Shown in pieces: positions 1-64,000 of a stretch of 64,000 nt of DNA (positions are counted from its first letter, which is position 1; each line of letters begins with the position of its first letter). This DNA is from Desulfuromonadales bacterium (GTDB lineage Bacteria > Desulfobacterota > Desulfuromonadia > Geobacterales > Pseudopelobacteraceae). The translations under genes and the position numbers were made by a program. The DNA lies in the NCBI GenBank assembly GCA_016650295.1, contig JAENWA010000036.1, forward strand, positions 1-64,000, in the 5' to 3' direction. The notes below the pieces were generated by a model. The model was not told the origin of the DNA and did no database searches. It was given only the letters and a program-made list of their open reading frames with translations.

Positions 1-92
<92 letters not shown>

Positions 93-100
93 ATAAATAC

Positions 101-140
101 AAACAGCCCCACTTCTCACATAGAGAGGTGGGGCTGTTTC
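101..140 (+). terminator. rRNA operon terminator
   Basis: A 16-base arm at 101-116 pairs, with one wobble, with the arm at 124-139 around a short loop. The core is CAGCCCCAC/GTGGGGCTG, flanked by A- and T-rich tracts. It sits immediately after 5S rRNA. Nothing convincing is visible between it and 352. Confidence 0.9.
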
Positions 141-352
141 GTATTAAAAACGTATAAATATAGTTTGATAGACAAAATTTGTAGATACAGCCGTCGTAGC
201 ACACCAGTAAATCATTTTTAAACTCGGTCAATGCAGGCGCTCAGTTTAAGTTTTGTGCAGGAAAAGCTTCGTCAATGTGGCTCTTTCCGCAGGAACAGAC
301 CCCCTTATGTTTATAAGAATAGACAACAAGCCTCATATTTGTTAGAAGCATA

Positions 353-588
353 ATGTATACCATGTCAATAACTAACCGCCTGCATAGCCTTCGGGTACTC
401 TTTGCAATCCTCTGTCTGGCCTCCTGTCTGTCTCACTCTCTCGCGTGGGGCGAGGAACAAGTGGATTCGGAGGATCTTTTCAGTGCTTGGCAGGAACAGT
501 CCTCCACATCATCACGCATACCCAAACCGCTCTCCCAGACCGCAGAAAATGTTACCGTCATAACTGCTGCCGACATCAAGGGAAGACG
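353..588 (+). pseudogene. TonB-dependent receptor, N-terminal remnant
   Basis: The reading frame from ATG 353 encodes a signal peptide (hydrophobic stretch ending ...HSLAWGEE). A typical start of a TonB-dependent outer-membrane receptor follows, with the plug-domain entry AENVTVITAADIKG. The frame then runs into sequence of a different gene and stops at 602-604 after 83 residues. The real receptor would be 600-800 residues, so nearly all of it is missing. The break lies near 580-590, where the reading frame shifts into a PF04392-type protein. This looks like the left scar of a deletion that joined two neighbouring genes. Confidence 0.75.
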
Positions 589-1119
589 ATTCAGCCCAAC
601 CTGACTGGAATCGGAATGATCGTACCACCGGAACGCTATATCATGATGTTCAAGGATCTGAAAATACGGCGTATCGGTGTGATACACGATCCCGCCAAAA
701 CCGGCTGGTATCTGCGCCTGGTACGTAAGGCAGCTCAAGAGGCCGGTATTGAACTGCTGATACGGGAGGTGACCGTTCCGCGTGATACTCTGTCACGAAT
801 TTCCGGGCTTACCGGCAAGGTGGATGCCCTCTGGATGATCCCGGACACCACTGCCGTAACCCGTGAGACTATCGAAGCGTACTTCCGTTTTGCCTAGGAA
901 CAGGACATCCTGTTGATCTCCTTTTCCACGTCGTATCTGGGATTGGGTGCGGCGGCAGTTATCGACATCGACCGGTCCGGTCTTGGACGCCAGGCAGATA
1001 CATTGGCAGCGCAGATCATGGGGGGAAGCCGTCTTGCCGACATCTCGCCGGCTTTACCGATCGACACAGTAATCAAGACCAATCAACAAGTGTTGAAGCA
1101 CTTGCGACGTTTCCAGTAA
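583..1119 (+). pseudogene. PF04392 (ABC substrate-binding-like) protein, C-terminal remnant with in-frame stop
   Basis: From about 586 the frame reads IQPNLTGIGM, then a Rossmann-like periplasmic-binding core (RRIGVIHDPAKTGWYL, VDALWMIPDTTAV). An in-frame TAG at 895-897 interrupts it, and it continues in the same frame as EQDILLISFSTSYLGLGAAAVIDIDRSG to the natural stop at 1117-1119. The C-terminal pattern matches the intact PF04392 family protein encoded near 61 kb. Its N-terminal half is gone, replaced by the TonB-receptor start. With no start, a fused reading frame and a premature stop it is very probably dead. The kinase that follows probably once worked with the intact protein. Confidence 0.78.
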
Positions 1120-1212
1120 TTATGCCGTTACCGTAAACCGATTTCACGAGTTCCGAAAAATCCATCCATGAAAGAAACCCTGGGAAACTACCAGTCTGTT
1201 AGAGGATTGACC

Positions 1213-3150
1213 ATGACACCATATCTTAGATGGTCAAATTTTCGCCGCAGCTTTCAGTTCAAGCTATTCTCCATCTTTACTCTGCTGACTTTTCTGAGTA
1301 CCACTCTTCTTACAACACTTTATATTGTCACTGAAATTCAACAAAAAGTTCACACTGCAAACGAACAGCTAAAGTTGCGGGCAAGGCTGCTGGGTGACTC
1401 AATCCGTCTTCCACTGTATGCCGAAAACCGTGAGATGCTACACCAACTGGCTGAGCAGGCAGTCGATTCACCCATGATCCGCACGGTGATGATCTGCGCT
1501 CCAGATGGCCGGGTGCTCACTGATATCCGCCCTTCGAGCGAATCAGGCACTGCCGAGGTTATTAGTCAAACTGTTGAAGTACACAGCAGCTCACTGATGA
1601 ATTCTCTCGAATCAGCTGTGATAAGCGGCAACAACAACCAGGCAGCCCTTTTAGGTACTGTGCGCATGGAGCGTGCAAGAACCGACCTTACACATGCACT
1701 ACACAGCATGATCCTGTTTTCTATCAGCACGGCCATTGTCTTCTGGCTGACGGTCACCTTGCTCTGTTACGTTGCGCTCCGGAGTGTAACCCGTTCCTTC
1801 AATTCACTTATGCGGGGCATAGAGGCCATGCAGAGTGGTGACTTAACCTGCCGGATCGATGTTGAAAGTGATGATGAGTTAGGTCGGGCTGCGCGTGCCA
1901 TCAATAATCTGGCAGATGCGTTGCACATGCGCGGCGAGGAAAATCTCCGACTCCAGGAAGAACAGCTGAATCTGGAACGGCAGATGCTTCAGGCGCAGAA
2001 ACTGGAGAGCTTGGGGGTTATGGCAGGAGGTATTGCCCACGATTTCAATAACCTGCTGCAGTCCATTCTCGGCAATATTGAACTGGCATCGAAGAAGCTG
2101 GTTTCAGATTTGTCGCCTCAAAAATACTTGAGCAATGCCATGGACTCGGCCAGGCGTGCGGCACTTCTTACCAGCCTGATGTTGACCTATGTGGGCAAGG
2201 GGTTTATTACCCGAAAGGCTCTTAATTTGAATGAGCTGGTCAGGGGAAATGCAGAAATATTGCGTGCGGCCGCGTCGACAGCTGTTCCAATGGAACTGAA
2301 CCTCTCTGCAGATCTGCCGGCCATCACGGCAGATGAAGCTCAAATTCAGCAACTGGTCATGAATCTGATCACTAACGCAGCCGAATCCATTGTGGATCAG
2401 CCAGGGCTGATACGAATCAGTACCGGCACCCAGAGCTGCGATCAAGCTGGTCTGGCCGACAGCCTGCTGGATGAGAAACCGGAACCGGGACGCTATGTGT
2501 TTCTGGAGGTCAGCGACAATGGCTCCGGCATGAGTGCGGAAACCGTTGGCCGGCTTTTTGACCCTTTCTTTACAACCAAGTTTACCGGACGTGGGTTGGG
2601 AATGTCGGCTGTTATGGGGATCATGAAGACACACCGGGGTGCATTATTTGTGTCAAGTCAACTCGGCAAAGGCACAACCTTCAGGGCGCTGTTTCCGGAT
2701 TCGGGATCTTCAGCGCCGGCACCTGTTCATGAACCATTCGCCCCCCTGCAAGAGGCAGGTGCGGTCCAGGAACATCCGTTATCCGGCGTGGTTCTGGTGG
2801 TGGATGATGAGAAATCTGTGCTGAGGGTCTGTGAGAAAATGGTCAGGTTCTGTGGTTTTACGGTGATTACTGCCTGTGACGGCCTCGATGCGGTTTCAAA
2901 GTTCCGCGAACATGCCGACGAGATTGATATCGTTGTGATGGACCTGACCATGCCAAATATGGATGGCATTACCGCCATGGGGGAAATTTACTGCATCAGG
3001 CCGGATGTCAAGGTGATCCTCTCCAGCGGTTTCAACGAAGACGAACTGAGCGAGCGGATTACCTCTAAAGCTCCTTCCGGGTTCATCCGCAAACCGTACA
3101 GCATGAATCTGCTCGAAACAGAAATTCGGAGGGTCTTGCAGGGAGGCTGA
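1213..3150 (+). CDS. Hybrid sensor histidine kinase with HAMP and receiver domains
   Basis: This is a membrane-bound two-component hybrid kinase. TM1 is at about residues 17-40, a ~120-residue periplasmic sensor follows, and TM2 is at about 160-185. HAMP comes next, then the dimerisation helix with phospho-acceptor His276 (GGIAHDFNN), a HATPase domain with N box (MNLITNAAES), G1 (DNGSGM) and F/G2 (FTGRGLGMSAV), and a C-terminal receiver with phospho-acceptor Asp577 (VVMDLTMPNMDG). ATG 1213 is preferred over an in-frame ATG at 1168 because AGAGGA lies six bases upstream. A truncated TonB-receptor/PF04392 remnant precedes it. Such proteins often travel together, so the kinase may have lost its input partner. 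No separate DNA-binding output domain is attached. Confidence 0.92.
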   Translation: MTPYLRWSNFRRSFQFKLFSIFTLLTFLSTTLLTTLYIVTEIQQKVHTANEQLKLRARLLGDSIRLPLYAENREMLHQLAEQAVDSPMIRTVMICAPDGRVLTDIRPSSESGTAEVISQTVEVHSSSLMNSLESAVISGNNNQAALLGTVRMERARTDLTHALHSMILFSISTAIVFWLTVTLLCYVALRSVTRSFNSLMRGIEAMQSGDLTCRIDVESDDELGRAARAINNLADALHMRGEENLRLQEEQLNLERQMLQAQKLESLGVMAGGIAHDFNNLLQSILGNIELASKKLVSDLSPQKYLSNAMDSARRAALLTSLMLTYVGKGFITRKALNLNELVRGNAEILRAAASTAVPMELNLSADLPAITADEAQIQQLVMNLITNAAESIVDQPGLIRISTGTQSCDQAGLADSLLDEKPEPGRYVFLEVSDNGSGMSAETVGRLFDPFFTTKFTGRGLGMSAVMGIMKTHRGALFVSSQLGKGTTFRALFPDSGSSAPAPVHEPFAPLQEAGAVQEHPLSGVVLVVDDEKSVLRVCEKMVRFCGFTVITACDGLDAVSKFREHADEIDIVVMDLTMPNMDGITAMGEIYCIRPDVKVILSSGFNEDELSERITSKAPSGFIRKPYSMNLLETEIRRVLQGG

Positions 3151-3255
3151 CGATCACAGCCGGGGTATAGCTTCCAACCCGTATATGGATATGGATGGCT
3201 GTGGACGGCATTAAATACTGTTTAACCCATCCGTCAATTCTGATATAGTGTCGCA

Positions 3256-3648
3256 ATGATACCGGACTCCTTTTATCAGATCCTGATTTACACGGTCATC
3301 ACCGTGGCGCTGATCGGCGTATTATTGCTGGCTGCATGGTGGCTGGGTGCCAAACGAAGTTCGGCAGGTAAAAAATCGCCGTATGAATCCGGCATCATTC
3401 CCACAACTTCAGCCCGCCTGGCCTGGCCGGTGCCCTTTTACCTGATTGCAATCTTCTTCATCATTTTTGATGTTGAGTCGGCTTTTATTTTTGCCTGGGC
3501 GGTTGCATGGGAACCGCTGGGAGTGACCGGCCTGATTCAGATTACAGTTTTTATTGTAATCCTGGCAGCAGGACTTGTCTGGCTCTGGTTAAAGGGTGGC
3601 CTCGACTGGGGGCCTTCATCATTACGGAGTCGTAACCCGCATGTCTGA
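3256..3648 (+). CDS. nuoA: NADH-quinone oxidoreductase subunit A
   Basis: NuoA is a small membrane subunit of complex I, here 130 residues with three transmembrane helices (about residues 9-31, 62-83 and 90-112). The family signature is clear: KKSPYESGI before TM2 and the acidic intramembrane [11 protein letters not shown] segment. The stop overlaps the start of the fused nuoBCD gene by 8 bases. I see no good Shine-Dalgarno before ATG 3256. A possible -10 (TATAGT, 3244-3249) lies so close that translation would be nearly leaderless. The next reading frame encodes the partner subunits, but no nuoE-N genes follow. Confidence 0.95.
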
Positions 3649-6016
3649 ACACACAATCCCCGAGAATATCCTTCTTACCCGCCTCGACGATCTGATCAAC
3701 TGGGGTCGCGCAAATTCACTCTGGCCGATGTTTTTCGGATTATCGTGCTGCTTTGTGGAGATGATGACCTCCTTCACGTCACGTCACGATATATCCCGTT
3801 TCGGGGCTGAAGTGCTGCGCGGTACGCCGCGTGAGGCGGACCTGATGGTCATCGCCGGCACCCCCTTTGTCAAGATGGCCCCATCGATCCTGCACCTGTA
3901 CGAGCAGATGGCTGAACCGCGCTGGGTCATGTCCATGGGAAGCTGCTCCAATTCGGGCGGGATGTATGATGTATACAGTGTCGTGCAGGGGGTCAACCAG
4001 ATCCTGCCGGTGGATGTCTATGTTCCCGGTTGTCCGCCGCGCCCGGAAGCATTTATGCAGGGATTGATGCTGCTGCAGGAGAAGATACGTACCGGGGAGC
4101 GGCCGGCACGCCCGGTGCTGCACCTGTCCGGTGGCTGGCAGGGGACGACTGTGCCGCTGCTGGTGCCGGGTGAAACCAAGTCAAACGATACCCGTGGTCC
4201 AGGCATGGAAGCGATTTCCATACGAGGGGCGTCGGTCGGACATCCCAAAAGCTATCTGCCGCGCTCGAACGAGATCTGGACACCTCCCGCTCTACACCAC
4301 CCTTATCCGGACTTCGGGCTTCCCGGTCAGATTGAACAGCTGTTCAGCGGTCGGGTGGCGGTTGACCCGGATGCTACTGACATGCTGACACTGCGTGCTC
4401 CGTCTGAATTGGTTCCCGAATTGCTGAAACATCTAAAAACCCGCCTTGGCAGTACCTTCAAACGTCTGGAAGATATAGCCGCGGTAGATGACTCCTGTCG
4501 CAGCGAACGGAGTAAATTCAATGACTTCACGTTGAATTATCACCTGCTCTCATTCGATCAGCCGGGTTATGTGCGGATCAAGACCGAACTGAGCGGGGAT
4601 TCGCCAACCATCCCCAGCGTAACGTCAGTATTCCCTGCTGCAAATTGGTATGAGCGGGAAGTATTCGATATGTACGGTATCCGCTTCAGCGGCCATCCCA
4701 ATCTGAAGCGAATACTGATGCCGCACGACTGGGATGGGCACCCCCTGCGCAAATCGCATCCATTCCGGGCTACCGAGATGAAGCCCTATACTGTCGAAGA
4801 TGCCCGCCGACACGCGCCTCTGCCGGCCTCGGATTTTTTTGAAAAGATCGGCCAGGGCGAACTGCTGCTCAACCTGGGACCTCAGCACCCCGGTACCCAT
4901 GGCATTATCCGGTGTATCCTCAAACTGGATGGCGAGGAGATCCGCGATATTGATTTCGATATCGGTTACCACCATCGCGGAGCAGAAAAGATTGCCGAAC
5001 GTCAGCACTGGAACCAGTTTATCCCCTATACCGACCGGATCGACTACCTGGCCGGTGTGCAGAACAATCTGGCCTATGTCAACTCGGTTGAGAGGCTGTG
5101 CGGCATTACCGTGCCGGACCGGGCCATCAATATCCGCATCATGCTGGCAGAGCTGTTCCGCATCGCCAGTCATCTGGTCTGGCTGGGCACCTTTACCGCC
5201 GATGTGGGGGCCATGTCACCGGTTTTCTACACATTTACCGATCGGGAAAAGATCTTCGATATCGTGGAGATGATTACCGGTGGACGGATGCATCCGGCCT
5301 GGTTCAGGATCGGCGGCGTGACTGAAGACCTGCCCGAGGGATGGCAGGCACCTGTCAAGACTCTCCTGGAGTGGCTGCCGCCGAGACTGAAGGAATACGA
5401 ACAGCTGATCAACGGCAACCCGATCTTTAAGGCCCGTCTGAAAGGTGTCGGTGGAATTTCCGCAGGCGATGCCATGGAATGGGGGCTGTCAGGACCCAAT
5501 CTTCGGGCCTGTGGCGTTGAATGGGATCTGCGGAAAAAGATTCCCTATGCGGGCTATGAGCGATTTGACTTTGAAGTGCCGACTGCGGAAGGAGGGGACT
5601 GCTGGGCACGCTACTTGGTGCGGATGGAGGAGATCCGTCAATCGCTGCGGATCGTGGAACAGGCCATGAGCGGAATGCCGGGGGGGCGCTGGATCGCGGA
5701 TGATTGTCGTTATGTGCTGCCGCAGAAACAGGATACGTTGAAAGACATCGAGTCGCTGATCCACCACTTCGTCAACAGCACGCGAGGAATGACGCCGCCG
5801 CGGGGCGAGAACTACAGTGCCATTGAAGCCCCCAAGGGTGAGAACGGATATTTCGTCGTATCGGACGGATTAAATATTCCCTACCGGGTGCGGATCAAGA
5901 CCCCCAGCTTCCCCCATATCCAAGCCTTGCCGGTCATGAGTCGAGGCTGGCTGCTGGCCGATTTTCTGGCCATCCTCGGCTCAATAGATTTTGTGCTGGC
6001 GGATCTGGACAGATAG
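3641..6016 (+). CDS. nuoBCD: NADH-quinone oxidoreductase subunits B, C and D fused (NuoBCD)
   Basis: One 791-residue polypeptide carries three peripheral-arm subunits of complex I. NuoB covers about residues 1-180, with the N2 cluster ligands Cys36-Cys37, Cys102 (MGSCSNSGG) and Cys131 (VPGCPPRPE). NuoC covers about 225-370 ([23 protein letters not shown]). NuoD runs from about 400 to the end ([30 protein letters not shown]). No stop or frameshift separates them. ATG 3641 is the start because GGAG lies upstream and the NuoB family begins there; it overlaps the nuoA stop. A convergent, unrelated gene follows 26 bases after the stop, so the remaining complex I subunits must be elsewhere or absent. 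Confidence 0.95.
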
Positions 6017-6042
6017 ATTGAAATTAAATCGTTGAGAAACAA

Positions 6043-6891
6043 TCAGCGAGAGAATTTTGCCCCTTCAACAATCAATCCGTAACGATAACCGGACCCAAAA
6101 TCGATGTTGTTGTACAGAATCCCTTTGACCGTCACTATGTCTCCAATGTTAGGCAGATCCTTTGAATTGGTGGTGAGGATCAGGTTGTCGGTCTTCTTTG
6201 CCGCAGAGCCGCTGCCATCCTGGATGTGTACCCAGTTTCTCTTCAGAATGCGGGCGTTCACCTTGACCACCTTACCTCGTATGACAACCGGTTTTTTCTC
6301 AAGTTTGGTCTTCTTGGCGTAGAGTTCTGCAATCGTATACGCGTTACGTCCCTTGGCCTTGGTGATTTTAACATTTTTGGATGAAGCCTTTAGATCGGCC
6401 GTGAGTTTCTTTGATGAAGCAACCATATCGACCCGGGCATTCGCCTTGAGTGCGACAGTGTCGGATTTAGTTGCCGAGGGTTGTGTCAATGCTGCCTGGG
6501 GTACTCCCTGGTGAGCCATCTTCAAGGCTTGGGGGCTCAGGACGACCGGTTGGTTGGCAAGGCCTGAAGAAAAGATTATCTTTTCAAATTTCCGGTTCAT
6601 TCCCTTGCTAGTGAAATTCTTCATCTCGTAGCCCGGGACGAGTTTCAGTTCCATTCCCACCGTGACCTTCATCAGCGGCACTGCCACCCAGTTTTGCTCG
6701 TTTCCGTTATTAAGCAATATGTAGGTATAGCCGCCTCCATCCATGGTCTCCATCACCTTGCCCGAGAGCGGGATTTCTTTGCGTTTGGCTGGCGCATTTT
6801 GTGTGGTATCAGGAGCAGACCATGCAGCATTGGTGAGGCAGATTACCGTAAGTGCCAAAGAGATAACAAAAAACCTTGCCAGCAGAATCAT
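6043..6891 (-). CDS. Exported OB-fold protein, NrfJ-like
   Basis: This is a 282-residue secreted or periplasmic protein. A signal peptide (FFVISLALTVICLTNAAWS|AP) is followed by two OB-fold-like modules. The first, about residues 40-110, contains GKVMETMDGGGYTYILL and WVAVP, the pattern of NrfJ-related proteins. The second, about 195-280, contains VIRGKVVKVN, WVHIQDGSG and VTVKGIL. A lysine/alanine-rich linker joins them. AAGGAG lies seven bases upstream of the ATG. The biochemical role of the family is not settled; NrfJ homologues occur near nitrite-reductase or cytochrome genes, but here the neighbours give no such link. It converges on nuoBCD. Confidence 0.75.
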   Translation of the reverse strand: MILLARFFVISLALTVICLTNAAWSAPDTTQNAPAKRKEIPLSGKVMETMDGGGYTYILLNNGNEQNWVAVPLMKVTVGMELKLVPGYEMKNFTSKGMNRKFEKIIFSSGLANQPVVLSPQALKMAHQGVPQAALTQPSATKSDTVALKANARVDMVASSKKLTADLKASSKNVKITKAKGRNAYTIAELYAKKTKLEKKPVVIRGKVVKVNARILKRNWVHIQDGSGSAAKKTDNLILTTNSKDLPNIGDIVTVKGILYNNIDFGSGYRYGLIVEGAKFSR

Positions 6892-7116
6892 GATGGTACT
6901 CCTTAATGGGGATCGTGGTCAGATAGGGCTGGAGAACTGCCTTAATCAGAATAAAACTACGTTGACCCCGCACAAATGACAAGTAATTTGTTGATGAGGA
7001 GTATTTGAAAGTTAGAAGTTGTTTTCTGCGGTGTTAGTTCGATAGAAATTCTCTTGTAAGTTTTTTGGCGCGCGGCAATGGAAAGACGGCGGCGAAATCC
7101 GTCAGGTTTGACATAA

Positions 7117-7132
7117 CTGTCATATATGACAG
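7117..7132. promoter_or_regulatory. Perfect 16-bp palindrome, probable operator
   Basis: CTGTCATATATGACAG is a perfect dyad in the 413-base gap (6892-7304) between the NrfJ-like gene, transcribed leftwards, and the small SEC-C gene. A TTGACA hexamer lies just left of it (7108-7113). The symmetry and AT-rich centre fit a dimeric repressor or CRP-family-like site, but the cognate regulator is unknown. The rest of the gap shows no gene. Confidence 0.45.
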
Positions 7133-7304
7133 GCAGCGATGTGACTAATATTTTCGTAGTATTGTCCCCTCCTGCCGAAAGTGTGTCTGTGGGCTGTCTG
7201 TGCTGCTATCGGTTTTGTTCTGTATGTATAGGGAGGAAAGAACGAGAGTGCTGCATCTGATGAGATTCAGAGGAAAGATTCATTCGGGGGTAGCGCGCTC
7301 TGCT

Positions 7305-7511
7305 TCAATAGATTGCTTGTCTGTTGCTTACACTTGCAAAGTTGATATTCAATCCCTGCCTGCTGATAAAATCTGAGCTAATAAAACACCGCATGCAACA
7401 CTTCATAATTATCTTTTCTCTGCCGCAAGGGCAAGGGTCGTTACGGCTCACTTCTGTGCTCCCAAATTCCGGGACGGACTTGATTTTTTTCCTATATGCC
7501 TGAACATTCAT
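7305..7511 (-). CDS. Small SEC-C motif protein
   Basis: A 68-residue frame contains a nearly canonical SEC-C zinc-binding motif (RNDPCPCGREKIIMKCC, residues 23-39; ligands CxCx8CC). The motif is known from the C-terminus of SecA and from many small or fused bacterial proteins, where it binds zinc and mediates protein contacts. The usual glycine-serine before the lysine pair is replaced by RE. No strong ribosome binding site precedes ATG 7511, and the C-terminal half resembles nothing, so this could be a decayed fragment of a larger SEC-C protein. It stands alone in an otherwise gene-poor stretch. Confidence 0.45.
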   Translation of the reverse strand: MNVQAYRKKIKSVPEFGSTEVSRNDPCPCGREKIIMKCCMRCFISSDFISRQGLNINFASVSNRQAIY

Positions 7512-7642
7512 CTGTGGACCATACCAATGATGGTTGGGCCCAATCAGTTTGAAATTGCCCCCTTTTTCATATTCGATCTATAATGAAAAAAAGGCAGATA
7601 AGTTGCATGTGCATTATTACAAGCAACCCTGAAGGAGGCGTC

Positions 7643-7993
7643 ATGAAAAAAGGTGACCTTACATGTTCGATGGCGATGGCAAAACTCCTGTCCACTGTTC
7701 CCGAGGATGCCGAGATCGAGTCTGTCGCGGTCTTTGTCGGTGTCAGGGGGAATGGAGTCTATATGGGATCCCATATGGATTCGAACCCGGAACAGATCGC
7801 CTCCATGATAAGCGCCTTCAGCGAAGCCAAACGCTCGATCCTGGAAGGCATTATCCGTGAGCATGGCATGGAGACGATGGTTTCGGTCATGTTTTTTCTC
7901 GCAAGCAGCACCGCGAATACAAAGGAACTGGGAAACGATCCGAACGACTTTTTCAAGCAGTACTTCGTCCCCAAGTCCGGGGAGGAAGAGTAG
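7643..7993 (+). CDS. Hypothetical protein, 116 residues
   Basis: I do not recognise this family. ATG 7643 is chosen because AAGGAGG sits five to six bases upstream; an in-frame ATG at 7583 lacks a site. The product is a soluble, mixed alpha/beta protein with a conserved-looking core (IESVAVFVGVRGNGVYMGSHMDSNPEQIASMI) and an acidic C-terminus. It is followed after about 35 bases by the HEXXH-containing gene in the same direction, with which it probably forms an operon. Confidence 0.75.
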   Translation: MKKGDLTCSMAMAKLLSTVPEDAEIESVAVFVGVRGNGVYMGSHMDSNPEQIASMISAFSEAKRSILEGIIREHGMETMVSVMFFLASSTANTKELGNDPNDFFKQYFVPKSGEEE

Positions 7994-8027
7994 CCGTTCC
8001 CTGCATTCGATCGGAAACGGAGGCAAC

Positions 8028-8687
8028 ATGACACCGGTTTTCCCTGCATACTCCCGGATTTTCTTCTCCACCATCGTCTCGGACGTTGTCCCCAGACTTC
8101 AGAGGGATATCCGCGACATCGAGCGGTATTTCCTTTCAGTGAACAATGGTGATCACAATTACGCCCCATCAAAGCGTGAGCAGACCGCCATACACGAAGC
8201 CGCCCATACGGTGGTTGCCACCATGATCCATCGTGGTATCGTTCAAGAGGTATTTATCAGTGACACCGCCGTCGATGTCAACGAAATCGATATGTATGAC
8301 GAGTTGAACATCACCGTCCATGGCATAACCGGAGGAGTCCGATTCCATAAAATGCAGACGACGGTGTTCGAAAATGGTCTTATCGCTTACAGCGGTTTCT
8401 TTGCCGAATGCGAAAACCTCTTCCGCTGTGGTGTCGTCCTGGAGCCTCACCTGCCGCAGTTGCGCTCTCAGGCTGCTCATGACATCGACAGGTTCCAAGA
8501 GCTGCTTGTCTCGGAAGGCCTTTCCGAGGGTGAGATTTATAGTGTTGTTTTCGATATCGGCGGATCACTCAAACACGACTTTGACAATGGCGTCTGGCAG
8601 GTGGTCCGGACCATTGCCGATGCCCTCCTGGAGCGGGGCCACCTGACCGGGGATGACGTGCTGGAGTTGTTGCCCGGTTTTCCCTGA
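8028..8687 (+). CDS. Putative stand-alone HEXXH protein (peptidase M41-like)
   Basis: This 219-residue protein carries HEAAHTVVA at residues 56-64. It resembles the HEAGHALVA zinc site of the FtsH peptidase domain, with the glycine changed to alanine. It has no AAA ATPase domain and no transmembrane segment. A later acidic helix (SAQAAHDIDRFQELL-like region, about 145-160) might supply the third zinc ligand, as in M41 enzymes. ATG 8028 has GGAGG four bases upstream. It lies directly downstream of an unrecognised gene and probably shares its transcript. Peptidase activity is an inference from one motif; a degenerate, non-catalytic relative is possible. Confidence 0.6.
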   Translation: MTPVFPAYSRIFFSTIVSDVVPRLQRDIRDIERYFLSVNNGDHNYAPSKREQTAIHEAAHTVVATMIHRGIVQEVFISDTAVDVNEIDMYDELNITVHGITGGVRFHKMQTTVFENGLIAYSGFFAECENLFRCGVVLEPHLPQLRSQAAHDIDRFQELLVSEGLSEGEIYSVVFDIGGSLKHDFDNGVWQVVRTIADALLERGHLTGDDVLELLPGFP

Positions 8688-8751
8688 GCAGGCCTCTATG
8701 TGTCGATGCTGGTGAAGGTGCATTCATGGTGTTAGATATGGAGGATTTACC

Positions 8752-8919
8752 ATGAAGATCCTGTCTATTGTGCTGGCCCTGGTCATCATCACGGCCCTGC
8801 CGGCAATGGCCGCACTCACCACTACCAACTCATTGGTGACATTGAGGCGGACGGCCCTGTCCGTGGCGACTGGCCGAATTATGGGAAGCTGGCTGATGGA
8901 AAGCATCATTGCCACCTGA
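8752..8919 (+). CDS. Small exported ORF, probably the truncated start of a lost gene
   Basis: A 55-codon frame follows an excellent ribosome binding site (GGAGG 8740-8744, seven bases from the ATG). It opens with a textbook signal peptide (MKILSIVLALVIITALPAMA|A). After about residue 22 the same DNA reads, in another frame, as the middle of a RelE/HigB-like toxin. The rest of this ORF is therefore probably out-of-frame toxin sequence. The simplest view is that a deletion fused the start of a secreted-protein gene to a toxin gene. It may still be translated and exported. Confidence 0.45.
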   Translation: MKILSIVLALVIITALPAMAALTTTNSLVTLRRTALSVATGRIMGSWLMESIIAT

Positions 8920-9023
8920 AAAAAGGCAATCCGACGTATGTTGGCGTTTGGGAAGTACAAGACAAAAAGATCTAGCTGGTGGAGGTTCAATATGTTGGAA
9001 CGCACGAAAAAGCCCCATACTGA
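8823..9023 (+). pseudogene. RelE/HigB-like toxin remnant with in-frame stop
   Basis: Reading frame 8823-9023 encodes YQLIGDIEADGPVRGDW, NYGKLADGKHHCHLKKG, TYVGVWEVQDKKI, a TAG at 8970-8972, then LVEVQYVGTHEKAPY and the natural stop. The pattern (basic HCHLKKG strand, YVGVWEV, C-terminal VEVxYVGTHEKAPY) is that of small RelE-superfamily mRNA interferases found directly upstream of an XRE antitoxin. The N-terminal part is missing and the internal stop removes the last strand, so the toxin should be inactive. The antitoxin start lies inside its 3' end. Confidence 0.6.
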
Positions 9024-9336
9024 GATTGCCCGTTTTATCGGGCCTGCAAAGAAGTTGCAAGAACTCCGTGCGTATGCGGCTAAACTCGGGATTCATGAAT
9101 CTGATGATAGTATCCCCTGGCGTGACGCATTCCCTGAGTTCCAGGGGAATGAAGCGGGAACAATACTTTCCGGCTATCGCCAGCGGGAAAGGTTAACACA
9201 AATGCAGCTTGCCGAAGCAACCGGCATTCCCCAGCGCCATATCAGCGAAATGGAAAACGGCAAGCGGATTATTGGAGTTGTGAGCGCCAAGCGGTTGGCA
9301 GTGGCTCTTCATTGCGACCATAGGCGGTTGCTGTAA
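8992..9336 (+). CDS. XRE-family antitoxin (HigA-like)
   Basis: A 114-residue protein has a helix-turn-helix domain in its C-terminal half (TQMQLAEATGIPQRHISEMENGKR, about residues 70-93, continuing into SAKRLAVALHCDHRRLL). ATG 8992 follows GGTGGAGG and overlaps the last codons of the toxin remnant, the usual toxin-first arrangement of higBA-type loci. In such systems the antitoxin neutralises the toxin and represses the operon. Here the toxin is broken, so this gene is an orphan antitoxin that may still bind DNA. Confidence 0.75.
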   Translation: MLERTKKPHTEIARFIGPAKKLQELRAYAAKLGIHESDDSIPWRDAFPEFQGNEAGTILSGYRQRERLTQMQLAEATGIPQRHISEMENGKRIIGVVSAKRLAVALHCDHRRLL

Positions 9337-9337
9337 A

Positions 9338-9466
9338 GACCTTTTTGATTTCTCACATCTTGAAGCACACGAGATGGATAAAAAGCAGATTGAAGACCTG
9401 CTTGACGGGCTGAATCAGGACAAACTCCGATTGATTTACAAGGTGGTTAAGTCGCTTGTGAAGTAA
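9338..9466 (+). pseudogene. C-terminal tail of an XRE-type regulator
   Basis: In a different frame from the antitoxin, directly after its stop, the DNA reads DLFDFSHLEAHEMDKKQ then IEDLLDGLNQDKLRLIYKVVKSLVK and stops at 9464-9466. This is the familiar C-terminus of XRE-type transcriptional regulators (ELSDLFDF... KLRLVYKVVKALLK). The helix-turn-helix half is absent. A short translation from ATG 9374 is possible but unlikely to be functional. It marks another deletion junction in this decayed region. Confidence 0.5.
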
Positions 9467-9723
9467 TATCGAGTTTTTGGGAACATATAATAGGTTTTGC
9501 CAACACCTCCGCCGACTCTCCCAGCTTTGGATTCCTTCTTCCCCGATATGACAAAAAAACTGGGACCCATGGCAGGGAACGTGTGAGGGGGCGGGTGATT
9601 CTTATGCAATTGATATTGTTCAAAGTGTGGGTGACGTTGCTTTACACATGGTTGCTAGTGCCTGCAATTATGCAGGGTTATGCTTTACAGGAGGGGTAAA
9701 AAATCGGCGAAAAAATTTGTGTA

Positions 9724-9792
9724 GTGGTTTTTTTGCAAACTTTGGTTATGTACCGCTTGCGAGCTCAATAGTGCGTGTGGTTTTTTTGCAAA
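9724..9792. repeat. Direct repeat pair GTGGTTTTTTTGCAAA
   Basis: The 16-base sequence GTGGTTTTTTTGCAAA occurs at 9724-9739 and again at 9777-9792, 53 bases apart, in the same orientation. Both copies lie in the otherwise empty stretch 9467-9958 at the left border of the Mu-like element. A CGGCGATGCCGCC-like dyad also lies nearby, around 9812-9830. They could be transposase or regulator binding sites. I see no convincing gene in this stretch. Confidence 0.5.
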
Positions 9793-9958
9793 ACAGGTTT
9801 GATTCACGTGGCGGCATCGCCGCCATACTTGAAGTTTGTCAATCTCTGCATGTGAATAAACTCCCCCCATCATTTTAGGCTGTTCACCCCTGATTCAATA
9901 AGGCTGCAAAGCTTTTTCGTTGTGTCGCTGCCAATTCTTCAACATGCCCAAAGCTTTT

Positions 9959-10693
9959 CTACTTGCTAATGCGCTTCCACAGTGATTCTCTTGAATGCCT
10001 GACAAAAGATGTAGACTGTGGTGAAAAGCGTTTGTGCGAACGCTTCCCCTCTATCAATTCATCAAAAAGAGTGTTGACCTTTGTCATTAGATCAACTGCT
10101 CTCTCATATTCACCTTTCTTTATCAAAAGCTTTAACCATCGTTCAATATTGCCGGGATGTGCCATGCAATCAATATCGTTTATGTACCAATTGAGTTCTT
10201 TTTCGATCCCTGACAAGTCTTGCAAAGCAAAACAAATATCGAAATATAAGGTATGATATTCATGTTGCGAAGAATTCAATTTAATTGCTTCCTGAATAAA
10301 GGCATAAGCTTTTTGAAGATCATTATCCCGAAGGTTCAATCTTGCATTACAATACGCCTTTGTATCTTCTGAAATATATGCAAAGTCATCAAACATGCAT
10401 CCGAATAAGTTTATTTGGTGATAAAAATTAGGAGGATAAGTCTCATAAATCTTGCCAGACTGGGCAGAAATTTGCACTAATTTATCAATCTTTATGATTT
10501 TCTTGAATCCAAAATATAAACCATTTTGTACAATAGATTTATAATTACCAGAGCCGTCATGCCTTACATTAAAACCTAGCGCTTCCCATTGAGATTGAGT
10601 TCTTATTGTATTCAGGTACGGAATAAATCCTTTTGGGACATCTTTACTTAAAGGTCCTTTAAGTATTAGTAAAGGGTCGTTTTCTGATTGCAC
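9959..10693 (-). CDS. Hypothetical protein next to the element's repressor (possible moron)
   Basis: An AT-rich gene encodes 244 residues; I do not recognise the family. The C-terminal half (about residues 105-215) is made of paired helices with TPR-like spacing (LRDNDLQKAYAFIQEAIKLN, IKKGEYERAVDLMTKVNTL). The start is GTG at 10693 with an AGG-type site. It lies downstream of, and codirectional with, the lysogenic repressor, at the left edge of the element. In transposable phages this position holds genes expressed from the prophage, often immunity or defence functions. That role is inferred from position and base composition only. Confidence 0.7.
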   Translation of the reverse strand: MQSENDPLLILKGPLSKDVPKGFIPYLNTIRTQSQWEALGFNVRHDGSGNYKSIVQNGLYFGFKKIIKIDKLVQISAQSGKIYETYPPNFYHQINLFGCMFDDFAYISEDTKAYCNARLNLRDNDLQKAYAFIQEAIKLNSSQHEYHTLYFDICFALQDLSGIEKELNWYINDIDCMAHPGNIERWLKLLIKKGEYERAVDLMTKVNTLFDELIEGKRSHKRFSPQSTSFVRHSRESLWKRISK

Positions 10694-10732
10694 GTTATAC
10701 CTACTTCCACTAAATGTTAGATATAGTCATTT

Positions 10733-11455
10733 CTAAATCGCAAGCTTTAAGAGCCTATCAACATAGACAGTAAGTTCTTCCTTTTTTATCCTATTATCAC
10801 TAAGCTCCTCATAAAGTAACCATATTAATTCAGCTTTTTTATTTGATGGAAGATGCAAATAATTCTTTTCAAAATAATCCTCAACCTCACCAATCACATA
10901 TTTAATAGTATCTGATACAATATTATCTGTTGCTGATCTATCCCCTTCTTTCACTGCGCTTCCAGATTTTTTCTGATTGTCACCTTCAGCCAACCATACT
11001 TCAGACACACCTAAAGCACCGGACAAAGCTATCAACTCATCAACAGTCGGAATAGCTTCACCAAGTAGGAATCTAATTATTGTATCAATCGGCACGCCGC
11101 TTTCTTTTGCCAACCATTTAGGCTTCCTGTCATCCAGGCCCCCCATCTCCTTTTGCAATCGTTGACGAAAGCTCGGATAAATCTTAAAGGTCAGCTTTTT
11201 TGCTCTGCCGAATCCATTAGGTATTTCCTTAGTAACCGTTACCCACTCCCTCCTCAACTCCCCTTCACCCGTTAACAACCAAGAAGGGTTAATATCAGGA
11301 AACATGGTTAAAAGCTTATTCAAATATTCTGCGGTTGGAGAACTGGCCCCTGTCTCGTAGTTGACAAGGGTCGTTTTACTAATACCTGTCATGGGAGAAA
11401 ACTTCTCACGTGACACTTCTCCTCGTATCAATTTTATCCGCTCACCCAGTGTCAT
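10733..11455 (-). CDS. XRE-type prophage repressor with two HTH-like regions
   Basis: A 240-residue putative lysogeny repressor. The N-terminal helix-turn-helix (about residues 4-58; MTLGERIKLIRGEVSREKFS then GISKTTLVNYETGASSPTAEYL) is followed by a second HTH-like segment (about 95-145; PKWLAKESGVPIDTIIRFLLGEAIP then VDELIALSGALGVSEVWL). A hydrophilic linker leads to a C-terminal helical region, and there is no serine-protease (LexA-like) domain. ATG 11455 has GAGG eight bases upstream; an upstream in-frame TTG is less likely. It faces the Ner-like gene across a 219-base operator region, the classic c/ner switch of Mu-like phages. Confidence 0.8.
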   Translation of the reverse strand: MTLGERIKLIRGEVSREKFSPMTGISKTTLVNYETGASSPTAEYLNKLLTMFPDINPSWLLTGEGELRREWVTVTKEIPNGFGRAKKLTFKIYPSFRQRLQKEMGGLDDRKPKWLAKESGVPIDTIIRFLLGEAIPTVDELIALSGALGVSEVWLAEGDNQKKSGSAVKEGDRSATDNIVSDTIKYVIGEVEDYFEKNYLHLPSNKKAELIWLLYEELSDNRIKKEELTVYVDRLLKLAI

Positions 11456-11674
11456 TCTTATTGCCTCATAAATCAAATTTTTGGTTGTTATTTTTCATTG
11501 CACGGGCATTTTTAAAGTTGTGCCTGCTATGGTGTGGTTGTGTATTTTGCTAACTGCCTTAAATTACGCTCGAAAATAACATGAATCAGAAATGTAGTTG
11601 TGTTTTTACGGAAAAATGATTTAACAATCAATAAAATGATTGCAACTGACAGAATTTTGATTTATTTTGTCTGC
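11456..11674. promoter_or_regulatory. Divergent control region with repeated GTTGT-type sites
   Basis: Between the leftward repressor and the rightward Ner-like gene, a GGTTGTG/T-AT-rich motif recurs at 11483-11495, 11536-11548 and 11595-11608, with a weaker copy at 11516-11527. Copies share TTGTG(T)nTTT and are spaced at roughly multiples of a helical turn. By analogy with the Mu early control region, these are candidate operators for the repressor and the Ner-like protein. Confidence 0.45.
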
Positions 11675-11908
11675 ATGGATACAACGCGCCCCCCAAAAAA
11701 TTCTGACGAACGTCAGGTGTGGATCATGGCAATGCTTCGGATGAAGAAAAGTTCTTATTCATCGCTTGCCAGGGAGCTTGGCGTCACTCGTTCTGCTGTG
11801 CGGAAAGCAGTCTGGCACAGTTACCCCAAAATGGAACGAGCTATTGCTGCGAAGATCGGGTATGTGCCGTCGTTGATCTGGCCAGAACGATACATCAAAG
11901 ATGTTTAA
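11675..11908 (+). CDS. Ner-like DNA-binding regulator
   Basis: A 77-residue protein with the Ner/Nlp fold signature: a short helix-turn-helix (YSSLARELGVTRSAVRKAVWHSYPKMERAIAAKIG) followed by the C-terminal IWPERY motif. In Mu, Ner represses early and repressor transcription during lytic growth. Start choice is uncertain because none of ATG 11675, ATG 11636 or GTG 11600 has a good binding site. 11675 gives the usual Ner length. It is the first rightward gene of the element. Confidence 0.8.
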   Translation: MDTTRPPKNSDERQVWIMAMLRMKKSSYSSLARELGVTRSAVRKAVWHSYPKMERAIAAKIGYVPSLIWPERYIKDV

Positions 11909-11937
11909 GAACATAAACCATTTTTGTGGGTGATTCA

Positions 11938-12411
11938 ATGACAAAGCCCTCTAAAAAATTTGTCTCTGACTACAGCCAAATGAGCTTATTTGATTTGCTC
12001 TTGGTAGAGCGTGACGAATTGTCGAGCAAGCGGCCCGGCCGGATGTGTATTTCGGCCAAGTTGCTGGCGTCGGTTAAGGGGGCTATCAAGCAAGCACCAA
12101 AAAGCCGAGAAACCTTGGCTGATGAGATGGCGGAACTTTCAGGGACTGAAATAACAGTACATATGCTCAACTCATGGTGTGCCGATTCACATCCTCACCG
12201 TTTGCCTGCCGAGTTTATACCTGCCCTCTGCATCGCCACTGGCTGCACGGAACCGCTACGGATTATGAATGAAGCATCAGGAGTATTCACAGTAGCCGGG
12301 CCGGATGCGCTCCGGGCAGAGATGCAAAAGGACGTTGAGGCAAAACGGAAGATCGAAAAGGGGATCCGTCAGAAAGAGGCACTGATCAAGGCGTTAGAGG
12401 GGAAACAATGA
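11938..12411 (+). CDS. Mu-like element protein of unknown function, upstream of transposase
   Basis: 157 residues, predicted soluble. It has a helical N-terminal region, a segment resembling a DNA-binding helix pair (RETLADEMAELSGTEITVHMLNSWCAD, about 60-88), and a basic, coiled C-terminal helix (AEMQKDVEAKRKIEKGIRQKEALIKALE). Similar proteins sit between ner and the transposase gene in many Mu-like prophages and are assumed to be regulatory or accessory. The stop overlaps the transposase start (ATGA, 12408-12411), showing translational coupling. An in-frame GTG at 11926 is an alternative start. Confidence 0.7.
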   Translation: MTKPSKKFVSDYSQMSLFDLLLVERDELSSKRPGRMCISAKLLASVKGAIKQAPKSRETLADEMAELSGTEITVHMLNSWCADSHPHRLPAEFIPALCIATGCTEPLRIMNEASGVFTVAGPDALRAEMQKDVEAKRKIEKGIRQKEALIKALEGKQ

Positions 12412-14711
12412 CCGTTGCCAACCCTTACTTCTGTATCGCTAAAATATCGGATATAGCCTCTGCATTTGGGCTGAGTCAGCAAGCTATCGATAAAAAGAAA
12501 AAAAAGTATGGTTGGCAAACAGTAAACAAAACCGGCGTTGATCAATTTAACATCGATACCATCTCCGGCCTTACGGATCAAGAGCGCAACAAAATTAAAG
12601 CATTTTTCACAATGCGAGACGGCAAGGCGCAGCTTCAGAAAGACCTTGCAGCAGTTGCGGAGATTGCCGCTCGTACTGTTGTCACACCTGCAGCGCTTCA
12701 AGAAACATCAGAATTACCCCGCACCTACCATCACCCAGCAAAAATCGCCGGAGCTGATGCCGTCAGAAAGCTGAAAGAACAGGAAACCCAAGCGATAGCC
12801 GACCGGCGGGAACAACAAGAGATGTACCTTGCCATGTTCAGCAGCTTGCCGGAATCCGCAAAGAATGCGGCTGAGGCACGGCACACCATGATAACCGCCT
12901 GTCAAACGTTTCTTGATGAAGGCGGCTTCAAGGGCCGGGTGAAGGATGGCCGCCAGCGATGGAATACCAAAGGCGTGAACACCTTTTGCCAAGCCTTCAT
13001 GGATGGCACGTTAGAACTACCGGCAGAGATAGCCGCAAACTTCACCCGCAAAGGGGCGCGGTCACTTACCCAGGCAATTCTGCTGATTTGGCGGGACACC
13101 TACAAGGAACAAGGTCTCTATGGCCTTGCCGACCATTACGCCAGCAAGGCCGGGGCAACTAGCTTGACCACGGCTCAACAAAACTTCGTGATCGGCATGA
13201 TTTACGAATTCCCGCATGTCATGCCGACCAAGGTTTATAAGGGGCTTAAAACCCGCTTTAAAGGTGAAGAAATCCCGACCAGGCACACTGTCGGCAGGTT
13301 CATGAAACACTGGAAAACGACACACGCCAGCCTGTACCTGTTCATCACCAATCCGGATGCATGGCGGAGCAAGCATATGTTTGCCTTTGGTTCAGCCAGT
13401 GAGCAGATAGTCAGACTGAATCAGCGGTGGGAGGCGGACAGTACCCCGGCGGATCTGTTGTGTACCGATGGCCGCTGCGCAGTGATCGGAATCATTGATG
13501 TTTGGTCACGGCGGTTGAAATTACATGTCTCCCCCACATCAAAAAGCGCCGCCATAGCCGCGCTATTCCGGCGGTGTCTGATTTCCTGGGGTGTTTTGGA
13601 AGAATTCCGGACTGACTGCGGGACCGATTACACCAGTTTCCATGTCGAAAGGGTATGCGATGCCCTGGACGTTGTTCATCACCTCTGCAATGAATTCCAC
13701 CCCGAAGAAAAGCCACATATCGAACGGGCATTCAAAACGTTTTCCCATGGCCTTGTTGAGCTGCTGCCGGGTTACGTCGGTCATTCCGTTGCCGACCGGA
13801 AAAACATTGAGGCCCGCAAGTCGTTTGCCAGCCGCTTGATGACCAAAGGGGAAACCCTGGAAGTACGTTTGACCATGGCCGAACTTCAAAAGATTTGTGA
13901 TCAGTGGTGTGAAACGATCTATCACCAGGACGCACACAGCGGCCTTGACGGTATGACCCCGGCGGCAAAGGCGCGTTCCTGGACGGAACCGATAGCCAGG
14001 ATAACCAATGACCGCGCCCTGGATATACTCCTCTACCCGGCACCGTCAAACGATGGCCTGCGCAAGATCGGCAAGAAGGGTGTGGAAGTCACCTTTAACG
14101 GCGTCAAGCTGTATTACAAGGCTGGGGAGTTTGCCGGACATGAAGGGGAGCAAGTCCGCGTCTTGATCGATGAAACCGACCTGGGGAGAGCGCCGATATT
14201 CCGGGAAAATGGAGATTTCTTAGCTTTGGCAGAAGATCCACATTGGCTGGGTATCAGCAGTCAGGAAGTGGCGCAAAAATCAAAGCAAAAACAAAAACAG
14301 GTACTTGCCGAACAGCGCCAGGAAATAAAGGTAATCGCCAAACAGGCGGACACGCGGAACATTGCAACCGAGATCCTGAAGGATCGGGCGGAACAAGCGG
14401 TAAAGATAACTGAGTTCCCTAAAAAATCAGATGAGTACTCCACTCCGGCGCTTGACCAGGCGGCGGCTGCCGTGGCGGAACGCGATCGGAAAACCGCCTT
14501 TGCCGGCGGCACGCCGATCACACCGGATGTGATGAGAAAATCAGAAGAGCTTATCCGCCGGATACCGGTACAGCCGAAAACCGGAATCGAGCGGGTATTT
14601 GAAATTGAGAAAAAAATGGAATCGGGCACGGCAACTGCTGAAGAGATCAGGTACGCCAAGGAGTGGCAGGAAATCGAATCCGGACCAATGAGGATACGTA
14701 AGGCAGGATAA
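12408..14711 (+). CDS. MuA-type DDE transposase
   Basis: This 767-residue protein catalyses strand cutting and joining at the element's ends. The N-terminal ~100 residues include a HTH-like DNA-binding region (ISDIASAFGLSQQAIDKKKKK). The RNase-H-like catalytic core shows Asp344 (WEADSTPAD), Asp403 (RTDCGTDYTS) and Glu439 (KPHIERAF), a D,D35E arrangement. A Mu-type beta-barrel follows, then a charged C-terminal domain that in MuA contacts the MuB ATPase. All catalytic residues are present and there is no frameshift, so the enzyme may be active. It overlaps the preceding gene by four bases and is followed by a hairpin and the MuB-like gene. Confidence 0.93.
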   Translation: MTVANPYFCIAKISDIASAFGLSQQAIDKKKKKYGWQTVNKTGVDQFNIDTISGLTDQERNKIKAFFTMRDGKAQLQKDLAAVAEIAARTVVTPAALQETSELPRTYHHPAKIAGADAVRKLKEQETQAIADRREQQEMYLAMFSSLPESAKNAAEARHTMITACQTFLDEGGFKGRVKDGRQRWNTKGVNTFCQAFMDGTLELPAEIAANFTRKGARSLTQAILLIWRDTYKEQGLYGLADHYASKAGATSLTTAQQNFVIGMIYEFPHVMPTKVYKGLKTRFKGEEIPTRHTVGRFMKHWKTTHASLYLFITNPDAWRSKHMFAFGSASEQIVRLNQRWEADSTPADLLCTDGRCAVIGIIDVWSRRLKLHVSPTSKSAAIAALFRRCLISWGVLEEFRTDCGTDYTSFHVERVCDALDVVHHLCNEFHPEEKPHIERAFKTFSHGLVELLPGYVGHSVADRKNIEARKSFASRLMTKGETLEVRLTMAELQKICDQWCETIYHQDAHSGLDGMTPAAKARSWTEPIARITNDRALDILLYPAPSNDGLRKIGKKGVEVTFNGVKLYYKAGEFAGHEGEQVRVLIDETDLGRAPIFRENGDFLALAEDPHWLGISSQEVAQKSKQKQKQVLAEQRQEIKVIAKQADTRNIATEILKDRAEQAVKITEFPKKSDEYSTPALDQAAAAVAERDRKTAFAGGTPITPDVMRKSEELIRRIPVQPKTGIERVFEIEKKMESGTATAEEIRYAKEWQEIESGPMRIRKAG

Positions 14712-14721
14712 CAAAAGAAAA

Positions 14722-14745
14722 AAGCCGGTGTTAGAGCACCGGCTT
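14722..14745 (+). terminator. Hairpin between transposase and ATPase genes
   Basis: AAGCCGGTG (14722-14730) and CACCGGCTT (14737-14745) form a perfect 9-bp stem with a six-base loop. An A-rich run precedes it, but it is not followed by a T-run. It may be a partial terminator, processing site or mRNA stabiliser that sets the ratio of transposase to ATPase. Confidence 0.45.
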
Positions 14746-14793
14746 CCAAGGCGGGGAACCGCCAAACTCTATAGACAGGAGGAAGCATAAACG

Positions 14794-15552
14794 ATGCGGA
14801 AAAATTTTGCAATAACCAAGAATGCCCGGCGGGTGTTGTTCGCCGTCAACACCCTGAACAGCAGTTCCCATGGTACGGAACGCATGGGGCTGCTGTATGG
14901 AATGCCGGGAGAGGGGAAGTCATGCACGGCGGATTGGTGCATCGATAAAACCGATGGCATAGTAATCAGGGCAAAGCGTTGCATGACCATGACCTCTTTT
15001 CTTCAGGAACTGGCAACCGAACTGCGGTGCCCGGAGAAAACCCGCCGGTCAAATCGTTCTGCGGTCATTATCGACAGCGTAATTGAACATCTGAACGAAC
15101 GGCCTCGCCCTCTGTTCGTGGATGAAATCGACACCTTCTTTTCTCCCCACAACCTGAAGAACGGAAACAACATCCTGGAAACCATCAGAGATATTCACGA
15201 CAGCGTAAGCGTCCCTATCCTGCTTATCGGTGAAGAGAACAGCGCTATTAATGTGCAGGAAAACAGCCGCTTTGCCCGCCGGGTTACGCAGTGGATTGAG
15301 CTGAAGGGTATTGACCTGGAGGACACGAAAACCGTTGCAACGACCATTTGTGAAGCAACGGTTGCCGATGATCTGCTTGACCACCTCTATCAGGAGGCGG
15401 GTGGCAACATTGGCCGTATCGTCATAGCCCTGGATGCGATCGAGCGACACTGCAAGGCCGCCGGGGTGGCTGAGATGGACGTGAAAGAATGGAGCGGGAA
15501 AGCACTGTTCTTCGACCAACCTGCCTTTGCCCGGAAGCGGGGCCGGGCATGA
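14794..15552 (+). CDS. MuB-type AAA+ ATPase, target-DNA activator
   Basis: A 252-residue ATPase with Walker A GMPGEGKS (residues 36-43) and Walker B PLFVDEID (106-112), in the AAA+ family of MuB/TnsC-like transposition regulators. It would bind target DNA, recruit the transposase and confer target immunity. A conserved sensor-like segment (ILLIGEEN) follows. AGGAGG lies eleven bases before ATG 14794. The stop overlaps the next gene's start (ATGA). The C-terminal tail is basic and short. Confidence 0.9.
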   Translation: MRKNFAITKNARRVLFAVNTLNSSSHGTERMGLLYGMPGEGKSCTADWCIDKTDGIVIRAKRCMTMTSFLQELATELRCPEKTRRSNRSAVIIDSVIEHLNERPRPLFVDEIDTFFSPHNLKNGNNILETIRDIHDSVSVPILLIGEENSAINVQENSRFARRVTQWIELKGIDLEDTKTVATTICEATVADDLLDHLYQEAGGNIGRIVIALDAIERHCKAAGVAEMDVKEWSGKALFFDQPAFARKRGRA

Positions 15553-15914
15553 GCGGCCGCAAGGGCATGAAGAAACTTCAGCCGGATCAGCACAGCGGAC
15601 GGGCGCGGATGTGGCGGGTTATGCGTCGTCGGATGGTCTTCTCGCTTGATGATCTGGTTATCCCTCTGGACGGGGTGAACAGCAATAATGCCGTGAAATT
15701 TATCAAAAATCTTACCATTCACGGCATTGTCCGCTTTGACCGATGGAGCGGTAAACGAGGTAAACCGGGCTGCTGCAAGGTCTTTCGTCTTATCCACAAT
15801 CCGGGACCGGTGCAGCCGACCATCTGCCCCACCTGCAAACAGCCAATAACAACCAAAGTGTGCGCACCGGTGCCGCCGGGTGAACAGCCGTTGCAGACAG
15901 GCGGTGCCGCATGA
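15549..15914 (+). CDS. Hypothetical, winged-helix-like protein with C-terminal cysteines
   Basis: 121 residues, starting at ATG 15549 inside the preceding stop. A basic N-terminal region and a segment with winged-helix character (VNSNNAVKFIKNLTIHGIVRFDRWSG, about 45-70) suggest nucleic-acid binding. CPTCKQPITTKVC near the C-terminus could bind a metal. Such small basic genes are usual between the MuB and gemA genes of Mu-like elements. No specific function can be assigned. Confidence 0.7.
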   Translation: MSGRKGMKKLQPDQHSGRARMWRVMRRRMVFSLDDLVIPLDGVNSNNAVKFIKNLTIHGIVRFDRWSGKRGKPGCCKVFRLIHNPGPVQPTICPTCKQPITTKVCAPVPPGEQPLQTGGAA

Positions 15915-16222
15915 CCAGACAAGACCTGATGAAGCGCTTCCGGGATACGGTTGATGAACTTGGGCAATCAGAAGTTGCCAGGCGTATCGGCAAGTCATCT
16001 TCAGCCGTCAACCAGGTATATCACGGGACATACCAGGCTGAACCGTCTGTCTTGTTGCGACGGTTTGAAGAGGAATTCTGCGGCACTACCATCAAATGCC
16101 CGGAGATGGGGGAAATCAGTTTGAAAAGATGCAGCGATGAGCGCGGCACGCCGCTTTCCGCATCAAGTCCCCGGCGGATCAGAATGCACAAGGCATGCAA
16201 GGAATGTGGAGGGAAACCATGA
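15911..16222 (+). CDS. Small HTH protein of the element
   Basis: 103 residues with an N-terminal lambda-repressor-like helix-turn-helix (GQSEVARRIGKSSSAVNQVYHG, about residues 18-39). A cysteine-containing tail (CPEM...CKECGGKP) follows. It overlaps its upstream neighbour by four bases and its downstream neighbour by four, so it is part of one tightly packed transcript. It probably regulates element genes. The partner site is unknown. Confidence 0.75.
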   Translation: MTRQDLMKRFRDTVDELGQSEVARRIGKSSSAVNQVYHGTYQAEPSVLLRRFEEEFCGTTIKCPEMGEISLKRCSDERGTPLSASSPRRIRMHKACKECGGKP

Positions 16223-16461
16223 ATGAAACCCTGGAGAACCTCAACTGCGAACTGTTACAGCTACAAGCCCTTCTTAATGTGATGGCTATTGCAGCGGAGA
16301 AACTGGAAGGCACACAGCACACACAACACCACAGAGACCTTATCTATTGGGGCGGGGTGTATGATCTTGCCAAGGGACTTGTTGAAAAGGCACTGGAATA
16401 TGCTTCTGACTTGGAAATGTACTGCGATAAAGAGGAGGCCACCATTGAAACACACAAATAA
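16219..16461 (+). CDS. Hypothetical small helical protein
   Basis: 80 residues from ATG 16219, which overlaps the preceding stop. It is predicted almost wholly alpha-helical (NCELLQLQALLNVMAIAAEKL; DLAKGLVEKALEYASDLEMY) with no recognised motif. Its 3' end contains the ribosome binding site and TTG start of the next gene. Confidence 0.65.
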   Translation: MNETLENLNCELLQLQALLNVMAIAAEKLEGTQHTQHHRDLIYWGGVYDLAKGLVEKALEYASDLEMYCDKEEATIETHK

Positions 16462-16726
16462 ACTTCCGAATGTTGAACAACAGATGATGATTGAGGCAAT
16501 AAGCCGCCTGAATTACATCTCTGATGAATTACGAGAAATCCAGCAGGCGGCTATTTTTTTAGGAACAGTGTCCACCGATCCGGAAAATGAATATTCAGAT
16601 GATTTGATGGTTGGTGCGGCCGTCTGTTTTGAAATGCTTGATGAGAGGTTTGGCAGGGTTATAGGTGTTGTAGAAAAACTTACTTCGGAGGTGAAAACAT
16701 ATGAAGTCCATATGCAAACGCATTGA
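16445..16726 (+). CDS. Hypothetical small protein with a TTG start
   Basis: 93 residues. No ATG or GTG lies in a suitable place, but TTG 16445 is preceded at six bases by GAGGAGG (16432-16438), so translation very probably begins there. This overlaps the previous gene by 17 bases. The product is helical (MIEAISRLNYISDELREIQQA; GRVIGVVEKLTSEVKTYEVHM) and resembles its upstream neighbour in size and helix content, perhaps an old duplication. Function unknown. Confidence 0.65.
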   Translation: MKHTNKLPNVEQQMMIEAISRLNYISDELREIQQAAIFLGTVSTDPENEYSDDLMVGAAVCFEMLDERFGRVIGVVEKLTSEVKTYEVHMQTH

Positions 16727-16826
16727 ACTGTTGACCAGACTTGAAACCACTTTAGCCCGGCGCAAGGCTGCCAGGCGGGCCGCACGATCCGCCGTACACA
16801 TGGCACTGAAAGGTTGCAGGTCATAG
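16701..16826 (+). CDS. 41-residue basic peptide
   Basis: A short frame starts at ATG 16701 with a strong binding site (GGAGGTGA 16687-16694) inside the 3' end of the previous gene, and ends at TAG 16824-16826. The peptide is highly basic (LARRKAARRAARS) with a predicted amphipathic helix, and could bind nucleic acid. It leads straight into gemA. Confidence 0.55.
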   Translation: MKSICKRIELLTRLETTLARRKAARRAARSAVHMALKGCRS

Positions 16827-16831
16827 CGCCT

Positions 16832-17341
16832 ATGAAAAAGCCAACTATCATAACCGCCGCACAGATAAAGAAAATCCATGTCCTGAAGGGGTCGCTGGCC
16901 TTGGATAACGACACGTACCGGGCCATGCTTGCGGAGCAATTCCGTGTGGCCTCTTCCAAAGAGCTATCAAGCATTCAGGCCACTGCCTTTATCACCGACC
17001 TGGAACAAAAAGCGGTTGCCGCCGGGCTCTGGGAGAAGCGGAATACTTTCCCGGCCAAAGGGACAAGGCGCAACCAGGTCAAGAAGTTTGAAGACCTGGA
17101 GGCCAGGCGCGGCAACATGGCTTCACCGGCACAACTCCGGAAGATCGAGGCGCAATGGTCAGACGTGACGCGGGCGGAAACTCCGGAAACCAGGAAAAAG
17201 GCCTTGCGTCACTTCCTGGAGCGAGTGGCGAAGATATCTGACCTGCGCTTTCTGGATGCCGCCGGAGCGGGCAAGGTTATCAACGCCTTGACCGTGATGC
17301 AGAGACAGGTTGAACCAGGGAAACGGAAAAAAGCAGTTTAA
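16832..17341 (+). CDS. GemA/Mu gp16-like regulatory protein (DUF1018)
   Basis: 169 residues match the phage Mu gp16/GemA family: an N-terminal IHVLKGSLALDNDTYRAML segment, the central MASPAQLRKIEAQW motif (about residues 93-106), and a C-terminal helical region ending in a basic tail. In Mu, GemA modulates host gene expression and DNA supercoiling genes. ATG 16832 is preferred; an in-frame TTG at 16814 is possible. Its presence at this position is strong support for the Mu-like nature of the element. Confidence 0.82.
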   Translation: MKKPTIITAAQIKKIHVLKGSLALDNDTYRAMLAEQFRVASSKELSSIQATAFITDLEQKAVAAGLWEKRNTFPAKGTRRNQVKKFEDLEARRGNMASPAQLRKIEAQWSDVTRAETPETRKKALRHFLERVAKISDLRFLDAAGAGKVINALTVMQRQVEPGKRKKAV

Positions 17342-17364
17342 CTTTACGATCAGGGGACAAGCTA

Positions 17365-17595
17365 ATGAGCAAACCAATTAACATTTTTGATGAAATGGAT
17401 AACAGCATTTCCATCGTTGCTTTTATGAATACCTCACTTGTTTCAATATCTGCCCAAAAAATGCAGCTTGGCGAGGATGAGATAAGCGGTATGCAACAGA
17501 TCCTTTTCAACCTGGAAGATAAATTGAGGGGTATGGACGACTTTCTAACAGATCACATGAAGCGGGACAAAGCAGCGCCTGAAGGCAAAGCTTAA
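17365..17595 (+). CDS. Hypothetical small protein
   Basis: 76 residues, soluble and acidic in the middle (LGEDEISGMQQILFNLEDKLRGMDDFL). ATG 17365 has AGGGGA upstream. Nothing recognisable. After it, 17596-17738 is non-coding and contains GCAAATTTGC followed by a T-run near 17684-17699, possibly a weak terminator. Confidence 0.6.
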   Translation: MSKPINIFDEMDNSISIVAFMNTSLVSISAQKMQLGEDEISGMQQILFNLEDKLRGMDDFLTDHMKRDKAAPEGKA

Positions 17596-17738
17596 AAATG
17601 ACCGTAGAGGGGTTTTAACCGCCAGGGCATAGCAGGGGGTGAGGGGTGCATTGAAACGTAAAGAGTTAACAGGTGGTTAAAAGGCAAATTTGCGGTTTTT
17701 GAATAACATGCAGCATCACTGACCAAGGGAAACCCACT

Positions 17739-17945
17739 ATGAAAAAGATTCAGGAGATTCCTATCCGTATTGAAATTATCAACGGCAACCCCCGGTTCAC
17801 ACATCACAGCCTGGAAATACTGGAGAGCTTCGGGATTGCGGCGAGGGGAAGCGGAATCTATATCGCGAAGTCCGGATATATCGACAGGGGGATTGTGGTG
17901 AGGCAGCCAGAAAACGGCAACATCAATGACAAGGGGGATTTATAA
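17739..17945 (+). CDS. Hypothetical small protein
   Basis: 68 residues starting at ATG 17739, preceded by AAGGGAAA. It has a compact alpha/beta pattern (IPIRIEIINGNPRFTHHSLEILESFGIAARG). No family recognised. It is separated by only three bases from the coiled-coil gene that follows, so the two are probably co-transcribed. Confidence 0.6.
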   Translation: MKKIQEIPIRIEIINGNPRFTHHSLEILESFGIAARGSGIYIAKSGYIDRGIVVRQPENGNINDKGDL

Positions 17946-17948
17946 GAA

Positions 17949-18542
17949 ATGTTCAAATCAAAACAAGAAATTTCGATTGAAAAGCTGAAGTCAACAATCA
18001 CCAATAAATTGAATCATTCGGCAGCAGAAGCCACACGGAAGCTGGTAGAAGCCGAAAATTCCATCACCGACCTGTCGCAAGCCATAGAAGCCGCCACTGA
18101 TAAGATGTACGAGGCTGAGATGAACCTTCAGCGGGGCCAGGCTCACACAAAGCCGGACAAAAAGGTACTTGACGCAATCAGTGCCTCGATTCTCGAGATT
18201 CAAACACTCGACGGGACTATTAAGGCTTGGAAAACAAGGCTTGAGGCTCTCCAGAAAGAGCGTGACGGGCTACTGCACGGCGTGAAACTGGAAGTTGAGC
18301 AGATCTTTGGTGCTGTCAGAGCGGAGCTTCAAAAGCAAGTCGACGCTGAGGCGGCAACCCTGATGGCGTTTCTGATCTCAGTAGAAAACGCGCTGGAAGA
18401 ATGCCGGCCGGTCGACAATTACGTTCCTTGCCTCAAAGGTGTCTCTGCTGTTGTTCCCGGTTTTGCCTATCTGTCGCACTGCAAACCGAAAGAACTCGTA
18501 AGATATCTGCACAAAAAAGCGCCCTGGTGGGTATGTAGTTAA
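17949..18542 (+). CDS. Coiled-coil protein upstream of the capsid gene
   Basis: 197 residues. The first ~130 are strongly heptad-like (TRKLVEAENSITDLSQAIEAATDKM; ILEIQTLDGTIKAWKTRLEALQKERDGLL); the rest forms a short globular tail ending WWVCS. Directly upstream of a capsid gene, a coiled-coil protein of this size would fit an assembly scaffold. That is only a positional inference, and no scaffold or protease motif is visible. The spacing to the capsid gene is 24 bases. Confidence 0.65.
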   Translation: MFKSKQEISIEKLKSTITNKLNHSAAEATRKLVEAENSITDLSQAIEAATDKMYEAEMNLQRGQAHTKPDKKVLDAISASILEIQTLDGTIKAWKTRLEALQKERDGLLHGVKLEVEQIFGAVRAELQKQVDAEAATLMAFLISVENALEECRPVDNYVPCLKGVSAVVPGFAYLSHCKPKELVRYLHKKAPWWVCS

Positions 18543-18566
18543 ATTCAGTTGTAAGGAGAAAAGGAA

Positions 18567-19568
18567 ATGGCAAAGCACTTGAGCAAAGAAATGTATTCCG
18601 AAGCGAGCCGAACGGGAGTGACCTTTACGGAGATCCTGGGAACCGTATCACCTTCGAAGATTGAGAGCCTTGATGCCTTCGAGTTTGCGCTGATGGAGCG
18701 CGGCATCAACCCGAAAAAGGGGACGGTGGAGCAGTTCTATACTTCCACTGAGAACAGCATACTTTTCCCTGAATTCATCAATCGGAACGTACGCATCGGG
18801 CTGACCCAGTCAAGCAAGAAGGAAGTGGTTCCTGAAGACCTGATTGCCACCACAGTGTTTATCGATAGCGGTCTGTATGAGGCAGTCAAGGCGGAGTTTA
18901 GCGAAAAGGAGGTTGAATACAAGAGAATATCAGAAGGCGCAAAGTTCCCCAGTGTGACCATCTCCAAAGGTGATAAGGAGATCCGCCTTGTCAAAATTGG
19001 GGTTAATCTGAATGCACCCTATGAAGCGCTGAGACGTATGAAATTGCCCTTGCTGGCGACTCATATCCAGCTTCTGGGAAGGCGGCTGAGACAGACGATG
19101 GTGGCCATAGCCGTCCACACTCTGGTTAATGGTGACGGCAACGGGAACCAGGCAACAATAAACCAGAGGGCAATGAGTTACGCCACACTGGTGGAGTTTC
19201 TGCTGGCGATGTCACCCTGGGAGTCTACGATCTGGTTCGCGAAAAAGGAACTGATCGAGGAACTGCTTCTGTTACCTGAGTTACAGGGCAGCGGGCTGTT
19301 CAATACTTCAGAGGGAGGCCTTGCGAAGCTCCTCGGCAATCCCCTGAAAAAGTTCGAATGGCCAAAAACCGATCTTGGAAACAACCAACTCTTCCAGGTT
19401 GATAAAAACGCTGCCCTGGAACTGATAAAGGAGGCTGGTTCCGAACTTGCTGAAACTGACAAAGTCATAACCCGGCAAACGGAGCAAACGTCAATCAGCC
19501 TGGTTTTCGGGATGTCGAAGATTTTCGATGAAGCGGCAATTATTTTTGAAAAATTGGTTCAACAATAG
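18567..19568 (+). CDS. Phage major capsid-like protein
   Basis: 333 residues resembling phage major capsid proteins: an N-terminal arm, the LFPEFINRNVRIGLTQ segment, a beta-rich central portion (FPSVTISKGDKEIRLVKIGVNLNAPYEAL), a long spine-helix region (LLGRRLRQTMVAIAVHTLVNGDGN) and a C-terminal strand (QTEQTSISLVFGMSKIF). The fold is probably HK97-like, inferred from the pattern only. GGAGAAAAGGA lies before ATG 18567. No portal, protease or terminase gene accompanies it, which is unusual for a capsid gene. It might serve in an incomplete particle or a satellite. Confidence 0.72.
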   Translation: MAKHLSKEMYSEASRTGVTFTEILGTVSPSKIESLDAFEFALMERGINPKKGTVEQFYTSTENSILFPEFINRNVRIGLTQSSKKEVVPEDLIATTVFIDSGLYEAVKAEFSEKEVEYKRISEGAKFPSVTISKGDKEIRLVKIGVNLNAPYEALRRMKLPLLATHIQLLGRRLRQTMVAIAVHTLVNGDGNGNQATINQRAMSYATLVEFLLAMSPWESTIWFAKKELIEELLLLPELQGSGLFNTSEGGLAKLLGNPLKKFEWPKTDLGNNQLFQVDKNAALELIKEAGSELAETDKVITRQTEQTSISLVFGMSKIFDEAAIIFEKLVQQ

Positions 19569-19690
19569 CCGGTCAATCTCAACTTGTTGCGAAACAGGGG
19601 GTTTCCCCTGTCTGCTGGAAATGGCCTACCGGCACTGATGAGCAAGGCCAAAAGTAACGGGTAATGTCGTTTAATCTGAAAGGAAAGGGC

Positions 19691-19846
19691 ATGGCACACG
19701 ACATGGATAACTTACTGAAAAGTGATGACGTGATTGTCATGGAGCAAGAAGCATACAACAATCTGCTGCAAATCATCGAGCGTCAAAAGCATGAAATTCA
19801 TACTCTTGAATTCCGGATCAAAACTCTCTTGAGTGGGGACAAATAA
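19691..19846 (+). CDS. Short coiled-coil peptide
   Basis: 51 residues from ATG 19691 (AGGAAAGGG six bases upstream). An in-frame ATG at 19664 would add nine residues. It is acidic and then helical (NNLLQIIERQKHEIHTLEFRIKTLL, a likely coiled coil). Function unknown. Confidence 0.55.
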   Translation: MAHDMDNLLKSDDVIVMEQEAYNNLLQIIERQKHEIHTLEFRIKTLLSGDK

Positions 19847-19849
19847 CCC

Positions 19850-20434
19850 ATGCACATGGCGATTTCTTCCGACGATTGGCTTGCACTTAACACACAGCAC
19901 TGCAACCGGTACCATGCCCGGATGACCCCGGCTGTCTGTACCGAGAACCAGCTAAAGACGGACAATTATCTTTGTTCCGGATGTAGCGGCCTGGAAGATG
20001 TCCAATGGGAATTGGAGCGCCGGGAACCGGTCGTTATCCCCTGTGCGCCGGAAGCTGATGACCCCATGACTCAGGCACTGGCCGGGGCACTACAAGACAT
20101 TCTCGACGGGAAAGAAGATGAAGAGCTGCCGGAGGATCCGGAAGGGGATGAACTTGATGATGAGCTGGTGGAAGAGGAGCTTAACGGATTTCACTACAAG
20201 CTTCTAGCGCTTATGGATTGCGAGCCTGAAGAACCGGAACCGGAGCGCAGGCCGAATCTGGAACATAAAAGGCCCCGGCGGGTTGCTGTGTATATGGGCC
20301 GTTGCCCTCGATGTTCCGGGTATGTGATTAATGACCCTGAAATGCAGTTTGCCGATCGTGACAATGAAGCCTATCGCTGCTTTTCCTGCGGTTGGCGGAC
20401 TTCCCCGGCCTATGAATGGAACCGGCAACAATAA
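19850..20434 (+). CDS. Acidic phage protein with cysteine pairs
   Basis: 194 residues. An N-terminal part with CNRYHARMTPAVC and CSGC could bind a metal. The central stretch is very acidic (about 75-110, rich in Glu/Asp). The C-terminal part is a zinc-ribbon-like module, with CPRCSGYV and CFSCGW about 35 residues apart. Small zinc-ribbon proteins are common among transposable phages (for example Com-type regulators), but I see no specific match. Confidence 0.65.
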   Translation: MHMAISSDDWLALNTQHCNRYHARMTPAVCTENQLKTDNYLCSGCSGLEDVQWELERREPVVIPCAPEADDPMTQALAGALQDILDGKEDEELPEDPEGDELDDELVEEELNGFHYKLLALMDCEPEEPEPERRPNLEHKRPRRVAVYMGRCPRCSGYVINDPEMQFADRDNEAYRCFSCGWRTSPAYEWNRQQ

Positions 20435-20457
20435 TTTTTGAAGAAAGGCAAAAATCC

Positions 20458-20736
20458 ATGAAAGCAACGATTACTCTTGAAGACACTGAAACGGGCAATG
20501 TAACTATTAATTGTGCATTTTCTGAACCTGTAACGGACAAAACCCAATCAGTAGCGGTATTGCTGACAATGGCAATCATGATGTGCGCTTGTAAGGCCGG
20601 TGCGGTTAACATGTACCAGCATGAGGGTTCAGAGACTCCTGGATATGCAGTGATGAATAGAAAAACTTATCGTAAAACGTTGTACATGATTGACAAACGC
20701 ATCATGGAATTTACTGGAAAACTGCATGGAAAATAA
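20458..20736 (+). CDS. Hypothetical small protein with hydrophobic segment
   Basis: 92 residues from ATG 20458. One central hydrophobic helix (SVAVLLTMAIMMCACKAGAV, about 31-50) could be a membrane segment or a buried helix. The flanking parts are polar. It ends 11 bases inside the first of two duplicated DNA-binding genes. Unrecognised. Confidence 0.55.
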   Translation: MKATITLEDTETGNVTINCAFSEPVTDKTQSVAVLLTMAIMMCACKAGAVNMYQHEGSETPGYAVMNRKTYRKTLYMIDKRIMEFTGKLHGK

Positions 20737-21067
20737 GCACGTTGCAGCCAGCGTTATCCGAGCGGAAAGGGTTTTGAAGGCGACTCTCGCAGCGCTCAAT
20801 CTGCCTGTGCGTGGCAGTTACAGCAACAAGGAAGTTTGCGATATTTTGGGTATCGGAACGGCAACCTTCTGGCGGCTGATCCGCGCGTATGGAAGGGATG
20901 GAAACGGCCGCCTGCTGCGCCCTGAATCCCTCGACTCTTTTGTTTTATCGAGCCACCGGCGCGTAAATTACGTGGAGCTTTTGGACTTTATCAGACGGAA
21001 CAACGGCCTGGAGCGTGAGGGCTTGCAGAACACGAAAGCCGGGCAACCACAAAAGGGAGACCAGTAA
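20726..21067 (+). CDS. HTH protein, first of a tandem pair
   Basis: 113 residues with a MerR/excisionase-like winged helix: VRGSYSNKEVCDILGIGTATFWRLIRAYG (about residues 27-55), followed by the RR(V)NYVELLDFIRRNN segment. It is clearly paralogous to the next gene, which shares LNLPVRGSYSxxEVCxILGI and TFWRL. It is probably a DNA-binding regulator or directionality-type factor of the element. It overlaps the preceding gene by 11 bases. Confidence 0.7.
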   Translation: MENKHVAASVIRAERVLKATLAALNLPVRGSYSNKEVCDILGIGTATFWRLIRAYGRDGNGRLLRPESLDSFVLSSHRRVNYVELLDFIRRNNGLEREGLQNTKAGQPQKGDQ

Positions 21068-21071
21068 CCAA

Positions 21072-21392
21072 ATGGACTATTCAACAAAGAATGCTATCCA
21101 GGCAGGAAAGACCATTGAGGCAGCCTTAGCAGTGCTGAATCTTCCGGTGCGTGGCAGTTACAGTCCAAATGAGGTCTGCAACATTCTTGGCATTGTTAAT
21201 CGAACATTCTGGCGGCTTACCCGGCAATATGAGCTTGATGAGAAAGGCAATTTACGGCGTCCCGATTGTCTGAAGAGCTTCCTGCTGGGAAAAAACCGCC
21301 GCGTCCCCTACCTGGAATTGGTGGATTTTATCCGAAGAAATGATGAATACCTGCGAAACAACGAGCGGAAAGACGACCAGGCTGGCCAATAA
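21072..21392 (+). CDS. HTH protein, second of a tandem pair
   Basis: 106 residues, paralogue of the preceding gene, with the same order of motifs: LNLPVRGSYSPNEVCNILGI, TFWRLTRQYELD and RRVPYLELVDFIRRN. The two copies have diverged throughout but keep length and helix-turn-helix spacing, so both are probably functional. ATG 21072 follows GGGAGA. It is followed after ten bases by the tape-measure gene. Confidence 0.7.
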   Translation: MDYSTKNAIQAGKTIEAALAVLNLPVRGSYSPNEVCNILGIVNRTFWRLTRQYELDEKGNLRRPDCLKSFLLGKNRRVPYLELVDFIRRNDEYLRNNERKDDQAGQ

Positions 21393-21402
21393 AGGAGCAA
21401 AC

Positions 21403-23508
21403 ATGGAAAGCATATTTAAACTGGGAATTTTAATCAAGATGACTGACATGGTCTCAGGGCCGATGCAGGCGATTTCGCGGAGCATGGCTGGCCTGAAAAC
21501 TAAAGCCGCTGAGCTGCAGCCTGTCTTTGACAAGTTCAAAAGCATAGGCATGCCGTTGGCGGCTGCCGGTGCGGCCATAACCGCCATGCTGACAGGGACG
21601 GTTATGGCCACGGTTGCCAGCCAGAAGGCATTAGGGGAACTCTCATCGGTAGGGGTGAAGGATCTGCGGGCGCTGGAAATTGCCGGACAGGAGTTTTCCA
21701 ATAAGTGGTCAGGAACCACCAAAGCCCAGTTTATAGCAGCCGCCTACGATATCAAGGGCGGCATTGCCTCACTGTCCGACCTGGGAGTGGCCGAGTTTGC
21801 CAAACTGGCGGCATTGACCGGCAAAGCGACAAAGAGCACTACACAAGAGATGACCAGCCTGTTTGCCACCGGCTACGGCATCTATAAGGATCAGTATAAA
21901 AACCTGAGCGACATGCAATTCGGGCAGATTTTTTCCGGTGCGATCGCAGCCGGGGTCAACATATTCAAGAGTACCGGTTCCAACATGGCCGGGGCGATCG
22001 AAAACCTTGGCGCGTCCGCCACGGTGGCCAAAATACCGTTGCAGGAACAAATCACTGTCCTGGGGATGCTGCAAGCAACCATGTCGGGGAGAGAGGCGGG
22101 CACCGCCTACAAGGCATTTTTCCGCGACGTGGGCGGGGCCGGGAAAAAGCTCGGCTTGCAGTTCTACGATGCCGCCGGCAACCTGAAGAACATAACCACT
22201 ATCATGGGGCTGTTGAAGGGCAAATTTGGCGACCTGTCGGGTGTGGAAGGCAACATTCTGCAGAAGGCCTTTTCCGATGAGTCGTATCGGATGATTTCAC
22301 AGTTGTACACCAAAACCGGCGAGCTGGGCAGCAACATCCAACTGCTCTTTGACGCCATGAAACAGGGCACCGTCTACACTGAACAAATGGCCAGCGCCAT
22401 GAACCAGGACATCGGCGCGGGCATGGGCGTACTCGGACAGCGCCTGCACAACCTGTGGGAAATCCTCGGCAAGCTGCTTATCCCTATTCTCGCGCCGTTG
22501 TTCACCTGGCTCGGCAACGGTATCCTGATTCTCCAGCGGTGGGCCGAAAAGCACGAAACACTGACCCGCGTAATCGTGGTAAGCCTGGCGGTCATCGGCT
22601 CGCTGTTGTTTATTTTGGGCGGGTTGGCGACGGTGATCGGCGTGATCGGCCTCGGAATACCGGCCGTGATAACCGGGATGGGGTTGATCAGCGGGGCGTT
22701 TGCAACGGCTACGGCCGGCGCCTGGGGGTTTGTAACAGCACTCTGGGCAACCGGTATTCCTCAAATAATTATTGGTATTGTGGCCCTGGGTGCAGGGCTG
22801 GCCTGGCTGTACATGAAATTCGAGACCGTCCAGACCGCCATCCAGTTTTTCAATTTCTTCCTGGGCTATCTGCTGGGCCAGCTCGTTAAGGTGGGCATGG
22901 GTTTTTATACCGCCCTGGCCCATCCGCTGTTGTTTATCCAATCGCTGATCTGGGGATTGGGCCAGATGCTGGGCGGCATCGGCAGTATGATGTTCAACTC
23001 CGGCCGCATGATTGTTACCACCCTGGTGGCCGGGATCAAGTCCATGGCCATGGGACCGGTCAATGCCATCAAGGAAATCTTCAGCAAGATCCGCAACCTG
23101 CTGCCCTTCTCGGACGCCAAGGAAGGTCCCCTGTCCCAGCTGACTCTCTCCGGATCACGGATCATGCAGACCCTGGGTGTCGGCATCACCGGCGCGGCCC
23201 CAGGTCTGCACAAGGCCATGGCCGGTGCCCTGGCAGGTGTGGCTCTGGCTACCTCGATCGGGATATCCCCGGCCATGGCCGCCCTACCGAAACCGCAACC
23301 GCTCCCGGTGGCCCCTGCTTTTGCGTCCGCGCCAGGCGCGACAAATGCACAAACAACGAAACTAACCACATCCGGAGACAACAGAGACGGTCGCAAAACC
23401 ATAAATATTCAACATCCGACATTTAACATAACTCTGCCAAATGTCAGCGATGGAAAGAGTTTTATGCAGGAACTACAAAGATTGGTGGAGGGGCACGATG
23501 TCAACTGA
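21403..23508 (+). CDS. Tail tape-measure protein
   Basis: 701 residues from ATG 21403 (AGGAG seven bases upstream). The N-terminal third matches TP901-type tape-measure proteins (MTDMVSGPMQAISRSMAGLK; AYDIKGGIASLSDLGVAEFAKLA; ATMSGREAGTAYKAFFRDV). Several long hydrophobic segments follow (about residues 400-480) and then a Gly/Ala-rich helical region, typical of the family. In a tailed phage it sets tail length and helps DNA ejection. No tail tube, sheath or assembly chaperone genes are found, although a nearby gene pair usually encodes chaperones upstream. It is the last protein gene of the element. Confidence 0.85.
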   Translation: MESIFKLGILIKMTDMVSGPMQAISRSMAGLKTKAAELQPVFDKFKSIGMPLAAAGAAITAMLTGTVMATVASQKALGELSSVGVKDLRALEIAGQEFSNKWSGTTKAQFIAAAYDIKGGIASLSDLGVAEFAKLAALTGKATKSTTQEMTSLFATGYGIYKDQYKNLSDMQFGQIFSGAIAAGVNIFKSTGSNMAGAIENLGASATVAKIPLQEQITVLGMLQATMSGREAGTAYKAFFRDVGGAGKKLGLQFYDAAGNLKNITTIMGLLKGKFGDLSGVEGNILQKAFSDESYRMISQLYTKTGELGSNIQLLFDAMKQGTVYTEQMASAMNQDIGAGMGVLGQRLHNLWEILGKLLIPILAPLFTWLGNGILILQRWAEKHETLTRVIVVSLAVIGSLLFILGGLATVIGVIGLGIPAVITGMGLISGAFATATAGAWGFVTALWATGIPQIIIGIVALGAGLAWLYMKFETVQTAIQFFNFFLGYLLGQLVKVGMGFYTALAHPLLFIQSLIWGLGQMLGGIGSMMFNSGRMIVTTLVAGIKSMAMGPVNAIKEIFSKIRNLLPFSDAKEGPLSQLTLSGSRIMQTLGVGITGAAPGLHKAMAGALAGVALATSIGISPAMAALPKPQPLPVAPAFASAPGATNAQTTKLTTSGDNRDGRKTINIQHPTFNITLPNVSDGKSFMQELQRLVEGHDVN

Positions 23509-23553
23509 CGGCTAGTTTAATAAGATGGCAACGCCCATTAAGTAATCAATCTT

Positions 23554-23647
23554 GTCACGGCTGAGATAGGCAAACCATAAGCCGTGACCTCGCAACTCAT
23601 CCGTTACGATCAGTTTCAGTGAGTTGCGACACTCCTACTATGGTTTG
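23554..23647 (+). ncRNA. Structured RNA with a perfect H-type pseudoknot
   Basis: Three perfect 9-bp helices can form. Stem A: GTCACGGCT 23554-23562 with AGCCGTGAC 23580-23588. Stem B: CAAACCATA 23571-23579 (in the loop of A) with TATGGTTTG 23639-23647. Stem C: CGCAACTCA 23591-23599 with TGAGTTGCG 23620-23628, lying between A and B'. B ends exactly where A' begins, so A and B would stack coaxially as in a classic pseudoknot. No reading frame spans it. Strand is inferred from the T-rich run at 23700-23706 and from the direction of the element; the pairing works only as RNA of one strand or its complement. A regulatory or structural RNA is likely, but the class is unknown. Confidence 0.7.
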
Positions 23648-24070
23648 TCAGGGGCAATGAAGAGGGGAGACCCCGGCTATGTGCCGCTAACCTTCTTACT
23701 TTTTTTCAAGCCGTTTACGGCGATCGTAGGCGGTTTGAAAAAGGGTTCACAACAATAACGGAGTGTATCCCGGTTGACGTAGTTAACAAGCTTGTAAAGG
23801 GGTCTTAAAGGTAATTTGAAGCGCTGATTACAGCGAAAAATCTTGGTAGAGATGGGCTATGAAAAAGGAATCCAGGGGGGAAAGGCCGCTTGCTCGCTAG
23901 AGTTGCGGCTTTTATGTATCATGCTGATATTGTTATATTTTGTAAAAATTATGGCCGCTCTTTACATAAATACCATTCGCGCGGTTACAGAACGAGGCTT
24001 TTCATTCAAATCATTCCACCTCTAGCAAGTCCAAAAAGTGTGAATAAAGTATGAATGTAAAGCGAATAAC
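23648..24070 (+). other. Non-coding right end of the element with further RNA-like structure
   Basis: No convincing gene is present between the pseudoknot and tRNA-Asn. Several foldable pieces are visible. GGGGAGACCCC lies at 23664-23674. TTTTTCAAGCCG pairs with CGGTTTGAAAAA (about 23702-23742), with one G-U pair. ACAAGCTTGT near 23788 is palindromic, CGCTG/CAGCG form a hairpin at 23822-23835, and GGCCGC/GCGGC(C)T lies at 23884-23912. The loop of stem C (TACGATC) is complementary to GATCGTA at 23722-23728, a possible kissing contact. TGTAAAGC at 24056-24063 may be a transposase end site. Confidence 0.4.
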
Positions 24071-24074
24071 AAAA

Positions 24075-24106
24075 AAGGCACTTACAAGAAGTCTTGTAAG
24101 TGCCTT
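24075..24106 (-). terminator. Terminator of tRNA-Asn
   Basis: A 15-base arm (AAGGCACTTACAAGA, 24075-24089) is the exact reverse complement of 24092-24106. Read leftwards it is followed by a T-run (A-run 24071-24076 on the plus strand). It lies eight bases beyond the 3' end of the tRNA gene, so it is a Rho-independent terminator. It also sits at the right border of the mobile element. Confidence 0.9.
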
Positions 24107-24113
24107 GAATTGT

Positions 24114-24189
24114 TGGCTCCCCTTCACGGACTCGAACCATGGACAAGGTGATTAACAGTCACCTGCTCTACCAACTGAGCTAAAGGGGA
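24114..24189 (-). tRNA. tRNA-Asn (GTT)
   Basis: On the minus strand a complete cloverleaf of 76 bases can be drawn. The acceptor stem is TCCCCTT/AAGGGGA with discriminator G, and CCA is encoded (24116-24114). The D arm is TAGCTCAGTTGGTAGAGC, and the anticodon loop CTGTTAA gives GTT (asparagine). The T arm is TTCGAGTC. All invariant positions are present. Confidence 0.97.
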
Positions 24190-24308
24190 ATAGGAAGCAA
24201 CTTATTTAGCAAATAAGACGGATTGAGTCAAGCCAAAAAATGTTTAGATGATAATTTCTCCCGTGCCTGATGAGTAAGTCATGGGAATCAATGCTGCCCG
24301 GCGAACAG

Positions 24309-25208
24309 CTACAACCCGTTTTTCGCAATCTCCTCAACCAGTTTCTTCTGCTCCGCATTCAGGGTTTCCGGAACATGTACGGCTACCTTGACGTATAGAT
24401 CGCCTTTGGAGTTGGAGCTGAGCGGTTTGATGCCGCAGCCCTTCAGACGGATCTTGGTGCCGGGCTGGATGCCGGCCGGCACCTTGATGCGTTTGTCCCC
24501 TTCCAGGGTAGGTACATCCAGTGACGTTCCCAGGCAGGCAGCGCTGAAAGGGATAGCGCGGTCCACAAAGAGATCGCCTCCGTCACGCGTGAAAACCGGA
24601 TCAGGCAGGATGCGGATGATCAGAAACAGGTCGCCGTCCGGTCCGCCGCTCATACCCTGACCACCTTTGCCGGTGATACGGATTCGGCTGCCGTTGTCCA
24701 CCCCGGCCGGGATTCTGACCTTCAGCTCCTCCCGCTGGCCGTTGCGCCGGAAGGCCACCTGCTTTTCGGCGCCCTGGGCTGCATCGCGAAAACCGATCTC
24801 TGTTTCCATCTCCAGGTCGCCACCCTGTTGCGGCATGCTCCGGAATCCCCCCCGGCCGCCTCCTCGTGCGAACCCGCCGCCAAACAGCCGCGAGAAGATA
24901 TCTTCACCACCGCCCGCCCCCATATCCTTGTAGGCGTTACTGAAATCGAAGCCGCGAAAGATGTCTTCCTGGCTGTACTGTTTGTGGAACCCACTGGAGC
25001 CGTAAGTGTCGTACTCTTCTTTCTTCTTGGGATCGGAGAGAACGGCATAGGCCTCATTGATATCCTTGAACTTGTCTTCGGCGGTTTTGTCGTTGGGGTT
25101 ACGGTCGGGGTGATATTTGACCGCCAGCTTGCGGAAGGCCTTTTTAATCTCGTCGGCCGAGGAGTTTTTATCAACTCCCAAGGCTTTGTAATAATCGGTG
25201 CTTGCCAT
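24309..25208 (-). CDS. DnaJ-family co-chaperone, CbpA-like
   Basis: 299 residues. A J domain (residues 4-70) carries HPD at 33-35, followed by a Gly/Phe/Arg-rich linker (about 95-130) and a DnaJ C-terminal double-beta domain (about 135-295). The zinc-finger cysteines of DnaJ are absent, so it is the CbpA/class B type. It would stimulate DnaK ATPase and hold unfolded substrates. No heat-shock element is obvious upstream. It stands as a single gene reading towards the tRNA. Confidence 0.93.
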
Positions 25209-25427
25209 GTTTTATTCATCCTTTCACAGATCTGTGCAACAATGTAAGCTGTACGGTAACGACTGTCAACATGCATGCCCGGATAAATTTTGTGATAGCC
25301 AGGACGTATTATGTCATTATCCTATGATACCATACTTTGAACAAAAAAATTACTTCCCCAAGAATGGAAAGTATGCCAAGTTTTATCATTTCATGGTAAA
25401 ACTCACTGAAAGCAATCAACAAGGTTA

Positions 25428-28400
25428 ATGGTCGCCATGTCCCTTTACGAAGCCCATAAGCAATTCGCCTGGCCGTCACCGGATCAGATTCTCGATCCCT
25501 CCGGCGCCGGTCCGAATGTCTTTGCCCATCTTGCCAAGGAAAAGCTGGGAAAGGCTATTGAACGCTTGCGGGATGGCGCTGGTGTCAAGGTTGGGATATT
25601 GGCGGCGAGTCCCGAAGACGATGCCACGGAATCCCCCCTGGCAATCGTCTGTGAGTTTCAGCGGACCGCTTCGGAGAAGACCTTGCAGGAGGCGCACCGA
25701 CTGGCCTGGAACTTTAGTTATGCGCCAATGCTGATTACCATAGAGCCGGGTCTGGTCAGGGCCTGGTCATGTTGTGAAGAGCCACCCGCCGTCAACGAAC
25801 TTAACCCCCTCAAGGCACAGATCCATCGATACAAACTGAATGCTACGGCGGATCATGGCGATCTGTCATCACAAGCCGCCGGCTCCCTGCACTGGGTGCA
25901 ACTGGTTTCCGGGCAGTATTTCAAGGACAACGAATCCCACTTCAAGCGCAACCACTGCGCCGACTACCTGCTTCTGGAAAACCTGAAAGGTCTACGCCGG
26001 AAACTGATGGAAGAAAAAGGGCTTGATCAGGATATCTGCCATGACCTTCTGGCCCGTATCATCTTTGTTCAATTTCTCTTCCATCGCAAGGATTCAAAAG
26101 GCAGACCCGCGCTTGATGCAACCCGCTTGAACAGGTTGTATGAAGATCGCATATTGTCCGCCAGATATGAAGAGCTGGCGCAGATACTCGAAAATCATGA
26201 CGACAGTTACGCCCTGTTTCAATGGCTGAACAATAAATTCAACGGCGACCTGTTCCCCGGCAAGGCCCAGACTGAGGAAGAACGGCAGGCTGAATGGCAG
26301 TTGGAAAAGGACAACGTCAGGCCGGAACATCTTAGTTTGCTTGCCGATTTCATCAGTGGAAACATTGAGGTGGGCAGCGGTCAGATCTCCCTTTGGCCGC
26401 AGTATTCATTCGATGCAATCCCTATAGAATTTATCAGCAGTATCTATGAAACCTTCGTCGGCAAGAAAAAAGGGGTTGTCTATACGCCCGGCTACCTGGT
26501 TGACTTCATACTGGATGGCGTCCTGTCGTGGAACGATGAAAACTGGGATGTGAAGATACTGGATCCCGCCTGCGGATCGGGAATTTTCCTGGTCAAGGCG
26601 TATCAGCGCCTGATCCATCGCTGGAAAAAGGCCAACCGCCAAGAACCGAGAGCCGAGGTGCTGCGAGGCCTGCTGGAACGCAACCTGTTCGGCGTCGATA
26701 TCGACCCTCATGCGGTCCGGGTGGCTTCCTTCAGCCTTTATCTGGCCATGTGTGATGCGATTGATCCGCGTCATTACTGGGATCAGGTGAAGTTTCCTCA
26801 GCTGCGAAACCGGCGGTTGATTGCGTCCGATTTCTTTGTCGATGATATCCCCGGTTTCAGGACGGAAGAGGATAAGGGGATCTATGATCTGGTAATTGGT
26901 AATGCGCCGTGGGGTAAAAACATTGCCGGTGAACCGGCAAAACAATGGGCGAAAAAGCACCATTGGGGACTCTCATATGGTGATGTCGGCCCGCTATTTT
27001 TACCGAAGGCCTCAGCGCTCATCAATGATTCCGGTTATCTGTCCCTGTTCCAACCAGCCATGAATCTGTTGTTCAACCAGTCCGGACCGGCGCAAAAATT
27101 CAGGAGCCGCTTGTTCGAAGAATTCAAGGTTGAAGAAGTGGTGAACCTTTCTGCCCTACGTTTCAGCCTGTTTGATAAAAAAGCTATTTCACCCGCCTGC
27201 ATTATCACCATGCGTTCCTGTGCGCCGGATGCCGAACCACTTACCTATATCTGTCCCAAGCCCACATGTTCCAGCTCGGACGATTACCGGGTGGTCATCG
27301 AGCCGCACGATGTGAACAAGGTGTATCCGCATGAAGCCGTGACAAACGCCTTGGTCTGGAGTGTCCTGATGTGGGGTGGGCGGCGTGATTTATACTTAAT
27401 CAAAAGGTTGCAGGAAGCAAACTGTTTATTGAAGCTTGAACGAGAGAAGGTCGCAATTACGCGAGAAGGAATTATACGTGGTGGCGATGGCGCCAAAAAG
27501 AACCATGTAGCGACTCTTGAAAGGCGAATTTTAGAGACAAAAAGTTTTCCCGAAGGCACCTTCATGTACTTGGAAGACAGCAAGCTACCCGTTAATAAGA
27601 ACCCATACACTCATCGTCTTACCGATCTAAATGCATTCAGTTTGCCTCAATTGATTCTTAAACAGAGCTGGCAAAAAAATGATTGGCGGTTCCAGTCAGT
27701 CATTGTCAAAAGTTCTGAAAATGAAAATGGCATTGTCTGCGATGACAGCTATGTCAGCGTTCATATCGCTGGCGAAAAATCCAAATGGCTTGAATCCGCA
27801 TGTCTCAGCTACAATAGCAAGGTTGCGGTTTATTATTTGTTGTTGGCGAGCGGCAGATTCGCCTCGTACAGGCCTTCCATCAATGTTGAAGACATGTTAA
27901 GCGTTCCGATTCCCAATCCAGACAACATCTCACTTGCGGACATAACGAGCTATGACGATATTGATGTCATGGTACGCAAGGCTTTTGATTTCAAAGAGAG
28001 CGAATGGACCCTTGTCGAGGATCTCTTTGCTAATACGCTGCCTGATTTTAAGGAAGGGAGCGTTTCACCGGGGAGAGCACCGACATGGAGAAAGCAGTAT
28101 TTGGAAGATGAAACCTTATCTTTGTATTGTCATTCCTTCCTGAAAGTCCTGCGGGCTGGATTTGGTGCGGATATACGTGTATCAGCCACCATATTTCAGG
28201 AGAAAGAATCGTTCCTGCCTGTCCGGATGGTTGCCATCCATTTTGACTCCTCTGGCGACGGCGATATCCGCCACGAACCAATTACCTCTCCCGCCCTGCT
28301 GGCCCGTCTTCAGGAGTTGAATACCAAGTTTATGGACATCTCCAAGGCAAAAGGTGGCATTTTCTATCAACGGGTGGTCAGGGTGTACGATTCGGTCGAA

Positions 28401-28571
28401 ATCAACGGTCAGAACGTGCCAACGGTCTATCTGATAAAGCCGGATCAAGTCCGCTATTGGACCCGCTCCATGGCGTTGCGGGATGCGGACGATGTTGCTG
28501 CGGATGCAATGTTGTGGAGGAAGCAGGCACTTTCCGACGGTGCAACGGATACGGAGCGCGTAAGTGCATAG
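25428..28571 (+). CDS. Large N6-adenine DNA methyltransferase, system A
   Basis: 1047 residues. The gamma-type methyltransferase core has motif I LDPACGSGIFLV (about residues 376-388) and motif IV NAPW (492-495; a P-to-A change from the usual NPPW). The N-terminal ~180 residues resemble the N-terminal nuclease-like domain of Eco57I-type enzymes, but the putative catalytic strand reads LAIVCEFQ, without the ExK lysine. The C-terminal ~400 residues should hold target recognition. ATG 25428 is used; ATG 25437 is an alternative. It overlaps a PD-(D/E)XK gene by eight bases, so the two form a restriction-modification-like pair. It shares segments with the second system at 51 kb. Confidence 0.85.
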   Translation: MVAMSLYEAHKQFAWPSPDQILDPSGAGPNVFAHLAKEKLGKAIERLRDGAGVKVGILAASPEDDATESPLAIVCEFQRTASEKTLQEAHRLAWNFSYAPMLITIEPGLVRAWSCCEEPPAVNELNPLKAQIHRYKLNATADHGDLSSQAAGSLHWVQLVSGQYFKDNESHFKRNHCADYLLLENLKGLRRKLMEEKGLDQDICHDLLARIIFVQFLFHRKDSKGRPALDATRLNRLYEDRILSARYEELAQILENHDDSYALFQWLNNKFNGDLFPGKAQTEEERQAEWQLEKDNVRPEHLSLLADFISGNIEVGSGQISLWPQYSFDAIPIEFISSIYETFVGKKKGVVYTPGYLVDFILDGVLSWNDENWDVKILDPACGSGIFLVKAYQRLIHRWKKANRQEPRAEVLRGLLERNLFGVDIDPHAVRVASFSLYLAMCDAIDPRHYWDQVKFPQLRNRRLIASDFFVDDIPGFRTEEDKGIYDLVIGNAPWGKNIAGEPAKQWAKKHHWGLSYGDVGPLFLPKASALINDSGYLSLFQPAMNLLFNQSGPAQKFRSRLFEEFKVEEVVNLSALRFSLFDKKAISPACIITMRSCAPDAEPLTYICPKPTCSSSDDYRVVIEPHDVNKVYPHEAVTNALVWSVLMWGGRRDLYLIKRLQEANCLLKLEREKVAITREGIIRGGDGAKKNHVATLERRILETKSFPEGTFMYLEDSKLPVNKNPYTHRLTDLNAFSLPQLILKQSWQKNDWRFQSVIVKSSENENGIVCDDSYVSVHIAGEKSKWLESACLSYNSKVAVYYLLLASGRFASYRPSINVEDMLSVPIPNPDNISLADITSYDDIDVMVRKAFDFKESEWTLVEDLFANTLPDFKEGSVSPGRAPTWRKQYLEDETLSLYCHSFLKVLRAGFGADIRVSATIFQEKESFLPVRMVAIHFDSSGDGDIRHEPITSPALLARLQELNTKFMDISKAKGGIFYQRVVRVYDSVEINGQNVPTVYLIKPDQVRYWTRSMALRDADDVAADAMLWRKQALSDGATDTERVSA

Positions 28572-29232
28572 GAGGCTGACCATCGGTGAGGCGCGCTGGC
28601 CGGAAACTACGGAGTTTTCAGCTATTGCTACTTGCTGGAACCGGAATGCCTCAACCGTTATGCTCGGGTTTGTCTGGGGCGGTTATGAAAGGCTTTGCTT
28701 GGATGTACTCCTTCACATTGATGTTGCACTTGCAGACGAACAACTGGAGCGCAGCATCACCCAGATTCTAACACCCCAAATACGCAATTGCATGTCGGGA
28801 TATGAACCCTTCCATATTGAACAGGGCGTTTACGAATATGAGACGAGGGTCTCGGCATCCGCGCAGCCGCCTTTATACGATCTTGCCTTTGTACTCAAAG
28901 CGAATCCCAGAATTATGTGGCCCTTGGAGGCCAAAGTTCTCAGGACGGATGGAGATGTCGGCAGGTACGTGAATGAAATCACTGGCAACTTCCTGACATG
29001 TCGTTACGCCCCATTTTTCGGGGAAGGCGCGATGCTGGGGTATCTGATGGCGGGTGCTTCGGCGGGTGTTTTTGGAAACATAGCAATCAAAACTCCCTGC
29101 ATCTTGGATGATCATCCTGATTTCACTTCTCGTAACCACAAGACCTCCGACCATGTCCGATCAGTTCCCGCAGACAAACCTTATCCCATCAATTTCCGCT
29201 GTCATCACATGGTCATGTCGTTGACGCCGTAG
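28564..29232 (+). CDS. PD-(D/E)XK nuclease-like partner of methyltransferase A
   Basis: 222 residues from GTG 28564, with CGGAG about six bases upstream, overlapping the methyltransferase stop. The restriction-nuclease signature is visible: Asp106 (LYDLAFVL), then Glu122-Ala-Lys124 (PLEAKVL). The fold prediction (helix, then D-strand, then ExK strand) suits a PD-(D/E)XK endonuclease that cuts DNA lacking the partner's methylation. No family name can be given. The counterpart at 54.2 kb occupies the same position but has little similarity outside the motif, so the nuclease component appears exchangeable. Confidence 0.6.
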   Translation: MHRRLTIGEARWPETTEFSAIATCWNRNASTVMLGFVWGGYERLCLDVLLHIDVALADEQLERSITQILTPQIRNCMSGYEPFHIEQGVYEYETRVSASAQPPLYDLAFVLKANPRIMWPLEAKVLRTDGDVGRYVNEITGNFLTCRYAPFFGEGAMLGYLMAGASAGVFGNIAIKTPCILDDHPDFTSRNHKTSDHVRSVPADKPYPINFRCHHMVMSLTP

Positions 29233-29257
29233 TTTGCGCGCTGTAAAGGAAAAGGCC

Positions 29258-29596
29258 ATGAACAAAAATATCGCTCAATTCGCCGTGATGACCTTTGAAA
29301 AAGGGGAGGAGATTTTTGCGGGATATACCACTGAGCATATCCAACAAGTGGGAATATATAAATTGCTGGCGAAGCAAAAGCTGGACGGCACTATTGATTG
29401 GGCACACTTTGTCCAGCGCGACAACGGGTTAAAGGAAAAAGTGCTGCGTGGCACGGTCAACACCCCCGCTGAATTCAATCTCGTACTCGATGCTGTCAAC
29501 AGCAACCTGCTTAAAATTTTCGGTGTGTCCCTGAAGGTAGCCACGTACGATGTCCGCTCCGCTGGGTGCGGAACGGTCTCCAATACAACTCACTGA
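29258..29596 (+). CDS. Hypothetical protein downstream of restriction system A
   Basis: 112 residues from ATG 29258 (AAGGA eight bases upstream). It is a small soluble alpha/beta protein (FAVMTFEKGEEIFAGYTTEHIQQ; FNLVLDAVNSNLLKIFGVSL). I do not recognise it. It follows the nuclease gene by 25 bases in the same direction and may be part of system A, or an independent gene. Confidence 0.6.
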   Translation: MNKNIAQFAVMTFEKGEEIFAGYTTEHIQQVGIYKLLAKQKLDGTIDWAHFVQRDNGLKEKVLRGTVNTPAEFNLVLDAVNSNLLKIFGVSLKVATYDVRSAGCGTVSNTTH

Positions 29597-29634
29597 ATCA
29601 GCTTACGCGCAGTTTACCTCACTTTCTGTATACC

Positions 29635-29663
29635 TTGACAGCTATAGTTGCTGGACGTAGTAT
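29635..29663 (+). promoter_or_regulatory. Sigma-70 type promoter of hemG
   Basis: TTGACA at 29635-29640 and TAGTAT at 29658-29663 are separated by exactly 17 bases. They lie 35 bases upstream of the hemG start, a strong housekeeping promoter. Confidence 0.75.
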
Positions 29664-29698
29664 CACACCGTTGAAATTAACTCCCTGGGAGAACCCAT

Positions 29699-31111
29699 AT
29701 GAAAAAAGTGATCATAATCGGCGGCGGCATATCCGGGCTGTCAACCGCCTGGCTGCTGCGCCAAAAGGCTCAGGCTGCCGGAAAAGATCTGGAAATTACC
29801 CTGCTGGAAAAAGATCAGCGCGTGGGGGGCAAGATCCGGAGCATCCACGAGGAAGGCTATACCTGTGAATGGGGTCCCAACGGTTTTCTGGACAGCAAAC
29901 CGCAGACACTGGACCTCTGCCGGGCCATCGGTGTTGAAGCAAACCTCCACCGCAGCAATGACAACGCCCGCAAGAGATTCATCTTCTCCGGCGGTGAACT
30001 GCACCCGTTGCCCGAGGGTGGTCCATCCTTCCTGAAAAGCAGGCTGATCTCCTGGCCGGGCAAGCTGCGGCTGGCCATGGAGCCGACCCCCTTTATTGCC
30101 AAAGCCCCGGTTGGTGTGGACGAGACCCTGGCAGATTTTGGTCGGCGCAGACTGGGTAAAGAGGCACTGGACAAGCTGATTGCGCCGATGGTATCGGGGA
30201 TCTTTGCCGGTGACCCGGAAACCATGTCGCTGGTCTCCTGTTTTCCGCGCATCGCGGAACTGGAGCGGGAATACGGCGGGCTGGTCCGGGCCATGATCAT
30301 GCTGGGCAAAAAGAAGAAAAAGGATATTGCCGAGGGAAAGGTGGTCTCCAGTGCTGCCGGGCCGGGCGGCGTTTTGACCTCGTTCCGCGAGGGGATCCAG
30401 TACCTGTCGGATGCCTTGTCAGATTCCCTGGGGGATATCATCAGGCCGGGCAGTCAGGTTGTTGCAGTGGGCAAGGGGCAGGACGCACCCTACCTGGTCC
30501 GGTGCAGCGATGGCAGTGAACATCCGGCCGACCTTGTCATTGCCGCCTCTCCGGCCTTCAGCGTGGCCGACATGCTGGAGGGTCTTGACCCCGGTATTTC
30601 CGGAGTGTTGCGTCAAATCCCCTATTCCAGCATGACCGTGATCTGTTTCGGCTATGAGCGCGAGCGGATCGCCCATCCGCTGGACGGTTTCGGTTACCTG
30701 ATACCGAAGCAGGAAGGGCGCAGTACCCTTGGTACACTCTGGGATTCAAGCATGTTCGAACGGCGTGCGCCGGAGGGCAAGGTGCTGCTGCGCAGTATGA
30801 TGGGCGGGGCCTGTTTCCCGGAATACATCAAACTCAGTGATGACGAGGTGGTGGCGCGGGTCAGACGGGATCTGCAGGCAACCATGGGGATAGATGCCGC
30901 ACCATCATTTGTGCGGGTTTTCCGCCATGAACAGGCCATACCGCTCTACACGGTGGGACATGGCAAGCGGCTGGATACATTGGGAGATTTGCTGAAAGGC
31001 CACCCCGGTCTGATACTGACCGGGAATTCCTACCGCGGTATCGGGCTGAATGACTGCGTGGCCGCAGCGCAAAGGGCCTCGGATGAGGCGCTGGCACTGG
31101 CTTGGCAGTAG
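29699..31111 (+). CDS. hemG: Protoporphyrinogen oxidase, HemY/PPO type
   Basis: 470-residue flavoprotein that oxidises protoporphyrinogen IX to protoporphyrin IX in haem synthesis. The N-terminal FAD-binding fold is VIIIGGGISGLSTAWLL (residues 4-20) followed by LLEKDQRVGGKI. The middle holds the WPGKLRLAMEP and FGRRRLGKEALDKLIAPMVSGIFAGDP segments typical of the family. The C-terminal FAD motif is LILTGNSYRGIGLNDCV. ATG 29699 has GGGAG upstream. It is a single gene with its own promoter and a terminator shared with radC. Confidence 0.95.
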   Translation: MKKVIIIGGGISGLSTAWLLRQKAQAAGKDLEITLLEKDQRVGGKIRSIHEEGYTCEWGPNGFLDSKPQTLDLCRAIGVEANLHRSNDNARKRFIFSGGELHPLPEGGPSFLKSRLISWPGKLRLAMEPTPFIAKAPVGVDETLADFGRRRLGKEALDKLIAPMVSGIFAGDPETMSLVSCFPRIAELEREYGGLVRAMIMLGKKKKKDIAEGKVVSSAAGPGGVLTSFREGIQYLSDALSDSLGDIIRPGSQVVAVGKGQDAPYLVRCSDGSEHPADLVIAASPAFSVADMLEGLDPGISGVLRQIPYSSMTVICFGYERERIAHPLDGFGYLIPKQEGRSTLGTLWDSSMFERRAPEGKVLLRSMMGGACFPEYIKLSDDEVVARVRRDLQATMGIDAAPSFVRVFRHEQAIPLYTVGHGKRLDTLGDLLKGHPGLILTGNSYRGIGLNDCVAAAQRASDEALALAWQ

Positions 31112-31128
31112 AGTATTTAAATAAGCTG

Positions 31129-31167
31129 CAACGACAAAGGCTCCCTTTTCGGGGAGCCTTTGTCGTT
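31129..31167. terminator. Bidirectional terminator between hemG and radC
   Basis: AACGACAAAGGCTCCC pairs fully with GGGAGCCTTTGTCGTT around a short loop (31129-31167), with T-runs on both sides. It serves two convergent genes. Confidence 0.9.
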
Positions 31168-31178
31168 TTCTGATCATC

Positions 31179-31868
31179 CTAAAGCAATCCCCGCTCCACG
31201 AAGCTCACAAACTCCCCATCACCGACAATGATATGATCCAGCACCTTGATGCCCATGATATCCCCTGCCTCGCGCAGACGGCGGGTGATGGCGATGTCTT
31301 CGCTGCTGGGCGCCGGGTCTCCGGTGGGGTGGTTATGCACCAGGATTACCGCGGCGGCCGATTCCTTGACCGCCGGGCTGAAAACCTCGCGCGGATGAAC
31401 GATGCTCTGGTTCAAAGACCCTTCTGATATTTGTACGCGGCGAATGATGCGGTTCTTGCCGTCCAGGAGCAGGGTCAGGAAGTATTCCTTGCGGCTGTCG
31501 CGAAATTCATGGTGAAAATAGTCGAACACCTGCCGGGGTGAGGTGAAGCGGTCGAGGTGTTCGAGTTTGCGGGACTGGAAGCGTGATGCCAGGGTAAAGG
31601 CGGCCTTGATGCCGGTGGCCTTGGCCGGTCCCATCCCTTTTATGGCGCAGATTTCTGCCAGGTCGGCACTCCCCAGTTCGCGCAGGTTGTCGCCAAAGTG
31701 AGCGATGATCTCCCGGCCCAGGTCGATGGCGCTCTTCCGGGTGGCGGTATCGCCGGTACGGATGATCAGGGCTAGCAGTTCGGCATTACTCAGGCTTCCG
31801 GCTCCCTGCTTGAGCATCTTTTCCCGTGGCCGCTCGTCCTGCGGCCATTCCTTGATTCCTCCAACCAT
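31179..31868 (-). CDS. radC: RadC family protein (JAB/MPN domain)
   Basis: 229 residues. The N-terminal UPF0758 helix-hairpin-helix region (ICAIKGMGPAKATGIKAAFTL, about 70-90) is followed by an MPN+ metal-binding domain with EGSLNQSIVHPREVF and HNHPTGDPAPSSED (zinc ligands His, His, Asp). Named after a radiation-sensitive phenotype, its biochemical role remains unclear. It is three bases downstream of uppP, so it is co-transcribed with it. Confidence 0.94.
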   Translation of the reverse strand: MVGGIKEWPQDERPREKMLKQGAGSLSNAELLALIIRTGDTATRKSAIDLGREIIAHFGDNLRELGSADLAEICAIKGMGPAKATGIKAAFTLASRFQSRKLEHLDRFTSPRQVFDYFHHEFRDSRKEYFLTLLLDGKNRIIRRVQISEGSLNQSIVHPREVFSPAVKESAAAVILVHNHPTGDPAPSSEDIAITRRLREAGDIMGIKVLDHIIVGDGEFVSFVERGLL

Positions 31869-31871
31869 TTC

Positions 31872-32693
31872 CTACCCCTTGAAGCCCGACATGACTGCTG
31901 CAATTACCACCCCTCCGAATACGACCCGGTACCAGACAAAGGGTGAGATGCTGCGTTTCTGCACAAATTTCAGCAGGAAGGCCACACTGATATAGCCGGT
32001 TACCGCCGCGACTACGATGCCGACCAGCATGGGCATTCCTTCACCGGCCGGAATGCCGTGCTTTAGAATGTGTACGGTTTTCAGCAGCGCCGCACCGGCC
32101 ACGATCGGCAGCGACAGCAGAAAGGAGAAGCGGGCGGCGCTTTCACGGGTGAAGCCCAGCAACAGACCGGCGGTGATGGTGATGCCCGAGCGTGAGACGC
32201 CCGGAATCAAAGCCAGGCACTGGAACAGGCCGATTGTCATTGCGCCGGCCGGTGTGATTTTATCCATGGCAAGCGCCTTGCGCCCGGCAATGTCGACAAC
32301 CCCCAGGATGATGCCGAATACAACCAGGGCTAAAGCGATCAGCAACGGGTTGGAGCGGAACAGATCCTCCACCTGATGTTCGAACAGCTTGCCGACTATG
32401 GCGGCCGGCACGGTCGCGGCTATGATCAGGAATGGCAGGCGTTTGGCCGGGGTGTCCAGGGACCGGCTGCGGAGCGCTTCAAAGAATGCCGATACCATTG
32501 TGACGATGTCCTGACGGAAATAGGTCGCCAGGGCGATGAAGGTGCCGAGATGCAGGGCTACGTCAAAGGTCAGCCCGGATTCCGGCCACCTCAGCAGCCA
32601 GGGGACGAGGATCAGGTGGGCGGAACTGCTGATGGGCAGCACTTCGGCAAAACCCTGCAGGGCGCCGAGTACAACGGCATGGAGAAGATTCAC
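31872..32693 (-). CDS. uppP: Undecaprenyl-diphosphatase
   Basis: 273 residues and seven to eight membrane helices. Conserved motifs are LGALQGFAEVLPISSSAHL (residues 11-29), with the glutamate-rich site of BacA/UppP, and IPGVSRSGITIT (about 160-171). It regenerates the lipid carrier for peptidoglycan synthesis and confers bacitracin tolerance. The start is GTG 32693, chosen because AAGGAG lies eight bases upstream. First gene of a uppP-radC operon. Confidence 0.96.
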   Translation of the reverse strand: MNLLHAVVLGALQGFAEVLPISSSAHLILVPWLLRWPESGLTFDVALHLGTFIALATYFRQDIVTMVSAFFEALRSRSLDTPAKRLPFLIIAATVPAAIVGKLFEHQVEDLFRSNPLLIALALVVFGIILGVVDIAGRKALAMDKITPAGAMTIGLFQCLALIPGVSRSGITITAGLLLGFTRESAARFSFLLSLPIVAGAALLKTVHILKHGIPAGEGMPMLVGIVVAAVTGYISVAFLLKFVQKRSISPFVWYRVVFGGVVIAAVMSGFKG

Positions 32694-32877
32694 GGTGTAT
32701 AACTCCTTTCAGGATCGTCAGAATACTTCAGCATGATTTCAAAGGCAACCGTATTTGATGTTTGTTACTGTCAGGTTACAGATGAATGAATTTTCAGTGG
32801 GAAGCAGTACTGAAATGTGCTATAAAAGTCCGATTTTGAATTGACTGTTCTCACTAATTATCTGATGGAGGCATACG

Positions 32878-33498
32878 ATGTTTGGACTTATCCCAAAAGA
32901 AGAAAAATTCTTCGTGTTGTTCAAGGAAATGACCACTAATATTATCGAAGGGGCCAGGCTTCTCAAAGATATGCTGGACAATTTCGAAAATCCCGCCGAG
33001 AGCCAGCGCAAAATCAAGGATGTGGAGCATAAGGGTGATTCCATCACTCACCAGATCATCCAGAAGCTTAACAAGACATTTGTTACGCCTCTTGACCGTG
33101 AAGATATCTACTCTCTGGCCTCCAAGCTCGACGACATCCTTGACCTGATTGACGCGTCGGCACAGCGGATCATCATGTACAATGTCGAGGCCATTCCCCC
33201 CGAAGCCAAATCACTCGGGTTCATCATTCTGCAGTCCTGCTATGCAGTTGATAAGGCGGTGGCCATGCTGGGTAAAAAAACCAACGAGCAGATCTTTGAG
33301 GCCTGTGTCGAGATCAACTCGCTGGAGAATGAAGCCGACCGGGTTTCGCGCGAGGCCATCAGCCGCCTGTTCGATGAGGAAAAAGACCCGATCCAGCTGA
33401 TCAAATGGAAGGAGATCTTTGAAACGCTGGAGAAAGCGACCGACAGATGCGAAGACGCCTCCAATATCCTTGAAAGCGTGGTGGTAAAGAATGCTTGA
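32878..33498 (+). CDS. PhoU-like (DUF47) Pit accessory protein
   Basis: 206-residue all-helical protein of the DUF47/TIGR00153 family (KDVEHKGDSITHQIIQKLNKTFVTPLDREDIYSLASKLDDILD, cited in part). GGAGG precedes ATG 32878. Family members sit beside Pit phosphate transporters and are thought to regulate them. The stop overlaps the pit start by eight bases, so the two are coupled. Confidence 0.93.
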   Translation: MFGLIPKEEKFFVLFKEMTTNIIEGARLLKDMLDNFENPAESQRKIKDVEHKGDSITHQIIQKLNKTFVTPLDREDIYSLASKLDDILDLIDASAQRIIMYNVEAIPPEAKSLGFIILQSCYAVDKAVAMLGKKTNEQIFEACVEINSLENEADRVSREAISRLFDEEKDPIQLIKWKEIFETLEKATDRCEDASNILESVVVKNA

Positions 33499-34492
33499 TC
33501 CTGCATTTGTGATGCTCTGCCTGGTGATCCTGGCGGCGCTTCTCTTTGACTATATCAACGGTTTTCACGATACGGCAAACGCCATTGCCACCTGCGTATC
33601 GACTCGTGCCATCTCGGTCAGGGGCGCCATTATCATGGCCGCTGTGCTTAATTTTGCCGGTGCGATGATCTCCACCAAAGTGGCCGGCACCATTGGCAAG
33701 GGGATCGTCGACAGCTCGAATGTCACCCAGATGGTAGTGCTGGCGGCCGTCATCGGTGCGATCGTATGGGACCTGATCACCTGGTATTACGGTCTGCCTT
33801 CTTCTTCATCCCATGCAATTATCGGCGGCATCATGGGGGCCGTATTTGCCCATGCCGGGGTCAGCGGCCTCAAATGGGGCGGACTCAAGAATATCATCCT
33901 GGCGTTGCTGCTCTCACCGATTCTGGGAACCATCATCAGCTTCATCTTCATGATCATCATCTACCGGGTTTTTGGTAACAAGTCACCAAGTGTACTCAAT
34001 AAGAATTTCCGCCGACTACAGGTCGTTTCAGCTGCCTTTATGGCGTTTTCTCACGGCACCGCTGATGCACAGAAGTCGATGGGGGTTATCACCCTGGCCC
34101 TGGTTAGCTACGGAACCCTGAAAACTTTTGCTGTGCCATGGGAGGTAATGGTGGGATGTGCAACGGCCATGGCTCTGGGAACAGCTGCGGGGGGCTGGCG
34201 CATCATCAAGACTGTAGGGCGTGATTTTGTCAAACTTCAGCCGGTGCACGGCTTTTGCGTGGAAACCGCCTCGGCCGCCGTCATTCTGGGAGCCTCAGCC
34301 TTCGGCATGCCTACCAGCACTACCCACGTGATCACCTCATCCATACTGGGAGTGGGCCTTTCGAAGCGGCTCAATGCCGTCAACTGGAATGTTGCCAAGC
34401 GCATCCTGGTCGCCTGGATACTGACCATACCGGCAGCAGCTCTGGTGGCCTACCTGGCCTACCAGGTCATGAGCCCTTTGCTCGGAAAATAA
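33491..34492 (+). CDS. pit: Low-affinity inorganic phosphate transporter, PiT family
   Basis: 333 residues with about ten membrane helices. Both halves carry the PiT signature: DYINGFHDTANAIAT (residues 19-33) and AFSHGTADAQKSMGV (about 186-200), plus SSSHAIIGG and TSTTHVITS repeats. It couples phosphate or metal-phosphate uptake to cations. It is coupled to the DUF47 gene and followed by a clear terminator. Confidence 0.95.
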   Translation: MLDPAFVMLCLVILAALLFDYINGFHDTANAIATCVSTRAISVRGAIIMAAVLNFAGAMISTKVAGTIGKGIVDSSNVTQMVVLAAVIGAIVWDLITWYYGLPSSSSHAIIGGIMGAVFAHAGVSGLKWGGLKNIILALLLSPILGTIISFIFMIIIYRVFGNKSPSVLNKNFRRLQVVSAAFMAFSHGTADAQKSMGVITLALVSYGTLKTFAVPWEVMVGCATAMALGTAAGGWRIIKTVGRDFVKLQPVHGFCVETASAAVILGASAFGMPTSTTHVITSSILGVGLSKRLNAVNWNVAKRILVAWILTIPAAALVAYLAYQVMSPLLGK

Positions 34493-34525
34493 AAAACGGG
34501 CGGGTTTATTGCCCGCCCGATTTTT
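34490..34525. terminator. Terminator after pit
   Basis: CGGGCGGG (34497-34504) pairs with CCCGCCCG (34512-34519) around a seven-base loop. A-rich and T-rich flanks allow it to act in both directions, including for the convergent DUF2062 gene. Confidence 0.93.
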
Positions 34526-34543
34526 CATCCTCTGTAAATCCCG

Positions 34544-35044
34544 TTATTCCAGTTCTTCCCCCACCTCTTCCATCTCGCGCGTCATCTCCGCCAGCGCGGC
34601 ATCTTTCCGCCTGAAAAAAATCACCAGCCGGTAGCAGATGAAATAGGAAGCAATCGCCGCCACAAACCCGATAATCGAACTCCCCAGCATGAGCGGTTTG
34701 GAATGGTGGATCATGACCCCCTTGAGTGTGGCCCAATCCATAGTGCGGATCTTCAGTTCCGCTGTGCCGCGTCCCCCGAGAATCCATTTTCCCAGTTTGT
34801 AACTCAGGAGCAAGGATGGAACAACGGTTATGGGGGAGTTGACCCAGGTTCCGGTCAGGCAGGTCAGCTTGTTGAGGCGAAAAACAAAGGACAGTATCAA
34901 GGCGGCGGCGGTATGAAAACCGGGTACCGGCGGGGTGAAACTGATAAACACCCCCAGGGCGAAGCCGGTAGAGATGTGGCCCGGATGGCTGTCCAGCGAC
35001 ATGATCGTCTTGAACTGCTGTTTCAGTTTTTCCTTTGAGATCAT
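34544..35044 (-). CDS. DUF2062 membrane protein
   Basis: 166 residues with two to three hydrophobic segments and the DUF2062 landmarks SPGHISTGFALGVFISFTP (here SHPGHISTGFALGVF) and TWVNSPITVVPS. The cellular role is unknown; family members are inner-membrane proteins. ATG 35044 is chosen because GAGGGG lies just upstream, whereas an upstream TTG has no site. The C-terminus is acidic and probably cytoplasmic. Confidence 0.85.
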   Translation of the reverse strand: MISKEKLKQQFKTIMSLDSHPGHISTGFALGVFISFTPPVPGFHTAAALILSFVFRLNKLTCLTGTWVNSPITVVPSLLLSYKLGKWILGGRGTAELKIRTMDWATLKGVMIHHSKPLMLGSSIIGFVAAIASYFICYRLVIFFRRKDAALAEMTREMEEVGEELE

Positions 35045-35127
35045 GGTCCCCTCGACGTCGGGCAACTCTAAAGCCTGTCTGTATACATTGTCAATCAATA
35101 ATGCCGGTAGCGCAGGCAGGGACGCAA

Positions 35128-35565
35128 CTATCGTTCGAGTATGAATGTTACCGGACCGTCATTGACCAGGGCTACCTGCATGTCGACCTGGAAGATGCCG
35201 GTCTGCACCGGAACCCCCATTCTTTTAACCGCTTCCACAAAATATTCATAGAGTCGCTTCCCCTCGTCGGCCGGCGCTGCCGTGTCGAAGGAGGGCCGCT
35301 TGCCTTTGTTGCAGTTGCCCGCCAGGGTGAACTGAGAGACCACCAGCAGGCTGCCTTCGACCTCCTGCACGGAGCGGTTCATCTTGCCGGCATCATCACT
35401 GAACATCCGCAGATTGATAATCTTTTCCGCCAGCCAGTCGGCCTTCGACTCGTCGTCTCCCTTTTCCACCCCCAGCAGCACCATGATGCCGTGTTGGATG
35501 GCACCGACAGTCTTGTTCTCCACAACCACTGAAGCCGAAGTGACGCGCTGGATGACCGCTTTCAT
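35128..35565 (-). CDS. dtd: D-aminoacyl-tRNA deacylase
   Basis: 145 residues, the usual length. [13 protein letters not shown] at the start, the [17 protein letters not shown] motif (about 77-93; family SQFTLxGxxxKGxRPSF) and the NDGPVTFIL motif near the C-terminus are diagnostic. The enzyme frees tRNA from D-amino acids and glycine. It reads on the same strand as DUF2062. Confidence 0.97.
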
Positions 35566-35635
35566 GCAAGCCCCCCATCATTTGGTAATAGCCAAGCCAG
35601 GTTGGGCACGCGTTGCTGGATATTTTCAAATCCCA

Positions 35636-36904
35636 TTAAGGTGTTCCTTCGCGCCTCAACTTCGGCGCATTCGCCCCATAGATAGTGAGTAGAAGTTCCG
35701 TATCATCTATCAGTCGATATTCCGGTTTTCTCCCCGCCAGCAGATCGCTTTCCGTGATAATGATCGGTACTCCTTCTCCCCGTTTATCCATGAGAAACTC
35801 CCGTTCAGCTCCGGTTTCGGCCATTGCAACCGGACAACGGGCCAGAAGGCTCGTAAGAAGTTCGTTACGAGTTGCCTGTCTCAAGGGAAGGCTCTCGATG
35901 GTCATGGTATTAGGGATTGTACCGGGAGAAAACAATTCAAGCCGATCCGCAAACAGATGCATTCTGATTTTGGCGTTTTGTATCGAATAATCACGATGCG
36001 CCACGGCGTTGACGATTGCCTCGAACACCGCCCTCATGGAGAACTGGGGCTTTTCAACACGACCAGGGGACTTTTCGGCCGCTACCCGCATGTTTTTTTC
36101 GACAAATCGGCAGGCGTCGCGTATCTGTTCGTCAATCGGTCCTCGAAAATCATGCTGATCCAACTGATACGCAGCATCACGTTCTGTCCCGCTGTAACAG
36201 ACAGCCTGAATATACGCATTCGGTAACCATTCATCCGGCATTTGCGATGCCAGCAAGACACCTGAAACGGTTGGACAAACATTTCCATCCATATCCAGGG
36301 TCAGCAGCTTCAGTTTCAACAGAAATTCGCGATTATCAGCAGGAGACAAAGGCGTACGGAATCGTTGCCAGAGATCCTCACGCAGACATTCGACAGGCGC
36401 GCCGGGAACCGCCTGCTCATCGAAACGGATGATGCGAGTCTGGCTGCGCTGCTGAAAGAGGCGGGCAAGAAGGTCGGGCGTCATTTCTCGCTTGGAACTG
36501 CCGATGCGGTGGAAATATCCGTTCGAACTCTTATGAACATAGAGGCTGCGTTGGATGTCAACCCTGATGACTGCGCGCTCGGTCCCATCGCTGGCGGGAA
36601 GCAACATCTTGCGGATTCTGCAGGTCAGCGGCGGGCTGATCACATCGTTGCAGATATTGCGAAGCCAAGTTTCCACGACATCAAGCTTTTCTTCAGGAAT
36701 GCCTGTAATCGTCCTTGTTGCATCGTCTACTCCCAAGACAAAGACACCTGATGCAGAATTTGCCATGCCGGCCAGTTCATCGGACATACCGTTAGTATGG
36801 GGCTCGGATACCCTGTTCCCCTTGAATCGAAGGTCTTTCAGCTCAAGAGATGAATCCTCGCCGAGATTGATCTGTTTCAGTAAATCCTCAAGAGTATCAA
36901 ACAT
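35636..36904 (-). CDS. AlbA_2 (Schlafen-type) ATP-binding protein
   Basis: 422 residues. The N-terminal Schlafen AlbA_2 domain (about 10-145) includes SSLELKDLRF, MANSASGVFVLGVDD and NGYFHRIGSSKREMTPDLLARLF. It is followed by the divergent HATPase_c_4 region (FEAIVNAVAHRDYS, about 290-303; GTIPNTMTIESL). Related proteins are annotated as putative transcriptional regulators, and some occur in phage-defence loci. GAGGTGA lies seven bases before ATG 36904, and the PHP-ATPase gene ends only nine bases upstream, so they are one operon and probably one system. DNA or RNA cleavage by the AlbA_2 domain is possible but not shown by motif. Confidence 0.85.
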   Translation of the reverse strand: MFDTLEDLLKQINLGEDSSLELKDLRFKGNRVSEPHTNGMSDELAGMANSASGVFVLGVDDATRTITGIPEEKLDVVETWLRNICNDVISPPLTCRIRKMLLPASDGTERAVIRVDIQRSLYVHKSSNGYFHRIGSSKREMTPDLLARLFQQRSQTRIIRFDEQAVPGAPVECLREDLWQRFRTPLSPADNREFLLKLKLLTLDMDGNVCPTVSGVLLASQMPDEWLPNAYIQAVCYSGTERDAAYQLDQHDFRGPIDEQIRDACRFVEKNMRVAAEKSPGRVEKPQFSMRAVFEAIVNAVAHRDYSIQNAKIRMHLFADRLELFSPGTIPNTMTIESLPLRQATRNELLTSLLARCPVAMAETGAEREFLMDKRGEGVPIIITESDLLAGRKPEYRLIDDTELLLTIYGANAPKLRREGTP

Positions 36905-36913
36905 GAGTTCACC

Positions 36914-39664
36914 TCAAAGTGTTATGCGTCTGTAGCGTTTATCAAAGGCTTCGCGGCCACCTTCCATTATATTACAGATTTGGTCGCGAACGGCCTGTTC
37001 CTCCAGCCCACCAGGCACCGCCACCTGTGTCTGGCCGTTTTTGACATGCAGAACATGGACAAGTTCCGCGTCGCCGTTAACCACGATATTAGGGTTATGG
37101 GTAACAATAATCAATTGACGCCGCAGCTTGTTCGTCTTGATTTGACGTACGACAAGATCGTAGATCAAGGCATTGTCCAGATCGTCTTCAGGTTGATCGA
37201 TAATCAGCGGCTCCGTGCCGTGGCTCAGCAAAAATGCCAGAATTGCCGATGCCTTCTGGCCTTTCGAACCATTCTCCAGCTCTTCGTATTTCGACTTGTT
37301 GACGTTCGTGGCATGCCTGACCCTGAGAAGATCTTCCGGCCACCAGCTCCAGAGGCGGTCCAGATTGGCCGGTTGATCCTCATACCCTTTTTGCAGGCGG
37401 GAAATGAACGGTTTTGCTATGAAATTGGGCAGATCAGTCAGGTCATTCAGTACAATCTTTTCCGTCCGGACCTTTATGTCTCGAATCATGTCCGGCAAGT
37501 TCTCGGATGACTGTCCATCCTCTCTCCACCTGGACATCTGCCGCAATAACCCGCCTTCACCGTTCAGGATAGATCCTTCAAATTTGTTATCTTCAAGCGA
37601 AAGGTTTTCACGATACTTGGTTTCCAGGTCAGCGACATCACCGAAGGGAATCAACTTCATCTGAACATATGGGTTTTCTTTGAGAACCGAGGTGATGAAT
37701 GCATTTCGTTTACTGCTCAACTCTCTTCTCAAGCCGACAAGGGAATCGATGGTGCGTTCCGTTTCCTCAATGACTCTGCTCTGTTCCCGCTTCAACTCCT
37801 CAAGGCTGGTAAGCTCGTTGAACAGACGGGTCTTTTCCTGAACCCAGTGGCCATACAGGGAAGGATCGAAAGGACTGCTCTTTCCTTCATATTCCCGCAC
37901 CAGTGTCTCGTACCGCTCCATGGCCGTGACAACATCTTGATGCCATTGACTGGCCGTCAACTCCTCCGTTCGCTTCTTGGCGATCCGGTCAACCTCAGTT
38001 GCCAATTCCCGCAAACGCTGCTGAACAGTTTCCAGGGCGTTTGCTGCCTTACCGTGGATTGTGGCGAGTTCAAGACGCGCCGGGTCATCCTCGGCAAAGA
38101 GATGGAGCGGGAAGGAATCGGCCTGGGCTTCCTCGTGCAACACCAGAAGACGGTCGGCCAACCCGCCGAAGTCATCCTCCAGAGGGACGGCGCGTTGTTG
38201 TTCGACCCGCTTTTGATACTGCTTGAGGATCTCGCCATGGCCCCGCTCTTCGTACTGTTTCAAATCCTTTTCCACTTCGACCAGTTTCGCACGAAGCTCC
38301 GGTTCGTTCCGTAACTTCTGTTTGATCGTGCGTTGTTGAAGCCTGAGTTCCAAAAACCGGTTAATCGTGTCATTCCAGCGGGATTCCCATTCGCTGCGAT
38401 TCACCTCCGGCGAACGATCAAGAATATCCAGCAAACCTTTGGAATTCTCTGCCAGTGCATAGATCTGTTTCTGACTGTACATACTCAAAGGGAGGCGTTC
38501 CCGCAGGTCGTCACCCGACTGCGCTTCTACCCAACCGTTTTCGTCCAACTGCTCAAATACTTTTCCAATGCTGTCCTTACGCCAACGAAAACGATACTCC
38601 TCATCCCGTCGGCAAAAGCCGAGCAGTATTTCGGTATCGTTTTCCATAACCCCTTTGCCGGTTGCATAGTCTTTGAACCGTCTCAAGTCGGCGCTCAACG
38701 AGTCGATCAACTCCCCATCACGCCTGGCTGCAATGCGCATGGAATCCAATACCGTTGATTTACCGCTGCCTCGCCCACCGATGATGGCATTGAAACCGGG
38801 ATGAAAGATCATCTCGAATGGCTGGCCAGGAATACGCCCGCAATGTCGCATTTTGGATATGGTCAACGAATGAATGAAAATATCCGGTTCTCGGTTCGGA
38901 TTCACCGTGCGGTTGTCGATGCAAAATTCATGATCCATCAAAGCCAGGCGCAGCCCTTCAATGGATGGCGTGCTCATCTTTACCCATGTGCCATGCTTGC
39001 CGATTTCAGCAGGGGTATGTGCGTCGGAACCGCCAACCTTGGCCAGGGTATTTAGCGCCATACGTAATTCTGGAGTCGAATTGTCAAATGCGTTCAGATT
39101 ACAGAACTCCGCAGCGTAGATAGCTTTCAGAGATCGTTCCAGTTCAGGGCAGAGTGCGGATTTACCGTCCAGCAATCCTTGTGGTCCGTCAACATGGGCA
39201 GCAATCGGTATTCCGTTAGCCTCTTTGATAATCTTTATCGTTTCTTCAAAGGACGTTGTAGTGGAACTATCCGGATCGCCGTGACCATTGAGGATGCCGC
39301 ATCGCCCCAGGACACCGGTTATTGTCTTCTCACCGGCACTATTGAGATCAAATGCAGCCAACAGATGTACCCGGCCAATCCCGGTAGATACCGTGATTTC
39401 AACGCCTGGGAAGATTGCCAGTGGGCGAAACCAGTCAGGTTTGCTGGATGTAAGTCCTTCATATGAGATTTTAAGCGTCACCAGCCAATCTCCGCTATTG
39501 TGATCAGCAACGACCACACAATCAAGACCTGCGGTCATACAGCTTTTCAGCCATTCTTCGGGTGTTGCTTCAGGCCTTTTATAGCATATAAAGGAGGCCG
39601 GTGTATGGACATGGAAGTCAAACCGCCACCATCTGCTGCCGGGATATTTCCATTCGCCTTCCAT
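36914..39664 (-). CDS. PHP-domain protein fused to an SMC-like ATPase (TrlF-like)
   Basis: 916 residues. The N-terminal PHP phosphoesterase domain has His18/His20 (FDFHVHTPA), Asp54-His55 (VVADHN) and GGSDAHTP (about 218-225), a nearly complete metal site. An SMC/RecN-like ATPase follows, with Walker A IIGGRGSGKST (about 288-298), a long coiled-coil middle with several Glu/Lys-rich heptads, and Walker B PLIIDQPEDDLDN (about 818-830). The pattern matches proteins annotated as TrlF-family ATPases. ATG 39664 is preferred (GGAGGG eight bases upstream) over GTG 39682. It is followed by the AlbA_2 gene. An ATP-gated nuclease for foreign DNA or tRNA is a reasonable inference. Confidence 0.88.
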   Translation of the reverse strand: MEGEWKYPGSRWWRFDFHVHTPASFICYKRPEATPEEWLKSCMTAGLDCVVVADHNSGDWLVTLKISYEGLTSSKPDWFRPLAIFPGVEITVSTGIGRVHLLAAFDLNSAGEKTITGVLGRCGILNGHGDPDSSTTTSFEETIKIIKEANGIPIAAHVDGPQGLLDGKSALCPELERSLKAIYAAEFCNLNAFDNSTPELRMALNTLAKVGGSDAHTPAEIGKHGTWVKMSTPSIEGLRLALMDHEFCIDNRTVNPNREPDIFIHSLTISKMRHCGRIPGQPFEMIFHPGFNAIIGGRGSGKSTVLDSMRIAARRDGELIDSLSADLRRFKDYATGKGVMENDTEILLGFCRRDEEYRFRWRKDSIGKVFEQLDENGWVEAQSGDDLRERLPLSMYSQKQIYALAENSKGLLDILDRSPEVNRSEWESRWNDTINRFLELRLQQRTIKQKLRNEPELRAKLVEVEKDLKQYEERGHGEILKQYQKRVEQQRAVPLEDDFGGLADRLLVLHEEAQADSFPLHLFAEDDPARLELATIHGKAANALETVQQRLRELATEVDRIAKKRTEELTASQWHQDVVTAMERYETLVREYEGKSSPFDPSLYGHWVQEKTRLFNELTSLEELKREQSRVIEETERTIDSLVGLRRELSSKRNAFITSVLKENPYVQMKLIPFGDVADLETKYRENLSLEDNKFEGSILNGEGGLLRQMSRWREDGQSSENLPDMIRDIKVRTEKIVLNDLTDLPNFIAKPFISRLQKGYEDQPANLDRLWSWWPEDLLRVRHATNVNKSKYEELENGSKGQKASAILAFLLSHGTEPLIIDQPEDDLDNALIYDLVVRQIKTNKLRRQLIIVTHNPNIVVNGDAELVHVLHVKNGQTQVAVPGGLEEQAVRDQICNIMEGGREAFDKRYRRITL

Positions 39665-39752
39665 ATCTAAACCCTCCCCCACATGTAATCAGCACTAAAC
39701 TAATCCTTCTCACGAGGTCGTGCAGGTTGTCCCCGTGAATAACCAGTTGCCG

Positions 39753-39792
39753 GTAGGGGCGAAGCACGATGCACCCGTGCTGTCGCCACTAC
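39753..39792. repeat. Imperfect palindrome, REP-like
   Basis: GTAGGGGCGAAGCACG (39753-39768) pairs imperfectly with CGTGCTGTCGCCACTAC (39776-39792). The GTAGGGGCG arm is reminiscent of the short interspersed palindromes of many proteobacteria; a related one lies at 40503. It separates the start of the ATPase gene from the PIN gene. Confidence 0.45.
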
Positions 39793-39803
39793 AAAAGTGT
39801 TTA

Positions 39804-40202
39804 TTACGCCCGTTCCAAAAAAACCGCCAGCGTCACTATATCAATCCCCTCATACCTCTTCAAATCAAGCAGATGCCTGTCGCCAGTCACAACCATAGCT
39901 GCATTGCCGGCAACGGCGCACTCCAAAATGCGGTTGTCCGGTTCGTCTGCTACTACGGAAATACGCTCAGTCGGCTTCAAAATCGTTGCCACGGCCGCAA
40001 CGTGACGAATTGCCGCCTTCACGCGGTCTGATTCCCACTTGAATTTATCCTGAAGTTTTCGGGCGAGTTCGGTGAGAATGGGAACAGAAGAATAGAGCTT
40101 TATACTGCCATCAACGGCTTTTTGATAGGCTGTCTCCCCGCGACCTCCGGGGGTTATGAATGCTGAAATGTAGATGTTTGTATCAAAAACGACCTTCAGC
40201 AC
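39804..40202 (-). CDS. PIN-domain toxin (COG1569 type)
   Basis: 132 residues. PIN-fold acidic residues are in place: Asp7 (VVFDTNIYISAF), a central glutamate (PILTELARKL), Asp87/Asp90 (ADEPDNRILECA) and Asp108 (VTGDRHLLDL). The predicted activity is endoribonuclease, as in VapC. Its start overlaps the antitoxin stop by one base. The arrangement (antitoxin first) is the usual one. Confidence 0.9.
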   Translation of the reverse strand: MLKVVFDTNIYISAFITPGGRGETAYQKAVDGSIKLYSSVPILTELARKLQDKFKWESDRVKAAIRHVAAVATILKPTERISVVADEPDNRILECAVAGNAAMVVTGDRHLLDLKRYEGIDIVTLAVFLERA

Positions 40203-40447
40203 TACCGGTCACCAAACACAAGACGGTCAATGTCGTCCTCGGTAATACCTGCCTCACGGGCTTTTGTTGTTCCGTACTGCTGCAGGTCCGCCAACTCGTT
40301 TTTCAGGGTCTGCTGTTTGTAAAAAGTGAATATTTCACGAAAAAACTCGCTGGCGCTTTCTCCCTTTTCCTTTGCAAGCTGACGGTATTCGGTTGCCATG
40401 AGTGGCGGAACGGATAAAGTCATCACTGCTCTTTGATGAGACGGCAT
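40202..40447 (-). CDS. Ribbon-helix-helix antitoxin of the PIN pair
   Basis: 81 residues. An N-terminal ribbon-helix-helix (MTLSVPPLMATEYRQLAKEKGESASEFFREIFTFY, cited in part) binds DNA. The C-terminal part (ITEDDIDRLV) would wrap the toxin. AGGAGGTG six bases upstream makes a very strong site, in keeping with antitoxin excess. It lies upstream of, and overlaps, the PIN gene. Confidence 0.88.
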   Translation of the reverse strand: MPSHQRAVMTLSVPPLMATEYRQLAKEKGESASEFFREIFTFYKQQTLKNELADLQQYGTTKAREAGITEDDIDRLVFGDR

Positions 40448-40461
40448 AGCGCACCTCCTTG

Positions 40462-40480
40462 TGTATTACACTGTATTACC
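40462..40480 (-). promoter_or_regulatory. Probable antitoxin operator (direct repeat)
   Basis: TGTATTAC occurs at 40463-40470 region and again at 40472-40479, i.e. GTAATAC repeated on the minus strand at a 10-base step, just upstream of the antitoxin ribosome binding site. One helical turn between copies suits two ribbon-helix-helix dimers. The cooperative autoregulation usual in such loci is inferred. Confidence 0.55.
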
Positions 40481-40502
40481 ATGTTCCTGTTTCAATGTCA
40501 AA

Positions 40503-40538
40503 AAGTGCAGGGGCGCATTGCAATACGCCCCTGCACTT
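40503..40538. repeat. Palindromic hairpin, REP-like
   Basis: AAGTGCAGGGGCG (40503-40515) and CGCCCCTGCACTT (40526-40538) are exact inverted repeats around a ten-base core. It lies after the DUF362 gene and before the PIN antitoxin promoter, so it may also end transcription of the former. Confidence 0.65.
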
Positions 40539-40549
40539 ACGGCCTGTGA

Positions 40550-41653
40550 TTATACCCTCACCAACTCGTACTTCCTGCTCCCCAGCCCAACCTTTTCCCC
40601 ATGTGCCAGCTGCACCTCCCAGGGGATCTCCGGCCAGCAGCCGCGGAACTTGTCTCCACCCGGTTCATGGCCGGATAGAAGCGCCGACCCTTCGTTGCCG
40701 CGGGCACCATTAACCAGGTCGACACAGGCCTGATCGATTGCGACCGGATCGAGTGATGCGCAGATACCGATATCGTTGACGATCGGGGCGTCGGCGTGGC
40801 CGTAGCAGTCGCAGGCCGGCGAAACCTGGGTGATGAAGCTGATGAAGATCGCCTTGCCCTGTTTGCCGGACAGCGCTCCTTTGGCGTATTCGGCCATCTT
40901 TCTCATGACCAGGTCGGCGGCCTCGTTCCATTGGATGTTGACGGCCTTGACCGGACAGACCGTGATGCAGCGGGAACAGCCGGCACAGAGGGTGGCATCG
41001 ATGGCGGCCTTGCCTTCCATGACGGCAATGGCATCGTGGGCGCAGGCCTTCAGGCAGATCCCGCAGCCGGTGCAGTATTTCTCGGCAACCTTGGGCGCCA
41101 CGGTGGAGTGTTGCACCAGTTTGCCTGTGCGGCTGGCGCAGCCCATCCCCAGGTTCTTGATGGCCCCGCCGAAGCCGGTCAGTTCGTGACACTTGAAGTG
41201 GGTCATACAGACCAGCGCATCGGCCTCCACAATCTCTGTGCCGATGTGAACACGTTTCAGCAACTCTCCGTCCACCGCCACGACCGTTTCCGTCACCCCC
41301 CGCAATCCGTCGCTGATGATCAGCGGCGCACCGACGCAGGCATAGCCAAAGCCGTTCTCGATGGCGCAGGTCAGGGCCGAAACCGCCTCTTTGCGCTCGC
41401 CGGGATACAGGGTGGATGAATCGGTCAGAAAAGGCCTGGCGCCCAGTTTTTTGATCTCCTCCACCACCCTGCGGGCGAAAATAGGCCGAATGAAGGCGCT
41501 GTTGCCCTTCTCGCCGAAATGGATCTTGACTGCGGTCAGATCTCCCGCGGAGACTGCCTGATCAAGTCCGGCCAACATCAGCAGTTTACTGATCTTGTCG
41601 AACAGATTCTCCTTGTGACCGGCCCGCATATCAGCAAAAAAAACTTTGGACAT
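40550..41653 (-). CDS. DUF362 protein with two [4Fe-4S] clusters
   Basis: 367 residues. The N-terminal DUF362 domain (VKIHFGEKGNSAFIRP, TDSSTLYPGERKEA, THFKCHELTGFGGAIKNLGMG, cited in part) is interrupted by two ferredoxin motifs (CTGCGICLKAC and CAGCSRCITVCP, about 195-250). The segments SPACDCYGHAD and VAIDQACVDLVN complete it. DUF362 ferredoxins are putative electron-transfer or regulatory iron-sulphur proteins. GGAGGAA precedes ATG 41653. It is divergent from hcp, with an HcpR-like palindrome in the shared gap, so co-regulation with nitrosative-stress genes is plausible. Confidence 0.9.
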   Translation of the reverse strand: MSKVFFADMRAGHKENLFDKISKLLMLAGLDQAVSAGDLTAVKIHFGEKGNSAFIRPIFARRVVEEIKKLGARPFLTDSSTLYPGERKEAVSALTCAIENGFGYACVGAPLIISDGLRGVTETVVAVDGELLKRVHIGTEIVEADALVCMTHFKCHELTGFGGAIKNLGMGCASRTGKLVQHSTVAPKVAEKYCTGCGICLKACAHDAIAVMEGKAAIDATLCAGCSRCITVCPVKAVNIQWNEAADLVMRKMAEYAKGALSGKQGKAIFISFITQVSPACDCYGHADAPIVNDIGICASLDPVAIDQACVDLVNGARGNEGSALLSGHEPGGDKFRGCWPEIPWEVQLAHGEKVGLGSRKYELVRV

Positions 41654-41679
41654 GGCTTCCTCCCGTAAAAAACATATTT

Positions 41680-41693
41680 TTGACCAGCGTCAA
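41680..41693. promoter_or_regulatory. HcpR/FNR-family site upstream of hcp
   Basis: TTGACCAGCGTCAA is a perfect TTGAC-N4-GTCAA dyad, the known consensus for HcpR in delta-proteobacteria. Its centre lies about 27 bases upstream of a TATACT -10 hexamer (41714-41719), an activator position. The same site lies 27 bases upstream of the divergent DUF362 start. Confidence 0.75.
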
Positions 41694-41791
41694 GTAAAGA
41701 TCGAAATCAATGCTATACTCTCCATACCATACAAACGAGAAAAACTCGATAACGAGTTTGTAAACACACAACCCCACAGGAGGAACAACAA

Positions 41792-43387
41792 ATGTTCTGT
41801 AATCAATGCGAGCAGGCAGCAAATGGAACCGGCTGTAATATTTCCGGCGTATGCGGCAAGAAACCTGAAGTAGCTGTCCTGCAGGATCACCTGGTCTACG
41901 GCCTGAAAAGCCTGGCGCTGTATGCCGACAAGATCGGCCGCAACGCCGAGATCGACCGCTTCACCATCGAAGGGCTCTTCTCCACTGTCACCAATGTTGA
42001 CTTCGAAGCAGCCCGCATCGGCGGCCTGATCAAGCAGTGCTACGAGTTGAAGGAAAAAGCCAGGGCTGCCGCCGGTACGACCATCAGCAATCCGGTGGCC
42101 GACTGGAAACCGGCAGAGGATCTGGCCGGCATGACTGCCCAGGGCGAGACCTACGGCATTAACGCCCAGCATGCCAACGAAGACATCCGTTCCGTCATCG
42201 AGATCCTCATGTACGGCCTGAAGGGTATGGCCGCCTATCTGGATCACGCCATGATCCTTGGTCGCACTGACGATGAAGTGCTGGCCTTCGTTCAAAAGGC
42301 ACTGGCTGCCACCACCGATGCAAATCTCGGTTTGATGGACTTCGTCGGTCTCTCCATGGAGTGCGGCAAGCAGAACATGACCGTCATGGGTCTGTTGGAC
42401 AGCGCCCACACCGATACCTACGGCCATCCGGTACCGACCCCGGTCCAACTGGGCACCAAAGCCGGCAAGGCCATCCTGGTTACCGGCCACGACCTGAAAA
42501 TGATGGATGAGATCCTCAAACAGACCGAAGGCAAGGGCGTCAACGTCTATACCCATGGTGAAATGCTGCCGGCCCACGGCTATCCCGGCCTGAAGAAGTA
42601 CAGCCACCTGGTGGGCAACTACGGCGGCGCCTGGCAGGACCAGGCCCAGGAATTCGCCCAGTTCCCCGGTGCCATTATCTTCAACACCAACTGCATCCAG
42701 AAACCGGCCGAATCCTATGTCGACCGCCTCTACACCTGGGGCCTGGTGGCATGGCCCGGTGTCAAGCACATCGAAGGCTGGGATTTCAGCCCGGTCATCG
42801 ACAAGGCCCTTGAGTGTCCGGCCCTGCCCGAGAATCCGGGCCAGGAAATCCTGACCGGTTTCGGCCACAACGCCGTACTGGGCGTGGCTGACAAGGTCAT
42901 CGCCGCCGTAAAGTCCGGCGACATCAAGCACTTCTTCCTGATCGGCGGCTGCGACGGCGCCAAATCGGGACGTAACTACTACACCGAATTTGCCGAGCAG
43001 GCCCCCAAGGATACCGTCATCCTGACCCTGGCCTGCGGCAAGTACCGCTTCAACAAACTTGAGTTCGGCGATATCGGCGGCATCCCGCGCCTTCTGGACA
43101 TCGGCCAGTGCAACGACGCCTACTCGGCCATCCAGATTGCCGTAGCCCTGGCAGGCGCCTTCGAGTGCGGCGTCAATGACCTGCCGCTCTCCATGATCCT
43201 GTCCTGGTACGAGCAGAAGGCGGTCGTGATCCTGCTGACCCTGCTGTCCCTGGGCATCAAGAACATCAAGCTCGGTCCCACACTGCCGGCCTTCATCACC
43301 CCCAACGTCCTCAACTTCCTGGTGGAGAACTTTAACATCGGCCCGATCACTACGGCCGAAGCCGACCTGAAGGCGATTCTGGGATAG
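41792..43387 (+). CDS. hcp: Hybrid cluster protein (hydroxylamine/NO reductase)
   Basis: 531 residues. N-terminal cysteines C3, C6, C15, C21 (MFCNQCEQAANGTGC) bind the cubane cluster in the anaerobe-type spacing. The remaining hybrid-cluster ligands are in VYTHGEMLPAHGYP, FNTNCIQKP and IGGCDGAKSGRNYYTEF. The enzyme detoxifies nitric oxide or hydroxylamine under anaerobic conditions. AGGAGG lies ten bases upstream. It is probably activated through the HcpR-like site. A strong terminator follows. Confidence 0.97.
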   Translation: MFCNQCEQAANGTGCNISGVCGKKPEVAVLQDHLVYGLKSLALYADKIGRNAEIDRFTIEGLFSTVTNVDFEAARIGGLIKQCYELKEKARAAAGTTISNPVADWKPAEDLAGMTAQGETYGINAQHANEDIRSVIEILMYGLKGMAAYLDHAMILGRTDDEVLAFVQKALAATTDANLGLMDFVGLSMECGKQNMTVMGLLDSAHTDTYGHPVPTPVQLGTKAGKAILVTGHDLKMMDEILKQTEGKGVNVYTHGEMLPAHGYPGLKKYSHLVGNYGGAWQDQAQEFAQFPGAIIFNTNCIQKPAESYVDRLYTWGLVAWPGVKHIEGWDFSPVIDKALECPALPENPGQEILTGFGHNAVLGVADKVIAAVKSGDIKHFFLIGGCDGAKSGRNYYTEFAEQAPKDTVILTLACGKYRFNKLEFGDIGGIPRLLDIGQCNDAYSAIQIAVALAGAFECGVNDLPLSMILSWYEQKAVVILLTLLSLGIKNIKLGPTLPAFITPNVLNFLVENFNIGPITTAEADLKAILG

Positions 43388-43410
43388 GTAATATCATAGC
43401 ACGTTGAATG

Positions 43411-43450
43411 CAAGCGCCCCCGGTGGATTATCCATCGGGGGCGTTTGCGT
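43411..43450 (+). terminator. Terminator of hcp
   Basis: CAAGCGCCCCCGGTGGAT pairs with ATCCATCGGGGGCGTTTG, with two wobble or mismatch positions, followed by GTTTTG. A GC-rich stem with a T-rich tail 24 bases after the hcp stop. Confidence 0.85.
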
Positions 43451-43490
43451 TTTGTTGTTATTTTTGCGTTTTTTGAATCGTCTCTTGAGT

Positions 43491-43736
43491 TCAGGTTACG
43501 ATTTCCGGCGGAGTACGTACATCCTGACGTTCCGGAATCGGCAGGGCATCCACTTCGATCTCTAAAAAACGTTGATGGATTCGATCGGCAAAATCCGACG
43601 GAGCAGTTGAAGGCATGAGAGCGTGTCGCAGTATATTCCTCACCTCGGCCTCCATGGAACTGCCGTGCTGTGCTGCTTGCAGGCGAAGTTTATGCTTTAG
43701 AGATTCATCAATATTTCTGATGGTTAGGCTGGCCAT
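43491..43736 (-). CDS. FitA-like antitoxin without a toxin partner
   Basis: 81 residues with the FitA/StbC ribbon-helix-helix start (MASLTIRNIDESLKHKLRLQAAQHGSSMEAEVRNILRHAL, cited in part). Such proteins normally precede and overlap a PIN-toxin gene. Here the DNA downstream on the same strand runs straight into the hcp terminator, so no toxin is present. The upstream gap contains ATGATATC / TCAATGATTGA repeats suitable for autoregulation. It is an orphan antitoxin. Confidence 0.8.
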   Translation of the reverse strand: MASLTIRNIDESLKHKLRLQAAQHGSSMEAEVRNILRHALMPSTAPSDFADRIHQRFLEIEVDALPIPERQDVRTPPEIVT

Positions 43737-43823
43737 GTGAACACCTCCTCTAGTTGCAATGATATCGTTGTACTCAATGATTGAGGTGGCGGCAAGTAAT
43801 TATTTCGGAGCCTTTTGCGCTGT

Positions 43824-43961
43824 TTATGGGCCTGTTTTCTTCGCGGCCAGACGGCGGGCGATCAGCATAACTGCTTGGCGATCGGGGTTGAGTTTGATTT
43901 TTCTGAAATGTTTGAGGAGGGAATTGGATAGGCCGTAAGGTGGGTGTTCAGCAAGTACCAT
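43824..43961 (-). CDS. Possible 45-residue peptide
   Basis: A frame from ATG 43961 encodes a basic helical peptide (LLKHFRKIKLNPDRQAVM and LIARRLAAKKTG), which looks protein-like and may be the tail of a lost gene. There is no clear binding site. This is the only content visible in the 244-base gap 43737-43980. Confidence 0.25.
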   Translation of the reverse strand: MVLAEHPPYGLSNSLLKHFRKIKLNPDRQAVMLIARRLAAKKTGP

Positions 43962-43980
43962 AACATAGGTGGCTTAATAC

Positions 43981-44301
43981 TCAGTTTGTAGCGTTGTCTC
44001 CTAACACACTGTTTAAAAGAGCCAGAGCAGATTGAACATTACTAAAATCGTTACCTGTTAATACGCTCATCCGCTCATTTGAAAATAGTTTTGCAATTTC
44101 TACGTGCAAGGCTTTAGAAATTCCCAGTAAGGTATCAAGGCTTGGATTGACGGTTCCTCTCTCAATTTCACCAATAAATTTATAGCTCAATTCTGCATAT
44201 TCGCCTAACTCCTCTTGGCTCCACCCTCTTGCTTTCCTAAGAAAACGAATCCTTTTACCTACAAGCTTTCTAAGCTCTATTGGTGTCATTTCTATGTACA
44301 T
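43981..44301 (-). CDS. XRE-type controller protein next to the type III system
   Basis: 106 residues with a canonical XRE helix-turn-helix (MTPIELRKLVGKRIRFLRKARGWSQEELGEYAELSYKFIGEIERGTVNPSLDTLL, in parts). It is divergent from the type III methyltransferase across 97 bases that hold repeated GGTGCT(T/A)TT-like sequences. Controller proteins of restriction systems have this size and position. No Shine-Dalgarno precedes ATG 44301 or the internal ATG 44289. Leaderless mRNA, common for controllers, would explain it. Regulation of the mod/res operon is an inference. Confidence 0.8.
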   Translation of the reverse strand: MYIEMTPIELRKLVGKRIRFLRKARGWSQEELGEYAELSYKFIGEIERGTVNPSLDTLLGISKALHVEIAKLFSNERMSVLTGNDFSNVQSALALLNSVLGDNATN

Positions 44302-44398
44302 GAAGGAATTATAGGTGCTTTTCTGGTGGTCAAAAACCCTATATTGGTGCTATTGTGCTTTGCTTTAAAACTAACTGGTGTTTTTAACCAAAGGACCA

Positions 44399-46522
44399 AT
44401 GGCTCGTATAGAAGATGAAATAGGCAAGATTGCCGATCCGGTTTTACGCGCCACATTGTTTGATGAGGTCAAGAAGCTCAAGACGGAAAAGCGGTTCGGG
44501 CTGGTGTTTGAAGAACACTTGCCGGAGCTGGTGCCGATCTATGGGGCACGGGTAAAAGCCCGCAGCCTGGTTGCCCGCCGTGGCCGGACGTTCACAGAGA
44601 CATTCAAGGTTGTGCGTGTACATGAAGGCATGGCCGAAGTAGAGAAGAACGACGGCAGCCGGGAGAATATTCCGGTTGACGAATTGACGGTTGTCCGGCG
44701 CTTTGGCGAGCCTATTTATCCCGCCTTGCGGCCTTTCGACCGCGTGAGAAATGGCGATACTTCTCAGCCTCACCATATCCTGATTGAAGCCGATAATTAC
44801 CATGCACTGCAACTGCTGGAATACTGCTATTCCGGCAAGGTTGACTGCATCTACATTGATCCCCCATACAACACGGGGGCAAAGGACTGGAAGTACAATA
44901 ACGATTACGTGGATGGTAACGACACCTGGCGGCATAGCAAATGGCTATCATTTATGGAAAAAAGGCTTTTGCTTGCAGAAAGATTATTATCGCCTGATGG
45001 AGTTCTGATAGTCACGATTGATGAGCATGAAGTCCATAATCTTGGTGTATTACTTAAGCAAATTTTGAAAAATACGCGTGATATACAAATGGTTACAATA
45101 GTGACCAATACAGCAGGTTCAATGTCACCGGGTAAGTTTTCCCGAGCCGAAGAATATGCGTTTTTCTGCTTTTATGGAAATTCAAAGCCCATACCGATGA
45201 ATACAGATATGCTTTCTGATGCAAAACCATTCACACAATTCTGGTTTCCATTATTCCGCAGTAGAGGATTAAACGACAGGCCATCAAAACGCCCCAATTT
45301 AGTCTATCCGATAGCTGTTGATCCCGATACGCTGAAAATTATTGCTGTTGGTAAAACCTTAAAAGAACGTGTGGATGTAGGAGAAATCACAGGCAACCTC
45401 GACAATTGGAAACCTGATCTAAGTGAACAAATTGATGGGTATCCTGTTGTTTGGCCGGTATTGGATTCTTATGAAGTATCAACATGGCAAGTAAGTACAC
45501 AAACCTTGACCAAACTAGTTTCGGAGGGCTTTGTACGTATAAGTAAGTCAAAGAACGATAATGGGCCGAGATCATTTACAATTTCTTATGTAAAGGACAA
45601 AAATAGGAAATTGATATTAGAAGGTAAAATTAGGATTTCTGGTAAGGAGACAAATGGAGCTTACATTCTTGAAGGTGGCACAAGAACAACGATTCCTAAA
45701 TCAACATGGAAGGTAGCGACCCATGATGCACGTTTATATGGGACTACAATGTTGAGAAGTGTTTTGGGTAAATCTTCTTTTACATATCCAAAGTCACCAT
45801 ATGCAACATTGGATTCGTTGATGACAGTGGTGTCTGATAAGAAATCAGCACTTATTGTAGATTTTTTTGCTGGTTCTGGCACAACCCTTCAGGCGGTTAG
45901 TTTGTTGAATGAACGGGATGGAGGCAATAGAAATTGCATTTTAATAACTAACAACGAAGTTTCGGATGATGATTCAAAAGATCTCTTTAATAGCGGATAC
46001 AAACTTGAAGATCCACAGTGGGATCATCGTGGAATTTGTAGATCCATTACCTGGCCACGTTCAAAGTATACGATACTTGGTAAACGTGATGATGGTACTG
46101 AACTGGAAGGTGAATATTTATATAGCAATACCAATTTGAAAGACGGCTTTCCGGCAAACCTGGAATATTTCAAGCTGGATTTCCTCGATCCAGCCGAGGT
46201 GCAGATGGGGCGCCAGTTTGCTGCAATCCTGCCGGTACTCTGGATGATGGCCGGGGCGCGTGGTCCGCTGCCGGATGCCCCCGATTCTCACGCACCGTGG
46301 CTGATTCCGGCGGATTGCCCCTTTGCCGTGCTGATTCAGGAAAAACGGTTCAAGGAATTTCACCGGCACGTTGAAGCGCGGGACGATTTGACTCATGTAT
46401 TTATTGTTACCAATTCCAGCAGCACCTATCACAATCTGCGTGAAGAGCTGGAAGTACCCCATGTAGTGCAGCTTTACCGGGATTATCTGCAAAACTTCAA
46501 GATTAACTATGGCAAGGATTAG
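44399..46522 (+). CDS. mod: Type III restriction-modification methyltransferase (Mod)
   Basis: 707 residues from ATG 44399 (AAGGA six bases upstream). It has beta-class order: motif IV DPPYNTG (154-160) lies before motif I DFFAGSGTTL (about 488-497). It is therefore an N6-adenine (or N4-cytosine) methyltransferase that also supplies target recognition for the complex. The region between the two motifs, about residues 220-460, should be the target recognition domain and is markedly more AT-rich than the flanks, as is usual for exchanged specificity domains. It is three bases upstream of the helicase-nuclease gene. Confidence 0.93.
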   Translation: MARIEDEIGKIADPVLRATLFDEVKKLKTEKRFGLVFEEHLPELVPIYGARVKARSLVARRGRTFTETFKVVRVHEGMAEVEKNDGSRENIPVDELTVVRRFGEPIYPALRPFDRVRNGDTSQPHHILIEADNYHALQLLEYCYSGKVDCIYIDPPYNTGAKDWKYNNDYVDGNDTWRHSKWLSFMEKRLLLAERLLSPDGVLIVTIDEHEVHNLGVLLKQILKNTRDIQMVTIVTNTAGSMSPGKFSRAEEYAFFCFYGNSKPIPMNTDMLSDAKPFTQFWFPLFRSRGLNDRPSKRPNLVYPIAVDPDTLKIIAVGKTLKERVDVGEITGNLDNWKPDLSEQIDGYPVVWPVLDSYEVSTWQVSTQTLTKLVSEGFVRISKSKNDNGPRSFTISYVKDKNRKLILEGKIRISGKETNGAYILEGGTRTTIPKSTWKVATHDARLYGTTMLRSVLGKSSFTYPKSPYATLDSLMTVVSDKKSALIVDFFAGSGTTLQAVSLLNERDGGNRNCILITNNEVSDDDSKDLFNSGYKLEDPQWDHRGICRSITWPRSKYTILGKRDDGTELEGEYLYSNTNLKDGFPANLEYFKLDFLDPAEVQMGRQFAAILPVLWMMAGARGPLPDAPDSHAPWLIPADCPFAVLIQEKRFKEFHRHVEARDDLTHVFIVTNSSSTYHNLREELEVPHVVQLYRDYLQNFKINYGKD

Positions 46523-46525
46523 GCT

Positions 46526-49024
46526 ATGAAACTGGAACTTATGGATTTTCAGCTCAACGCGGTTGACCTGCTGATTAAGCGTCTGAAACAAGCTAAACGA
46601 GAACTTGACGACGGCGACCCGCAGGCGGTTATTCTTTCGTCTCCAACTGGTTCAGGGAAAACGGTAATCACTACCGCCTTGATGGAGGAAATTCTGGAGG
46701 GTTCCGAGCAGTTTGATGGAGAACCGGATGCTGTGTTTCTCTGGCTTTCCGATCAACCGGAACTGAATGAACAGTCCCGCAAAAAGATTGCTGACACCTG
46801 TAGCCGGTTCCGCCCCCATGACCTGATTATCATAGATTCAAACTTTGACCGGGAAACCTTTGAAGGCGGCAAGGTCTTTTTCCTGAATATCCAGAAACTG
46901 GGTAAGGATAAGCTGCTGACCAGCAAGGGAGACATGCGGCAGTACACCATCTGGGAAACTATCGCCAATACTTCCAAAACTCTCCGGGGAAAATTCTACC
47001 TGATTGTTGATGAAGCGCACAGGGGGATGCGACAAACCAAGAATGAAGCCAATGCACAAGAAAGCATCCTGCAAAAGTTTGTCAAGGGTTCCGGTGAGAT
47101 TCCGCCAATTGATTTGATTTTGGGAATGTCGGCTACACCACAACGGTTTGTGAAAATGCTGGAATCGGAAACGAATAGAACGCCCCGTAAATGTGAGATA
47201 CCAACTGAAGAAGTACGCGCATCAGGTCTGCTGAAAGAGCGGATTATCCTGTTCTATCCCGATGCCAACGACCCAAGCGATATGACCTTGCTGGCAACTG
47301 CGGCCCGACGCTGGAAAGAGATACGGGACGCCTGGAATGTCTATACTGAAGAACAGAAGGACAAACAACCGGTTCATCCTGCAATGGTGATTCAGGTTGA
47401 GGATGGCAGCGACAACAGGCTTACCAAAACCGATCTTGAACAGGCATTAAAGACATTGGAGCAGGAGTTGGGCCCAATCAGCGATGAAGAGCTTGCCCAT
47501 AGTTTTCAGGAAGATCAGGCCATTACCGTTGGGCATCATAAAATCCGCAAGATTGAGGCGTCACGGATTCAGGAAGAAACCGGCATAAAGATCATTCTCT
47601 TTAAGATGGCGCTGACAACTGGCTGGGACTGCCCCCGTGCGGAAGTGATGATGTCTTTCCGCCGGGCACAGGATCACACCCTGATTGCCCAGCTTATCGG
47701 GAGGATGATCCGCACACCCCTCGCCCGACGTATTGAAGGGCGGGAACTGCTGAATACGGTTTCGCTCTATTTGCCTCACTATGACAAGGAAGGGGTAAAC
47801 CAGGTAGTAACCCGGCTGAAAAGCGATCCTGATTACGTCCCGCCGATTGATGTTGAGGAAGGGGCAAAGCTCGTCATCTTCAGACAGGATCAGGCCCGCA
47901 AGGATGCAATTGATGAGCTTTCCGGCCTGCCGGTTTACAAGGTGGACAAGATACGCAAAGCATCCAACACCCGGCGGTTGATGAGGCTTTCAAGGCTTTT
48001 GTATATGCATGAAATCGACATTGAGGCATCGGAAGAATCGAAAAAGCTGATTATTGAAACGCTGGACGAGGAAAAAGATCGGTTGCGCCGGGATGATCCC
48101 GATTTTGACAGGAAGGTTGCCGAGTGCACCGAAATCAAGGTGAATGCCGTAACCATCGAGCAAGGCACCTGGCGTGATCTTGGCGGCAGCTCAATCACCG
48201 TGCGCCGTGACGATCATAACATTGACGACCTGTTTAACCGTGCCGGACAAACATTGGGCGAGGGGCTGAATGTTGATTACTGGCAGGCTCACTATGACGA
48301 GGATGATCCGACACGGCCAAAACTTGAACTGGTCTTTATCCTGCAAAATCAGCAGGCATCGGATGCACTGGAAAAAGAGTGCGGTAGACGGATTGAAAAC
48401 CTGTTCATCAAATATAAGACGGCAATCAGGAATCTGACTTCATCTGAACGTGAGAAATACAACAAGGTAAAAGGAACAGCCAAGGAGCAGGAAGCTCTTG
48501 AGATGCTACCACCGGCTGAAATAATGGTTGGTGTGGATAAGAATGACGGCAGCGGATACAGCCGGTTTGACAAGCATTTGTATGTTGACGGCCAGGGCGA
48601 GTATTGGGCAAAGCTGAACACGTGGGAAACGGCGGTAATTCAGGCTGAAATTGATAAACAAGATGTTGTCGGCTGGCTGCGTAATTATGATCGCAAACAC
48701 TGGGCGCTTTCAATGTCGTATGAATTTGGCGGCACCAGCAATCCCATGTACCCTGATTTTCTGGTAGTCCGCCAGAAGGATGATGGTTATCTGGTGGATA
48801 TTCTGGAGCCCCATTCATCGAGTCTAAATGATAACTATGCCAAAGCCAGAGGACTTGCCAAGTATGCACAGCAACATTACAGCAGTTTCGGCAGGATTGA
48901 ACTTATCAGGGTGGTGGGTGGAAAGATTAAGCGTATTGACCTGAATGATGATGATACACGGAGAAAGGTGCTGATGGTTAATGATAATGCCGGACTTGAT
49001 TTGGTTTTTGATGTGGTGAGTTGA
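46526..49024 (+). CDS. res: Type III restriction helicase-nuclease subunit (Res)
   Basis: 832 residues. SF2 helicase motifs: I SSPTGSGKT (about 38-46), II DEAH (162-165), III MSATP, and VI QLIGRMIRTP. The C-terminal nuclease-like domain has YPDFLVV (Asp744) and VDILEPHS (Glu761), where the expected ExK lysine is a histidine (EPH). This may define a subgroup with altered catalysis rather than a loss, because the surrounding sequence is intact. It follows mod by three bases. With Mod it would cut DNA at two head-to-head unmethylated sites. Confidence 0.93.
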   Translation: MKLELMDFQLNAVDLLIKRLKQAKRELDDGDPQAVILSSPTGSGKTVITTALMEEILEGSEQFDGEPDAVFLWLSDQPELNEQSRKKIADTCSRFRPHDLIIIDSNFDRETFEGGKVFFLNIQKLGKDKLLTSKGDMRQYTIWETIANTSKTLRGKFYLIVDEAHRGMRQTKNEANAQESILQKFVKGSGEIPPIDLILGMSATPQRFVKMLESETNRTPRKCEIPTEEVRASGLLKERIILFYPDANDPSDMTLLATAARRWKEIRDAWNVYTEEQKDKQPVHPAMVIQVEDGSDNRLTKTDLEQALKTLEQELGPISDEELAHSFQEDQAITVGHHKIRKIEASRIQEETGIKIILFKMALTTGWDCPRAEVMMSFRRAQDHTLIAQLIGRMIRTPLARRIEGRELLNTVSLYLPHYDKEGVNQVVTRLKSDPDYVPPIDVEEGAKLVIFRQDQARKDAIDELSGLPVYKVDKIRKASNTRRLMRLSRLLYMHEIDIEASEESKKLIIETLDEEKDRLRRDDPDFDRKVAECTEIKVNAVTIEQGTWRDLGGSSITVRRDDHNIDDLFNRAGQTLGEGLNVDYWQAHYDEDDPTRPKLELVFILQNQQASDALEKECGRRIENLFIKYKTAIRNLTSSEREKYNKVKGTAKEQEALEMLPPAEIMVGVDKNDGSGYSRFDKHLYVDGQGEYWAKLNTWETAVIQAEIDKQDVVGWLRNYDRKHWALSMSYEFGGTSNPMYPDFLVVRQKDDGYLVDILEPHSSSLNDNYAKARGLAKYAQQHYSSFGRIELIRVVGGKIKRIDLNDDDTRRKVLMVNDNAGLDLVFDVVS

Positions 49025-49027
49025 TAC

Positions 49028-49327
49028 CTATTTCACTCTATACGCCTTATCATGCTGAACATGCAGGCTTACCAGCACAATCGCCGGTCCCGTGAGCAGA
49101 CAGCTGACCGCACGGGCGCTGCCGGTTACACGCAGCGAATAGAGCTGGTAACCCGTTGCCGGCTCGATCATTCCATGCAGTTTTTCAAAATTCAGCCCAG
49201 GGTGACTCCACAATTGCGGCAGTTCAAGAGATTGAAGCAACAGCAGCATCTTGGCCGCGGCCTTGCGCACCGGCAACTCCGCCGACATGACCGCCTCGTC
49301 AAATGCCGGCCGGATTTCAACCCTCAT
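49028..49327 (-). CDS. RelE/ParE-like toxin
   Basis: 99 residues from ATG 49327 (AAGGTGG upstream): basic, with RelE-like landmarks LHGMIEPATGYQLYSLRVTGSARAVSCLLTGPAIVLVSLHVQHD (cited in part). The pattern (Leu-rich helix, then YxLRV and the RAVxxL strand) matches small RelE-superfamily interferases. It overlaps its antitoxin by 11 bases, with the antitoxin gene first. It converges on the type III system. Confidence 0.75.
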   Translation of the reverse strand: MRVEIRPAFDEAVMSAELPVRKAAAKMLLLLQSLELPQLWSHPGLNFEKLHGMIEPATGYQLYSLRVTGSARAVSCLLTGPAIVLVSLHVQHDKAYRVK

Positions 49328-49586
49328 CAGTCCACCTTTTAGCCACATCCGCAGCCTGTTTGGGAGTGCTAACTTTGACAGAAGGGCGAGGGTCGGCGAG
49401 AGAGGCGCTGATAGCCTGTTTGGCCTCAATGGTCCAGGCCCACAGTTGGTGCTTCGGCACCGCTTCTACGGGAATCAGCATGATTCTGCCGTCGTCAAGA
49501 ATTTCAAGATCAATGGCATCACCGGGGTTTATGCCGACAGACGGCGGCAGTGTGATTCGGCGTCTGGCATCAGTTTGCAGTAACAT
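49317..49586 (-). CDS. AbrB/MazE-like antitoxin
   Basis: 89 residues from ATG 49586 (AAGGAGGT seven bases upstream). The N-terminal swapped-hairpin beta-barrel signature (LQTDARRRITLPPSVGINPGDAIDLEILDDGRIML, in parts) is typical of SpoVT/AbrB antitoxins. The C-terminal half, which should hold the toxin-binding segment, is less conserved. The pairing of an AbrB-fold antitoxin with a RelE-type toxin is less common than with MazF. Confidence 0.82.
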   Translation of the reverse strand: MLLQTDARRRITLPPSVGINPGDAIDLEILDDGRIMLIPVEAVPKHQLWAWTIEAKQAISASLADPRPSVKVSTPKQAADVAKRWTDEG

Positions 49587-49670
49587 GGCAGGTACCTCCT
49601 TTAGCAACGTTAGCATATACGGCGCATTGAGGCAATACCCACTTACCCATTAGTTGGCTTTGCACTCGTT

Positions 49671-49782
49671 ACGCAGCACCTGCTGCGTAATGTACTGGCT
49701 TTGCAGGCTCAAACTTGCTGGAACCGCCTTGGTAAGCTGGAGCTTACCGCACCAGTGTGTTACCAAGCTGGAGCTTGGTAAC
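49671..49782. repeat. Cluster of three hairpin palindromes
   Basis: Three short palindromes follow each other: ACGCAGCA-CC-TGCTGCGT (49671-49688), GGTAAGCT-GG-AGCTTACC (49731-49748), and a 24-base unit with 11-base arms at 49759-49782. The last two share AGCTGGAGCT at the centre, a unit also known as a dispersed intergenic repeat in many proteobacteria. They lie between the AbrB antitoxin and mqnE. The rest of 49587-49854 is empty. Confidence 0.65.
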
Positions 49783-49854
49783 AAGAATCAACCTGGAAGC
49801 GTTTGACTCACAAATTCCTTGAACCACCAGTCGCTTTGCCGTAAACTTCCCGGC

Positions 49855-50934
<1,080 letters not shown>

Positions 50935-51014
50935 ACGAATATTTCGTGCCATGACGTATTCTGTCCGACAAGTGTGTTAAGTTTGAAAAACAGCTCTGAT
51001 TGCCAGGAATCCCC

Positions 51015-54000
51015 ATGAACACATTGGACATTTTATGCAGGGAGTTGGATTTTCAAGGCGGCTGCCTTTTGCCCGCCACGGACTCTCCTTGTGCGTGCAA
51101 ACCGGATGACTGGTTGGAGAAAGGAGAGTGGCTTGCCGCTGCAAAACGTGCAGGAGCTGAGAAACTTTTCTTTGTTGATAACAATCCCGTGGCTGTCTTC
51201 GCCGAATGTGGAGCCGAGATTGTCAATAAAATAAGGGCATTCAACAAGGTGTGGTGCCTTGCCCGCCCTCGTCTATTTTTTCTTGCTTCAGAGGGTGAAA
51301 TCACCGTCTATGACTTGGCTCAAAGGCCGGTCAATGAAAACGACGCAGACGACTGGAAAAATCTCAAAAACCTGGAGACCCTGAAAAATATTCGGGAAGC
51401 GGCAACAAAGTTGGGGCCGTTTCACCGTGACAACATCGAATCCGGTCGCCTGTTCGGAGAAATACATTTCGGGGATCTGAAGAATCGTGCGGACCAGGCC
51501 CTTATTCGTGACCTGAAGACCGTTCGTAGGGAATTGATAAACGCCGGTTTGTCAGGGGAACATGTACGTTTTGCCCACGCTCTTATCGGCAGATCCATCT
51601 TTATCCGTTACCTGGAAGACCGCGGAGTTTTGACGGAAAAGTATTTCAGGAATATTGCCGCGCAAAAGACCGGATGGACCGAACTGCTTCGTTTTACTGA
51701 TAGCGGTACGGGCATTGACTTTGCAACTCACCGGAGCTTCTATCCAAGAATTCTCGCAAACAAAGAATTTACGTATGCACTGTACAAGCGGCTTGCCCGC
51801 GATTTCAACGGCGATATGTTTCCGGAAGATGCAAGTGAAGAAGGGATTGTTTCCCAAGACCACCTGTCATTGATACAAAATCTCCTTTATGGTGATACGG
51901 ATAAAAACAGGAAACTTTTCTTCTACTCATATAAGTTCGACATCATTCCTTTAGATCTTATCAGTTCAATTTACGAAGAGTTCTATCACAGCTCTGCCCC
52001 AACAGTTGACAAGAAGAGCATGGCCCGACAGGATGGCGCATTTTACACTCCCCCGGTCCTGGCCGAGTTCGTCCTCTCCCGTGTACTTACTTCCAAAATT
52101 CTGGCGAAAAAACCGCGTGTACTCGATCCGGCCTGCGGTTCCGGCATCTTCCTGGTCGAGGCGTTTCGACGGATCGTCCGGCATCATTGGCGGGAGGCAC
52201 GGGAAGTTCCCACCTTTGACGTTCTGAAGACAATTCTCAGGGATCAGATAGCCGGTATCGAGGTTAACAAGGAAGCGGCACGGGTCGCGGCTTTCAGCCT
52301 GTATCTTTCCATGCTTCATTATCTTGATCCTCCTGCCATAGATCAACAGATCAGACTCGGGAATAAATTGCCAAATCTGGTTGCGTCTGATAGCCGCTCA
52401 TCGAACCATTTCCACTGCATACTTCCTCAAAATACCTTTGATACCGGCCTGATTGAGGCAAATCCACTTTGGAAAGAGCGCTTCGGTCCCGGCTGTGCCG
52501 ATGTGGTAGTGGGCAATCCGCCATGGGGTGATCCTGGCAAAAAGGCGGATGAGGCGACAAAGGCCAGGCAAGCTGTGATGCTTGACTGGTGTAAAGCCAA
52601 CAATAAGCCCATTGGAGATAATGAACCGTCGCAGGCCTTTCTTTGGCGGGCCAACGAGCTTGTCAAGGACAATGGGAATGTCGGCTTATTAATTTCAGCC
52701 GGTGCGCTGTTCAAAATCAACCGCACATCTAAAGAATTCAGGGATAAATGCTTTAAGGAATTAAATATTAAAGAGGTCTACAACTTTGCACACGTCAGAG
52801 AATACTTCTTCAAAGGGGCGATTTCACCGTTTGTCTTGATGTTAAGCGAGAAAACAGCAGAAGCGTCAGGTCCAATCTCATACTGGTCTGCAAGAGAATC
52901 AAATTCTCTGGAGGCGACACAAGCCATTCTGTTTTCGAAATACGATCATGCATATCTTAGAGATTTATGCGTGACTGATCACAAGGTGTGGAAAGCCCTC
53001 TGGTGGGGTAATGAAAAAGATATTGACCTGTTATCATCGGTATCAGAGCGCAAACACCTTGTTGATTTCGTTGATAGATCTTCATGTGGGCGGGGATTTG
53101 AGACGCATGGAAACAAAGATGCATCAGACATAAGCATGTTTCAGAGTCTACCTCACGATCAATTCACAAAATATGACAGTTTTGACTTCGATAAATTTGA
53201 AGATCCACCGAGCACTATATATAGGCTTGGTAATCTGAAATTATATACGGGAAAAAGAATATTAATTCAGCGTGGAATACGAGAACGATATGTTGATAAA
53301 GGCCAGATTATAAGCAGGTTTGAAGACGAAGACTTCTGTTTCAGTGAATTACTTTATGGATTAGTTTTGAAGGATAACTGCGACCAACAATACAAATTGA
53401 TATTGGGAGTCCTCTGGTCATCGCTGGCAAGATATTATTTTTTCATGACCTCCGGTACCTGGATGCCGTGGCATCCCAAAATTCATTTAGACGATATTCT
53501 TGGTTTGCCGATCAGCTATTGCAAAACGGATAATAATGTGGATCGGGTTATTGCCGTGGTTAATAAACTACGCGACTATCATCCCCCAAAATGGGATCTG
53601 CTTCACCCTACAGGTATCCCAGAAGAAGAGATCGAAGCTCAACGCAGGCAGTGGGAAGCCGAGCTGGATGAGGCGATTTTCGAGCTCTACAGGCTTAATG
53701 ATGAAGAAAGAGATTTGATAAGGGACTGCTGCGAGGTAACTCTGCCGTTTTTCTACAAGCCGTTTAGCAGCGTTGGGGTTACGCCGGCTGTCAAAGGAAG
53801 TGATCTATCCTGGATTGAGACTTATGCCAGGATTTTTGGCCGACGATGGAATGCTTATCTGGCAGAAGGTCAGGAAATGCGTGCCGACGTTCATGTGGGC
53901 GCACATGGGAACATGCTTGCTGTCGAGTTTTATCCCGCCGACAAGAATGACCCATGGGAGCTGAAACCAAAAGACGATTCCTGGAGCCGTATCCTTGAAC

Positions 54001-54206
54001 AGATTGGGGATAAACTGCCTCAGCCGATGGGGACATCACGGATTCTGCTCGATGGCTTGGTGCACGTTATTTCCAATGACGGGATTATCATCATAAAGCG
54101 GAACGAAAAACGTTTCTGGTCCCGCACACTCGCACGTGAAGACGCGGATGCAACCTTATGTAAGCGCATGATTGACACCATGCCCGACAAGCGAGGGCTT
54201 TGTTAG
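51015..54206 (+). CDS. Large N6-adenine DNA methyltransferase, system B
   Basis: 1063 residues from ATG 51015. Motif I LDPACGSGIFLV (about 369-381) and motif IV NPPW (501-504) define a gamma-type N6-adenine methyltransferase. The N-terminal domain (AEKLFFVDNNPVAVFAECG, about residues 45-65) resembles the degenerate nuclease-like domain of the first system. The stretch FDIIPLDLISSIYEEFYHS aligns with FDAIPIEFISSIYETFVGK in system A, showing common origin, although the C-terminal recognition half differs. It overlaps a PD-(D/E)XK gene by one base, giving a two-gene restriction-modification-like unit. Confidence 0.87.
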   Translation: MNTLDILCRELDFQGGCLLPATDSPCACKPDDWLEKGEWLAAAKRAGAEKLFFVDNNPVAVFAECGAEIVNKIRAFNKVWCLARPRLFFLASEGEITVYDLAQRPVNENDADDWKNLKNLETLKNIREAATKLGPFHRDNIESGRLFGEIHFGDLKNRADQALIRDLKTVRRELINAGLSGEHVRFAHALIGRSIFIRYLEDRGVLTEKYFRNIAAQKTGWTELLRFTDSGTGIDFATHRSFYPRILANKEFTYALYKRLARDFNGDMFPEDASEEGIVSQDHLSLIQNLLYGDTDKNRKLFFYSYKFDIIPLDLISSIYEEFYHSSAPTVDKKSMARQDGAFYTPPVLAEFVLSRVLTSKILAKKPRVLDPACGSGIFLVEAFRRIVRHHWREAREVPTFDVLKTILRDQIAGIEVNKEAARVAAFSLYLSMLHYLDPPAIDQQIRLGNKLPNLVASDSRSSNHFHCILPQNTFDTGLIEANPLWKERFGPGCADVVVGNPPWGDPGKKADEATKARQAVMLDWCKANNKPIGDNEPSQAFLWRANELVKDNGNVGLLISAGALFKINRTSKEFRDKCFKELNIKEVYNFAHVREYFFKGAISPFVLMLSEKTAEASGPISYWSARESNSLEATQAILFSKYDHAYLRDLCVTDHKVWKALWWGNEKDIDLLSSVSERKHLVDFVDRSSCGRGFETHGNKDASDISMFQSLPHDQFTKYDSFDFDKFEDPPSTIYRLGNLKLYTGKRILIQRGIRERYVDKGQIISRFEDEDFCFSELLYGLVLKDNCDQQYKLILGVLWSSLARYYFFMTSGTWMPWHPKIHLDDILGLPISYCKTDNNVDRVIAVVNKLRDYHPPKWDLLHPTGIPEEEIEAQRRQWEAELDEAIFELYRLNDEERDLIRDCCEVTLPFFYKPFSSVGVTPAVKGSDLSWIETYARIFGRRWNAYLAEGQEMRADVHVGAHGNMLAVEFYPADKNDPWELKPKDDSWSRILEQIGDKLPQPMGTSRILLDGLVHVISNDGIIIIKRNEKRFWSRTLAREDADATLCKRMIDTMPDKRGLC

Positions 54207-54889
54207 TGGCACGACATCTCCTCTCCTCTTTTACTGATTTATGGATGCAGCATGAGCGGCTTTATCTGGAGGTATTTTCAGCAGCGCTCTTAAAGCTTGC
54301 AGAGCAAGTACCATCCTTGGCCAATGAAGATGCCATTTCGGAAGAATTGTGTGTTTTACTGAATCAGGTTTGCTTTGAAATGGGAAAATATCGAAACGTT
54401 GAGGTAAGAGTACCGGTCTGGGAGCGCCCGATTCAGCCTGTTGTCTGGGAAGAACTCAAAGGGGGCAAGATTAGAAAGCGACCGGATTTTTGCTGTAGCT
54501 GTCTGAACCGCTTTGCATTGTCAGCCGAAGAGCATGAAATATCCCTTCACATAGAATGCAAGCAACTTGGAGAACCAACCAGCAGTTCGTGGGTATTGAA
54601 CGAGAACTATGTCAAGAATGGGATCAAGCGCTTCGACTCAGCAACCCATGAATACGGCAAACGTGCGCCGTCAGGTCTAATAATAGGTTATCTCGTCAAC
54701 ATGACCCCGGAAACCGTGCTTGCCGAGGTGAGCGGCCATCAGAAGAAACATCTGCCGGACAATCCTGATATCGAATTTGAATTTAGAGGCGGAAAGCTGT
54801 TTACGTCACGCCATTCATTAACGAGGAAATATGTTATTCCTGAACGTTTCGACCTCGTTCATCTATGGGCGGATTTGAGAATATCGTAG
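54206..54889 (+). CDS. PD-(D/E)XK nuclease partner of methyltransferase B
   Basis: 227 residues from GTG 54206 (GAGGG eight bases upstream), overlapping the methyltransferase stop. The catalytic signature is complete: Asp94 (KRPDFCCSC), then Glu117-Cys-Lys119 (HIECKQLGEP) with the supporting helix. Restriction of unmethylated DNA is the most likely function. It corresponds in position to the nuclease gene of system A but shares little sequence with it. Confidence 0.7.
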   Translation: MARHLLSSFTDLWMQHERLYLEVFSAALLKLAEQVPSLANEDAISEELCVLLNQVCFEMGKYRNVEVRVPVWERPIQPVVWEELKGGKIRKRPDFCCSCLNRFALSAEEHEISLHIECKQLGEPTSSSWVLNENYVKNGIKRFDSATHEYGKRAPSGLIIGYLVNMTPETVLAEVSGHQKKHLPDNPDIEFEFRGGKLFTSRHSLTRKYVIPERFDLVHLWADLRIS

Positions 54890-55048
54890 GTTCAGCTTTT
54901 CATTGTGAAAGAGAAACACCATGATTCCACCAGACCAGCAGATTTTCCCTACTCAGACAACATATTTAAATCGCTAAAGACAGAGCTCGAAAATATTTAC
55001 AAAGAGCTCAACGATTGAAGAGGGTTACTGACTATCAACGGATCACAA

Positions 55049-56149
55049 GTGTGCAATTCCTCCAGCCTCTATTTCACACCAACCCGTGACGCCACATCAG
55101 CCGCGCGTTCCCTAGAACAACTCCTGCGTCGCCCGGCCCCGGCCATGTTCCAGGGTGCCATCCGTCGCCTGCACGACCGCTCCACTATCTACGCCACCAC
55201 CTGCCCCGCTCCACTTCCCGCACTCGGCCTGATCGTCACTCCGGAAATTCGCTGCCAGAGCGAGTTGTACCTGCCGATTGCCGAGATAACGGTAATCTTT
55301 AACCGCCTGTACCGCCTTGCCCTGACCTATCCCCCGATCCTCTCCAGTACCCCGTTTTACCATGCCTTAAGCTGGGCCGATGTTGCCGTTGCCCTGCCGC
55401 CGCGCTTCCAATTCACCGCAAATCCGGCCCGGCTGCTGGATGCGCTACTGGCAAACCGCGCCCTGTTGGTGGAATTTCTCATTGCCTCATTTTTGCCACG
55501 CCGCTTTTACGGAGGGCTTATGCGTTATCCCCTACAGGAGGCATTCATCCGGGAGTGGTTGGCCACCCTCCCCCTGTCTCACTCCCATCAACGGAGGGGA
55601 CAAAAAAGGTTGCGCTGCCTGGATGCGGCCAGCGGAGATGGCGCAGGCAGCTACGGGGTGGCGCGACTGCTGTTGGAGCTGGGCTGGGCTCCGGACAGGT
55701 TCGAGATTGAAGGGTGGACGCTGGAACCGCTGGAGGCCTGGGCCGCCGCCCATGCCGCCTTTCCCCATGACCCGCAGCGCGAAGGGGTCTTCAGACGCTG
55801 GGCTGAACCTGTCTTTGAACAGGAGGCGCACACATCGCTTACCTTCCGGACCGTGGATCTGGGCCAAGCCCTCCCGAGTCAGCAACATCCGGCTGTTCGC
55901 CTCGATTTTGATCTGATTATCTGCAACGGTCTGCTGGGGGGACCGATTGTCAATCGCCCGGACGAGTTGCGCCGTATTGTGTCGCAACTTGTAGAGCTGC
56001 TGGCGCCGGGCGGGCTTCTGCTGGCGGCGGACCATTTTCACGGCGGCTGGAAACAGCAATGCCCGCAGAAGGAGCTGCGGGTATTATTTGAAATGAACGG
56101 ACTAAAGATCATTGAAGCGGAAGAAGGGCTTGCCGCGCAAAAATCCTGA
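55049..56149 (+). CDS. CheR-like SAM-dependent methyltransferase
   Basis: 366 residues. The SAM-binding motif I CLDAASGDGAGSYGVARLL (about 190-208) is followed by IEGWTLEPLEAWAAAHAAF and LDFDLIICNGLLGG, as in CheR-type methyltransferases. The N-terminal ~150 residues lack a recognised domain. No chemotaxis genes are near, so the substrate is unknown. GTG 55049 is a weak start; no clear binding site. The gap 54890-55048 holds nothing supportable. Confidence 0.7.
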   Translation: MCNSSSLYFTPTRDATSAARSLEQLLRRPAPAMFQGAIRRLHDRSTIYATTCPAPLPALGLIVTPEIRCQSELYLPIAEITVIFNRLYRLALTYPPILSSTPFYHALSWADVAVALPPRFQFTANPARLLDALLANRALLVEFLIASFLPRRFYGGLMRYPLQEAFIREWLATLPLSHSHQRRGQKRLRCLDAASGDGAGSYGVARLLLELGWAPDRFEIEGWTLEPLEAWAAAHAAFPHDPQREGVFRRWAEPVFEQEAHTSLTFRTVDLGQALPSQQHPAVRLDFDLIICNGLLGGPIVNRPDELRRIVSQLVELLAPGGLLLAADHFHGGWKQQCPQKELRVLFEMNGLKIIEAEEGLAAQKS

Positions 56150-56186
56150 CCCTTTTTATCCCTTTATTGGCAAACGTCATTACCGG

Positions 56187-56534
56187 CTATTTTTTGCTCG
56201 GATCATGGCTGTAACGGATGACAGTGGCCTTTTCCAGGGTGATCATGCCGCCGCCCATCATCTCGTCGATGCGTGGCATGATGGCGTTGATCTTCTCCTG
56301 GGTATCGACCACCTCGACGATCAGGGGCAGATCGGCCGAGAGATCCAGGAGCTTCTGGGTATGATAGACGCTGTGAGCACCGAAGCCGCTCACACCCCGT
56401 AGGACGGTGGCTCCGGCAAAGCCTTCTTTGCGCAGCAACTCCACCAGAACTTCGTAGAGCGGCTTGTGTCCGAATCGGTCGCTCTCCCCGATGAATATCC
56501 GCATCAGTACATTCTCGCCCGTCAGTTTGCTCAT
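56187..56534 (-). CDS. DUF190 protein
   Basis: 115 residues, GlnB-like alpha/beta fold family (MRIFIGESDRFGHKPLYEVLVELLRKEGFAGATVLRGVSGFG, in parts; PLIVEVVDTQEKI). DUF190 genes are common neighbours of crcB and thought to assist fluoride export. AAGGAGGAG lies before ATG 56534. It follows crcB by 11 bases in one operon controlled by a fluoride riboswitch. Confidence 0.92.
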   Translation of the reverse strand: MSKLTGENVLMRIFIGESDRFGHKPLYEVLVELLRKEGFAGATVLRGVSGFGAHSVYHTQKLLDLSADLPLIVEVVDTQEKINAIMPRIDEMMGGGMITLEKATVIRYSHDPSKK

Positions 56535-56545
56535 GATCTCCTCCT

Positions 56546-56923
56546 TTATGAAATCGTACGAATGGTAATAATTCCCAGCCAGGTGAACAGCAGGCAGACC
56601 GCTACACTTGCCAGGACATTGGCGAAAGCCACGGTAAATTGACCATCCTCCAGCAACGTGAAGGTCTCGTAGCTGAAGGTGGAGAAGGTCGTCAGCCCGC
56701 CCATGAAGCCGACCGTCAGCCCGATCCGTAGCGTGTCCGGTATGGCGGTGCTGCGCAGGCTCAGCTCCATGATCAGTCCAATGAAATAGGCGCCGATGAC
56801 GTTGACGGCGAAGGTGCCGTAGGGGAAGGCGCGGCCCAGAATACTGTAGACCCATCCCGAGAGATAGTAGCGGGTGAGTCCCCCGCCGGCGCAGAAAAAC
56901 GCGATTGTGGCTGCTGTCTTCAT
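56546..56923 (-). CDS. crcB: Fluoride channel CrcB/Fluc
   Basis: 125 residues with four membrane helices. GAYFIGLIMEL, the GFMGGLTTFSTFSYE motif (about 73-87, with the pore-lining Phe/Thr/Ser residues) and the N-terminal GGGLTRYYLS identify it. The dual-topology channel exports fluoride. It is the first gene behind a fluoride riboswitch and is followed by DUF190. Confidence 0.96.
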   Translation of the reverse strand: MKTAATIAFFCAGGGLTRYYLSGWVYSILGRAFPYGTFAVNVIGAYFIGLIMELSLRSTAIPDTLRIGLTVGFMGGLTTFSTFSYETFTLLEDGQFTVAFANVLASVAVCLLFTWLGIITIRTIS

Positions 56924-57100
56924 CGGTAAGTTTCTCCTTGCCGGATTATAGCGATTTTTCGGTTAATGTCACCCCATTGTTCTACATCCAGCCGCATCAG
57001 TGCAGCCAGTACAATCGCTGCCACGTAGACAAAACCGGCGCTCCGGATCACGACCTTACAAGCTGGAACCATTTCAAATTTTTAAAAATACGTGGCTGAT

Positions 57101-57178
57101 AAAAAAAGACCCCTACCTCGAATTTGAAGTAGGAGTCATTAGCTTTTGAAAGCGGTTCTGGCGAACTCCATCGCCGTT
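57101..57178 (-). promoter_or_regulatory. Fluoride riboswitch with overlapping terminator
   Basis: On the minus strand the aptamer reads ACGGCGATGGAGTTCGCC (57178-57161), then AGAACCGCTTTC, then AAAAGC (hairpin 57153-57142), then TAATGACTCCTAC (57141-57129). This matches the crcB-motif (fluoride) consensus closely. The 3' part, GACTCCTAC (57137-57129), can instead pair with GTAGGGGTC (57116-57108), followed by seven Ts. Fluoride binding should therefore prevent termination. It controls the crcB-DUF190 operon 178 bases downstream. Confidence 0.93.
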
Positions 57179-57264
57179 GAAGGTACGTAGTAATAAACGC
57201 TATTGCGCCTCTGCAGTCAAACGCATTTCCTTGCCATGCGTTGAAATGGCATGCAGCCCATTAA

Positions 57265-58248
57265 TCAGAACCTGATCAGTAATCCTCCCCAGGTCAGCCC
57301 GCCGCCAAAACCCATGGCCAGCACCAGGTTGCCCGGCTTGATGGTGCCGTTGCGCAGGTTTTCGTCAAGCACCAGCGCAACGGAAGCGGCCGAGGTGTTG
57401 CCGCAGCGGTCGAGGTTGAGCAGGAAGCGTTCCTTGGGGAAATTGCTCTTCTTGGAGATAAAGTCGATCATGCGCACATTGGCCTGGTGCGGAATGATGT
57501 AATCCAGGTCAGCCGGGGTGATGCCGGCTTTTGTACAGAGTGTGTTGATGATGTCGGGAATGACGTCGGTGGCAAAGATGTACACCTGTTTGCCCGCCAT
57601 CTGGAAAAAAATCTCGCGGGCCTCGATCGACTCGGGGGTGACCGGTTTGCGGGAACCTGACGAAGGCACCTGGATCAACGGCCAGCCCTTGCCGTCACTG
57701 CGCATATAGGTGTGCTGAACCCCGATCTTTTCATCCCCGCCACTGCTCAGGATGGCTGCGCCGGCGCCGTCTCCGAAGAGCGGACAGCTGTTCTTGTCGT
57801 TAAAGTCGAGGATCTTCGAGTAGGTATCGGCGCCGATGGCCATGACTGTCTTGTATTTGCCGCATTTGATAAAGTTGTCGGCAATTTCCAGTGCATAGAC
57901 AAAACTGGAACAGACCGCGTTGACGTCGAAGGCGAAGGCGTTCTTTGCGCCGATGTTCTCCTGTACGATACATGCGGTTGATGGCAGGCTCATATCGGGG
58001 GTGGAGGTGCCGATAATGATGCAGTCGATATCGGCTGCTGAAATACCGGCGGCTTGCAGTGCGTTCTGTGCCGCAATGGTAGCCAGGTCGGAGGTGGCCT
58101 GATCGGCATGGGCAAATCGCCGCTCGCGGATACCGGTGCGGGTAAAGATCCACTCGTCGGCATTTTCGACCAGATAATCAAAATGACTGTTGGGTATAAC
58201 CCGGTCCGGCAGGCATGATCCGCTGCCGATGATTTTTGAAACGATCAT
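57265..58248 (-). CDS. fabH: 3-oxoacyl-ACP synthase III
   Basis: 327 residues. The catalytic triad is Cys113 (NAVCSSF), His254 (PHQAN) and Asn284 (RCGNTSAAS), and the C-terminus GGLTWGGLLIRF is typical. FabH condenses acetyl-CoA with malonyl-ACP to start fatty-acid synthesis. It stands alone here rather than in a fab cluster, so it may be an additional copy. The 243-base gap upstream (58249-58491) holds no gene. Confidence 0.95.
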   Translation of the reverse strand: MIVSKIIGSGSCLPDRVIPNSHFDYLVENADEWIFTRTGIRERRFAHADQATSDLATIAAQNALQAAGISAADIDCIIIGTSTPDMSLPSTACIVQENIGAKNAFAFDVNAVCSSFVYALEIADNFIKCGKYKTVMAIGADTYSKILDFNDKNSCPLFGDGAGAAILSSGGDEKIGVQHTYMRSDGKGWPLIQVPSSGSRKPVTPESIEAREIFFQMAGKQVYIFATDVIPDIINTLCTKAGITPADLDYIIPHQANVRMIDFISKKSNFPKERFLLNLDRCGNTSAASVALVLDENLRNGTIKPGNLVLAMGFGGGLTWGGLLIRF

Positions 58249-58491
58249 TGTCTTCCCCGATTCCCTTTCGTACAGAACAGCGTGATTTCAGTAAGAATAA
58301 AGATTTTTAGTTATCTCACAAAGTAACGTTGTTTGTCAATTGGAATGCAGTGACATGGAGTCCCGTTGGCGGTTCAGATGTCAGTTGCATATCCGATCAG
58401 ACCATCGTTCATGGGAATATTGAATTCAATCTGGCTGCGACGCTCTGTGTGCGGGCAGAATATGCAGTTTTGCCGCTTTTAACGGATTGAT

Positions 58492-59214
58492 TCAGGAAGG
58501 ATTTCCGGCTGGTTTCGGTGCGGGACGCAGAAAAACTACAAAGGCTCCGCTGCCGCCCATTTCCCGAGGGGCCGGGGAAAACTCGACCACCAGTTCTCTG
58601 CCCGCATCCCGCAACCAGGATGCTACCGCCTGCTGCAAAACAGGTTCAGCGGGCGAATGATACCCTTTTCCCGTAATGACAAGGGCCGCTGTTTGTCCTC
58701 GCAGGCAGGCGGTACGCAAAAAACGGGGCAGGGCGTCGAGCGCCTCATCCCGCGTCAATCCGTGCAGGTCCAGTTGATGATCCACGGTAACGATGCCCCG
58801 TTTCAGTTGGCGCAGGCGATTACCGGACAGCGGTTTCAGTTCGTCTTCATCGGGAAGGGTCTCGGAAAACTTGACTTCCAGCTTCATTCGTCCGATTTCC
58901 TCCAGAAAGAGGTCGGTTGCGGCCCTATCTTCCGGTGAAGGAAGCGGCGGCTGCTTTTTCAGCGTCTGGTGAGGAGGCGTTGCGCTGTCCTTGCCCAGTT
59001 TCTGCGCCGGGCTCTGCAGCCTTCTCACCCCGCCCATGGCCTGAAAAAAGAGCTCGGCACTGTCATCTTCGGGCAGGGGCTGCGCGGGTTCTGTTATTGG
59101 AGGCTCAACAGCCGGGGGCACAGACGAAGCCACCACCCCCTTCAGGCTGTTGAAAGGGGTGCTGCGGAACTGGGCAGGTTTGGGGGATGTGTCGGGACGT
59201 TTCTTTTTTGCCAT
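58492..59214 (-). CDS. Smr-domain protein
   Basis: 240 residues. A poorly conserved, proline-rich N-terminal half is followed by a C-terminal Smr (MutS2-type) domain (about 140-225), with DHQLDLHGLTRDEAL, VITGKGYHS and GGSGAFVVFLR. Smr domains bind or cut branched nucleic acid, and some act on stalled ribosomes. It overlaps the OmpA-family gene upstream by one base. Confidence 0.9.
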   Translation of the reverse strand: MAKKKRPDTSPKPAQFRSTPFNSLKGVVASSVPPAVEPPITEPAQPLPEDDSAELFFQAMGGVRRLQSPAQKLGKDSATPPHQTLKKQPPLPSPEDRAATDLFLEEIGRMKLEVKFSETLPDEDELKPLSGNRLRQLKRGIVTVDHQLDLHGLTRDEALDALPRFLRTACLRGQTAALVITGKGYHSPAEPVLQQAVASWLRDAGRELVVEFSPAPREMGGSGAFVVFLRPAPKPAGNPS

Positions 59215-60077
59215 CAGTCTTTGGCCACCAGGGTAATTTCTATACGGCGGTTTTTTGCACGACCTTCTTTGGAGCCATTGTCGGCTACCGGCTTATATTC
59301 GGCAAAAGCGGCTGCTGAAAGGTTGGCCGGGTCTATCCCCTGCTGCTGAAGATATCTGGCGACATTGATGGCTCTGGCGGCGGACAGTTCCCAGTTGCTG
59401 GGGAAGATGCGGGTAAGCGCACCGATTATCTGCACGTTATCGGTATGGCCCTCAATCCGGATGGCCTTGTCTTTGACACCTTTCAGAGTGTCAACCATCT
59501 TCATCAGGATTACCAGTCCGTCCTCCCTGACATCGGCCTTGCCGGAATCAAACAGAATGGCGGCTTCCATATTGACGGTCAGCTTGCCCTTCAGTTCGGA
59601 AATGGTCACCTGGCCCTTGGCAATTTCGCTCTTCATGTTCTGCAGCAACAGCTCATAGGTGCTGCTGACCTCCTTGACCTTTTCCTCCTTGACCTTCTGC
59701 AGGTCGGCTATGTCTTCCTTCAGCTTTCTGTTTTCACCTTCCAGATTGGCCACTTTCTGGCGCAGGTCGCTGATGTTCTGGGAGAGGGTGTCGGATTTGG
59801 CTTTCAACACCTGATCCAGGTCTTCCTTGTCTTTTGTAAGAGCCAGTTTTTCATTGGCCAAACCGGCAGCCTCACCCTGCAACGTCTCGAACTGCGCCTT
59901 GAGAGCGGTGTTGTCGGCGGTCAGTGCGGCGTATTTCTGCTTCAGGCTGCCAAGTTCTTTCGTCAGGCTGTCGGCCTCTTCGACCTTCTGGAGGTATCTG
60001 CTCTCGGCGACCAGGCAGCCGCTCAGGGAAAGAGTCAACAAACCGGTTACTGTCAGGTATGCAAGTCGTTTTATCAC
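59214..60077 (-). CDS. OmpA-family lipoprotein with coiled-coil stalk
   Basis: 287 residues. The lipobox LSLSGC puts the lipid on Cys21. A long coiled coil follows (about 35-165), then the OmpA peptidoglycan-binding domain with IEGHTDNV, NWELSAARAINVARYL and KNRRIEI. It links outer membrane and cell wall. The start is GTG 60077, chosen because AAGGAGG lies six bases upstream and it directly begins the signal peptide. It is translationally coupled to the Smr-domain gene. Confidence 0.92.
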   Translation of the reverse strand: MIKRLAYLTVTGLLTLSLSGCLVAESRYLQKVEEADSLTKELGSLKQKYAALTADNTALKAQFETLQGEAAGLANEKLALTKDKEDLDQVLKAKSDTLSQNISDLRQKVANLEGENRKLKEDIADLQKVKEEKVKEVSSTYELLLQNMKSEIAKGQVTISELKGKLTVNMEAAILFDSGKADVREDGLVILMKMVDTLKGVKDKAIRIEGHTDNVQIIGALTRIFPSNWELSAARAINVARYLQQQGIDPANLSAAAFAEYKPVADNGSKEGRAKNRRIEITLVAKD

Positions 60078-60227
60078 GGGGTTCCTCCTTGGCGGGGACA
60101 TGTGGATGAGGGCCGGCAACAGGTCGCCGGTCGGTATGAAAGCTGCCATGGAAACCTTGGGTTGCAGCAGGATAATGACGCATGTCTAATGACTGCTCCG
60201 GTTTTGAAGAGATCAGTTATCGGCATG

Positions 60228-60614
60228 TCAGACTCCCCCGGCTTTTTTCTGGAGGGAACTGAAGATCATGTTGAGTACCGCCTTCTGACGCGCCTCAAAC
60301 TTGTTGAGAACGGCCAGACAGGTACCCATCGGGCAGAGTTCGTGAAGAAAGTTGGCATCACGTCCCGATAGAATCACGATCCGGTTTTTATCCATTCCGG
60401 CCTGGGTGGCGAAACTCAACAGCTTCATGCCGTCCATGGAAGGCATCTCCAGGTCAATCAGCATCAGGTCGTAGCCGCCGGTCTTGATGCGTTGCAGGGC
60501 GGCGAGAGGGTTGTTGCAGATCTCCACGTGAAGCAGCGGAAAGGAATCCCGTATATAGGAGGCAAGAAACCCGGAAAAGGCCTTGTCATCATCGATTAGC
60601 AGTATTCGGCCCAT
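60228..60614 (-). CDS. Single-domain response regulator
   Basis: 128 residues comprising only a receiver domain. Acidic pocket Asp8-Asp10 (LLIDDDK), phospho-acceptor Asp54 (MLIDLEMPSMDG) and the conserved lysine (AVLNKFE) are present. No output domain is attached, so it probably passes phosphate on or acts by protein contact. It is near the PF04392 gene (binding protein) but no kinase is adjacent. Confidence 0.9.
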   Translation of the reverse strand: MGRILLIDDDKAFSGFLASYIRDSFPLLHVEICNNPLAALQRIKTGGYDLMLIDLEMPSMDGMKLLSFATQAGMDKNRIVILSGRDANFLHELCPMGTCLAVLNKFEARQKAVLNMIFSSLQKKAGGV

Positions 60615-60701
60615 AGGAAAATACTATAGCCGATTTTTTCCGTACCTTGAAGAAAAAAAGCTGGGAGGCGGGGGATGGATGAGATCGAGTGAATTGTGGA
60701 G

Positions 60702-61634
60702 CTACTTGAGAACCCGTGTGGCGTTGCTCAACACCAGGAAGGGCATGTGAAGATCCATTTCCCGGGCGGTCCGCATATTGACAATCAGATCGACCCGCTG
60801 CGGTTTTAACATGGACAGATGTTCCGGGTTCGCTCCTTCAAGAACGCGAACAGCGATCTCCGCCGCCAGGTGTCCCTGCTCCTGCGGGCTGATCTCCAGC
60901 GAGATGAGAGCGCCTTTCTCCGCGGATTCGGGCATGGTGGCAACCACCGGGATGTTGTACTCCTTGGTGCGGGTGATGATCCGGTCAAAGTTACGGCAGA
61001 CGATGGAACTCTCGGTGGCGATAATGACGTCTGATCGTTCAATCAGCGTTGTCAGACCGGTTCCCAGAGCAGCAACTGTTGCGGCATTAACTTCCGCGAC
61101 TGTCACCCCGAGCTGTTGCGCCAACTTCCTGATGTCGTCGCGCTGGCGCTGCGAACCCGCCTCGCGAGCAGTGTAGAGGATGCCGATCGTGCGGAAGGGG
61201 CGGATGCTCTTCAAGGTCTTCAACAGTGTCAGCATCGGTACTCGCGAACTGACACCGCACATGCCCTTGACCGGCTGTTCGCTGGTATAGATGTCAGCCG
61301 ACACCACCGGAATGCCGTTGGATTCGTTCATGGCAAGCAACGCTGCTGTAGCACCATAGGCAACAATCAGATCAGGGCGGCGGGCGTTGAACTTGCGAAT
61401 CGTACCGGACCAGGAGGTCTGGTCCGGGTTGGGGGGTTGCAGCATGATCTCGGTTGAGGTCGAGGGATAGCCTCTTCTGGTCAGCGAACGGATAAAGGCC
61501 TGGTGCGCATCATGGTAACGGGGCTGGTCGCTGCTCATGATGACAGCGATATACTTGCCTGCTGTGCTGCCGGCATGAGGGGGCCAGAGAGTAAGCATGA
61601 AGATGATGAAGGTTGTGATCGTGGCGCGCTGCAT
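60702..61634 (-). CDS. PF04392 family ABC transporter substrate-binding-like protein
   Basis: 310 residues with a signal peptide (ITTFIIFMLTLWPPHAGS) and the periplasmic-binding fold of PF04392 (YIAVIMSSDQPRYHDAHQAFI, IRPFRTIGILYTAREAG, LISLEISPQEQGHLAAEIAVRVLEG). No permease or ATPase is near. It is the intact relative of the remnant at 0.6-1.1 kb. ATG 61634 is preferred (GAGG seven bases upstream) over ATG 61640. Confidence 0.88.
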   Translation of the reverse strand: MQRATITTFIIFMLTLWPPHAGSTAGKYIAVIMSSDQPRYHDAHQAFIRSLTRRGYPSTSTEIMLQPPNPDQTSWSGTIRKFNARRPDLIVAYGATAALLAMNESNGIPVVSADIYTSEQPVKGMCGVSSRVPMLTLLKTLKSIRPFRTIGILYTAREAGSQRQRDDIRKLAQQLGVTVAEVNAATVAALGTGLTTLIERSDVIIATESSIVCRNFDRIITRTKEYNIPVVATMPESAEKGALISLEISPQEQGHLAAEIAVRVLEGANPEHLSMLKPQRVDLIVNMRTAREMDLHMPFLVLSNATRVLK

Positions 61635-61686
61635 AGGCATACCTCATGGAATAGATTGAAGTATGCACTATCCATGCCGTGCTATT

Positions 61687-62145
61687 TCAAAACAGGTAGT
61701 TTGACCGGTTGCTGAAAAGCGCTCGATGCCGGTAAATGAAGAGAGTAAGCAGGATTATGGCCACTACAACCGAAATGTTGTTAGCCAGTAATCCCTGGGG
61801 ATCAACCGGTTGCCCGGCGATTTTCTCCACATCAGAAGCAGTGATAAAACGCAGGTTGATCAGTGTATTGGCGATTTCAAAGAGATTGTACGCCATCAGG
61901 AGATACCAGGTCAGCCTCTGACGCTTCATCAGCCCCAGAAACAGGTACAGGCAGATCAGGCTGTCCGCAAAAACCAGCGCTTCGGCAGGCTTGCCCAGAA
62001 AGATCGTGCCCATGAAGGGATAGGGGTGTCCAAAGGTGGACATGGTCAAGAGAAAAAAGAACAGGTACAGTCCACCGAGAAGAACCATCGCCAACGGCCG
62101 GCGATGATCGTTTTCGAATTCATCTTCTTCCACGTCATTTCTCAT
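61687..62145 (-). CDS. Hypothetical four-helix membrane protein
   Basis: 152 residues. A polar, acidic N-terminus is followed by four membrane helices (about 19-36, 56-73, 80-98 and 122-138) and a basic cytoplasmic tail. No recognised family. Its start overlaps the stop of a 37-residue membrane peptide gene, so the two are coupled. Confidence 0.72.
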   Translation of the reverse strand: MRNDVEEDEFENDHRRPLAMVLLGGLYLFFFLLTMSTFGHPYPFMGTIFLGKPAEALVFADSLICLYLFLGLMKRQRLTWYLLMAYNLFEIANTLINLRFITASDVEKIAGQPVDPQGLLANNISVVVAIILLTLFIYRHRALFSNRSNYLF

Positions 62146-62258
62146 CAGGAATCATTGCCTTTCTTCTTCTGGATCAGCGCGCTGACCACAATACACACAT
62201 AGATAACAATCAGAATAAAACCGATAAAGATCCAGTCCGCCGTGCTGAAACCAAACAT
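62145..62258 (-). CDS. 37-residue single-span membrane peptide
   Basis: A short frame with an excellent site (AAGGAG seven bases before ATG 62258). It encodes one hydrophobic helix (WIFIGFILIVIYVCIVVSALI) with a lysine-rich cytoplasmic end, and a stop overlapping the next start. It sits between the TPR gene and the four-helix protein. It may be a small subunit or regulator of the latter. Function unknown. Confidence 0.68.
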   Translation of the reverse strand: MFGFSTADWIFIGFILIVIYVCIVVSALIQKKKGNDS

Positions 62259-62260
62259 GT

Positions 62261-63169
62261 CTAGCTCCTTTTAAAGGCCTCGGCGGCCTCGTGTACCATG
62301 CCCATCTCCTGGTAGCAGGTTCCCAGCATATAATAAATCTCGTTCATGGGGAACTGTTCTGCAAAGACAGGGTCCGTCAGGACATCCTCGATGATGGCCG
62401 CGGCCTCGTCATTGCGGCCGGCGTGATGCGCCTCGACGGCGACCGAGATGGCCGTAAGGTAATCCAGTGGCGGAACCTGCGGCAGTTTGCCGGCCAGTAT
62501 GGCGGCTATGCGCGCCTCAATCTTCCGTTGCTCGGATACTCCCAGTCCGGAGGAAATGTTCTGCCAGGCCTCGGCCGCCTGCTCGTAGCGACCCAAAACA
62601 TACAGGGCTTCGCCGTATTCATAGGCAACGTGATGGTTGGCGGGATCAAGGTCCAGGGCTCTTTTCAAGGTCTTCTCGGCTCCGTACCAGCTGTCAACGG
62701 CCTGATGCAGCGTTGACAGCCGTGAGCCCTTGTCGCTCAGGGTGCGGGCTATTTCCAGCTGAAGTCCGGCGTTGGCGGGGTCGAACAGGGCCATGATCTT
62801 GAGATAATTGATCTTGCGGTCCAGGTAGGGGGTGTCCACCTCTTTTGCTTCCAGCATGATGATCTGTCCGCCCAGCTCGGAGATGATATGGGGATAGGCC
62901 TCTTTCAGGACCGCGGCATAGTCCGCGGCAAATGAGCAGTCCGGGTTGTGGCGTAGGGCCTGGTAGATGCCCCGTCCGACCATGTCGTAATCCGCTGCGC
63001 CGCCGCCCTCGACATTCGTGAAGTCCTCATCCGTCACAGGGATTGGCGGCTTGTCGTCCCAGGGGATGTTGACCATCCCGTCACGACCGGTCAGCACAAA
63101 GCCTGTCGGCGGGGTGTAATAACGGATTCCATCAATTTTTGTCGGCTGAGGTGTGATAGGGGTGCTCAT
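62261..63169 (-). CDS. Tetratricopeptide-repeat protein
   Basis: 302 residues. The N-terminal ~100 residues are specific to this family, and the rest holds TPR-like helix pairs (about 120-300; AEKTLKRALDLDPANHHVAYEYGEALY, AAEAWQN, MLGTCYQEMGMVHEAAEAFKRS). GGAGGAG lies six bases before ATG 63169. It reads in the same direction as, and 23 bases after, the histone-deacetylase-like gene, so they probably share a transcript. The partner is unknown. Confidence 0.8.
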   Translation of the reverse strand: MSTPITPQPTKIDGIRYYTPPTGFVLTGRDGMVNIPWDDKPPIPVTDEDFTNVEGGGAADYDMVGRGIYQALRHNPDCSFAADYAAVLKEAYPHIISELGGQIIMLEAKEVDTPYLDRKINYLKIMALFDPANAGLQLEIARTLSDKGSRLSTLHQAVDSWYGAEKTLKRALDLDPANHHVAYEYGEALYVLGRYEQAAEAWQNISSGLGVSEQRKIEARIAAILAGKLPQVPPLDYLTAISVAVEAHHAGRNDEAAAIIEDVLTDPVFAEQFPMNEIYYMLGTCYQEMGMVHEAAEAFKRS

Positions 63170-63192
63170 CGCTGCTCCTCCTTCTGCGGTGT

Positions 63193-64000
63193 CTATTCTC
63201 TTGTGGACCTGCCCTGGATGCCGAGTATGCCGGGAAAAACCGTTTTCTTGAGTGTTGCAATACTTTTTTCCACGGCGTCCAGCGCCAGGTTGCGTTCCTG
63301 ATCATCCGACCAGTGCATGGCATCCAGCAGGGAGCGATGAGGATACCCCAGCGGGGCGATTTTTCGGATGAAGGAGTCAGGCAGGTGCGGATCAAGTTTG
63401 ATCCCGTTCATTTCAGCCCAGGCGATAGACCAGGCGCGGGCGGTGTTCAGCAGATCGTAGCCGCCGCCCCCCAGCGCCACCCACGGTATCTTGAGCGCTT
63501 TGAGTTTGCGCATGATGTAGCTGTAGCTGTTGGTCGTGATCTCCAGTCGGGTAAGCGGATCGCTGCGAAAGGTGTCGGCCCCGATCTGGGTTACGATGAT
63601 ATCGGGGTTATAAGCGGCAATCAGCGGGTAGGCCACTTCGTCGAAGGCCTTCATATAGAGGGCGTCATCGGTATGGGCCAGCAGCGGCACGTTGACGGAA
63701 TAGCCCTTCCCGCGCCCCTCGCCGATCTCGTCCTCGAAGCCGGTGCCGGGAAAGAAGTAGATGCCGCTTTCATGCAACGAGATCGTCAACACACGGTCGC
63801 TGTCGTAGAACGCTTCCTGTACGCCGTCGCCGTGATGGGCGTCGATGTCCAGGTAGACCACCCGCCTGCCCCTGGCCACCAGCCAGTTGATGGCCAGGAC
63901 GGCGTCATTCAGATAGGAGAAGCCCGAGGCCTTGGCACGATGGGCATGGTGCCAGCCCCCCGCCAGGTTGAAGGCGGTCTGAAAACCCTCTTCCTCCACC
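63193..64000 (-). CDS. Histone deacetylase/AcuC-family protein, C-terminal part (5' end outside window)
   Basis: At least 268 residues of a zinc amidohydrolase. GGWHHAHRAKASGFSYLND carries the catalytic histidine pair, YLDIDAHHGDGV and GADTFRSDP supply the zinc-binding aspartates and histidine, and GGGGYD holds the active-site tyrosine. In bacteria the family includes AcuC (acetyl-CoA synthetase deacetylase) and acetylpolyamine hydrolases. The N-terminus lies beyond the right edge. The next gene encodes a TPR protein. Confidence 0.93.
   Translation of the reverse strand, partial: VEEEGFQTAFNLAGGWHHAHRAKASGFSYLNDAVLAINWLVARGRRVVYLDIDAHHGDGVQEAFYDSDRVLTISLHESGIYFFPGTGFEDEIGEGRGKGYSVNVPLLAHTDDALYMKAFDEVAYPLIAAYNPDIIVTQIGADTFRSDPLTRLEITTNSYSYIMRKLKALKIPWVALGGGGYDLLNTARAWSIAWAEMNGIKLDPHLPDSFIRKIAPLGYPHRSLLDAMHWSDDQERNLALDAVEKSIATLKKTVFPGILGIQGRSTRE

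Follow-up and report, generated by a model that had tools for sequence, protein, structure and literature searches.

Prophage-borne hammerhead ribozymes flank single genes; it has been proposed that they divide phage transcripts into mRNAs of gene length, and cleavage has been shown for the hammerhead arrays that were tested (PMC3088659). Searches near ribozyme-associated genes led to the discovery of the twister sister, pistol and hatchet ribozymes (PMC6154101); most RNAs found by such association are without shown cleavage, and one of them, RAGATH-18, turned out to be a TnpB guide RNA (PMC11061315). The RNA described here was found in a window of 64,000 nucleotides, the whole stretch of DNA that was analysed, and its closest research category is that of the RAGATH motifs, which share gene neighbourhoods with hammerheads and are candidate ribozymes by association; it differs in that no family held in Rfam matches it. 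Like the type II hammerhead (RF02276), it occurs on the sense strand behind the stop codons of element genes, in the same elements and sometimes in more than one copy per element. The two nevertheless have no common sequence or fold, the hammerhead being a three-way junction of ~66 nt and the new RNA a double pseudoknot of ~150 nt, and whereas cleavage by the hammerhead is proven, the new RNA is a candidate only, known from sequence.

A preliminary description of the window had reported a three-helix RNA at positions 23554-23647, and its three perfect stems are exact. Helix A is formed by GTCACGGCT (23554-23562) and AGCCGTGAC (23580-23588), helix B by CAAACCATA (23571-23579) and TATGGTTTG (23639-23647) and helix C, which is 10 bp long, by TCGCAACTCA (23590-23599) and TGAGTTGCGA (23620-23629), in the order A-B-A'-C-C'-B' with no spare base between B and A'. 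The 64-kb window has 39 perfect stems of at least 9 bp within 100 nt in total; the RNA locus is the sole site with three of them inside 110 nt, and only one other site, at 38536, has two. The extent of the RNA had been underestimated, since a second pseudoknot, a stem (E) and a hairpin (D) follow 3' of the interval first recognised and carry the structure to about 23702. The whole RNA (23549-23702, + strand) is a double pseudoknot of five to six helices and ~150 nt, which a 146-position covariance model with the window sequence itself in its seed (R2, see below) matches in its own genome at 106 bits (E 7.5e-32). Pseudoknot-free folding of this segment gives a minimum free energy of -53.4 kcal/mol (z = -3.3), and 0 of 200 shuffled sequences were equally stable.

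Read along the + strand, the 5' strand of helix A is followed by a loop, GAGAYAGG (23563-23570), that is kept across homologues and whose terminal GG joins helix B, so that the 5' strand of this first pseudoknot reaches through 23569-23570 and its partner spans 23639-23649. Hairpin C (23590-23629) lies between the 3' strand of helix A and that of helix B. A pyrimidine-rich CUCC(U) with an anti-Shine-Dalgarno-like character recurs between hairpin C and B' (23630-23638), in the window as in the homologues. The 5' strand of pseudoknot 2, GGGG (23651-23654), pairs with CCC(C) at 23671-23674, and helix E (23660-23666 with 23691-23697) encloses the conserved core GAGACCCCGGCUAUGUGCCGCUAA (23667-23690), which includes hairpin D (23674-23677 with 23683-23686) and near-invariant GAGA and GCUAA motifs.

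Relatives of the RNA came to light in a search of 57 related genomes, as short suggestive matches directly 3' of the 23554-23647 interval. Two of them (G006 and G054) have other letters in the same A-B-A'-C-C'-B' layout, and next to it a conserved core of the form CAGGGGC..(E)..GAGACCCCGGCUAUGUGCCGCUAA..(E'). A model of the core only (R1) and one of the full RNA (R2, 19 members) give 20 convincing matches, which lie in 16 genomes out of the 277 Desulfuromonadia searched (the best at E 1.5e-35), and a phylum-wide sample of 395 genomes gives one further place (E 1e-7), in a genome outside the Desulfuromonadia part. Pattern scans add a Nitrosomonadales MAG (L070) and the IMG/VR contigs L005, L053, L071-L073 and L130, the RNA of the last being the same as that of L126, which brings the distinct homologues to ~25, mostly from Desulfuromonadia. 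Excluded from this number are weak R1 matches (L035-L052, E 0.006-0.05), of which those printed have neither the 5' pseudoknot nor the conserved core, and three loci with R2 E values of about 1e-3 to 1e-2 per genome (L119, L122, L129), while pattern matches with no confident R1 match (L055-L057, L059, L063, L066-L068) were taken as chance. A search of phage records for DNA similarity to the RNA found none.

Covariation was assessed on a plain MAFFT alignment of the 19 members with anchors set by conserved sequence. Among the 564 cells of the 31 pairs tested, 91.5% pair, compared with at most 45.6% when the partners are slid by 1-3 columns; both-sided changes are seen at 20 of the 31 pairs, and 0 of 500 shuffles match any of these measures. 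The double changes are distributed over helix A (6/6 counted pairs), helix B (5/11), helix E (7/7, with 93.8% of cells paired) and hairpin D (2/4, with 100% paired). Swapping partner strands between sequences breaks the complementarity of helix A (permutation z = 12.5), of helix B (z = 8.8) and, with some of its strands imperfectly cut, of helix E (z = 8.3). Hairpin C has unrelated sequences among the homologues and is more stable than its shuffles (z below -1) in 16 of 19. The homologues preserve A, B and C by extensive compensatory change, as the preliminary description had proposed to check. Loss of the pairing in homologues, or coding across the stems, which it had named as contrary evidence, was looked for and neither was found: across the members, stops occur in varying frames and no extension is conserved in any frame.

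In the main type of the RNA, pseudoknot 2 is nearly unvaried as GGGG/CCCC. A second subtype (type-2) comprises L115, L117, L118, L125, L126, L128 and one of the copies in L054 (L054b, 3838-3974, - strand), and there the same pseudoknot covaries, with GGGA/UCCC, UGGA/UCCA and UGGC/GCCA forms read off the sequences. The type-2 members also have GCCCCC in place of GCUAA, and GAGAC is altered along with it. To our knowledge, few structured RNA classes with comparable covariation are still undescribed, and two pseudoknots are found in very few.

When the window and the homologues were scanned with 4227 families of Rfam 15, the check that had been proposed at the outset, no family reached its gathering score over the RNA, and raising the limit to E 5 brought up nothing there but chance matches below threshold; what Rfam finds elsewhere are tRNA, 5S, fluoride riboswitch and hammerhead II. 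The fluoride riboswitch of the window lies at 57123-57184 on the - strand (RF01734, 61 bits). The RNA is accordingly a candidate new class, as first suspected, by comparison with the families held in Rfam, and a published RAGATH motif that was not deposited there could be the same. GOLLD and ROOL, to which the RNA had been likened as other ornate, prophage-associated RNAs, give no match in these scans, and both, at several hundred nucleotides, are much larger. Mu-gpT-DE (RF03012), to judge from its name, is a structured RNA that follows a Mu-like gpT capsid gene, a slot that the new RNA also occupies (for example in L005); its model has 53 positions, however, and its best score of 18.6 bits against a 49-bit cut-off is at background level and elsewhere in the genomes, with no match in the L005 record and none above cut-off in the carriers of the RNA. 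The hammerhead core, CUGAUGA ... GAAA with three stems, is absent from the RNA, and the hammerheads are separate RF02276 elements. The twister ribozyme is a double pseudoknot in which a CUAA strand faces a GAG strand, and its catalytic U-A step lies in this conserved CUAA loop. The new RNA, too, is a double pseudoknot with CUAA opposite GAG, a likeness that is superficial and a lead only: a search up to E 5 brings up no twister match, and type-2 members have CCCC for CUAA. The CUAA/GAGA pair may instead be what we take to be a UAA/GAN-type internal loop. An HDV-like arrangement (P1-P2-P3-P3'-P1'-P4-P4'-P2'), in which a hairpin P3 separates P2 from P1', has no room for P3 in the window, where B abuts A', and no HDV family matches; a fold of the 3' half resembling a group I intron is contradicted by helix E, which varies at every position, and by the lack of a conserved G site.

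The window copy belongs to an element whose genes encode a Mu-like transposase (12408-14711, + strand; PHROG 310, E 1e-71), a MuB-like ATPase (14794-15552, + strand; PHROG 296, E 7e-38), GemA, a coiled-coil protein, a major head (capsid) protein (18567-19568, + strand; PHROG 3922, E 9e-65) and a tail tape-measure protein (21340-23508, + strand; PHROG 28, E 2e-48; Pfam PhageMin_Tail, E 4e-19). The last of these lies directly upstream of the RNA, its stop codon ~45 nt ahead. The non-coding position behind a tape-measure gene is as first described, and only the distance to the downstream tRNA-Asn gene (24114-24189, - strand) had to be corrected, to ~0.4 kb. The region from 12023 to 24075 has the appearance of a compact Mu-like, satellite-like element with a very incomplete set of virion genes, in which no portal or terminase was recognised; L011 and L130 are likewise reduced, the latter to coiled-coil, tape-measure and IS630-like transposase genes. 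A search for terminal inverted repeats of the window element gave a 13-nt match (23884 with 12023) at best, with ~0.05 expected by chance, which is not convincing. Close to the presumed right end of the element lies an Eco57I/MmeI-like restriction-modification methylase gene (25428-28571).

Most relatives belong to Mu-like elements and two, L012 and L013, to tyrosine-integrase elements, by gene identities that were read from the sequences and in part scanned. A same-strand stop codon of a phage-type gene precedes the start of the RNA by 4-19 nt in about 20 of 25 members, and where a downstream gene is present its ribosome-binding site and start codon usually follow ~15-90 nt after the RNA. The upstream gene varies in identity (coiled-coil protein, capsid, tape measure, resolvase). 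L013 and L054 have two copies of the RNA each, and Geomonas propionica Red259 has three along with a hammerhead. The RNA had been regarded as a feature of the end of a Mu-like element, a view that the homologues do not bear out, being usually between genes and directly behind a stop codon. The element gene block closes with the RNA in three cases, those of the window, L011 and L061, where an opposite-strand tRNA gene (window and L011) or a host cytochrome gene (L061) comes next, and the constant partner of the RNA is for this reason the upstream gene. An RNA guiding insertion beside tRNA genes, as the ends of the window element and L011 might suggest, was rejected: most copies lie between genes, and L061 ends in the cytochrome gene. 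IS630-like transposases are encoded repeatedly close to the RNA or at the end of these elements (L014, L053, L064, L130), and in L014 a hammerhead lies directly behind the transposase stop codon. The coiled-coil protein of L130 was sought in phages and none was found.

Type II hammerheads also frequently abut stop codons, and they occupy equivalent slots in the same elements. That of the window (19587-19653, + strand; RF02276, 38.7 bits against a cut-off of 37, E 2.4e-4) begins 19 nt past the capsid stop. Other matches are found in G215:C53 (two, one under the cut-off), in G027:C57 (one, under the cut-off) and in L061 (G271:C210; two, one under the cut-off), where a well-scoring one follows the RNA at a distance of 3 nt; in L070 a degenerate-looking hammerhead is closely downstream of it. 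Recurrent nearness to hammerheads or to their neighbour genes, the criterion behind the RAGATH motifs, is seen here in 4 of about 17 RNA-bearing elements, which have an RF02276 match within 5 kb where ~4e-4 would be expected per element, given 43 matches at E up to 0.01 in the 277 genomes. This co-occurrence has a probability of ~1e-10 under a uniform model; both RNAs are confined to phage-like DNA, and the association may arise in part from this shared habitat.

The slots shared with hammerheads suggest a part in the maturation of late mRNAs, by self-cleavage or by protection of cleaved ends. The reading we favour, with confidence that is about evenly balanced, is that of a new class of cis-acting 3'-UTR or intercistronic double-pseudoknot RNA which matures late mRNAs in one of these ways, and which would thus act on its own transcript. 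The late region of the compact Mu-like or integrase-borne phage-like elements would be transcribed as one long RNA, in which the module would fold behind certain stop codons, as the A/B pseudoknot, hairpin C and then the core of E, D and pseudoknot 2, and would fix the 3' end of the upstream mRNA. It might do so by cutting the transcript itself, a possibility to which we assign roughly half the weight of this reading, or as a compact structure that shields the end produced by cleavage. Interchangeable slots fit cleavage, while the tandem of RNA and hammerhead in L061 fits protection, since a second cut would be redundant. A new self-cleaving ribozyme class, a ~150-nt double pseudoknot that would replace or complement hammerheads behind the stop codons of late operons in Mu-like and satellite-like elements and cut the polycistronic mRNA into single-gene messages, can be put forward tentatively, as less likely than not; the substitution of GCCCCC for the near-invariant GCUAA in type-2, with GAGAC changed, sits uneasily with one catalytic core in that subtype.

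Other roles were weighed against the same observations. The constancy of the upstream stop codon, as opposed to the downstream gene, is the reason for favouring a 3'-UTR role over a ligand-sensing riboswitch, which we regard as improbable: the complex fold with its near-invariant core and the ribosome-binding site that often follows would suit one, but the genes that follow are unrelated structural ones, it is the distance to the upstream stop that stays constant, and the window, L011 and L061 have no same-strand element gene downstream at all. The same 4-19 nt spacing past a stop codon recalls retroviral pseudoknots, which stimulate readthrough or frameshifting from such a position. A stimulator of this kind is very improbable here and largely refuted, as the open reading frame would have to continue past the stop, whereas in many members the upstream frame meets a new stop within 2-14 codons, all three stop codons are used and an extension is conserved in no frame. 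We give practically no credence to a chance or palindromic DNA feature, such as a transposase or attachment site with no RNA role. The window copy does lie near the presumed end of its element, yet no convincing end repeats are found there, most homologues lie between genes, and the covariation, extending to pseudoknot pairs, G-U forms and strand-specific loops, refutes it.

The frequent location of the RNA behind a coiled-coil gene (L011, L012, L053, L061, L070, L071, L130) or a capsid gene (L005, L054b and probably L072) raises the prospect of an operator or a packaging or assembly RNA, bound by a coat, scaffold-like coiled-coil or other protein that represses translation or marks the RNA. 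This is an unlikely alternative, since no one protein family is found in every carrier, few genes being shared between the Mu-like and the integrase elements, since the gene upstream may also encode a tape measure or resolvase, and since a site behind a stop codon instead of over a start site would be unusual for an operator. A free small RNA acting in trans, as an antisense, a sponge or the guide of a nuclease or transposase, would accord with the terminator-like hairpin after some copies (L005, L011) and with the precedent of RAGATH-18 (PMC11061315). We consider it decidedly unlikely, as no promoter-like + strand site precedes the window copy, no TnpB-, IscB- or Cas-like gene was recognised among the flanking ORFs inspected, and the RNA has no variable guide-like segment and is tightly linked to stop codons. 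The recurrent location of the RNA behind stop codons, which hammerheads share, opens to direct testing the old question of what self-cleaving RNAs do in prophages: the RNA would be either another ribozyme class or a partner that protects the mRNA ends that ribozymes make.

What the first reader, a model, noticed from the sequence alone, without database searches (positions are those of the whole stretch)
25428..29232. System A: large methyltransferase with inactive N-terminal nuclease domain plus separate PD-(D/E)XK gene
The N-terminal domain looks like that of one-piece Eco57I-type enzymes but lacks the catalytic lysine (CEFQ). An overlapping small gene provides D106 and E122xK124. The motif IV variant NAPW is also unusual. 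This suggests a split restriction enzyme whose cutting function has moved to a separate gene.
Basis: partly seen in the sequence, partly recalled or inferred. Interest (0 to 1): 0.6.

Follow-up and report, generated by a model that had tools for sequence, protein, structure and literature searches.

The report
Restriction enzyme split across two genes
Two overlapping bacterial genes appear to encode a DNA-marking protein that recognises a target and a separate small DNA-cutting protein that goes with it, a widespread pairing that I could not find described and that a defence-gene library labels as a one-piece enzyme.

Summary
Window 25428-28571 encodes a 1047-aa Eco57I-type adenine methyltransferase. 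It overlaps by 8 bases a 222-aa gene (28564-29232) with E62, D106 and E122-x-K124.

The small protein is a real family. E62, D106, E122 and K124 are invariant in 22 aligned members, and 22 of 22 relatives lie directly behind a homologous methyltransferase. Its predicted structure resembles PD-(D/E)XK restriction nucleases. A profile built without its own subfamily finds it again. The same genome holds two further pairs (B in this window, C elsewhere), and plasmids, prophages and other bacteria hold more. These methyltransferases share a C-terminal signature, and 6 of 6 new small-gene hits in 398 further genomes had such a partner.

The N-terminal domain lacks a nuclease triad. Its fold is ambiguous, so "a nuclease domain that lost its lysine" is possible but not shown.

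In the closest relative the target-recognition part of the methyltransferase differs sharply (53% identity against 83-90% on either side), while the small protein stays 75-77% identical. This suggests that the nuclease takes its target from the methyltransferase.

Verdict: a two-gene restriction-modification system with the cutter in trans, a new variant of a known kind. No experiment supports it yet.

The parts
25428..28571 (+). Large gene: gamma-class (Eco57I-type) N6-adenine methyltransferase with its own target-recognition region, 1047 aa
   Evidence: Pfam Eco57I E 9e-17 and N6_Mtase E 2e-10; PADLOC REase_MTase_IIG E 3e-54; 19-row family alignment
25428..25832 (+). N-terminal domain (residues 1-135): no conserved nuclease triad; fold ambiguous
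   Evidence: AF2 model of residues 1-150, pLDDT 86; fold searches
26562..26582 (+). Methyltransferase motif I, DPACGSG (SAM binding)
   Evidence: sequence; conserved
26901..26912 (+). Methyltransferase motif IV, NAPW (19 of 22 rows NAPW, 3 NPPW)
26870..28130 (+). Mosaic segment (motif IV through the target-recognition region) that differs sharply from the nearest relative L004 while both flanks and the small gene stay similar; edges approximate
   Evidence: DNA identity profile, protein bins, identities and trees
28434..28502 (+). C-terminal signature (IKPDQVRYWTRSMALRDADDVAA) of the paired methyltransferases; candidate docking element (inference)
   Evidence: 12-row alignment; searches
28564..29232 (+). 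Small gene: PD-(D/E)XK-type nuclease, 222 aa, overlapping the large gene by 8 bases
28570..28575 (+). AGGAGG, Shine-Dalgarno-like, at the gene junction; GTG at 28564 is a likely start (a start codon lies at the same offset in several relatives)
   Evidence: sequence; starts in relatives
28747..28749 (+). E62, conserved acidic residue on a helix before the core strands
   Evidence: invariant in 22 rows; in helix 58-76
28879..28881 (+). D106, start of a core strand
   Evidence: invariant in 22 rows; next to strand 107-111
28927..28935 (+). E122-A-K124, candidate catalytic (D/E)xK on the next strand
   Evidence: invariant in 22 rows; in strand 118-126
51000..54206 (+). System B methyltransferase, paralogue of the large gene (26% identity over a 776-column alignment)
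54200..54889 (+). System B small nuclease, overlapping the System B methyltransferase; RPD...HIECKQL

Best explanation
This is a two-gene restriction-modification system. The large protein recognises a DNA sequence and methylates an adenine in it. The small protein is the DNA-cutting subunit. It has little or no site specificity of its own and is brought to unmethylated sites by the methyltransferase, perhaps by docking near its conserved C-terminal tail, in the way a type I R subunit joins its M-S core but without a translocase motor. Shown here: the genes, the conserved candidate catalytic residues, the restriction-type predicted fold, the reciprocal pairing, the overlapping or adjacent gene order, the shared C-terminal signature, and one case of a mosaic recognition segment with an unexchanged nuclease. 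Inferred: nuclease activity, methylation, complex formation, docking through the tail, and recognition by the methyltransferase alone.
For: Invariant E62, D106, E122, K124 in 22 rows. AF2 model pLDDT 82.7, pTM 0.81; of the 50 VIA-align rows nearly all are PD-(D/E)XK restriction or related nucleases, best OkrAI Z 7.5, rmsd 4.4, 141 residues. Homology to the other small families: hhalign 97.4%, E 1.4e-11; a profile with no System A sequence finds the window gene at E 1.2e-4 and System A genes in 5 of 6 other genomes at E <= 1e-6. Pairing, small gene first: 22 of 22 System A relatives (L003-L024) have the methyltransferase directly upstream (incomplete or broken in L005, L012, L013, L022); 6 of 6 new hits in 398 genomes of another phylum. 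Methyltransferase tail first: 10 of 10 strong places (3 of them in the window's own genome) have the small gene, 2 of them incomplete; 21 of 21 plasmid regions fetched, out of 51 matching records. Mosaic: window against L004, core 90.3%, recognition segment 53.0%, C-terminus 83.2%, small protein 77% or 75% in the alignment; trees pair the two at 100/100 (core), 96/99 (C-terminus) and 100/99 (small), with path lengths 0.098, 0.19 and 0.35 against 1.28 in the segment.
Against: Fold scores are in the range that can arise from a common arrangement (Foldseek best E 0.014; Z under 8). No complex was modelled. The mosaic rests on one clear pair; in 11 related plasmid systems the recognition region is as conserved as the rest, and in the window pair the segment tree does not reject sisterhood (support 31/65). 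The C-terminal signature as a docking site is inference only.
Confidence: 0.62

Rival explanations
1. An ordinary type II system: the small protein is a stand-alone, sequence-specific restriction enzyme that recognises the same site as the methyltransferase by itself.
For: Size and predicted fold are like EcoRV, BamHI, OkrAI and BstYI. Separate REase and MTase enzymes are a usual type II layout (PMC6158711, passages seen). In the plasmid group the small protein diverges in step with the whole methyltransferase.
Against: The window/L004 recognition segment is 53% identical while the small protein is 75-77% identical. The pairing with one methyltransferase type bearing one C-terminal signature holds across very divergent families.
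Confidence: 0.22
2. The pair descends from a one-piece type IIG enzyme whose N-terminal nuclease decayed after a second nuclease took over.
For: PADLOC type IIG models cover these methyltransferases, in two cases nearly end to end. The E76 place is acidic in 18 of 21 rows. The N-terminal model has weak HsdR and BpuSI resemblance.
Against: Best structural matches of the N-terminal domain are not nucleases; no active relative of that domain was found; lysine in 1 of 21 rows and no conserved aspartate.
Confidence: 0.35
3. The small protein is a nuclease that acts on modified or invading DNA independently of the methyltransferase (a linked second defence, type IV-like), or a suicide effector.
For: Model also resembles McrC, Can2/Card1 and NucC.
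Against: Pairing with one methyltransferase type and overlapping or adjacent genes; 3 methyltransferases and 3 small genes, paired, in the window's own genome.
Confidence: 0.07
4. The small protein keeps the nuclease fold but is an inactive partner needed for methylation or stability.
For: Other inactive restriction-type domains exist in defence proteins (PMC12839542, passages seen).
Against: The four residues are invariant in 22 rows; the other small families keep the helix glutamate and E-x-K invariant in 15 rows.
Confidence: 0.05

Closest known systems
Type IIG enzymes (Eco57I, BpuSI, MmeI)
   Same: Gamma-class adenine methyltransferase with its recognition region in one chain of about 1000 aa; PADLOC labels the large protein type IIG
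   Different: In type IIG an R domain sits at the N-terminus of the same chain (PMC3874165, passages seen); here the N-terminus has no nuclease triad and the nuclease is a separate gene
Type I systems (HsdR + HsdM + HsdS)
   Same: Nuclease in its own subunit, working with a methylating and recognising core (inferred)
   Different: M and S are one chain here; the small protein, 222 aa, is too short for the motor part of HsdR
Type II M + R pairs (e.g. PaeR7I, TaqI; recalled)
   Same: Genes for a methyltransferase and a small nuclease side by side
   Different: Much larger methyltransferase with a conserved C-terminal signature; evidence that recognition may lie only in the methyltransferase
BcgI, CspCI, BsaXI (RM + S)
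   Same: A type IIG-like enzyme divided over two genes
   Different: There the specificity part is the separate subunit (PMC4081073, passages seen); here it is the nuclease
R.BspD6I heterodimer
   Same: A small catalytic subunit without its own sequence specificity (PMC4081073, passages seen); its structure is among the matches, Z 6.0, rmsd 3.7, 124 residues
   Different: Its partner is a larger endonuclease subunit, not a methyltransferase
BREX PglX/BrxX
   Same: Related methyltransferase core (best PDB match by sequence, E 1e-7)
   Different: No other BREX gene recognised among the neighbouring ORFs; scores far below the BREX PglX cut-offs

Membership tests
PD-(D/E)XK nuclease superfamily (small protein) | Acidic residue on a helix, then D and (D/E)xK on core strands | tested here: met
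   E62, D106, E122, K124 invariant in 22 rows, placed on helix 58-76 and strands 107-111 and 118-126 of the model
PD-(D/E)XK nuclease superfamily (small protein) | Restriction-endonuclease-like fold | tested here: inconclusive
   The list is dominated by that fold, but best Z is 7.5, under the tool's 8 mark, and Foldseek E 0.014
PD-(D/E)XK nuclease superfamily (small protein) | Metal-dependent DNA cleavage | not testable with these tools
   needs an enzyme assay
Gamma-class N6-adenine methyltransferase (large protein) | Motif I then motif IV in the Eco57I/N6_Mtase domain | tested here: met
   Pfam above cut-offs; DPACGSG and NAPW
Type IIG restriction enzyme | DNA-cleavage domain in the same chain, at the N-terminus | tested here: not met
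   No conserved triad in 21 rows of the N-terminal domain
Type IIG restriction enzyme | Cleavage stimulated by or requiring AdoMet, cut at a fixed distance from the site | not testable with these tools
   needs an enzyme assay
Type I restriction system | HsdR with translocase motor and separate HsdS | tested here: not met
   No such ORF recognised next to the pair, between 24.3 and 31.1 kb (by eye)
BREX | PglX with PglZ, BrxC and other core genes | tested here: not met
   PglX models score 49-67 bits against cut-offs of 400-900; the neighbours are a DnaJ-like ORF upstream and a protoporphyrinogen-oxidase-like ORF downstream (names by eye)

The most novel reading that the evidence does not exclude
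A previously undescribed layout of restriction-modification, 'M-S plus R in trans': a family of methyltransferases with a common C-terminal docking tail, each served by its own small nuclease that has no specificity of its own, so that changing the recognition segment alone retargets cutting. It occurs in at least seven phyla, sometimes several per genome, and the large gene is at present filed as a one-piece type IIG enzyme.
Probability: 0.5. Interest if true: 0.72.

Novelty: new variant of a known kind. Interest (0 to 1): 0.58.

Why it matters
If right, genes now called 'type IIG' in defence annotation include many whose nuclease is the unnamed neighbour, and the neighbouring 'hypothetical protein' is the effector. 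It supplies a natural combination between type I (separate R) and type IIG (fused R), of interest for models of how these systems evolved from one another (PMC6158711, passages seen). A nuclease directed by a separate recognition protein would also make target swapping directly testable.

Tried and rejected
Sequence searches against solved structures: the small protein, alone and as profiles A6 and A8, and the N-terminal profile A5, gave nothing useful. Pfam, PADLOC and NCBIfam had no hit for System A's small protein at E <= 1, and only weak rows far below cut-off or unrelated for the eight other small proteins scanned; PHROGs likewise for nine.

Phage records had no relative of the small protein. 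The N-terminal profile A5 found no convincing relative beyond its own family in 395 genomes (two other hits, at E 0.0016 and 0.0038).

I expected recognition-segment exchange to be general. It is not seen in 11 plasmid systems. I expected the segment tree to reject the window/L004 pairing. It does not, so the claim rests on identity and branch lengths.

Of 19 tail-profile places I counted only the ten at E <= 1e-8. The other nine (E 7.7e-6 to 7.5e-3) match only the first part of the model; I looked at 4 of them (L047, L048, L053, L054) and saw neither tail nor small gene.

Papers: eight answered searches. Passages were read in PMC4081073, PMC3526280, PMC6158711, PMC3874165, PMC12839542 (outline and passages) and PMC12429752. 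None of what I saw described this two-gene layout. The library lacks most subscription journals, and REBASE could not be searched.
Full report
What is there. The large ORF 25428-28571 and the small ORF 28564-29232 are on the same strand and overlap by 8 bases. The large protein is an Eco57I-type N6-adenine methyltransferase by Pfam and is called type IIG by PADLOC. The small protein had no match in Pfam, PADLOC or NCBIfam at E <= 1 and one chance-level row in PHROGs.

The small protein is a conserved family. A scan of genome contigs gave 20 relatives and a scan of viral contigs one, plus one plasmid; with the window this is 23 members. By the record titles and taxonomy shown they span seven phyla: Thermodesulfobacteriota, Nitrospirota, Nitrospinota, Cyanobacteriota, Planctomycetota, Pseudomonadota and Chloroflexota. 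In 22 aligned rows (L012 left out for a masked run) E62, D106, E122 and K124 are invariant, among 24 invariant columns. All 22 relatives (L003-L024) have a homologue of the large protein directly upstream; in L005 it is cut by the contig end, and in L012, L013 and L022 it is in pieces. The genes overlap or nearly touch, with start codons at a few recurring offsets.

Structure. The small-protein model (21 rows, pLDDT 82.7, pTM 0.81) has helix 58-76, strand 107-111 and strand 118-126 around the conserved residues. Foldseek gives no match below E 0.001; its best is EcoO109I at 0.014. VIA-align ranks OkrAI (Z 7.5, rmsd 4.4, 141 residues), BstYI, McrC, BamHI, SwaI, NgoMIV and, within 1.5 Z units, EcoRV and the BspD6I small subunit. 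Nearly all 50 rows are of this superfamily as far as the names tell; the two Rep15 rows are clear exceptions. Single scores are modest; the consistency of the list together with the invariant residues is what convinces.

A wider superfamily. The window holds a second such pair (System B, 51000-54206 and 54200-54889), and the same genome a third (System C). The three large proteins are paralogues (for A and B; for all). Fifteen non-A small proteins align with E43, E119, K121, Y137, G141 and H221 invariant. They match the System A profile with 97.4% probability and E 1.4e-11. A profile built only from non-A rows finds three places in the window's genome, one per pair, System A at E 1.2e-4. It finds System A members in 5 of 6 other genomes (the genome of L018 gave none).

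The shared tail. Twelve aligned large proteins end in a common region in which R168, W170, A175 and D178 are invariant and the typical form is KP-x(3)-R-[YF]-W-x-R-S-x-A-L-R-D-A-D. A profile of the C-terminal region, run on 395 genomes of the phylum, gave 19 places. The ten at E <= 1e-8 (three in the window's genome) all have a small gene behind them; L041 is cut by the contig end before the E-x-K and L043 is incomplete. In viral contigs the same profile gave five loci, one of them the known System A contig and two of them alike; all have the small gene. In plasmids 51 records match the large protein. I fetched 21 regions and all 21 have a small gene with E-x-K downstream; several are near-duplicates, and L038 has a broken methyltransferase. 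As an independent test in the other direction, the small-protein profile gave 6 new places in 398 genomes of another phylum, and 6 of 6 have the tail-bearing methyltransferase upstream (in L090 the tail was recognised by eye, not by my pattern).

The N-terminal domain. In 21 System A rows the place of E76 is acidic in 18 (E 15, D 3) and N, R and K in one each. The residue two places on is lysine in one row only (L007), and no aspartate before it is conserved (counted by eye). Its model (20 rows, pLDDT 86) is a small alpha/beta domain. The best matches are flagellar FliF ring motifs (Z 6.7) and pheromone precursor proteins. HsdR appears in Foldseek at E 0.31 and higher, and BpuSI in VIA-align at Z 5.4 with rmsd 6.0. 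It is therefore unlikely to be an active nuclease of the usual kind. A decayed nuclease remains possible, and its ancestry is open.

Who reads the DNA? Window and L004 (a Desulfuromonadaceae genome) are nearest relatives in three parts: the core (residues 1-480, 90.3% identity), the C-terminus (905-1047, 83.2%) and the small protein (75% in the alignment, 77%). The segment 485-890, holding motif IV and the recognition region, is only 53.0% identical, no more than either is to several members of other phyla. At DNA level, in 120-base windows, identity is 73-94% before about 26870, 38-68% from there to about 28130, and then 76-88%, with a dip to 64-69% at the start of the small gene. Trees join the two with support 100/100, 96/99 and 100/99 for core, C-terminus and small protein, path lengths 0.098, 0.19 and 0.35. 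In the segment the path length is 1.28 and the grouping has support of only 31/65. This is best read as exchange or very fast change of the recognition segment with the nuclease left alone, which is hard to reconcile with a nuclease that recognises the site by itself. It is one case. In 11 plasmid systems no such contrast exists.

How it probably works. The methyltransferase finds and marks its site. When the site is unmarked, the complex of methyltransferase and small nuclease cuts. Type I enzymes work on the same principle with a motor subunit; type IIG enzymes do it in one chain. The account of type IIG layouts that I read places the R domain at the N-terminus of the methyltransferase chain (PMC3874165, passages). 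The form here would be another combination: fused M and S, separate R without a motor.

Annotation. PADLOC's two type IIG models PDLC03603 and PDLC03623 match all eight methyltransferases of this superfamily that I scanned besides System A, covering L035 at profile positions 30-1009 of 1022 and L059 at 119-1005 of 1016. A genome annotated with that library would call the large gene a complete restriction enzyme and leave the small gene unnamed.

Limits. No activity, methylation or binding has been measured. REBASE and most subscription papers could not be searched, so an earlier description cannot be excluded.

Noticed in passing
window 51000-54889: A second, divergent methyltransferase and small-nuclease pair (System B) in the same window.
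   Followed up: yes
L032 3124-6911 (minus strand), genome contig C31: A third pair (System C) lies between nitrogenase nifD/nifK-like genes and a 945-aa nifE-nifN-like fusion gene (names by eye).
   Followed up: partly
window 44378-49024: Type III restriction-modification genes (DNA methylase and ResIII helicase), so the window holds at least three restriction systems.
   Followed up: partly
window 35636-39682 (minus strand): A Schlafen/AlbA_2 protein next to a PHP-associated SMC/AAA ATPase, possibly another defence pair.
   Followed up: partly
window about 12400-23500: Genes of a Mu-like transposable phage (Mu transposase, AAA partner, capsid, tail tape measure), close to the first pair.
   Followed up: partly
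L033, L034, L036, L063, L064, L066, L067, L069, L070, L072; L035, L071, L075, L076, L038: Plasmid relatives have a short gene just upstream of the methyltransferase, either about 60-70 aa or about 150-165 aa (one annotated MerR-family), which may be a regulator.
   Followed up: partly
L003 9359-16612: The Methylobacterium plasmid pair lies beside SIR2, AAA ATPase and Hachiman defence genes.
   Followed up: no
L008 and L011, methyltransferase residues 485-890: Members from two phyla pair with 100/100 support in the recognition segment but are not joined in the core or small-protein trees, which leave them open, a possible second mosaic.
   Followed up: no
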